IMG/VR virus record: IMGVR_UViG_3300010396_000095
Coordinates: 1-26,256 of that record
DNA from: a virus
Reading direction: 5' to 3' (one strand)
Length of the DNA stretch: 26,256 nucleotides
Shown here: positions 1 through 26,256 of the stretch, in pieces
How positions within the stretch are numbered: position 1 is the first letter of the stretch
How the letters are laid out: every line of letters starts with the position of its first letter
The notes under the pieces: generated by a model
What the model saw: the letters and a program-made list of their open reading frames with translations, nothing else
Database searches by the model: none
What the model was told of the DNA's origin: nothing
Translations under genes and position numbers: made by a program

Positions 1-50
1 AATGGGCGGGCGGTAGGGAAGGCGGTGAGGGCGGAGGCGAGAACCGGATG

Positions 51-497
51 TTACGAGGTCGTGGTGCTGGCGATCCAATTCGTTCCGTCGTTGTACAGCC
101 AGCAGACCGAATATTGGACCGACAGCACCTTGCTGCTGGCGCCGTTAATCGTCTCGGTGGCGTTGGGAAGGATGGTCACGTTGTTGACGTTGTCCTTCTT
201 GATGACACAAACTTTCTGCCCCGCGCCAAGCGTGGACGGTGGTGGAAGCGTGACGCTTCTCGCGCCGCCAGTGGCGTCCATGTAGACGATGCAGTCGCCG
301 CCGACAGTGGCGCTCATGCTGTAGGAGGCGGTCTGTGCGTTCCACTTCAGCGTAACTGGGCCTGAGCAGGTGAACTGTGTGCAGACCTCGGCCGCATTCG
401 TTATCCCTCCGTTGGAATCGCGCTGGGGGATGGTGTTGGCGGTCGCGGCCGCGTCGTATTTGATGGTGTTGCCGAGTAGGGGAAGTGCTCCGGGCAT
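51..497 (-). CDS. Putative tail/receptor-region protein, 148 aa
   Basis: The family is not recognised with certainty. The 148-residue product is rich in Thr, Ser, Asn and Val and poor in charged residues, as in beta-structured tail-tip or fibre proteins. The segment around residues 80-140 (LPPPSTLGAGQKVCVIKKDN, then a run ending in WLYNDGTNWI) resembles the C-terminal beta modules of phage tail proteins, where a Gly-Thr-Asn-Trp pattern is common. The ATG at 497 follows a GGAGA Shine-Dalgarno-like stretch and lies 12 bases after the stop of the upstream tail gene, so it belongs to the same unit. It is the last gene visible at the left edge; bases 1-50 hold no start codon on this strand. A structural, surface-exposed role is inferred from composition and position only. 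Confidence 0.6.
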   Translation of the reverse strand: MPGALPLLGNTIKYDAAATANTIPQRDSNGGITNAAEVCTQFTCSGPVTLKWNAQTASYSMSATVGGDCIVYMDATGGARSVTLPPPSTLGAGQKVCVIKKDNVNNVTILPNATETINGASSKVLSVQYSVCWLYNDGTNWIASTTTS

Positions 498-509
498 GGA
501 ATCTCCAGG

Positions 510-1337
510 TCAGGCGACAAAGCTAAAAAAGAATGGTTGTTGCGGGTAAACGATCCAGTAGTCCGGCGCGTTCTGGGCGTAGGTGTTGTAGTAGTCGGCG
601 TAGGGCTCGCCGGTCGCCGGATCCTTGGTAATGACGCCCTCGTCCCAACCGCCGGCGTAGGGATTGGACAGGCTCTTGGGGGGCTGGTAGACGAACTTGT
701 AGGTGACCTGCCAACTGACGCCGCGGTCGGCGCTGACGCCGGTGATCTCGGTGCAGAGCCAGCAGCGGGCGTAGGGAGAGGGGTCCAGGTCCCACGGCCC
801 GTCGTTCACCGTTCCCACGTACGTCTTGGATTTATCGCCGGGGCTAGCGTATTCGACCCGCTTTACCGTGATCGTCGTGTTCGGAACGAGCTTGCTGACC
901 GTCTCGCCGTACTGCTTGCCCTTGTACATGCTGTGGATCAGGTTCCCGGTGAATCCGGCCCCGATGCCGACGTTGGTCTGGACCTGCTGGGCGGTGGAAC
1001 CCACCTCGACGTAGTTGTTGGTTCCGCCGAATTCCTCCTTGTAGAGAATCCGAACCTCGACCACGCCGTTGCTTAAGGTCCGCGGCCGGTACTGCCGCAG
1101 CAGGGCGTCGGGAATGTCGGGGTGGGGGGAGCCGAGCAGTAGATTGGGGCCGATCGGCAGGGCCTGTACCGCCAAGACGGCCTGAACTCGCTGGGCGGAG
1201 CCGCTGCCGGCCAACCCCTCGACGCGGGCGGTGCGGTAGTATTCCCACCCCTCCACATCCAGTTTGTCGGGCTGGCTGTCCGCTACGTCCAGATGGACGA
1301 TGTACAAACCGACGTTATATACTCCGGGATCGGGCAT
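510..1337 (-). CDS. Tail protein downstream of tape measure, 275 aa, unknown family
   Basis: No family is recognised. The protein has 275 residues, no membrane segment or signal peptide, and many Tyr, Pro, Val and Gly residues, suggesting a compact mainly beta protein. It ends in an aromatic tail (WIVYPQQPFFFSFVA). By position it follows the tape measure gene, where siphophages encode distal tail and tip proteins, so a tail-tip role is the best inference. The ATG at 1337 is only 27 bases from the start of the divergent plus-strand gene at 1365, and no Shine-Dalgarno sequence is obvious. If the tail operon is to reach this gene, transcription must run through that plus-strand gene in antisense, or the gene must have its own promoter. 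Confidence 0.65.
   Translation of the reverse strand: MPDPGVYNVGLYIVHLDVADSQPDKLDVEGWEYYRTARVEGLAGSGSAQRVQAVLAVQALPIGPNLLLGSPHPDIPDALLRQYRPRTLSNGVVEVRILYKEEFGGTNNYVEVGSTAQQVQTNVGIGAGFTGNLIHSMYKGKQYGETVSKLVPNTTITVKRVEYASPGDKSKTYVGTVNDGPWDLDPSPYARCWLCTEITGVSADRGVSWQVTYKFVYQPPKSLSNPYAGGWDEGVITKDPATGEPYADYYNTYAQNAPDYWIVYPQQPFFFSFVA
1294..1323 (+). promoter_or_regulatory. Candidate promoter for the plus-strand moron gene
   Basis: TATACT at 1318-1323 matches five of six positions of a sigma70-type -10 box. TGGACG at 1294-1299 matches four of six positions of a -35 box, with an 18-base spacer. Initiation near 1330 would leave a leader of about 35 bases before the ATG at 1365. The boxes lie inside the 5' end of the minus-strand tail gene. 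Planctomycete promoter rules are poorly defined, so this is only a candidate. Confidence 0.3.
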
Positions 1338-1364
1338 ATTATTTTCGGGGTAAGGAGGCGTTCA

Positions 1365-1988
1365 ATGTCGAGCGTGGATCAATGCGCCAACTGCGGCGCG
1401 CGGATTGGGAAACTGGAAACGCCGTACGTGTGGAAAGATCAGGCGGTGTGCGGAACGTGCTACGCCAAACTGGCCGGTAGTGATCTCGCTCCTGTCGCCC
1501 AGAGAACGCTCGCCACCGGCCCGCTGTCGCACTCAACAAGATGGCTGATCGCCTTGCTTTTGGTCCCGATTTCTCTTGTGTGTATTGGAATAATCGCAGT
1601 CGTTTCCAGCGGGGCAATCAGCAGCTTAATTGCCAAAAAGCATGCAGCGGAAGACATTCACTGCATGAGCAATTTGAGGCAAATCGCGATCGGCATTCAG
1701 TCCTACCGAGATGGCACAGGTCGATTCCCAGACGACTTGTCAGCAGTAGCCCCGCAGTACCTGACGTGCCCGACCAGCGGCAAGGCGTACGTATATTTGG
1801 GGAGAGGGATGCAGGACAAAATGCGCGATGATCGGGTGATCGCCTACGAACCTACATCCGCACACACAGGAACTGACGGCCAGGCTGAAAGCAATTTTCT
1901 TTTTGCGGATGGACATGTTGAATTAATGCGGTCTGGCGATGCGGAGCAAGCGATCCGGCGACTAAGTACTGGAAGTAATCCACCTTAG
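1365..1988 (+). CDS. Zinc-ribbon, single-TM, pseudopilin-like (H-X-DG type) membrane protein; phage moron
   Basis: This is the only convincing plus-strand gene. ATG 1365 follows AAGGAGG with 7-base spacing, a strong ribosome binding site. The 207-residue product has three parts. A zinc ribbon lies at C7, C10, C29 and C32. A hydrophobic membrane segment spans about 60-83. A C-terminal domain begins with NLRQIAIGIQSYRDGTGRFP (103-122) and ends with FLFADGHVE (178-186). That combination is like the DUF1559/H-X9-DG pseudopilin-like proteins abundant in planctomycetes, which makes this the best host clue in the window. It sits between two minus-strand tail genes. Its TAG overlaps the tape measure TAA by 4 bases on the opposite strand (TTAG/CTAA). 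By eye it looks more AT-rich than its neighbours. An independently expressed cargo gene is likely; its function is unknown. Confidence 0.85.
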   Translation: MSSVDQCANCGARIGKLETPYVWKDQAVCGTCYAKLAGSDLAPVAQRTLATGPLSHSTRWLIALLLVPISLVCIGIIAVVSSGAISSLIAKKHAAEDIHCMSNLRQIAIGIQSYRDGTGRFPDDLSAVAPQYLTCPTSGKAYVYLGRGMQDKMRDDRVIAYEPTSAHTGTDGQAESNFLFADGHVELMRSGDAEQAIRRLSTGSNPP

Positions 1989-4510
1989 TTGGTGACGCCC
2001 GGCAGCTTGTCGCTGATGTCCTGAAGTAGCTTCGTCTGCTGCTTCTGTTCGTCCTGAGTGGAAGGATTCTCCTTGCCGGACGATGCCATTCCCGCCGTCG
2101 GGATGCGCATGTAACGCGGATCCCATTCCTCCGACGTGGGCTTCTCGCCCCTGCCGCCCGGCGAACGGTCCTTGTTTTTCTCGTCACCCAGATGCTTTAG
2201 CAGCTTCTGCATCTCTTCGAAGTCGATGTCGCCATGGATGTACTTCTCCATGATCTCGTCGGTAAGCTTCTTGATGTCGCCCAAGGGGACCTTGGCCGAC
2301 TGGAGGCTGCGCACCCAATCGTCCGTCAGCTTCTTTTTCTCCTTGATCGACTCCAGCTCGCTCTCCAAGCTCTTGATGTTTGCCGCCTCGGCGGGCGTGG
2401 CGCCGGACTTCTTTAGCTCCTGATCCAAGCGATACTGCTCACCCAATCCCTTCGCGGCGGCAATCTGCTGCTGGAGGCTGTTGGTGAGGCTCTGTATCGC
2501 CCGCTGGTGCTCCTGCGCGGCTTTCGCCGACTCCTCGTGCGCCTTCTTCTCGTCCTGGAGGCTTTGGAGTTGCGCGAGCATCGTGAGGGCCTGCTGTCGC
2601 TCCGATTCGAAATCGTCGTGCTGCCGCCAGAGCATCGCGTCCTCTGGCCGGTTGCGGTACCGCTCGTGCCCTTCGAGATTGAAGGGGTTCTGCATGTCGC
2701 GGATCTTCTCGGCCTCTTGCGCGAGCGACCCCATGCCGAACGTGTTGATTTGTTCCTTCAGATGCTCGACCGTTTTCTCGATCGGGTCCATTGCGTCCTT
2801 GGCCGACTTGGCCATGCCGCCCAGATGCTTCCCCGCCTTGTCGGCCATGTCGGCCACTTCGCCCAGCCCTTCGGCGACCGACTGAGCCTTTTCCGCCTGC
2901 AAACCCCCCAAGTCTTTGGTTGCCTGATTGTACTCGTCAAGCAGCTTCTGAACCTGTGAAGCGGTCTCCGGGTTTCCTGCCGTATCATCGACGGCATAGG
3001 GCAGTCCCCCGTGATGAACCAGATGCTCGCCCTTATGGACGTGGGCGTTGTAACCACTAAAGGAAAGCATTCGTTCGTTTGGAACGTTTCCGCGCAAGAA
3101 AATCGCGTTGGCCTCGTCGTACTGCTGCTTCAGCTTGGCGACCAGCTCCTGCTCGTGAATGATCTTGCTGTCAAGGTCTGGGGCCGCATTTACCTCCGCC
3201 CGAATCGCCGGAATCGACAGTTTGGTGTCCGCCAGTTTCTGCATGTCGTTGGCGAGCTTCTGTACCGCGTCGTCCAGCAAGCCAAACTGCTGCACAGTGC
3301 GCAGCGCACCGATGCCCCAAGCCTCCATCGCGGTGGCGCTGCTGTCCCATGCCTGAGAGGTGTGGTAAAGCTGGTCCGCCAGAAGCGACAGCCCGGCAAC
3401 GACGGTCCCGGTGATGATTCCGCCGACCACCCGGCTTCCGCTGCCGAAATACTCGAGCGCGTCGCCGCCCTCGCGAGCTGCGGCGCGAACCGCATTGAAC
3501 GTTGCCGTCAGGGCGGGCATTGACAGGATCAAGGTGCCCGTGACTGCTACCGTTCCGCCGATGCCGACGGAGAGGTCCTGATGGCCACGAATCATCCTTG
3601 CCAAGTCTTGCAGATATGGCGACATTTCCACCACAACGTCGGCCAATGCCCCCTTCATGGCGTCCGTGGCCTTCGCCGCCTCCCGCTCCGCCGCCTCAAC
3701 CTTCGCAACGTCCTCGGCCGTTCGGGCAAAATGGCTTTGATCCGCTTCGGCGAATAAGTCGCGCAGGCCATCCTTCCCCTCCTTTAAGAGTGGCATCAGC
3801 TGGATCCACCCGCGGCCGAACAATGCCTGAGCATCCGCCGCCCGCCGGGCCGGGTTTTCGATCTTGTTCAGCGCCTCGGCGATCGATTCGAACTGCTCGG
3901 TGGGAGACTCGCCGGCCAGATCGCGAATTTGAAGGTGCAAGTCTTCGATCGCCCGCGTCACCTCAAGGGAGGTCGTTTGGCCGGTGGCCACACCGCCGAT
4001 GTTCTTCAGCATGCGGCCCAGGCCGGCCGTCAGCGAATCGACGCTGACCAGCGAAACGTCGGCTGCGTACTGGAGTTGACCAAGCTGGGTCGCAGTGGCG
4101 CCGATCGCCTCAGCGGTGCGGGCCTGTTGCCCGATCCCTTCGAACACGCCCTTGGCCGACTCGTAGACCCGGCTGCCGATCTCGTACGCCCCGATCGTTT
4201 CGAACATCAGGGTGAAGTGCTCGCGGGCCGTCGTGGCCTCTTCGCCCGCCTCCTTCAATTCCTGCTTGGCCTTGGCGATGCCGCGGGTCCAGGTGTCGAA
4301 CGAGATCTTTCCCTTGGATTCCAACTCGGAAAGCTTGGCCACCTCCGATTCGTACCGCTCCAGCGGCGTCCGGGTCTCCTCGACAATCCGGGCCACCTCC
4401 CGCTGCTCCTGCCCGAAAGCGCGGGCCGCACTCCGGGCGGTCTGCATCCCCGCTTCGAAGCCCGAGGCGTTGGCCTTTACGGCGGCGGCAAGAGTGACAA
4501 TGGTAGACAT
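1985..4510 (-). CDS. Tail tape measure protein
   Basis: At 841 residues this is the longest gene in the window. It is mostly alpha-helical and coiled-coil, with heptad-like stretches rich in Ala, Glu, Lys and Gln (about 20-110 and 600-790), and has two hydrophobic Gly/Ala segments around residues 315-385. It follows the tail chaperone pair directly (9 bases after the stop at 4520), the universal position of a siphophage tape measure. Tape measure length sets tail length at roughly 0.15 nm per residue, so a tail near 125 nm is a rough inference. The C-terminal third is highly charged (KDRSPGGRGEKPTSEEWDP). The start is ATG 4510. The stop overlaps the end of the convergent plus-strand gene by 4 bases. 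Confidence 0.9.
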   Translation of the reverse strand: MSTIVTLAAAVKANASGFEAGMQTARSAARAFGQEQREVARIVEETRTPLERYESEVAKLSELESKGKISFDTWTRGIAKAKQELKEAGEEATTAREHFTLMFETIGAYEIGSRVYESAKGVFEGIGQQARTAEAIGATATQLGQLQYAADVSLVSVDSLTAGLGRMLKNIGGVATGQTTSLEVTRAIEDLHLQIRDLAGESPTEQFESIAEALNKIENPARRAADAQALFGRGWIQLMPLLKEGKDGLRDLFAEADQSHFARTAEDVAKVEAAEREAAKATDAMKGALADVVVEMSPYLQDLARMIRGHQDLSVGIGGTVAVTGTLILSMPALTATFNAVRAAAREGGDALEYFGSGSRVVGGIITGTVVAGLSLLADQLYHTSQAWDSSATAMEAWGIGALRTVQQFGLLDDAVQKLANDMQKLADTKLSIPAIRAEVNAAPDLDSKIIHEQELVAKLKQQYDEANAIFLRGNVPNERMLSFSGYNAHVHKGEHLVHHGGLPYAVDDTAGNPETASQVQKLLDEYNQATKDLGGLQAEKAQSVAEGLGEVADMADKAGKHLGGMAKSAKDAMDPIEKTVEHLKEQINTFGMGSLAQEAEKIRDMQNPFNLEGHERYRNRPEDAMLWRQHDDFESERQQALTMLAQLQSLQDEKKAHEESAKAAQEHQRAIQSLTNSLQQQIAAAKGLGEQYRLDQELKKSGATPAEAANIKSLESELESIKEKKKLTDDWVRSLQSAKVPLGDIKKLTDEIMEKYIHGDIDFEEMQKLLKHLGDEKNKDRSPGGRGEKPTSEEWDPRYMRIPTAGMASSGKENPSTQDEQKQQTKLLQDISDKLPGVTN

Positions 4511-4519
4511 ACGAGATTC

Positions 4520-4765
4520 CTACCCGCCCATGGCGCGACGCATCTCTTCGGGGGATTGGGTTTGCGGGGTCGAATACTGGGGCATGAAATCCGCCGCGCT
4601 GCTCGGTGGCTGGTCCGCCGACTTGTGGACGTTCACGTACATCGCCAGAAACCGGGCCAGGAGAAGCTCGATCCGCTCCAGGACCGGCCGCTCCATGCGG
4701 TCCATCGCCCGCCGCTCTTCGAACTCGCGGGAGTTGATTCGCTCCTGCGCCTCGACCAGACTCAT
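4520..4765 (-). CDS. Tail assembly chaperone, distal (T) part, reached by -1 frameshift
   Basis: As an isolated frame this gives 81 residues from the ATG at 4765, which overlaps the upstream stop (ATGA). The same frame is open upstream to at least 4810, where it reads RPDRRYWLQLSERLGMSLVE, a typical start of the second domain of siphophage chaperone fusions (lambda gpT-like). The functional product is therefore most likely the C-terminal half of a fusion with the gene at 4762-5160, made by a -1 slip at 4810-4816. That fusion would have about 213 residues: 117 from the first frame and 96 from the second. Such proteins coat the tape measure during tail assembly and are absent from the mature virion. 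Independent starts at 4765 cannot be excluded. Confidence 0.8.
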   Translation of the reverse strand: MSLVEAQERINSREFEERRAMDRMERPVLERIELLLARFLAMYVNVHKSADQPPSSAADFMPQYSTPQTQSPEEMRRAMGG

Positions 4766-5160
4766 GCCGAGGCGTTCGGAGAGCTGGAGCCAGTAGCGGC
4801 GGTCCGGGCGTTTTTTAGGATTTCCTCCACGTCCTCGTCTTCGATCCCGTTGAGCTTCTTGGCGGCCACGTACAGACGGTCGAGGACCTTGGCCGAGCCG
4901 CGGCCCAGAATGCTCGCGTCCAGCTCGTTGAACATGGGATTGCCGGCCTCGTCGATCACCGCGATCGACACCAGCCGCGCCCGGACGTTTTCGAGGTTGA
5001 TCTTCTCCTTGTCGCCGTAGAGGGACGCTTCGAAGCGGTCCCGTACGGCGCCCGAGAGCGTGCGCACGCGCACGGATCCGCCGAGTTCGGGAACGGGAAC
5101 GTCGAGGGTCGGCAGCTTCGAAATGCCGGCCAACAGTTGGTCTTTGTTCAGCAGTGCCAT
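4762..5160 (-). CDS. Tail assembly chaperone, proximal (G-like) protein
   Basis: A 132-residue cytoplasmic protein between the tail tube and tape measure genes, the conserved place of the lambda gpG-type chaperone. It begins MALLNKDQLLAGISKLPTLD and carries a mixed alpha/beta domain followed by an acidic helix (NGIEDEDVEEIL, about 104-115). It then runs over the slippery codons CTA AAA AAC (codons 115-117) into a short Ala/Ser-rich tail. The ATG at 5160 is preceded by AAGGA with good spacing. In siphophages most ribosomes make this short form and a minority shift to make the G-T fusion, and the ratio matters for tail assembly. Family assignment rests on position, size and the frameshift architecture. 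Confidence 0.85.
   Translation of the reverse strand: MALLNKDQLLAGISKLPTLDVPVPELGGSVRVRTLSGAVRDRFEASLYGDKEKINLENVRARLVSIAVIDEAGNPMFNELDASILGRGSAKVLDRLYVAAKKLNGIEDEDVEEILKNARTAATGSSSPNASA
4810..4816 (-). promoter_or_regulatory. Programmed -1 ribosomal frameshift site (A AAA AAC)
   Basis: On the minus strand the bases read A AAA AAC, in phase with the upstream gene (codons CTA AAA AAC, 115-117). This is a canonical X XXY YYZ heptamer. A -1 slip here continues CGC CCG GAC CGC with no stop until 4520, joining the two chaperone frames. Position, phase and the sense of the resulting protein all agree with the lambda G/GT system. I did not establish a downstream stimulatory structure. Confidence 0.85.
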
Positions 5161-5193
5161 CTGAGAAGTCCTTAAAATGGGCTAGAGGAATCC

Positions 5194-5221
5194 GTGACCC
5201 CGATTAGGTCGGGATCGTCAC
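5194..5221 (-). terminator. Hairpin across the tail tube stop codon
   Basis: On the transcript GUGA pairs with UCAC and UCCCGA pairs with UCGGGG (last pair G-U), with loop CCUAA and a 3-base bulge. The loop contains the UAA stop of the tail tube gene. No U-run follows, so it is not a classical intrinsic terminator. It could stabilise or attenuate the tail tube message before the chaperone genes. Confidence 0.35.
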
Positions 5222-5626
5222 CAGGCCGGTGACCTTGATCGCGATGCGGGCCGACAGCTTGTTGTCGTGCGGGGCGGTCGGTTCAAATTCGGCGTAAAAG
5301 CCATTCCAGGAGATCGTCGTCGCAGCCGCGTCGGAAAGAATCAGCTTAAAGCCCCACTTCGTTCCGTTTTGGATGGAGGCGACGATGTTTTTCTGGGTCG
5401 CGTTGCCCGGTAGATAGTTCACGTCCATCGTGACCATGCCATTACTGATAAAACCGGCGATGAACTCCTCGGCCTCGCTCGGGCTGGTCAGATTGGACAC
5501 GTCGATGAACTTCCGCGACACCTTGGGGCCGGTGATGCGGACGACCTCGGCGACGGACACGTACGACCCGGAACTGTTGTCCTGAAGTACGGTGGAATAA
5601 CCGGACGTTGCAGCAGAAGCAGCCAT
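5204..5626 (-). CDS. Major tail tube protein
   Basis: A 140-residue protein of the lambda gpV/phage tail tube type, between the tail terminator and the chaperones. It has a beta-rich composition with regularly spaced short strands, a conserved-looking segment KFIDVSNLTSPSEAEEFIAG (about 39-58), and GMVTMDVNYLPGN (about 63-75). The second half, KWGFKLILSDAAATTISWNG then EFEPTAP, matches the usual tail-tube sandwich fold. It forms the stacked hexameric rings of the tail. The ATG at 5626 lacks a clear Shine-Dalgarno sequence. Instead it is preceded by TTCTGAAAAGTGAGA, nearly the same element as before the capsid gene. A hairpin covers the stop codon. Confidence 0.85.
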   Translation of the reverse strand: MAASAATSGYSTVLQDNSSGSYVSVAEVVRITGPKVSRKFIDVSNLTSPSEAEEFIAGFISNGMVTMDVNYLPGNATQKNIVASIQNGTKWGFKLILSDAAATTISWNGFYAEFEPTAPHDNKLSARIAIKVTGLVTIPT

Positions 5627-5734
5627 TGCAGTCTCACTTTTCAGAATCCGGCCGCTGGATTCGGAATGCCGCGAAGAGAAAAAAGAAAGGGGAGGCTCCG
5701 GCCGCGGCGTGGCCAGAGCACTCGGGAGCGACCC
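5627..5734 (-). promoter_or_regulatory. Tail tube gene leader, similar to the capsid gene leader
   Basis: The gap before the tail tube gene holds, in transcript order, GGGTCGCTCC, CTGGCC with CCGCGG, a pyrimidine tract TTTCTTTTTTCTCTTC, CCAGCGGCCGG and TTCTGAAAAGTGAGA, then the ATG. The same blocks in the same order lie upstream of the capsid gene at 9577-9668. It is probably a promoter, a transcript leader or a translation-boosting element for an abundant protein. No sigma70-like boxes are obvious. Confidence 0.55.
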
Positions 5735-5767
5735 GTCCCCTTTGGTTCGTGCGTGTTAATGGATTGG

Positions 5768-6181
5768 TTAGGCGCTGGTGTGCCAGATCATGTAGTCGGC
5801 ACTGCGCCCGAAGCTGCGAAGGGTCTCGTCGGTCGGCGACGGATCGACGAACGTACGCTTGCCGGATTCGAAGCAGCTTTTGATCGTCACCCCGCCGATG
5901 GTGTCCTTGTAGCCCTGAAGGGCCGCGAAGACGGCGGCATAGATCGACTTGGCGGTGGGGTAGTCCGGCGCCACGCAGTCAATCTGCACCCGCGACTGAC
6001 ACAAATTCGAGGAGCCGTCCATGGTGAAGTCTTCCACCCCGCTGATTCGCTTGAAGACGATGTAGGCGATATTGCCGACCGTCCGCGGCGCCTCATCGGG
6101 AAAGATGTTGCCGTTGACCGCATCGGACACGGCCGTGTTGCCGGACAGGATCGCGTAGATGGCATCGCCCAGGTCGGCCAT
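5768..6181 (-). CDS. Tail terminator / tail completion protein (DUF3168-like, gp17-type)
   Basis: A 137-residue protein starting MADLGDAIYAILSGNTAVSD, the helical opening typical of the DUF3168/tail-completion family. It continues with the IFPDEAP and IAYIVFKRISG strands of that fold, and later has VQIDCVAPDYPTAKSIYAAV (about 65-84), also characteristic. The role known for the family is to cap the tail tube and join it to the head. It lies between the gp10-like gene and the tail tube gene, as expected. The ATG at 6181 follows the upstream stop by only three bases. Confidence 0.82.
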   Translation of the reverse strand: MADLGDAIYAILSGNTAVSDAVNGNIFPDEAPRTVGNIAYIVFKRISGVEDFTMDGSSNLCQSRVQIDCVAPDYPTAKSIYAAVFAALQGYKDTIGGVTIKSCFESGKRTFVDPSPTDETLRSFGRSADYMIWHTSA

Positions 6182-6184
6182 GAT

Positions 6185-6712
6185 TTAGAGTGCCTCAACG
6201 TCGGAAGAGTTTTCTGCCAGACCGTGCTGCGCGAGGATGACGCCGACTTCCCGCTTGATCGCCTCGCCGATGATGCGCCCGACGGCGTCCTTATTCTCGT
6301 CGAACGCCGGGCGCAGGAACGGGTGGGCGGGAACGAACTGACGCAGATCGTTGATCATCCGGCGATACTTCCCGCCGCCGCGCCGCTTGCCGACGTGGTG
6401 GCCGAACTCGATGAAGGCTCCGTAGAACTGGTCGCCGATGAAATCCCCCGCGCCGGTCTGGATCAGGACCGTGACCTCGCCGCCCCGGGTGCGGGTACGC
6501 AGGTTAATCGAGTCGCGCAACTCCCCCGGCTTCACGTCCGCACGCGGCGGGCCGCTGTAGACCGGGCACTTGCCTTTGGCTGCGATCTGGATGATCTTCG
6601 CCCCTTCCCTCAGTGCGGTCCTCAGCACCTTCCGCTGGTCGATCTCCTTGGGGAGCTCGTCCAGCAGCGTTTCCAGATCGTCGATGCCTTCGATGATGAA
6701 GGTGAATTCCAT
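6185..6712 (-). CDS. HK97 gp10-like head-tail protein
   Basis: A 175-residue protein matching the HK97-gp10 family in layout. An N-terminal helix MEFTFIIEGIDDLETLLDEL is followed by a basic helix (RKVLRTALREGAKII, about 27-41) and the CPVYSGPP turn that precedes a beta-rich core. It ends in the AFIEFG and AHPFLRPAFDE motifs typical of the family. These proteins act at the head-tail junction or early tail assembly. The start is ATG 6712, which overlaps the TGA of the head-closure gene (TGATG); an upstream extension to 6982 would run through that gene and is not credible. Confidence 0.87.
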   Translation of the reverse strand: MEFTFIIEGIDDLETLLDELPKEIDQRKVLRTALREGAKIIQIAAKGKCPVYSGPPRADVKPGELRDSINLRTRTRGGEVTVLIQTGAGDFIGDQFYGAFIEFGHHVGKRRGGGKYRRMINDLRQFVPAHPFLRPAFDENKDAVGRIIGEAIKREVGVILAQHGLAENSSDVEAL

Positions 6713-7086
6713 CAGATCGCTTTTTCTACGACGTACAGGTCCCAATACTGGTGCTGTCCGTTCACGTCGATGACGGCGTTGATGCCGTAGTAGCGGGTCA
6801 ATCCGTTGCCGCCCACGACCTTGATGCGGTGTGCGGGCGTGGGGGTCACGTCCGACCGCCAGCGAATGCGAATCACCGCCGAATCGTCGGGCCGGGGCTG
6901 GTCGGCCAGGTACTGAACCCGTCCGCCCGCCGTCTTCCATTCGACCGTCCACGCCTCGCACAGCGTCTTGGGCGTCGCCCATGCGGTGATCGACCCGTCC
7001 GTGGTGCTGGAGGCCGTGGCGTCGTACTGGACGATGATTCGCCGCGGGCGGTGGGTAGAGACTTGGCCGTGGGGTTCAGTTCGCAC
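6712..7086 (-). CDS. Head closure / head-tail joining protein (SPP1 gp16-like)
   Basis: A 124-residue beta-barrel-type protein of the phage head-tail joining family. It shows an early strand IIVQYDAT, a central WTVEWKTAGGRVQYLADQ segment (about 46-63), and the closing strands RIRWRSDVTPTPAHRIKV and QYWDLYVVEKAI usual in this family. It plugs or extends the connector after DNA packaging. The start is GTG 7086, directly after the TAG of the connector gene, and its stop overlaps the next ATG. The order connector, joining protein, gp10-like, tail terminator is the standard HK97-like neck block. Confidence 0.83.
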   Translation of the reverse strand: MRTEPHGQVSTHRPRRIIVQYDATASSTTDGSITAWATPKTLCEAWTVEWKTAGGRVQYLADQPRPDDSAVIRIRWRSDVTPTPAHRIKVVGGNGLTRYYGINAVIDVNGQHQYWDLYVVEKAI

Positions 7087-7752
7087 CTACCAGACCTCCG
7101 CAACCGGATCGGAATCGATCAGGTCCTTGACGGCTTGGGGCAGGTCGCCCATCGGGCCGCTGGGCGCGTCGTACCACGCCGAAACGGTGGCGCAGATCGC
7201 CCGTCGGAACTTGGCCGGCACGTTCGCCCCCGAAGCCCCGTACCCGGCGGTGAACAGCACCTGCACCGCGTTGGGTCTCCACCAGTTGTTCGGCCAGTAC
7301 GACCCGCTGGCCGGGGACAGCCGCGGCGGCTCGCTGCTGGCGTCGACGATGTACGTGCTGGGGTCCATCGTCTGGAGCGAGTTGGACGTGTCGTAGTATT
7401 GGATCGACGCCACGCTCACCAGCGGGGACCGGGGCAGCTTCAACGCCCAGATGGACGGGTCCAGCGGCCAGGTGTTTTGCATCACCGGGGCGAGGGTGTT
7501 GGGGTTCCCCGGCGTGTACTGGCTGTTGGGAACCAGGGGGAACCGGTCGTAGGACGCGGTGTAAACCGTGTTGACCAGTGCCCGCCCGGCGTAATCCTCC
7601 ACCAGCGACCGCGCCATGGAGATCAGGTCGGCGATCTGCTCGTCGTGATCGTCGCCGTCGACGCGCAGCCACGATTTGACGTAGCTGACCGCCACCGGCT
7701 CGACAGCCGGGGGCGTCGTGATCGACAGCGAAAAGTGGGGTTGCTGGGCCAT
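7087..7752 (-). CDS. Head-tail connector (gp6/phiE125 gp8-like)
   Basis: A 221-residue protein with the typical connector opening PVAVSYVKSWLRVDGDDHDE (19-38), followed by a helix QIADLISMARSLVEDYAGRAL. This is the hallmark of the HK97 gp6/phiE125 gp8 family, whose rings sit under the portal. Two features distinguish it from short gp6 proteins: a middle beta-rich insertion (about 60-160) with many Pro, Tyr and Trp residues, and a closing helix (FRRAICATVSAWYDAPSG). It begins at ATG 7752, 13 bases after the previous gene's stop. Confidence 0.88.
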   Translation of the reverse strand: MAQQPHFSLSITTPPAVEPVAVSYVKSWLRVDGDDHDEQIADLISMARSLVEDYAGRALVNTVYTASYDRFPLVPNSQYTPGNPNTLAPVMQNTWPLDPSIWALKLPRSPLVSVASIQYYDTSNSLQTMDPSTYIVDASSEPPRLSPASGSYWPNNWWRPNAVQVLFTAGYGASGANVPAKFRRAICATVSAWYDAPSGPMGDLPQAVKDLIDSDPVAEVW

Positions 7753-7765
7753 GGGCTACCTCGAC

Positions 7766-8032
7766 TCAGGCCGAAACCGTCTGGCGACCCTGCCGGCGCG
7801 TCTGAACCGCCTGGGTCTGCTCGCGCACCGTCTTGTTGACGATGACGTTCGCCACCGTGCCGTCGGGCGGGATGTAATCGGCTTCCCCGTCGACGTAGGG
7901 GACGGCGTCGCCGGCCGCGATGCGCTTTTGCGCCTCGGACTCGCCGCACTCGTATTTTTCGCCCGCCCGCCAATACTGCTTCTCGCTGGTGACCGGGCTG
8001 GTAAGACGCACAAACACTTTGCCGCTGCTCAT
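7766..8032 (-). CDS. Small head-region protein, 88 aa, unknown
   Basis: An 88-residue soluble protein immediately after the capsid gene, the usual place for a decoration or head accessory protein. It has a beta-like N-terminus (KVFVRLTSPVTSEKQYWRAG), a short helix SEAQKRIAAGDAVPYV and a basic Gln/Arg-rich tail. The first part resembles the small loader-like proteins of HK97-type operons in which a strand is followed by an AQKLIDAG-type helix. The start at ATG 8032 is set by CAGGAG 7 bases upstream; the frame continues to 8089 but without such a site. Function is inferred from position only. Confidence 0.7.
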   Translation of the reverse strand: MSSGKVFVRLTSPVTSEKQYWRAGEKYECGESEAQKRIAAGDAVPYVDGEADYIPPDGTVANVIVNKTVREQTQAVQTRRQGRQTVSA

Positions 8033-8104
8033 AAGGGACTCCTGAAGGAAAAGGTTGGGAAAGCCCTCGCGCGAACTGTTCGTCCGCACGAGGGGAAGAT
8101 TCTC

Positions 8105-8127
8105 AGTCGCCCCTATTAGGTGGCGCT
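8105..8127 (-). other. Weak hairpin across the capsid stop codon
   Basis: On the transcript CGCC pairs with GGCG around ACCUAAUAGG, which includes the capsid UAA and a second in-frame UAG. The sequence ACCTAATAGGGG nearly repeats ACCTAATCGGGG at the tail tube stop. The pairing alone is weak; the repetition is the reason to list it. Confidence 0.25.
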
Positions 8128-9576
8128 GTTCACGAAATACTTCACGGGATTTCCGGCGGTCAGGAGTTGACCATCGTACCGCTGGTAGCCCATGAACCCG
8201 ATCTGCAGGGCGCTCATGTAGCGTTCGCGGAAGGTGAAGACTTCCAGCCCGCGCACGCGACGGATGATGTACTTCTTGAAGTCGCCGAACAGAATCGACT
8301 TCGCCGAAGATCCGAGGCTCGCCATGTCCTGGTTGATGACATAGTTGTAGCCGTTGAACATGTCCGGACGACGACCCTGCACGCCCTCACTGACGCCGCC
8401 GGCAATCCACAACGGACGGTTGTTGCTGTCGGCCAGCTTCTTGAGGGCCTTGAGGGTGCTGTCGTTGAACATGAACTTGGCCAGCGGCACGCCGTAGGCG
8501 TCCGAGCCGCGGTAGGCCGGATCGACGCTGTGCTCCAGTTCGACCAGCTCGTTGTAGCTGATCGTCGTGGGGCTGGCGCCGGCGTAGCCCAGGGCGGCCG
8601 CGGGCACGATGCCCTTGGGCTGGCTGGACCCGGTCCCGAGCGTGCAGTCGGTGTTAAGCTTGCGGCCGATTCGGATGGCCAGAAGCCCCTTCTGCCCGCG
8701 CGGGTTTTCCAGGTTCGTGTCGCCCACCAGATACTGCTCGACGTTGAACGCCGAGTCCTGCAAGAGCTGGATCGGGACCAGCACGACGGCACTGTCGTAC
8801 ATGTAGGCGTTCAGGTTGACGACGCTGAACGTCGGGTCCACGTCGCCGGAGCCGGAGCCGCCGGTGACGGTGGCATTCTCCGCCGTGATCTCGCCGGTGT
8901 TGCCGGTGTCGTCCACGTTCGGCCAGGGCAACAAATTGCCCATGTTCGTGTCCTGATACGTGCAGACGTTGGGGTCGATGATGCCGCCGTACCACTTGAG
9001 GGCGACGTTCAGGTTGTAGACGAACCCCTGCGGGATCATCGCGTCGCCGGCAGCGGACGTGCCGCCCATGGCGCGATTTTGCGACCACATCGGAGTGAAG
9101 TCGCTGCGGGATTCAAAGCTCCCGTTGCCGTTCTCGATCTGGTTGCGGATCATGCCGCCCGCATCGCCTTCGGGGAAGACGAACATTCGCTTTTCCAGCG
9201 GCGTCAGGCATCCGAAGTCGCCGCCGTAGAGGGCCAGCTTGCGCAGGGTCTTGAACTGGTCGGGCTTTTCAGTCGGCTGGCCGCCGTTGATGCCGGGACC
9301 GCCGGCCGGACGTTCGGCCGTGGTGTCCTCGAACCCGGCCGTCCGGGTGTCGGGGGCCGGAGCGCCCAGGTGGGCCTCCAGATCGAGCTGCTTGTCCATC
9401 TGCTCGATTTCCTTGCCCAGCCTGTCGATGTCCGCATGACGCGCTTCCCACTCGGCATTCTCGGCCGGGGTAAGGGACCGCTTTTCCTTGGACGCCTTGA
9501 CGATCATCTCTCCAGTTTGCTCGGCGAGCTTTTTGCGCTCGATCTGCTTCTCTTTCTTGAGTGCTAACAGTGACAT
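8116..9576 (-). CDS. HK97-fold major capsid protein with N-terminal scaffold (delta) domain
   Basis: The 486-residue product begins MSLLALKKEKQIERKKLAEQ. Its first 75 residues form a charged coiled coil, the delta/scaffold domain normally removed by the prohead protease. After a Gly/Pro-rich linker (about 75-110) comes the HK97 capsid fold with recognisable segments: MIPQGFVYNLNVALKWYGG, the spine helix region with PIQLLQDSAFNVEQYLV, the QPKGIV turn, FMFNDSTLKALKKL, and the C-terminal GDFKKYIIRRVRGLEVFTF. It has the capsid size usual for HK97-type phages. I chose ATG 9576 over the in-frame ATG 9618 because the shared leader element ends just before 9576, as it does at the tail tube start. Confidence 0.95.
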   Translation of the reverse strand: MSLLALKKEKQIERKKLAEQTGEMIVKASKEKRSLTPAENAEWEARHADIDRLGKEIEQMDKQLDLEAHLGAPAPDTRTAGFEDTTAERPAGGPGINGGQPTEKPDQFKTLRKLALYGGDFGCLTPLEKRMFVFPEGDAGGMIRNQIENGNGSFESRSDFTPMWSQNRAMGGTSAAGDAMIPQGFVYNLNVALKWYGGIIDPNVCTYQDTNMGNLLPWPNVDDTGNTGEITAENATVTGGSGSGDVDPTFSVVNLNAYMYDSAVVLVPIQLLQDSAFNVEQYLVGDTNLENPRGQKGLLAIRIGRKLNTDCTLGTGSSQPKGIVPAAALGYAGASPTTISYNELVELEHSVDPAYRGSDAYGVPLAKFMFNDSTLKALKKLADSNNRPLWIAGGVSEGVQGRRPDMFNGYNYVINQDMASLGSSAKSILFGDFKKYIIRRVRGLEVFTFRERYMSALQIGFMGYQRYDGQLLTAGNPVKYFVNSAT

Positions 9577-9668
9577 CGGTTTCTCACTTTTGAGAACCCG
9601 CCGCTGGTTGATCTGCATGAAAGAAAAGAACCGCGGCCAGTGCAGCGCCGGCTGTTCAGGAGCGACCC
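9577..9668 (-). promoter_or_regulatory. Capsid gene leader, similar to the tail tube gene leader
   Basis: Upstream of the capsid start the transcript strand carries GGGTCGCTCC, CTGGCCGCGG, TTCTTTTCTTTC, CCAGCGGCGGG and TTCTCAAAAGTGAGAA in this order. These match the blocks before the tail tube gene at 5627-5734. Here TTCTCA and TGAGAA are perfect inverted repeats; the tail tube copy breaks the pairing but keeps the bases, so sequence rather than hairpin seems conserved. The rest of the gap, 9669-9796, shows nothing I recognise. Confidence 0.55.
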
Positions 9669-9796
9669 TATCGGTTCAGGAATTTGCACCGCCGGCCCTC
9701 CCGTAGGCGTTGGTGCGTCGTGGTGCCCGTTGCCCCGCACGGCTCGGCGTGGGTGGCAGCGGCTCGGAAACAGAACGCTTGTGGCGGCTCGGCGCC

Positions 9797-10486
9797 TTAG
9801 CGGTCCGTATCCGGGGGAACTGTTTCAAGCTTCATTTTGTCGCGTGCTTCCAGTGCGGCCTTCAGGCTCCGCTCGATCCGGAAGTTATCGTCCTGCCACC
9901 GCTGCGGGTGCGTCTTCTCATTCGCCCGCGCGTCGCGGTTGCGCAGCCAGTAGTGGTACAGGACGTGATCGACAAAGACTTCGGTGTTCAGGTACGGCCG
10001 GACGCGAATCGAAAAGTCGGCGTCCTCGCCGTAGTTCCACGGCTGGAACCTGACCGCGAGGGCGATTTCCCGGCGGATGGGCGTCAGGTGCCCCGGCTGT
10101 CGTTCGACGAGGAACCGGTCGCCGTGCGGGATTTCCCGCAGCTTCTGGTTCCGGATCGTGTACGTCGTGTCGGCGGTGTGCCGTCCGTCTTCGTACCACT
10201 TGGCGCGGAAGCCGACACAATCCGGGTCGGTTGACAGGGCGGAAACCAGACGAGCCACGTAATCGTCCGCAACCGTGTCGTCATCGTCGATGAAACAAAC
10301 GTGGGTTCCCACCGATCGCTCAAGCAGGCGGTTGCGCTTTTCGCCAATGGTTAGTTCCCCGTCGTCCGCGTCGATCAGTAGTTCCACGTTCTTCTGCGCC
10401 ACCGCCTGTGGTTCAAGGATCGCCAACAGGCGGCCCAGGAGGTCGCGGCGGCTGCGAATCGAGCAGATCAGGATCGACAGTCGCAT
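9797..10486 (-). CDS. Family 2-like glycosyltransferase (GT-A), 229 aa
   Basis: GT-A fold signatures are clear. The N-terminal strand MRLSILICSIRSR is followed by LLIDADDGELTIGEKRNRLL (about 37-56). The metal/nucleotide-sugar binding DXD-type motif FIDDDDTVADDY spans 65-76, and an acceptor-side acidic motif NYGEDADFS spans 151-159. The protein has no membrane segment, so it is a cytoplasmic transferase. It is the last gene of the sugar cassette and lies next to the capsid leader. It starts at ATG 10486, 4 bases after the upstream stop. The acceptor is unknown; a virion protein or a sugar already attached to one is an inference from location. Confidence 0.85.
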   Translation of the reverse strand: MRLSILICSIRSRRDLLGRLLAILEPQAVAQKNVELLIDADDGELTIGEKRNRLLERSVGTHVCFIDDDDTVADDYVARLVSALSTDPDCVGFRAKWYEDGRHTADTTYTIRNQKLREIPHGDRFLVERQPGHLTPIRREIALAVRFQPWNYGEDADFSIRVRPYLNTEVFVDHVLYHYWLRNRDARANEKTHPQRWQDDNFRIERSLKAALEARDKMKLETVPPDTDR

Positions 10487-10490
10487 CAGG

Positions 10491-10727
10491 CTACCCTCGC
10501 CGGCAGAACAATGGGCACAAGCTTTCGGCCGCCGTCCGCACGCCTACATTCGGGTTGGGCTTCTTGTCGCCGACAAGCTCGCCGCCCTTCAACACCGCCC
10601 AGATATGCGGATGCTGACACCATCCGAGTAACGCGCCGGCGCCGGTAGCCTTGAGCGTTTCGGTTGGCTCCGCCGCCCAGGACCGGCACCGCGCACAGCA
10701 GCGGACTTGTTGGCCGAGGGTGGTCAT
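10491..10727 (-). CDS. Small cysteine-rich protein, 78 aa, possible zinc binder
   Basis: No family is recognised. The 78-residue product has cysteines at C10, C11 and C14 near the N-terminus, a WCQH motif in the middle (36-39) and CPLFC near the C-terminus (71-75). The spacing could bind zinc. It contains Trp and Pro but no membrane helix. Its ATG abuts the TAA of the upstream gene (TAAATG), indicating coupled translation. It lies between two glycosyltransferase genes with another small gene, so it may assist the cassette, but this is only context. Confidence 0.6.
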   Translation of the reverse strand: MTTLGQQVRCCARCRSWAAEPTETLKATGAGALLGWCQHPHIWAVLKGGELVGDKKPNPNVGVRTAAESLCPLFCRRG

Positions 10728-10967
10728 TTATCTAGCGGCGTGCTGATCGGCACGCCGCTGCTCATCCCGCACCGGCCACTCCCCCTCGCGGACGAGAATT
10801 TCTTTCGCGAGACGAATGGCGTCCTGCTCATTCTCGAAGTCGATGCAAAAATCGCTATTTGCCTTCTTGAACGTGAGCCTGAGGCCGCGACCGCCGAGTG
10901 GATTGATCATGCCGCTGCGGTCGATGGCGAAAATCGGGAAATCGTCGCCGGATAATTCAATCCGCAT
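10728..10967 (-). CDS. Small hypothetical protein, 79 aa
   Basis: No family is recognised. It is a small acidic/basic mixed protein with an N-terminal beta part (MRIELSGDDFPIFAIDRSG), a second strand region RLTFKKANSDFCIDF (30-44) and a helix EQDAIRLAKEILVREG. ATG 10967 has GGAG at a good distance and follows the preceding glycosyltransferase stop by 13 bases, the first break in the chain of overlapping genes upstream. Its role in the sugar cassette is unknown. Confidence 0.62.
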   Translation of the reverse strand: MRIELSGDDFPIFAIDRSGMINPLGGRGLRLTFKKANSDFCIDFENEQDAIRLAKEILVREGEWPVRDEQRRADQHAAR

Positions 10968-10980
10968 TGCTCGCTCCGCG

Positions 10981-11694
10981 TTAGATCAGATCCCGAAAAA
11001 AGTACGGGTGCTTCTGCAGACTTTCCGGCAGCTTGGCCCGGTCAAACGGCTCGGCATTCCACCAGTCTTTAACGACCGGATGCAGATCCCGTTTTCTCTC
11101 GGGATCCATGAAGATCGAGTCGAACCATTCGGGCCGCAGTTCGTTCTGGTGGCCGTGGCACGTCCACTTATAGCGGGTAATCGCCTCGCCCTGCGCGTAA
11201 CCAAAGTGGTAGACGCGGCCGGGAATCGTATGGTTGCCGTCGCCGCCCGGCTTGATGATCCGGACCGGCGCCCATACGTCCCGGCAGGCCCACCGGAAGG
11301 ACCGCCAGAAGTGAACGAATCCGTCGATCAGCAGATTGCGGTAGTTGTGCGTCTCCGCGTACTCGATGCACTCCAGCAAAGACGGCTGGTCCCATACCTC
11401 GTCGGCGTCCACCTGCAAGATCAGGTCCGCGTCGGGGCAGAGGTTGTAAATCTCGTTGCGGTGCTGCCCCTCTCCGGCCCATTCCCCTCGCTTCCACGTC
11501 AGTTTGTGCGCCACGCCATCACAGCAGGCCCGCAAACTCTCCTCGCTATCGGGGCATGGCAGGACGGTCGAGTGGCCGTAGCTTGGATGTGGCGTGTACA
11601 GGACCACGACCCGGCCCACGAACGGCTCGACGGCCTCAACGGCTTGCCGCAGGTACTCGGCGCCGTAGTGGAGTGGGATGGCGGCAACAATCAC
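10981..11694 (-). CDS. Glycosyltransferase family 2-like protein, 237 aa
   Basis: The product begins MIVAAIPLHYGAEYLRQAVE, the first strand and helix of a GT-A enzyme. It continues with RNEIYNLCPDADLILQVDAD (79-98), which holds the DXD motif DAD at 96-98 followed by EVW. The second half contains a long HFWRSFRWACRDVWAPVRI stretch and several His residues that could line the acceptor site. I place the start at GTG 11694, which overlaps the upstream TGA (GTGA). This trims 22 residues from the longest open frame and gives a normal GT start. Substrates cannot be read from the sequence. Confidence 0.8.
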   Translation of the reverse strand: MIVAAIPLHYGAEYLRQAVEAVEPFVGRVVVLYTPHPSYGHSTVLPCPDSEESLRACCDGVAHKLTWKRGEWAGEGQHRNEIYNLCPDADLILQVDADEVWDQPSLLECIEYAETHNYRNLLIDGFVHFWRSFRWACRDVWAPVRIIKPGGDGNHTIPGRVYHFGYAQGEAITRYKWTCHGHQNELRPEWFDSIFMDPERKRDLHPVVKDWWNAEPFDRAKLPESLQKHPYFFRDLI

Positions 11695-12425
11695 AGCGCC
11701 GCCTCCACGCACTTTCGGAACGTCAGATGTTCGGTCATCAGGTGGTAGTTGCCTTCCCACTCCGTTGCCCGCTCGATTTCATCCAGACCGTAGACGCGAT
11801 AGGGGAACGGATCGTGCGACGGCTCGGCCACGAGCGGCAGCTTCCAGCAGGCGAACAGCACGTGCCGCAGGGGTTCAATGATCGGCAGCGTGTCTTGATG
11901 CAGGCACAGGCCCATCTTCGAAGACGCCAGCCGCCAATCCCGCTCGGCACCCCAGCAGGCACCCGCGACCTTGTAGCCCTTGCCCTCTAATTCGTTCACG
12001 ATCCGCTGCCGCCGGCCGTAGATGTAGGCCATGTGGGAAAAGTTCCACAACTTGACCGGCTGAGGCGTTCCGCCGAGCGAAGGGTGTCCGCCGACCGGAA
12101 CGTATTTAACCTTGGGGTCGTCCTTGAACTGGCTGGCCAGCCATCGGTCGCTGATCCAAACCTGGTCGTACATCTGCGGGACAAACCCCGCCAAGCCGCC
12201 GGTTGGCCGCTCCAGCATCCAGCAAATCATCTTGGCCCGGCGGGGCTGGCTGGCGATCGCGTGGGCGTTGCCGTTGGGCGGGCTGAGGATGTACGTCTCG
12301 TCCGCGTCCGGCTGAATCTCATTCTGCTCGCAGGTCGCAAAATCGGACAGGGCGACCAGTCGCCAATAATCCGTGTAGCTGCCGTAAGTCTGGCCTTGGT
12401 CGTTGAGAAGGCGAACGAACTTCAC
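11691..12425 (-). CDS. Glycosyltransferase-like protein (GT-B/CgeB-type C-terminus), 244 aa
   Basis: The start is GTG 12425, overlapping the stop of the hidden 55-residue gene (GTGA); a longer frame would run back through that gene. The first half has Rossmann-like strands (AKMICWMLERPTGG, about 64-77, and DQVWISDRWLA, 87-97). The second half has YGRRQRIVNELEGKGYKVAG (136-155), then KMGLCLHQDTLPIIEPLRHV (170-189) and FACWKLPLVAEPSHDPFPY. This is the arrangement of a GT-B donor site of the CgeB/Glyco_trans_1_2 kind. The protein is somewhat short for a full GT-B enzyme. Glycosyltransferase function is inferred, moderately sure. Confidence 0.65.
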   Translation of the reverse strand: MKFVRLLNDQGQTYGSYTDYWRLVALSDFATCEQNEIQPDADETYILSPPNGNAHAIASQPRRAKMICWMLERPTGGLAGFVPQMYDQVWISDRWLASQFKDDPKVKYVPVGGHPSLGGTPQPVKLWNFSHMAYIYGRRQRIVNELEGKGYKVAGACWGAERDWRLASSKMGLCLHQDTLPIIEPLRHVLFACWKLPLVAEPSHDPFPYRVYGLDEIERATEWEGNYHLMTEHLTFRKCVEAAL

Positions 12426-12589
12426 TTGCTTTGAAAGTGCGATATTGCCCTGAACAACATCGCCGCCAACGCAACTGGGAACAGGCAGATGCCAGCCAAG
12501 AGTAGGAACAGCAGCGGAACCCATATTTCAGCAGTTGCCAGCAGAAAGATGATCGAAATCACAAGCAATAATATCTGCGCGGCACTCAC
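12422..12589 (-). CDS. Hidden 55-aa membrane protein in the sugar cassette
   Basis: Between the methyltransferase and the next glycosyltransferase a 56-codon frame starts with GTG 12589 and ends with TGA at 12422. Both ends are GTGA overlaps with the neighbours, so it fills the space exactly. The product starts MSAAQILLLVISIIFLLATA, then EIWVPLLFLLLAGICLFPVA, and ends in a short basic tail (RAISHFQSK). Two hydrophobic helices separated by a Glu make it a small double-pass membrane protein. It could anchor the sugar enzymes or act on a lipid-linked sugar; no family is recognised. Confidence 0.7.
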   Translation of the reverse strand: MSAAQILLLVISIIFLLATAEIWVPLLFLLLAGICLFPVALAAMLFRAISHFQSK

Positions 12590-13152
12590 GGCGTTCCCCT
12601 TTCTTCCAGCCGGTAGACCGCGTATCCACAGTCGCTCGGCGGCTCAAAGAAGTTCTCGTCCGGCTCGCCCAGAACATTCAGGCATTCGGGCCGCACCGTC
12701 TTCTGAGTGTCCCAGTGGTTGTAGTCGTGGACGATCACCCGACGGGCCGGAAAGTGGCGCAGGACGTGCTCGGTGAAGCCGGGAGAGTGGTGCCCGTCTT
12801 CCAACAGCAGGTCGATCGGCAGGCCAAAATCCTTTTGCCAGTCGATCGCAAACACGTCACGATTGATGAACTCGACATACGGGAGCAGGTCGGCCGGGAT
12901 CTTGGCGCCGGCGGACGGGTTGATATCGATCGAGTAGACGCGGCCAAACCCGTTGTGCTTGCAGCCAAGGGCCAGGTGCGACGCCGAGCAGCCTTCCCAG
13001 CGGCCCACTTCGACGATCACTGCCGGGCGCATCTCCCGCACGGTCTTGTACAGGTATCGCCCCTCATTCTCCCAGCAGGAGCCCGGGGGCCACTTGCGCA
13101 GGGATTCGTCCGAGTGGTAGCCGCCGATGGTGTCGAGGGAAAGGTCAATCAT
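12586..13152 (-). CDS. SAM-dependent class I methyltransferase (Methyltransf_24-like)
   Basis: A 188-residue protein with class I methyltransferase motifs. SAM-binding motif I is IVEVGRWEGCSASHLA (46-61), the acidic post-I motif is VYSIDINP (72-79), and later strands are IDLLLEDGHHSPGF (113-126) and RRVIVHDYNHWD (137-148). The DGHH and HDY pattern is like family 24 methyltransferases that act on sugars or small molecules next to glycosyltransferases. This would suit O-methylation of a transferred sugar, an inference from context. ATG 13152 overlaps the upstream TGA (ATGA), and its own stop overlaps the GTG of the small membrane gene. Confidence 0.82.
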   Translation of the reverse strand: MIDLSLDTIGGYHSDESLRKWPPGSCWENEGRYLYKTVREMRPAVIVEVGRWEGCSASHLALGCKHNGFGRVYSIDINPSAGAKIPADLLPYVEFINRDVFAIDWQKDFGLPIDLLLEDGHHSPGFTEHVLRHFPARRVIVHDYNHWDTQKTVRPECLNVLGEPDENFFEPPSDCGYAVYRLEERGTP

Positions 13153-14102
13153 GCCGCCGCCTTCCTATATTTGCTGCTGAAATTAAGAATCTCTTTCATC
13201 CGCGCATCCCACGAATGGTTTGCGTGAACGTGGGCGCATCCCGCCGCCGCGATGGCTTTTCGCTCGTCTTCGTGGTCTAGGTAGTGGTCCACCAGATCGG
13301 GGATCTCGTCCGGGCTGCGGAAGCACACCAGATGCTTGCCGATCTCGAAATCCTCTTCGATCCCCGGATGCCAGTTCGCGATGACGAATGCGCCGCTGCC
13401 CATCGCCCGGAACCGTCGGTCACTCGTGAACCGGGCAACGGTCTGGTAGTGGTTGATGTCCAGCGCGATCTTGCAGGATCGATAGGCTGCCGCCTCTTCC
13501 GGCTCCAGCAGAAACGGGTCGCTCGGACCCCATCCGCCACCGTAGACGGCAAACCGGTCTCCGTACCGCTGACGCATCGCGGCGACGACCTTCTGCCGCT
13601 GGGCGCTGCAGGGGAAGCGATTCGCGTAATTGGTTCCGAGAAAGACGATCTCGGGGGTTTCGGGCCGGGGTTCTCCGTCCGGCGTAAAAACGTCGGTGGT
13701 AAAACCGATGTTCAAAAACTCCGCCGGATGTCCCTTGCTTCGAAGATTCTCCACGTCGCGCAGGTTACTGAAGCAATTGAGCGAGACGTGCGGCGCCACC
13801 TTCCAAGCCCACTCGGGCGTCTCGTCGCGAAGGTCGCCGCACCAGCTCAGCGTAAACCCCGGAATCTGGCTCAGCACGGCGCCGGGCAAAAGGTTCGGCG
13901 TCTGGATTTGCAGGAAGGTCAGGTCCGGCCGGAACGTGGCTGCCTGAACGGCAAACGCCTCCCGCATCTCGCGAACCTGATCCAGTGCCCAATACCTGTA
14001 CCAATCGAACTCCTGATATTCGGAGGCGACGGACCGCAGGGCGTTGCGCAGGCCCCACTGTGGCGAGCCGGGCGCGAGGAGGGCAAAATGCAGGATCTTC
14101 AC
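13149..14102 (-). CDS. CgeB-like glycosyltransferase (GT-B, Glyco_trans_1_2), 317 aa
   Basis: A full-length GT-B-type protein. The N-terminal half begins MKILHFALLAPGSPQWGLRN and includes RPDLTFLQIQTPNLL (58-72) and the LSWCGDLRDE turn. The C-terminal donor-binding half has EIVFLGTNYANRFP (151-164) and KIALDINHYQ (211-220). Most telling is RFTSDRRFRAMGSGAFVIAN (224-243), then FEIGKHLVCFRSPDEI, the signature region of CgeB-like glycosyltransferases. The start is GTG 14102, overlapping the upstream stop (GTGA). It is cytoplasmic. It is probably a key sugar-transfer enzyme of the cassette; donor and acceptor are unknown. Confidence 0.85.
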   Translation of the reverse strand: MKILHFALLAPGSPQWGLRNALRSVASEYQEFDWYRYWALDQVREMREAFAVQAATFRPDLTFLQIQTPNLLPGAVLSQIPGFTLSWCGDLRDETPEWAWKVAPHVSLNCFSNLRDVENLRSKGHPAEFLNIGFTTDVFTPDGEPRPETPEIVFLGTNYANRFPCSAQRQKVVAAMRQRYGDRFAVYGGGWGPSDPFLLEPEEAAAYRSCKIALDINHYQTVARFTSDRRFRAMGSGAFVIANWHPGIEEDFEIGKHLVCFRSPDEIPDLVDHYLDHEDERKAIAAAGCAHVHANHSWDARMKEILNFSSKYRKAAA

Positions 14103-14719
14103 AGGCAGTATCTCAACTTGGGCGTTTGACCCAACTCGTGCGGGTCAATCAGCAGGTAGGGCTTGGGAACACAGTCGTCGGCGCCGTGGCCGTACCGCCG
14201 GATATCGGTCTGGTGCAGGTGAATCGCCCGAATCGTCTTGCTCGGGTTACTGATCGCGTACCCGGCCTTGGCGATTTCATAAGCCAGTCGGTTGTCGCAG
14301 CCGCGGATGCCGGGGGTAAAGTCGCAGGCGTCGATCAGTGATTGACGGATCGGGGCTCGGAATATCCACGCGTCCTGCGAGTCGCACCGTGGCGCGCCGT
14401 GCTCGTCAGAGAAAAGGTGTACTCCATCTGAACGGTCGTCCCATCGGGTGAGGGCGTAGGCGCGATCCGCAGTAATTCCGGCCGCGTCCGCAATGCTCTG
14501 GTCGAAGTAGATGTCCGCATTGGCCACCACGACGACCTGTTGATCCTGGCTGACACGATTGACCTCCCGGAACAACTCACTGAACGGCAGTCGCGGCCCG
14601 ACCAACTGTACAATCTGGGCGATGGCCTTGTTTCCAGAGTTGTGGGCTTGGACGGCGCTCAATTCCGCGTCCCGCGCCGGTTCGGGGTCACGGTAGGTGT
14701 TGACGAACAGGGCGATCAC
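14099..14719 (-). CDS. Glycosyltransferase-like protein (GT-A), 206 aa
   Basis: A 206-residue protein with a GT-A look. A strand opening MIALFVNTYRDPEP is followed by VVVANADIYFDQSI (63-76), where NAD-x-x-x-D stands for the DXD site. Next come DSQDAWIFRAPI (113-124), then PGIRGCDNRLAYEIAKAGY (136-154) and AIHLHQTDIRRYG. That order is seen in a group of short GT2-like proteins of phages and polysaccharide loci. It starts with GTG 14719, overlapping the protease TGA (GTGA), so the cassette is translationally coupled to the head genes. The exact family was not confirmed. Confidence 0.68.
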   Translation of the reverse strand: MIALFVNTYRDPEPARDAELSAVQAHNSGNKAIAQIVQLVGPRLPFSELFREVNRVSQDQQVVVVANADIYFDQSIADAAGITADRAYALTRWDDRSDGVHLFSDEHGAPRCDSQDAWIFRAPIRQSLIDACDFTPGIRGCDNRLAYEIAKAGYAISNPSKTIRAIHLHQTDIRRYGHGADDCVPKPYLLIDPHELGQTPKLRYCL

Positions 14720-16164
14720 GCCGGAACTTCCTCGGCGCTGCCGGCCCCGTTGTCATCCTCCCGCTGCTTGTCATCCTTCTTGGCGTCGAGAAGTTCCAGC
14801 AGGGCAGAAGCCTCCTTGCCGACGGCCGGCGCGTTTTGGGCGCCACGCGAAGCCGCATTCCGCAGTGCCGCGTCCGATACCTTGCCGCCCTTGAAGATTG
14901 GGTAGGACTTGCCAGCCCCCAGGCAATCCTCTTGGTCGCGGTCGCCCATGTTCGGAGCGGACCATTCGCCGTGATCGACGTCGCCCGCGGCAATGGCCTT
15001 ACGCGCCCGGGCGGCGGTCGGGCCGTGGACGGCTTCTCCGCCGCGTTGCTCTGCCATGGCCTCGTTGAGAGCGGCACGGAGGTCGTCGGTGGGCAGTCCA
15101 CACTCCGCGGCGGCCTGAATCTCGCAGCTCAGGATGCCGACGCGAGTGCTGGGGGTGCCAGGAATGCCGTTCTCATCACCGGAAAGGTCATCGTCCCCAT
15201 CATCGTCGCCGCTGGGCAGCTTCGCGGTGATCGTCGAACGCAATTCGGCCAGCTTGCTCCGCAGGTGCCCGGCCTGCTCGTGCAAGCCCTGCATGCTCCG
15301 GGCCTCGTGCGCATTGGGGTTTGAGTCCATCCCGTGCAGCGCCTCGTGCGCCGAGTGGATCGATTCCCAAGCCGACCGGCAGGCCATCATTGCGTTCCGA
15401 CAGGCTGCCTGCGGCATGGAGTAGCCGGGCATGTTGCCGCGCACGTCGGTTTCGCCCGCCTCGACCCGCTCAATGGCTTGGTCAATGCTCCGAACCGAGA
15501 TGTCCGTCGCCGGATAAGCCGGGAAGGGGGTTGGGCTGACTTCGCCGAGGGGAATGTCCTTGAGCGTGCGGACGGGCATATCGCCGTCCTTGCTCCATTC
15601 GTCTTCTGGATCGCTGAACCCAAACGACACGCCCTTAATGTTGCCGTGCCTGATGTCCTCCGCCATGTCATTGGCATGGGTCGTGTTCGCAAGCCCGGCA
15701 TCAAATTTCAATCCCTTCTCGTCTTCGCCAAGATCCAGGGTGCCGGTTGAAGTTCGGGCGAATACGCGGCTTTGGTCGTGGTTGTAGAACATCACAATGT
15801 CCCTGCCGCTCGCCAGCGCCCTTTTGAAGGCACCGGGGGAAATCTGTTCGACGAACTTCTTGCCTCCCTTCGTCTTCAGCGGCAACGATCGTGAATTGAA
15901 GACGGCGGCATGCCCGAGAACATGGGGCTTCCCGTCGGCGCCTTTCTCGATACGAATGTCGGTCACGGCGTAGGTTCGGCGCTCGACCTCGGGGGCAATT
16001 GCGTTACGGGTTTCGGTGATCTCCATGGGGGCCTCGGTAGTTTCCCGCTGCTCGGGCTGATCGATCCGGGCTCTGCACTTGGGGCAGACCCTGACCGTCC
16101 GGCCGTCGTCGTTGACGGCCTCAATCAGCCGGGCGTGGCACGCGGGACAGGTGTAATGAATCAC
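14716..16164 (-). CDS. Prohead protease (S78) with N-terminal zinc ribbon and long C-terminal extension
   Basis: The serine protease domain spans about residues 62-226. It contains GHAAVFNSRSLPL (84-96), the catalytic His region MFYNHDQSRVFART (H129), the nucleophile region GVSFGFSDPEDE (S180), and EVSPTPFPAYPATD. It matures the capsid by removing the delta domain. Residues 1-35 form a zinc ribbon (C6, C9, C27, C30), unusual for the family. The C-terminal 250 residues form an extra region with a helical Cys/Met/His-rich part and an acidic Asp-rich loop (DDDGDDDLSGDE). GTG 16164 overlaps the portal stop (GTGA) and gives a sensible ribbon start. An internal ATG at 16026 preceded by GAGG could make a ribbon-free form. 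Confidence 0.9.
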   Translation of the reverse strand: MIHYTCPACHARLIEAVNDDGRTVRVCPKCRARIDQPEQRETTEAPMEITETRNAIAPEVERRTYAVTDIRIEKGADGKPHVLGHAAVFNSRSLPLKTKGGKKFVEQISPGAFKRALASGRDIVMFYNHDQSRVFARTSTGTLDLGEDEKGLKFDAGLANTTHANDMAEDIRHGNIKGVSFGFSDPEDEWSKDGDMPVRTLKDIPLGEVSPTPFPAYPATDISVRSIDQAIERVEAGETDVRGNMPGYSMPQAACRNAMMACRSAWESIHSAHEALHGMDSNPNAHEARSMQGLHEQAGHLRSKLAELRSTITAKLPSGDDDGDDDLSGDENGIPGTPSTRVGILSCEIQAAAECGLPTDDLRAALNEAMAEQRGGEAVHGPTAARARKAIAAGDVDHGEWSAPNMGDRDQEDCLGAGKSYPIFKGGKVSDAALRNAASRGAQNAPAVGKEASALLELLDAKKDDKQREDDNGAGSAEEVPA

Positions 16165-17804
16165 GATTGGACTTCGCACAAGTGCTTGATCAACTCGCCG
16201 GCCTTGGCCGCCGCCAGCACCGGCAACTCGGGACAGTCGGCGTGTCGCTCCGCTGCCAGCCGCTCAACTGCGGGGTGCGCTTCGTCGTGCTCGACGCCAA
16301 GCATCAGGCCCAGCGAGCGGATCGCCGGCGACAGGGCCTCGCGGACGTGCTGCTGGTGCTCGGCATAGAACTTTTCCACCTTCTCCGGGCTGGTGCGGAT
16401 CCGCGACAGGGCGTTGGACTCTTTGCGGAGCATGCGGCCGATGGCGTCTTCGAACACGACCCGCATTGCCCCCACGGCGATGGCCCGGCGGGCGGCGGGA
16501 TCGGCCCCGCCGAACGGGGCGGATCCGGAACCGGGCTTGCCGGCCTGCGTCGGCTCGGCGGGCGCCGTCTGCTGGAGCACCACCTTGGCGTTCTGTTCGT
16601 TGGACGGGGACAGGTACACATCGCCCTGTTTGCCGATCGGCTGCTCGCCCTCCATCCGCAGCACGTCATTCGCAGATAAGTAGCCCCACTGGCGCCCGGA
16701 AGCGTAATAATTCTGCCGGGCGGTCAGGTCAGCCCGGAGCAGGGCCCGCTCGTCAAACTTGACGTAGTTTTGTCCGGGCTGGCATAGCTTCCGGGTCGCC
16801 TCTTGTTCGAACTTCGTCAGCCACGGGCTCATCGTGTAGACCAGGAATTCCAAACTGGCCTGCTCAATGTTGCTGTGGGTTGCGCGCTCGTGGTCGCCGA
16901 GCATGTGCGGGGGAATTCGGTACAGCCTGGCGATGTCGATGATGGAGAACTTCCGCGTCTCCATGAACTGCGCCTCGTCGGGCGGGACACCGACGCGCGA
17001 GTATTTGATTCCCTCCTCAAGGATCGCCGTCTTATTGGCGTTGCCGCTGCCGCCGTGCATCGCGTGCCAACTCTCCCGCAGGTTCGCCCGCGCCTCCGGC
17101 TTCAGCTTGGTCGGATATTCCAGCACGCCGGCGACGGTGGCGCCGTTGCCAAAGAACGTCGCCCCGAAGATTTCCGCAGCCTTGCCCGCGCCGATCGACT
17201 CGCGGGCCATGGCGATCGGACTGTATCCCTTCAGGCCGTCGAAGCTGAGGCCGGGAACGTGCAGGATTTCCGACGGGTCGTACGTCTCCCCCAACTCGGT
17301 GCGGTATTGCAGCCGGCCACCCTTTCGCTCGGGGTGCGTGCGGTCGGGCGTCAGGATCCGCAGTTCCCGCGGCCGACCGGCGTTGTCCCGGAGGATCCGG
17401 GCGTAGCAGTTGCCCCAGCCCAGACAGTGGTGCATCAGCGTTTCCTTGAAAGTAAACGCCGAAATCTCCTCGTTGGGGGCGTACCGCAACAAGGGATATG
17501 CGGGGCTTTCCTTGTCGCGGTGCCGCTCCTTGTCGTCTTCGTCCCCCTCGTACACCGCCCAGGGAAGCATGCCGATGGTTTCGCCGAGGATCTTGTGGGC
17601 GGCATAGACGGCGACGACGGTCAGCGCCGTGTGCTCGTTGATCTGCACGCCGGATCGCGTGGGGCCATCGCCCCAGATCATGTCGAGCTGCGACGGGTTG
17701 ACGGCAAACGTCGGGCTCTCCAGCGACCGCTGTTCGTCGCCCACGGGCGGCAAGGGCATGGATTGGGCGCGGAAGATGGAGGTGATTCTGGAGAAGATCC
17801 CCAT
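16161..17804 (-). CDS. HK97-family portal protein
   Basis: The 547-residue product is a clear HK97-type portal. It has an early AVYAAHKILGETIGMLPWAV (65-84), then CLGWGNCYARILRD, the FDGLKGYSPIAMARESIG region, and the FFGNGATVAGVLE loop. The segment RLYRIPPHMLGDHERATHSN (about 294-313) is diagnostic, and is followed by the QASLEFLVYTMSPWLTKFEQ stem. Portals form the dodecameric DNA gate at one capsid vertex. Beyond the usual end of the family (about residue 425) is an extra helical region of about 120 residues (ARRAIAVGAMRVVFEDAIGR onward). ATG 17804 is 11 bases after the terminase stop. Confidence 0.95.
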   Translation of the reverse strand: MGIFSRITSIFRAQSMPLPPVGDEQRSLESPTFAVNPSQLDMIWGDGPTRSGVQINEHTALTVVAVYAAHKILGETIGMLPWAVYEGDEDDKERHRDKESPAYPLLRYAPNEEISAFTFKETLMHHCLGWGNCYARILRDNAGRPRELRILTPDRTHPERKGGRLQYRTELGETYDPSEILHVPGLSFDGLKGYSPIAMARESIGAGKAAEIFGATFFGNGATVAGVLEYPTKLKPEARANLRESWHAMHGGSGNANKTAILEEGIKYSRVGVPPDEAQFMETRKFSIIDIARLYRIPPHMLGDHERATHSNIEQASLEFLVYTMSPWLTKFEQEATRKLCQPGQNYVKFDERALLRADLTARQNYYASGRQWGYLSANDVLRMEGEQPIGKQGDVYLSPSNEQNAKVVLQQTAPAEPTQAGKPGSGSAPFGGADPAARRAIAVGAMRVVFEDAIGRMLRKESNALSRIRTSPEKVEKFYAEHQQHVREALSPAIRSLGLMLGVEHDEAHPAVERLAAERHADCPELPVLAAAKAGELIKHLCEVQS

Positions 17805-17815
17805 GGGGTTTGTCG

Positions 17816-19444
17816 TCAGATGTATTGGATGCCGTGCGACTCGTACACGCTGCCGGAGTCGGGCCGCAACATCGCCCGCCCCAGCGCCATGACGGTCGCA
17901 ACGATGCCGTCGATGCGCTCGGTGCTCTTTTTCTTCGACGGCTTGAGGTTCCCGGCCGCGTCCTGTTCAACGCTCACGTTTCCGGCCATCCACCGCAGAA
18001 CCGGGTGTCCGCCGTGAGCAATTCGGCCGCCCAGGACCAACTTTTCAAGTTCCTTGGTGGGCGCCGACATCGACGCGAAGCCCTGGCCGTAAGGGACCAT
18101 CTCGATGCCGTCTCCCATCAACTGCGTGGTGATTTGCGTCGCGTTCCATCGGTCCACCGCCAGTTCGCGGATGTGGTAGACCTGCGACAGTTCGTTGATC
18201 TTGGCACGGATATGGTCGTAGTCGACCACGTTGCCCGGAGTCGCCTCAATCAGGCCCTGCCTGGCCCACAGCGGATAGGGAACACGATCGCGGCGCTCCC
18301 GGGTCTGGATGTTGTCTTCTGGGGCCCAGAAGAACGGCAAAATCGAATACCCGTCATCGTCTTCGGGAAAAAGCAGGATCAGGGCGGCAATGTCGGTCGT
18401 GGTCGCCAGGTCCAGCCCGGCATAGCACTCCCGTCCGGCCAGTTCCGCCGCGTCAACCGGTCCGGCGCAGGCATCCCACTTCAGCATCGACAGCCAGCGG
18501 ATGTCCTGCTCGGTCCAGATGTTCAGGCGATACCGCTTGAACGCGTTCTCTTTGGCCGGGCTGTTCTGCGCCTCCTGGCAATCGGACGCGAAGGCATCGG
18601 CCTTGACCGTGACGCCGTAGGACGGGTTGGCCTTGCGCCAAGTCTTTTCCTTGGTCCAGTCGTCGGTCTCGTCCGCGCCGGCAATGAAGGCAAAGAATGT
18701 GTCGTCGTAGAAGGTGCCGTTTAAGATCTTCTCTGCGTACTCGTGCTGCTCCCAGCAGATCGAATGTCGGTCGTAACCGGCCGTGGTGATCGACAGCAAC
18801 ATCGGCTGGCGACGCGAGGCCCCGCCGTAGGTAAGCGTGTCCCACAAGCGGCGGTTGGGCTGGGCGTGCAGCTCGTCAAAGATCAGGCCGTGGATGTTCA
18901 GCCCTTCCTTCGTTGCCACCTCGGCGGAAAGGGCCTTATAGAACCCGCGGCTGGCCGGGTAGATGATCCGCTTGGTCGACCGCACCACCTCCAGCCGGCG
19001 GGACAGGTCGGGCGATGCCTCGACCATGTTTGCCGACTCGTTGAAAACGATCGTGGCCTGATCCCGATCCGCGGCCGCCGCATAGACTTCGGCGCCGGGC
19101 TCGTTGTCGCCCGCCAGCAGATAGACGCCGATGCCGGAACTCAGTGTGCTCTTGCCGTTCTTCTTGGGGATCTCGATGTACCCCTTGCGGTACCGGCGGG
19201 TTCCGTCCGGTCGCTTCCAGCCGAACAGCGGGGCGATCACGTCCTGCCACTGCCAGTCAAGCAATTCGAACGGCTTGCCAGCCCATTCCCCCTTGGACTG
19301 ACGCAGGAAGCGCCGGAAAAACGTCCGGACCCGCTCGGCGGCCTGAAGGTCGAACCGGCAGCCCTCCGCAACCGCGTGCTCGTCGGCGATGGACAGGGTC
19401 CACCGCTTGGTCAGCGCATCAACCGCTTTGCATGAATTCTTCAA
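17816..19444 (-). CDS. terL: Terminase large subunit
   Basis: A packaging ATPase/nuclease of 542 residues. The ATPase has a Walker A-type IPKKNGKS (92-99), Walker B LIFDE (187-191) and a coupling motif SITTAGYD (218-225). The nuclease has the acidic residues of an RNase H-like fold: D345 in GLDLATTTD, D431 in AVDRWNA and D512 in RIDGIVA. All key residues appear intact. The start is a TTG at 19444, overlapping the small terminase by 26 bases in another frame; no ATG or GTG lies close enough to replace it. The pairing with a P27-type small subunit is usual for HK97-like cos phages. Confidence 0.95.
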   Translation of the reverse strand: MKNSCKAVDALTKRWTLSIADEHAVAEGCRFDLQAAERVRTFFRRFLRQSKGEWAGKPFELLDWQWQDVIAPLFGWKRPDGTRRYRKGYIEIPKKNGKSTLSSGIGVYLLAGDNEPGAEVYAAAADRDQATIVFNESANMVEASPDLSRRLEVVRSTKRIIYPASRGFYKALSAEVATKEGLNIHGLIFDELHAQPNRRLWDTLTYGGASRRQPMLLSITTAGYDRHSICWEQHEYAEKILNGTFYDDTFFAFIAGADETDDWTKEKTWRKANPSYGVTVKADAFASDCQEAQNSPAKENAFKRYRLNIWTEQDIRWLSMLKWDACAGPVDAAELAGRECYAGLDLATTTDIAALILLFPEDDDGYSILPFFWAPEDNIQTRERRDRVPYPLWARQGLIEATPGNVVDYDHIRAKINELSQVYHIRELAVDRWNATQITTQLMGDGIEMVPYGQGFASMSAPTKELEKLVLGGRIAHGGHPVLRWMAGNVSVEQDAAGNLKPSKKKSTERIDGIVATVMALGRAMLRPDSGSVYESHGIQYI

Positions 19445-19880
19445 AATCGTCTCGGGGAGACTGGTCGGGAGATTTCAGCTTCACTCGACTTGCCGGGCTC
19501 AGGCCAAACTCGCTGAGGAACTTGGCGAGGATTAACATCGACCGGTTCTTCTGCGATACCGCCGGGTGGGGAAGTAGATTGCCGTTGGCGGTCGTGATCG
19601 TCTTCCCGTCCGTCCGCAGCGTTTCGACCGCATCCCTAAGGTCTGCGAATGCCTGGCAGTATCCGGCCAGCGCGGCCCGGTCGACCACAGTTAACAATCC
19701 CATGCGATGGAGCTCGGGAACGATCCCGTTCCACTCGCGCTTGGCTTCGTCGTCCAGCCAGTCGGGGCACAGAGGCAGCTCGCGCGATGGCTGGGGTTCG
19801 CGTAAATTCAGTGGGCGGCAACCAGGATTGCCCGCCAGAATCTTTAGAATCGTGGGTTTTGGCTTGCGTCCACGCGGCAT
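19419..19880 (-). CDS. terS: Terminase small subunit (P27 family)
   Basis: A 153-residue protein with the signature P27-family start MPRGRKPKPTILKILAGNPG (1-20), followed by a Pro-rich RPLNLREPQPSRELPLCPDW. The helical DNA-binding core has WNGIVPELHRMGLLTVVDRA (about 50-69) and AALAGYCQAFADLRDAVETL. It recognises the packaging site and recruits the large subunit. ATG 19880 has no clear Shine-Dalgarno sequence (a run of T precedes it), so it may be weakly translated. Its end overlaps the large subunit gene. Confidence 0.93.
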   Translation of the reverse strand: MPRGRKPKPTILKILAGNPGCRPLNLREPQPSRELPLCPDWLDDEAKREWNGIVPELHRMGLLTVVDRAALAGYCQAFADLRDAVETLRTDGKTITTANGNLLPHPAVSQKNRSMLILAKFLSEFGLSPASRVKLKSPDQSPRDDFEEFMQSG

Positions 19881-19980
19881 GAAAAACCGTTAATCAGGTG
19901 GAAACGGGTCCCATTTGCTAATTTCGCAGGATATCGCGTGACTGGTCGGCGACGGTCCGGACGAGGCCCATTTAGATAAT

Positions 19981-19998
19981 TTGACCCCCTATACCCCA
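19981..19998 (-). other. G-rich intergenic motif, candidate cos/packaging site
   Basis: The only gap between the HNH endonuclease and the small terminase (19881-20020) carries, on the transcript strand, GGGGTATAGGGGGTCAA, followed by an AT-rich stretch TTATCTAAATGG. HK97-like phages with an HNH gene beside a P27-type terminase usually have cos in this gap. The identification is inferred from place and base composition; no cut site can be read directly. Confidence 0.35.
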
Positions 19999-20020
19999 TC
20001 TTCACATCAACAGCGTTCCA

Positions 20021-20353
20021 TCACTGCCGATCTGTCGCACCGGATCCAGTCCTATCTTCAGTCGCGGTCTTGCGGTCGTGGCATCGCTTGCACAGCGGCT
20101 GCCAGTTGCCCTCATCCCAGAATAGTTCGTGGTTGCCGCGGTGGGGAGTACGATGGTCGACAACCGTTGCCGGCGTCATGCGTCTATCCGCTTCGCACCG
20201 CACGCAGAATGGATTGGCTTTGAGATATCGCCTGCGGGCCTTCTCCCATGCAGTGGTGTACCCACGCTGCCTTGCGGATGGTCGATCAGTCATCGACGGG
20301 GAGGGCCGGCTTGCCCTGAGCCGGTCGGCATGTGATAGCGGGCGGCAGGGCAT
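20021..20353 (-). CDS. HNH homing-type endonuclease beside terminase
   Basis: A 110-residue HNH nuclease. It has a zinc knuckle FCVRC (C50, C53), the catalytic VVDHRTPHRGN (D66, H67), and the closing EGNWQPLCKRCHDRK with N83, C88, C91 and H92. The RPSARQRGYTTAWEKARRRY segment before it is the usual lead-in of phage HNH proteins. In HK97-like phages such a protein assists terminase in cos cleavage. I choose ATG 20353, which overlaps the TGA of the fibre gene (TGATG); an internal ATG at 20293 lacks a ribosome site. The gene lies just before the small terminase with a 140-base gap. Confidence 0.88.
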   Translation of the reverse strand: MPCRPLSHADRLRASRPSPSMTDRPSARQRGYTTAWEKARRRYLKANPFCVRCEADRRMTPATVVDHRTPHRGNHELFWDEGNWQPLCKRCHDRKTATEDRTGSGATDRQ

Positions 20354-22731
20354 CAGTTCAATTGGCTCTGCAACTCGGGCAGCGGATAGGTGGCATTCGT
20401 TCCGGTGGTAAACGGATCGCTCCATCGCGAATCGCCGTCGACTTGGAACTGATACTTGGCTGCTTGCAGCATCGTGGCCTGCACAAGCCCATCAGACCCG
20501 CTCGTTACCGAGAACGACGTACGTAGATAAACATTCGTGCTTTGCGCTGCGTCGTAGAGCCTGAAGTTGACCTTTGTGTATGCCTTGATCGTCCCCGACC
20601 CGTCGTAGGTATACCCGTAAGCATTGGTCTGTCCGGGCGTTCCAGCCGGCGTGATGACCACTTGCGCCATCGAGTACGTATGCGTCGTCACCCCCGACAC
20701 GGCCAGCGTGGCCGGCGTGAACGTGTACCCGGCCGCCGCGATGGCCACGGTGTACGTCGCGGTACCGAGACTGAACGCGATCTGCCCACTACTGTTGGTC
20801 ACGCCGCTGAAAACGCTCGACCCTTGCGTCATCGAGACCGTGGCGTTTTGAATCGGGTTCGTCCCGTCGTTGACTGTGATCGTGACGGAGTTGGCACCGG
20901 TGCCGGTATTGCCGGCGGTGGGCAGGGCGGCGATCTGTCCGGTGTTGTTGAAGCTCTGACTTCCGGCCAGTACCGCCGAAGTTGCCGCGGCGGTTGCCTG
21001 TGTCGCGGCCGTGGCAGCACTGGACGCGGCACTTGCGGCGTTCCCCTGTGCCGTCACCGCGTTGGGGCTATCGGCGGCATTGGTGCCGAGCGGGTCCGTC
21101 TTGGCCTTGATCGCGTTGGCGGTCGTTTGCAGTGTCGCCTGTGCCGCCGCCGTCGCGTCCCCGATCACCGTGCTCATCGTCACCGGAGCGCCCGGGTCGC
21201 CTAATGCGCGAGATTGAAACTGCTGCACGTTCGCCGGCAGCGGCGTCATGCCGTTGACGAAACCCGACACAATTACGCCGGTTGTGGAGGCGGCGACCGA
21301 AAACATTTCGGCAACCACCGGCTCGACGACCGCCTGCGAGCCGTAGAGCGTTTCGTGGATCAGGTCCACCGTGTGGTTTTGTACTTGGTCCCAGAAATTG
21401 GTATCCGGCGGCATGTTCGCCGTGCTGGACGTATGTCCGGTATTGCACTTGTACGTATAAAAAGCCCCGCCGGTGGCCAGCGGAACCGTCACGATGTCGC
21501 CGGGGCCGTACGTTGCCCCCACGGCCCACGCGCCCCGACTGGATCCGGAGGGCAGCTCATTAATCGCGTTGAAGCCCCGGTCCTCGGTCAGACGGCGCGC
21601 GTTGATCGCAATGACCGTCGGGTCGGCCTGCGCGATCGCGTCACAGACGCCCGGGTACTGATCGTGCTCGGTCTGTTGACCGGAGGTGAGCGTCCCCCGC
21701 CAGATGTCCCCGATCAGAATGATCGGGATCGTCGAACTGACGTTGGCCCTGAACCAGGCGATCAGGGCGAGCAGATTGGTCTGGAATTGCAGGGCCGTGG
21801 TGCCGGCGGCCGAATCGTTCGCCCCGTAGTAGATCGTGATGACGTCGTACTTCTGCGCGACCAGGAACGGCCCGCAGTTGCTGTGATTGGTCAGCCAGCT
21901 CGTCGAGTCGTACCCGCCGGCCGAATAGGTATCGACCGTCATCCCGTACGTCGGCGTGGCCGGACGATACCGCACGCCCAGCACGTCCACCGGATCGGTC
22001 GTCGATGAGAGCAGGTAGAGCGTCGGGTATTGCTTGCCGGCGGAAGGGGTCGGGGAAAAAGGCCCGAGCGTGAACGTGATCGTCTTGGGGCCGGTCGCGT
22101 TGTTGATGTCCAGGGCGGTGGTTCCGCTATTGGTCACCGGCGCTCCGTCGTACAGCATCGTCGCAGCCGCCGCCCAGCCGAACTGCCAGAAGACTTGGCC
22201 GGAGGTTGCACCGTGCCACGCCTTGGTCGCCACCGTCACGTCGATATAGACCGACAGCGAGTCGGTCCCGGCGTTGGGGAAATAGTTGCCGCCGATCAAG
22301 CCGTACGCGTAGGAGAGCTCGTTCCGGGGGAAGCACTTCGCCATGAACATGTTGGCGTCGGTGTTGTTGATCGCCTTGCAGACGTTCGCCCCTAGGAACG
22401 AGAGTTGGGGCGGCAGCTTGTCCGGCGTCAGGCGCATCGCGGTGCCGCCGGTGTTGTTCACCGTTCCGCCGCAAAAATAGCCCGTCGCACTTCCCGGGCC
22501 GCCGGTGTTCCACAAAAGCCCCGATCCCGGCGAATTGTGAAAATGCTCCGCGAAGGCGGCGTCCAGCAGCGGGAGAAGGTGATGCCCGTTTCCGTTGGGG
22601 TTGGTCGAGCGCGAGTCCCCGATCCACGCCATGCGGCAGGCCTGCGTCACCGCCTTTGCCAGTACGGCGGCAAGCAGCGCCGGATTCTGGGCGGTGTGGT
22701 ACGGGACGGCGGTGTAGGTGGGGAAACTCAT
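20353..22731 (-). CDS. SGNH-hydrolase tail fibre/esterase with inserted carbohydrate-binding-like module
   Basis: The 792-residue product has an N-terminal SGNH/GDSL hydrolase. The nucleophile block is AWIGDSRS (35-42, S40), the third block is YYGAND (301-306), and the last block DLIHE (456-460) holds D456 and H459. Between the third and last blocks, residues about 400-450 (GAWAVGATYGPGDIV through NFWDQV) look like a chitin/cellulose-binding CBM5/12-like module. After an Ala-rich coiled linker (about 520-600) comes an Ig/carboxypeptidase-regulatory-like module (VTITVNDGTNPIQNATVSM onward, about 615-680) and a beta-rich tail. It probably deacylates a host surface polysaccharide as part of a fibre. 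ATG 22731 lies 2 bases after the upstream stop. Confidence 0.85.
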   Translation of the reverse strand: MSFPTYTAVPYHTAQNPALLAAVLAKAVTQACRMAWIGDSRSTNPNGNGHHLLPLLDAAFAEHFHNSPGSGLLWNTGGPGSATGYFCGGTVNNTGGTAMRLTPDKLPPQLSFLGANVCKAINNTDANMFMAKCFPRNELSYAYGLIGGNYFPNAGTDSLSVYIDVTVATKAWHGATSGQVFWQFGWAAAATMLYDGAPVTNSGTTALDINNATGPKTITFTLGPFSPTPSAGKQYPTLYLLSSTTDPVDVLGVRYRPATPTYGMTVDTYSAGGYDSTSWLTNHSNCGPFLVAQKYDVITIYYGANDSAAGTTALQFQTNLLALIAWFRANVSSTIPIILIGDIWRGTLTSGQQTEHDQYPGVCDAIAQADPTVIAINARRLTEDRGFNAINELPSGSSRGAWAVGATYGPGDIVTVPLATGGAFYTYKCNTGHTSSTANMPPDTNFWDQVQNHTVDLIHETLYGSQAVVEPVVAEMFSVAASTTGVIVSGFVNGMTPLPANVQQFQSRALGDPGAPVTMSTVIGDATAAAQATLQTTANAIKAKTDPLGTNAADSPNAVTAQGNAASAASSAATAATQATAAATSAVLAGSQSFNNTGQIAALPTAGNTGTGANSVTITVNDGTNPIQNATVSMTQGSSVFSGVTNSSGQIAFSLGTATYTVAIAAAGYTFTPATLAVSGVTTHTYSMAQVVITPAGTPGQTNAYGYTYDGSGTIKAYTKVNFRLYDAAQSTNVYLRTSFSVTSGSDGLVQATMLQAAKYQFQVDGDSRWSDPFTTGTNATYPLPELQSQLN

Positions 22732-22733
22732 GG

Positions 22734-24023
22734 TTAGTTCGCACTCACTTTGCTCGGGTCACTCCACCACATCATCGCCGCCGGCGAGATCGTTCCGTAC
22801 GGGTTCCACCGCACGCTATCGATCCGCAGGTTGCCGCTGAGGATCGCCCGCAACTGATGGTCGGTCGTGAGCGTGCTGTCGCGCAGGGCGAGTTGCTGGC
22901 CGAGGGTCAGCCAGTCGGGTGTCGGTCCATTCGGGTTGACGTTGAATAAAAGATCGCAGCCCGAGAAGGACGACACCGACGCAGCGCCGCTGGGTGCGAC
23001 TCCGAACGTGCCCAGTGATCCGATCGACTCGCCCGACACGCCCTCGAACGCCGTCCCGCCCCCATCGGTCGCGTAGTCGGCGATCGCGGCACAGATGCCG
23101 ATGGAACCGCCGGTGACGAGCTTAGGGGGTCTGCCTTTGCCGGGGCCGTAGTTGACGGTATCGAACGCGGTATTGACGCCGGTAATGATCGGGTCGCGGA
23201 ACGTCACGACCTTGGCTTGGGTGCCGCCGCAGGCGTAGGCGACTTTGCAGGCTTTGATGGCAAGCCGCTCGAAAAGAAGCTCGCTGGTGTTGCTGTTTAC
23301 TCCGTTGGGATCTGCCAGGATGCCCACGATGCAGTTACGGATGACGCAATCGCGGACGATGCAGTTGGACGATCCGTTTCGACGGGAGGAATAATCGAAT
23401 CCAGGAAAACCACCATCCCCAGGCACGGAACCGTTGCCGCTCGGATCGAATGCGATGGCGCACTGTGGAGAGTAACGACTGTCCCGAACGCCGTTTGCCG
23501 CAAAGTTCGAGAGTTGGAATACATCGGTGTAGTTTGGCTCCCATCCCCTGCGCAAAAGTCCGTCAAAAACAATCCCCTCGATGACCACACCCCGCCCGGT
23601 CTGGATCGACAGGATCGGCGCGTTGGCGAAGTCGGGGCGCAGAACCGTCTGGTGGGAGCCGTCGGAAAAGCCGGCGGGGTGCGTGACGCCGCAAAGGACC
23701 ACGCTCGGTTGGCCGCCCGGCGTGAGGGGCCAGATTTTCAAGGGGGAGCCGAGGCGGATGATGCCGGGGGGCAGTTGGACGCCCCGACAGGTCGCGGTGT
23801 TGATTGCGTAGTCGATCGCGGCTTGCAGGGCCGGGGAATCGTCATGCTGCCCGTCCGCAACGACGCCGAACGTCCGCGCGTCAATCAGCCCGTCCGTCGT
23901 TATCACGACGGGCTGGGCCGGCAGCGTGGCCTGCGCGACGAGGCGATGGCCGGCGAAGACGCCGGCGGCACACGCCAGCAGGATGCAGGCGACGCGAAGT
24001 AGTTTAGATGCTTGGCGGTTCAC
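22734..24023 (-). CDS. Pectate-lyase-type beta-helix protein with N-terminal signal sequence
   Basis: The 429-residue product opens with a signal sequence (NRQASKLLR, then VACILLACAAGVFA, with AQA/T near residue 30 as a possible cut site). It then has DARTFGVVADGQHDDSPALQ, the hallmark N-terminus of Pectate_lyase_3-type parallel beta-helix proteins. Repeated short strands with Asn/Asp/Gly turns follow (IVRDCVIRNCIVGILADPNG). Proteins of this fold serve as tailspike depolymerases or secreted polysaccharide lyases. A signal sequence is odd for a virion protein and suggests export from the infected cell. The start at GTG 24023 is chosen because it begins just before the signal; a longer frame reaches 24131 but overlaps the upstream gene. 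Confidence 0.78.
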   Translation of the reverse strand: MNRQASKLLRVACILLACAAGVFAGHRLVAQATLPAQPVVITTDGLIDARTFGVVADGQHDDSPALQAAIDYAINTATCRGVQLPPGIIRLGSPLKIWPLTPGGQPSVVLCGVTHPAGFSDGSHQTVLRPDFANAPILSIQTGRGVVIEGIVFDGLLRRGWEPNYTDVFQLSNFAANGVRDSRYSPQCAIAFDPSGNGSVPGDGGFPGFDYSSRRNGSSNCIVRDCVIRNCIVGILADPNGVNSNTSELLFERLAIKACKVAYACGGTQAKVVTFRDPIITGVNTAFDTVNYGPGKGRPPKLVTGGSIGICAAIADYATDGGGTAFEGVSGESIGSLGTFGVAPSGAASVSSFSGCDLLFNVNPNGPTPDWLTLGQQLALRDSTLTTDHQLRAILSGNLRIDSVRWNPYGTISPAAMMWWSDPSKVSAN

Positions 24024-24060
24024 GAGTTGATGGCGGCGAGGATGCTGGGGGCGGAGAGGG

Positions 24061-24273
24061 TCATCGAGCAAATCGACCGAAGCAATAGCCGGCCAAAAGC
24101 AAGGCAAGGGGGATCGCGATCCTGCGACCAATGACCACCAGCGATGCGACGATCGCTAACAGCGGCTTTTCCTTGAACGCCTTGCAGACGACCCGCCAAT
24201 GCTTGCGCAGCTCTTCCTTGCGGCGGGCGTCCCGCTCATATTGCTCAAGGCTGCATGGTGCCTGCGATCCCAT
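24061..24273 (-). CDS. Small membrane protein, 70 aa
   Basis: A 70-residue protein with a charged, helical N-terminus (EQYERDARRKEELRKHWRVV) and two hydrophobic stretches in the second half, PLLAIVASLVVIG (about 37-49) and IAIPLALLLAGYCFG (about 52-66), split by two Arg. ATG 24273 overlaps the stop of the upstream gene (TAATG). Such proteins next to a tail/host-interaction block may be holin-like or anchors, but there is no recognisable family. The longer frame to 24501 is not credible because it lies over the upstream gene. Confidence 0.65.
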   Translation of the reverse strand: MGSQAPCSLEQYERDARRKEELRKHWRVVCKAFKEKPLLAIVASLVVIGRRIAIPLALLLAGYCFGRFAR

Positions 24274-24632
24274 TACTTCTTCCTCTTCCCCCGCTTGACC
24301 GGCTTGGCCTTCGCGGCCAGCTTCGCTTTCAGTGCTGCACGTTCGCGTTGCGCGGCCACCCGCATAGCCGTAATACAGTCGTTGGAGACGGTCAGCTTCT
24401 CTTCGAGTTCCTTCACACGTGCCCACGCCGCGTTGTGCTTGCCGGTGACGTTTTCCAGTGCAATTCGGAGGCTCCTCTCGGTGCAAGATGTGTCGGCCCA
24501 TATCTCGGAAAGCTTCCGATTCAGTTCCTCCGCGACGTTCTCTCCGGCTTCTATGCGACTCGTTAGGCCGATCACGATGCTCTCGTGCGTCGACCGGAGG
24601 ATGAAAGGCCAGCGGGGCAAGTGGAATTTCAT
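24273..24632 (-). CDS. Helical, basic-tailed protein, 119 aa, unknown
   Basis: A 119-residue soluble protein, mostly helical, with an Ala/Glu/Lys/Arg-rich coiled-coil stretch (about 60-105) and a strongly basic C-terminus (KAKPVKRGKRKK). No family is recognised; the tail suggests nucleic acid or polyanion binding. I use ATG 24632; an in-frame TTG at 24653 would add 7 residues but lies inside a tandem palindrome. The stop overlaps the next gene's ATG (TAATG). Confidence 0.65.
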   Translation of the reverse strand: MKFHLPRWPFILRSTHESIVIGLTSRIEAGENVAEELNRKLSEIWADTSCTERSLRIALENVTGKHNAAWARVKELEEKLTVSNDCITAMRVAAQRERAALKAKLAAKAKPVKRGKRKK

Positions 24633-24643
24633 GGCGTCACCAG

Positions 24644-24664
24644 TTGTCGACAAACCGTCGACGG
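24644..24664. promoter_or_regulatory. Tandem 10-bp palindromes, operator-like
   Basis: TTGTCGACAA (24644-24653) and CCGTCGACGG (24655-24664) are perfect palindromes with the shared core GTCGAC. They are separated by one base, with centres 11 bp apart, about one helical turn. They fill most of the 33-base gap before the gene starting at 24632. A site for a dimeric regulator is one reading; chance in GC-rich DNA is another. Confidence 0.35.
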
Positions 24665-24665
24665 C

Positions 24666-24896
24666 TCAATTCGACTTCACCGACTTCTCTTCAACATCAC
24701 GCCGAAAACCAAAATGGTCTAACTGCTCTCGAATCATTGCCGTCATCTCGGATGCGTGAGGGCCGACGAAACAAAAGACCGATGCAAGAATGTCGCCGTC
24801 CTTTACGTAGTTCTTTTCAAAGCACTCAGAGCCCGCAATTTCCGTTTGCCTGACTACGGCCTCGCACAATGCTTCGTGGTCGTTTTCATCAATCAC
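24666..24896 (-). CDS. Small acidic protein, 76 aa, unknown
   Basis: No family is recognised. The soluble 76-residue protein begins MIDENDHEALCEAVVRQTEI and continues with DGDILASVFCFVGPHASEMT. GTG 24896 is chosen because GAGGGAAGG lies 8 bases upstream and it begins 15 bases after the stop of the glycoside hydrolase; upstream starts in the same frame lie inside that gene. The C-terminus (EEKSVKSN) resembles the end of the upstream protein (ESAKSN). Confidence 0.6.
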   Translation of the reverse strand: MIDENDHEALCEAVVRQTEIAGSECFEKNYVKDGDILASVFCFVGPHASEMTAMIREQLDHFGFRRDVEEKSVKSN

Positions 24897-24910
24897 GGCG
24901 TCACCTTCCC

Positions 24911-26256
24911 TCAATTGCTCTTTGCCGACTCCCGCAGCAGGCATTGCCACCGTGGCCCGGCTGTGTCCGTCAGGGTCTGTGCCGATCCCCAGAACCCAAA
25001 TTTCGACCACGCGCCTTCCATCGAGTAATTCATAAACAGCGTCACGCCCTTGCTGTGGCACATGGCGAAAAGCTGGTCGTATTGCTGGCCCATGCGCGGG
25101 TCGAGCTGGACCTGATACAGCAGGTCCGTGCTGGCAAAGGCGGTCTTGTTCACAGGCATCAGCGATTGACCACCCTCATACATCACAAGGTCCAAGCCGT
25201 ACTGCTTGCACAGGGCGGCGTGCTGATCAAGCTGACCGGAAAGGTCGGTGGAGATGAATTTGCTCGTGGCATTGAACACATCGGTCAGGGCATCGGTCTG
25301 CGTCGTGGTGGGCTGCGTCGCGGCGCTGGGCAGGTATCCTCCGCAGGTGACATAGGCCGCGATTGCCAGCTCGTCGAACGGATGATCCCCGTACTTGGCG
25401 GCAATCCAATCCAGACCGCTCTTGGCCCAGGCGTTCCACCCGGCCTGACCGGCCCAGATGGTTTTCAGGTCATTGGGTCGATCGGCAAACGCGGCACGGA
25501 AGATCAACGCCACCTGCCGGGCACGTTCGGCACAGCAGCGGGCATCCCGTGTGTTCTGGTCCGTGACCAGGTGAGGCGTTCCGTCGGCGTTCAGGGTGTC
25601 GGGAACGATCTTGCCGTTGACGATATTGCCGTCGTAGGCGTAGCTGGTCGGAGCGGTGTTTGCGAGGGCGTGAATGTATTGGCGATCGACCGGCATGCCC
25701 CAATTCCAGACCTCGTTTCCGTATTCGATATGCACCTTGCGACCAACTCCATGCAGCGCCTGCGCCATGTGCTGGCAGTAGTCGTCATCTGCCTTGATCG
25801 GGACGTTCACCCAGAGGTCTTTCCCGGCCTCGTTGGCTTCCTCGACCAAATACTCGATCGCGACCCCATGCGACCCGTTGACCTGACACCAGGTTGTCGG
25901 GGTGGTGCGGTCGGCCCAATGAACATCCACATTGTTGTTCATCCCCTGCAAATCCATCGTTCGGATGCAGCAGAACGGCGCGAGCATCGACAGAAATTCC
26001 TTGCGATACGTCGGGCCGCCGGGGCCGTAACCGGGGCACCAGATATGCAGGTTGGCCAGCGGCTGCGTGGCGTCGGTCGGGGTGACGTACAGTTGCAGGT
26101 AGTGGTCGGGATTGGCCGGGGTCGTGTTGGTGGTCGGGGCCAACGTCAGGACGCCGGAGTGTGCATCGGTGGCTTTGAACGTGCCGCCGGAAAAGGCAAG
26201 CGTCGCCGCCCCGTCCCACGTCACCTGATAATCGCCCGCCGGGTAGCCGCCCATGT
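24911..26256 (-). CDS. Clan GH-A-like glycoside hydrolase, 5' end cut by window edge
   Basis: At least 447 residues are present; the Met at 26254 is probably internal because the frame is cut by the edge. After a beta-rich N-terminal part (about 1-70) comes a TIM-barrel-like region. The candidate acid/base is in VHIEYGNEVWNWG (N180, E181) and the candidate nucleophile is in LVMYEGGQS (E360). This NE...E arrangement is typical of clan GH-A enzymes and of planctomycete-type cellulose-binding-domain proteins. The protein probably hydrolyses a host or environmental polysaccharide. Whether it is a tail-associated enzyme or a secreted one cannot be seen. Family number was not determined. It is the first gene in this direction and continues off the window. 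Confidence 0.75.
   Translation of the reverse strand, partial: MGGYPAGDYQVTWDGAATLAFSGGTFKATDAHSGVLTLAPTTNTTPANPDHYLQLYVTPTDATQPLANLHIWCPGYGPGGPTYRKEFLSMLAPFCCIRTMDLQGMNNNVDVHWADRTTPTTWCQVNGSHGVAIEYLVEEANEAGKDLWVNVPIKADDDYCQHMAQALHGVGRKVHIEYGNEVWNWGMPVDRQYIHALANTAPTSYAYDGNIVNGKIVPDTLNADGTPHLVTDQNTRDARCCAERARQVALIFRAAFADRPNDLKTIWAGQAGWNAWAKSGLDWIAAKYGDHPFDELAIAAYVTCGGYLPSAATQPTTTQTDALTDVFNATSKFISTDLSGQLDQHAALCKQYGLDLVMYEGGQSLMPVNKTAFASTDLLYQVQLDPRMGQQYDQLFAMCHSKGVTLFMNYSMEGAWSKFGFWGSAQTLTDTAGPRWQCLLRESAKSN

Follow-up and report, generated by a model that had tools for sequence, protein, structure and literature searches.

A putative virion-glycosylation gene cassette inside the head operon of an environmental tailed phage, with related gene sets in other phages

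To our knowledge, phage virion glycosylation has so far been shown experimentally only for a few mycobacteriophages. A different use of phage-borne glycosyltransferases is found in the Gtr serotype-conversion clusters (GtrABC), which combine a flippase with a polytopic membrane transferase. Among the mycobacteriophages, the Che8 major capsid protein is reported to carry covalently attached glycans (PMC11256854, citing Freeman et al. 2023), and glycans are reported at the C-termini of capsid and tail tube proteins (PMC12619734, citing Freeman et al. 2023). In the chlorovirus PBCV-1, virus-encoded cytoplasmic enzymes glycosylate the major capsid protein Vp54 (PMC7019647).

The locus described here lies on the minus strand of the window (the whole stretch of 26,256 nucleotides that was analysed). 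Nine co-directional genes, at positions 9797-14719, separate an S78 prohead protease gene from an HK97 capsid gene; the cassette begins with the g1 start at 14719 and ends with the g8 stop at 9797. A 55-aa hydrophobic ORF is missed under a 60-aa ORF cut-off. With this ORF included, the nine genes of the preliminary description and their coordinates are exact, and the identities it gave them (five glycosyltransferases, a family-24-like methyltransferase, a small membrane protein and two small unknown genes) agree with Pfam, structure prediction and hydropathy. From 5' to 3', the features are:

14716..16179, minus strand: S78 prohead protease, 5' neighbour (Pfam Peptidase_S78 E=7.6e-41; phrog_80 E=1.8e-50)
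14099..14719, minus strand: g1, predicted GT-A-fold glycosyltransferase, 206 aa (motifs NADIYFD, SQD.W, GCDNR and H.H)
13149..14102, minus strand: g2, CgeB-like GT-B glycosyltransferase, 317 aa (Pfam Glyco_trans_1_2 E=3.7e-28)
12586..13152, minus strand: g3, SAM-dependent methyltransferase, 188 aa (Pfam Methyltransf_24 E=1.3e-9)
12422..12589, minus strand: TM, 55-aa membrane peptide (GTG start; Kyte-Doolittle maximum 2.66; 4-bp overlaps with the g3 stop and the g4 start)
11691..12425, minus strand: g4, predicted GT-B-fold glycosyltransferase, about 244 aa from GTG 12425 (AlphaFold2 and Foldseek)
10981..11694, minus strand: g5, GT2-like glycosyltransferase (invariant LHYGAEYL and D.DE motifs)
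10728..10967, minus strand: g6, small protein of unknown function, 79 aa (no family above cut-off)
10491..10727, minus strand: g7, small cysteine-rich protein of unknown function, 78 aa (no family match)
9797..10486, minus strand: g8, GT2 glycosyltransferase, 229 aa (IDDDD motif; Pfam Glycos_transf_2 E=6.8e-7)
8116..9618, minus strand: HK97-fold major capsid protein, 3' neighbour and candidate acceptor (Phage_capsid E=3.9e-43; phrog_10 E=1.5e-41)

Six successive junctions from protease/g1 onward are 4-bp start/stop overlaps: protease/g1 (14719/14716), g1/g2 (14102/14099), g2/g3 (13152/13149), g3/TM (12589/12586), TM/g4 (12425/12422) and g4/g5 (11694/11691), the last two with the GTG codons at 12425 and 11694 taken as starts, in agreement with the homologues. 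The protease gene and the cassette therefore form one continuous, translationally coupled unit. The distance from protease to capsid is about 5.1 kb here and between -10 and 217 bp in seven relatives (L002, L003, L004, L005, L076, L283 and L284). These have the identical gene order without the cassette, so the window phage carries a real insertion, and for them the earlier statement that normally none or one gene lies between the two is true. A search of IMG/VR for close relatives of the window capsid confirmed none. For TerL, the best match comes from a Phycisphaerales MAG (58% identity), which makes a planctomycete host plausible.

Five of the nine genes are assigned as glycosyltransferases, g5 tentatively. 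Two are identified by Pfam above threshold: g2 (PF13524, 98.7 bits against a cut-off of 25) and g8 (PF00535, 29.8 bits against 23.3), the latter with an invariant DDDD in the alignment and a match to phrog_14775 glycosyltransferase (E=2.7e-37). The other three needed different evidence. For g5, the score against Glycos_transf_2 (PF00535) is below the 23.3 cut-off (13.7 bits, E 0.061), and the assignment combines this weak GT2 similarity with the LHYGAEYL and D.DE motifs, both invariant in an alignment of five relatives; g5 is seen in 16 viral loci. Neither Pfam nor NCBIfam has a match for the remaining two, g1 and g4, which were the ones called less certain in the preliminary description; structure prediction now places both. 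The AlphaFold2 model of g1 (pLDDT 94, pTM 0.91) has as top Foldseek matches chondroitin polymerase, GalNAc-T, beta4GalT7 and nucleotide-sugar enzymes. Against GT-A enzymes the E-values run from 8e-6 to 1e-3 with TMq about 0.5, mostly to nucleotide-sugar enzymes, and the model thus supports a GT-A fold. In a 34-row alignment of g1, residues N67, D69, S114-Q115-D116, D142-N143, H167 and H169 are invariant, an acidic and histidine set that resembles a metal site. This protein may represent a new GT-A family lacking a Pfam or NCBIfam model. The g4 model is of moderate confidence (pLDDT 81, pTM 0.82). It matches SenB, AviGT4 and GT4-type enzymes (E 3e-5 to 1e-3, TMq up to 0.61), which supports a predicted GT-B fold; seven relatives of g4 were found.

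The methyltransferase g3 scores 39.3 bits against Methyltransf_24 (cut-off 26.3), with a weak RMNT_CmcI match (0.039), and is 41% identical to a methyltransferase that adjoins g5 in locus L095. It is probably a sugar O-methyltransferase. For g6 and g7, no relatives were found among the viral loci compared. A small hydrophobic ORF directly precedes g4 also in L154 (8862-9047) and L100 (2388-2648). These ORFs were considered as conserved counterparts of the 55-aa peptide and rejected, as they have no sequence homology to it, and the one in L100 falls in a phrog without an assigned function. A membrane peptide next to g4 would be unexpected for purely cytoplasmic protein glycosylation and counts against a virion target.

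The preliminary description treated the cassette as a peculiarity of one phage, but it belongs to a widespread module: the combination of g1, g2 and g5 is present in 23 viral loci after removal of redundancy. Their divergence is correlated (Mantel r of 0.55 for g1/g2, 0.72 for g2/g5 and 0.30 for g1/g5), and in three loci (L154, L170 and L289) g1 and g2 are fused. In many of the loci the structural-gene context is not determinable; where it can be read, several unrelated environmental phages have related sets within their head operons, and the slot varies. In L154 and L170, MuF is followed by the g1-g2 fusion, g4, g5 and a sulfotransferase, and then by protease and capsid, this last part visible in L154 only. 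In L127, a ClpP-type head protease and a structural protein precede g1, g2 and g5, which are followed by the portal. In L289, the fusion lies downstream of portal and capsid. In the L146 lineage, the capsid is followed by g2, g5, DUF5672, in some cases a methyltransferase, g1 and GT4, and then by the head-tail adaptor, an order found in 32 of the 32 distinct contigs with both slot ends visible. Related cassettes also carry genes for GDP-mannose dehydratase, DegT aminotransferase, sulfotransferase and acetyltransferase. In the large phages L100 and L106 the module is apart from recognised head genes, and a g1 homologue sits with an ABC exporter and an epimerase in L267, a bacterial surface-polysaccharide cluster; both observations count against a virion target. 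A tblastn search of 50,697 annotated phages gave no match for g3, g4 or g5 and one weak partial match for g2, so that the module is almost invisible among annotated isolates.

The cassette genes of the L146 lineage are under strong purifying selection, with dN/dS about 0.06-0.11, the same range as the capsid gene. Pseudogene debris is ruled out for the window cassette by frames that are open throughout, the 4-bp overlaps and this selection in relatives. Selection also bears on whether these genes are simply cargo, a mobile island of sugar genes that is tolerated amid the head genes, acts on the host in various ways and makes no one common product. The L146-lineage slot does gather unrelated genes (PAPS-reductase family, DNA methylase-like and GIY-YIG-like), as expected of such an island, but the core of g2, g5, DUF5672, g1 and GT4 is kept in every complete slot, and random insertion would not keep a set in which g1, g2 and g5 diverge together and are sometimes fused. 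We regard the cargo explanation as distinctly improbable.

The claim that the set decorates the virion stands as the best-supported reading, because unrelated phages have homologous sets within their head operons and because g8 has a homologue among the glycosyltransferases of the Che8 cluster (33% identity to gp108, E=5.6e-25; g8 family profile E=1.5e-39); the specific target is putative. We think it reasonably probable that the cassette enzymes, expressed late, decorate a protein of the head, or of the tail tube, with an O-methylated oligosaccharide. The enzymes would be made together with the head proteins. Because no donor-sugar synthesis genes are present in the window, nucleotide sugars would come from the host pool. 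One transferase would prime an amino-acid side chain of a head protein, with the capsid as leading candidate and the tail tube second, the remaining transferases would extend the chain, and g3 would O-methylate a sugar; from the enzyme content, we infer a methylated multi-sugar chain. Such a coat would affect how the virion is recognised by host receptors, by proteins of the host surface, by grazers or by other surfaces, and the extra genes of related cassettes would change the sugar. Aligned with the capsid of the cassette-less L003, the window capsid has a 12-residue insertion (the VGDTNLENPRGQ region) and smaller insertions, a hint only, as no feature in this alignment identifies a glycosylation site.

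The same enzymes could instead act late on lipid-linked or surface glycans of the host, blocking superinfection or the binding of progeny to debris, with the late operon serving for timing only. Glycosyltransferases in the host-recognition regions of pelagimyophages have been read as surface modifiers (PMC7029224), and the polysaccharide-cluster homologue of g1 and the small membrane peptides before g4 here, in L154 and in L100 point the same way. Against this, the cassette has no Pfam match to a GtrA flippase or a polytopic GtrC-like protein, and none of its large proteins contains a transmembrane stretch (Kyte-Doolittle maxima not above 1.17). Repeated placement in differing head-operon slots is not expected of a surface modifier, and the closest experimentally placed relative, the Che8 cluster, is from a phage with glycosylated virions. 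We consider host-surface remodelling unlikely.

Phage glycosyltransferases are also described that attach diverse glycans to DNA as hypermodifications (Pyle et al. 2024, as cited in PMC12619734), and the cassette might glycosylate modified phage bases to evade restriction. This we find very improbable. No base-preparing enzyme is seen in the window, itself a fragment, so that such genes could lie outside it. The thymidylate-synthase family is absent in 27 of 31 cassette-bearing records, in a search whose positive controls matched; a search for TET/JBP had no match in 46 records, but no control matched either. The adjoining methyltransferase is of the Methyltransf_24 family, not a C5-cytosine methyltransferase, and the cassette is placed among head genes rather than beside genes for replication.

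If virion decoration is the correct reading, many phages are likely to produce a sugar coat of their own and to attach it themselves. More tentatively, and with slightly less than even confidence, we propose a widespread modular virion-glycosylation system in environmental tailed phages outside the actinobacteriophages. Around a core of g1, g2 and g5 it would combine interchangeable transferases with genes for methyl-, acetyl- and sulfotransferases and for sugar nucleotides, and it would have entered differing slots of HK97-type head operons independently, becoming fixed in one lineage or more. If true, self-made sugar coats built during head assembly would be common in uncultured freshwater and other environmental phages, which would change the understanding of virion capture, adsorption, antibody recognition and proteomics. 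The set g1-g2-g5 next to capsid genes offers a sequence marker for picking phages to test.

Compared with known systems, the cassette shares phage-borne glycosyltransferases with GtrABC, and differs in having neither flippase nor polytopic transferase. The likeness to glycosylation of PBCV-1 Vp54 is an analogy only; that virus is an NCLDV of eukaryotes whose capsid has a different fold. Profile comparison of g1, g2, g3, g4 and g5 with Che8 gp108-110, Avani gp105-107 and Forza gp93-94 finds no homologue, and the kinship to these three phages is through g8. In the Gordonia phage Forza, the g8 homologue gp93 (34% identity, E=5.4e-30) is between the head-tail adaptor and tape measure genes, and gp93-94 comprise two glycosyltransferases only, without a methyltransferase. 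In the cluster F phage Avani, gp105 is homologous to g8 (33-34% identity, E about 1e-25). The Che8 and Avani glycosyltransferase clusters are at the genome end, whereas the window cassette is inside the head operon; from the location in Che8 it follows that virion glycosylation does not need a head-operon position. The window cassette has a methyltransferase and more transferases than the Che8 cluster. In Che8, gp108 is the first gene of the glycosyltransferase cluster 108-110, and both phages thus have several glycosyltransferases clustered together, one of them homologous between the two.

Read on the minus strand, the linear virus record of 26,256 bp is an HK97-type late region, and the GC content (0.60-0.63) of the cassette of nine genes between its prohead protease and capsid agrees with that of the remainder of the window.

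Features of the late region
20425-20021, minus strand, HNH
19880-19419, minus strand, small terminase
19444-17816, minus strand, large terminase
17804-16161, minus strand, portal
16179-14716, minus strand, S78 protease
14719-9797, minus strand, cassette
9618-8116, minus strand, capsid
7752-7087, minus strand, head-tail adaptor
between head-tail adaptor and tape measure, minus strand, neck and tail proteins
4510-1985, minus strand, tape measure

Genes of the cassette
g1, minus strand, 206 aa, no family model, AlphaFold2 and PDB structure matches
g2, minus strand, 317 aa, glycosyltransferase over the Pfam cut-off
g3, minus strand, 188 aa, methyltransferase over the Pfam cut-off
membrane peptide, minus strand, 55 aa
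g4, minus strand, about 244 aa, GT-B model
g5, minus strand, GT2, sub-threshold in Pfam
g6, minus strand, 79 aa
g7, minus strand, 78 aa
g8, minus strand, 229 aa, glycosyltransferase over the Pfam cut-off

The five glycosyltransferases of the preliminary description all stand because of Pfam (g2 and g8, with g5 sub-threshold) and structure models (g1 and g4), and the methyltransferase that it had placed here is g3. Structure prediction and profile search, the check it had suggested, give g1 a GT-A fold (AlphaFold2 model from 34 relatives, pLDDT 94), with chondroitin polymerase, GalNAc-T and beta-1,4-galactosyltransferase 7, all GT-A glycosyltransferases, as top PDB matches alongside nucleotidyl-sugar transferases, and g4 a GT-B fold (pLDDT 81) matching SenB, AviGT4 and further GT4-type enzymes; g4 and g5 are the weaker cases. 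That the cassette enzymes serve DNA modification is highly improbable. Six successive junctions, beginning at the protease stop, are 4-bp overlaps.

Elsewhere in the late region, the prohead protease (14716-16179, minus strand) has a zinc-ribbon-like N-terminal segment (CPACH..CPKC) ahead of the S78 domain that the protease of the MAG contig L003 lacks. A 792-aa protein encoded between HNH and the following late gene (20353-22731, minus strand) contains a lipase/acylhydrolase domain of GDSL-like type (PF13472, E=9e-8) and may be a virion-associated carbohydrate esterase; the contig of L089 has a similar ORF (E=1e-14). A 465-aa protein (22734-24131, minus strand) starts weakly pectate-lyase-like (RHGA/epimerase, under the Pfam cut-off), as is typical for tail-spike beta-helices, and a 447-aa protein extending to the contig end (24911-26254, minus strand) has no Pfam match.

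The closest large terminase (58%) lies in the Phycisphaerales MAG contig L003, a match only suggestive as to the host. L003 and two contigs from genomes of the same phylum (L283, L284) preserve the order HNH/TerS-TerL-portal-protease-capsid-adaptor, with protease-to-capsid distances of 193, -3 and 148 bp, respectively; distances in L002, L004, L005 and L076 are 4, 5, 217 and -10 bp. In these relatives the gap is (almost) empty (-10 to 217 bp), as had been claimed, and the cassette is an insertion relative to the relatives with kept order. In cassette-less L003, about 2.2 kb (6406-8633) separates capsid and head-tail adaptor.

Scanning viral contigs gave 16 loci with the g5 alignment and, with that of g1, the best 80 of 131 relatives; by iterated profiles g1, g2 and g5 occur together in at least 49 loci, at least 23 of them non-redundant. 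By contrast, g5 is found in 2/294 and g1 in 3/294 genomes of the Phycisphaerales phylum, one occurrence (L267) lying within a bacterial polysaccharide cluster and another (L187/L188) next to an element that carries endolysin-like genes. Pairwise distances over non-redundant loci correlate (Mantel r 0.55 for g1/g2, 0.72 for g2/g5, 0.30 for g1/g5), and g1 and g2 are a single fused protein in L154, L170 and L289. At L088 (1948-9439), one contig has two g1 homologues; radical-SAM-like proteins also occur there, and GT-B-like genes are duplicated. In L187/L188 (genome G022, contig 26), a 523-aa g1-like protein, a methyltransferase (MT), DUF5672, g2 and g5 adjoin an element in which two genes are endolysin-like, numerous others encode small membrane proteins, and no recognised tailed-phage head gene was seen; this could be a plasmid-like element, or a virus of non-tailed type, that has the same module.

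Other phages hold the module at different places in their head operons. The order in L154 is portal, MuF, cassette (g1-g2 fusion, g4, MT, g5, two sulfotransferase-like genes), S78 protease, capsid, and L170 shows the left half in identical order. The L146 lineage has protease, capsid, g2, g5, DUF5672, (MT), g1, GT4, head-tail adaptor, with the cassette (4.05-5.94 kb) in all 32 distinct contigs in which both ends are visible. The L127 lineage has ClpP-type head protease, structural protein, cassette, portal; L289 has portal, capsid, then glycosyltransferases including the g1-g2 fusion; in L094 and L098, g8, g1, g2 and g5 follow putative head genes, one of them recognised by an iterated profile alone. 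Since the slots differ, a single ancestral insertion does not account for them. Against this pattern, the large phages L100 and L106 have the module amid other genes, and portal searches gave most remaining loci no assignable position. The cassette between protease and capsid is real, and its description was an understatement, as the module recurs in head operons of other phages. Accessory genes (PAPS-reductase family, DNA methylase-like) are gained or lost between capsid and g2 or inside the cassette in L145, L235, L253 and relatives; the glycosyltransferase core is constant.

In the L146 lineage, median dN/dS of g1, g2, g5, DUF5672, MT and GT4 is 0.06-0.11, comparable with the 0.04-0.09 of portal and capsid, and these cassette genes are functional and maintained. 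It is very unlikely that the genes are moron cargo.

Gene content, coupling, folds, recurrence and selection are the observed part of the mechanism that we propose, virion glycosylation. The cassette enzymes would be made together with the head proteins; one glycosyltransferase would prime a capsid side chain, the remaining ones would lengthen the chain, g3 would O-methylate, and donor sugars would be drawn from the host. The sugar probably varies between phages, because related cassettes differ in their sugar genes (GDP-mannose dehydratase in L098, RmlD-like reductase in L094, DegT aminotransferase in L085). That the enzymes instead modify the host surface, the alternative raised earlier, is unlikely.

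Virion glycosylation as a mechanism is already known; what is new is the set of core genes, how widely it occurs and that it has been installed in head operons repeatedly. Freeman and colleagues are said to have described glycosylation, in 2023, as rare across phages generally. A link to experimental work comes from g8, which matches gp108 of Che8, gp105 of Avani and gp93 of Forza (E 1e-25 to 5e-30). In mycobacteriophages, the C-termini of both capsid and tail-tube proteins carry glycans, according to a passage in PMC12619734 (citing Freeman et al. 2023). In the F1 phage Che8, glycans are covalently bound to the major capsid protein, as a passage in PMC11256854 reports (citing Freeman et al. 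2023), and gp108, the homologue of g8, is itself a candidate for the enzyme behind the Che8 glycans.
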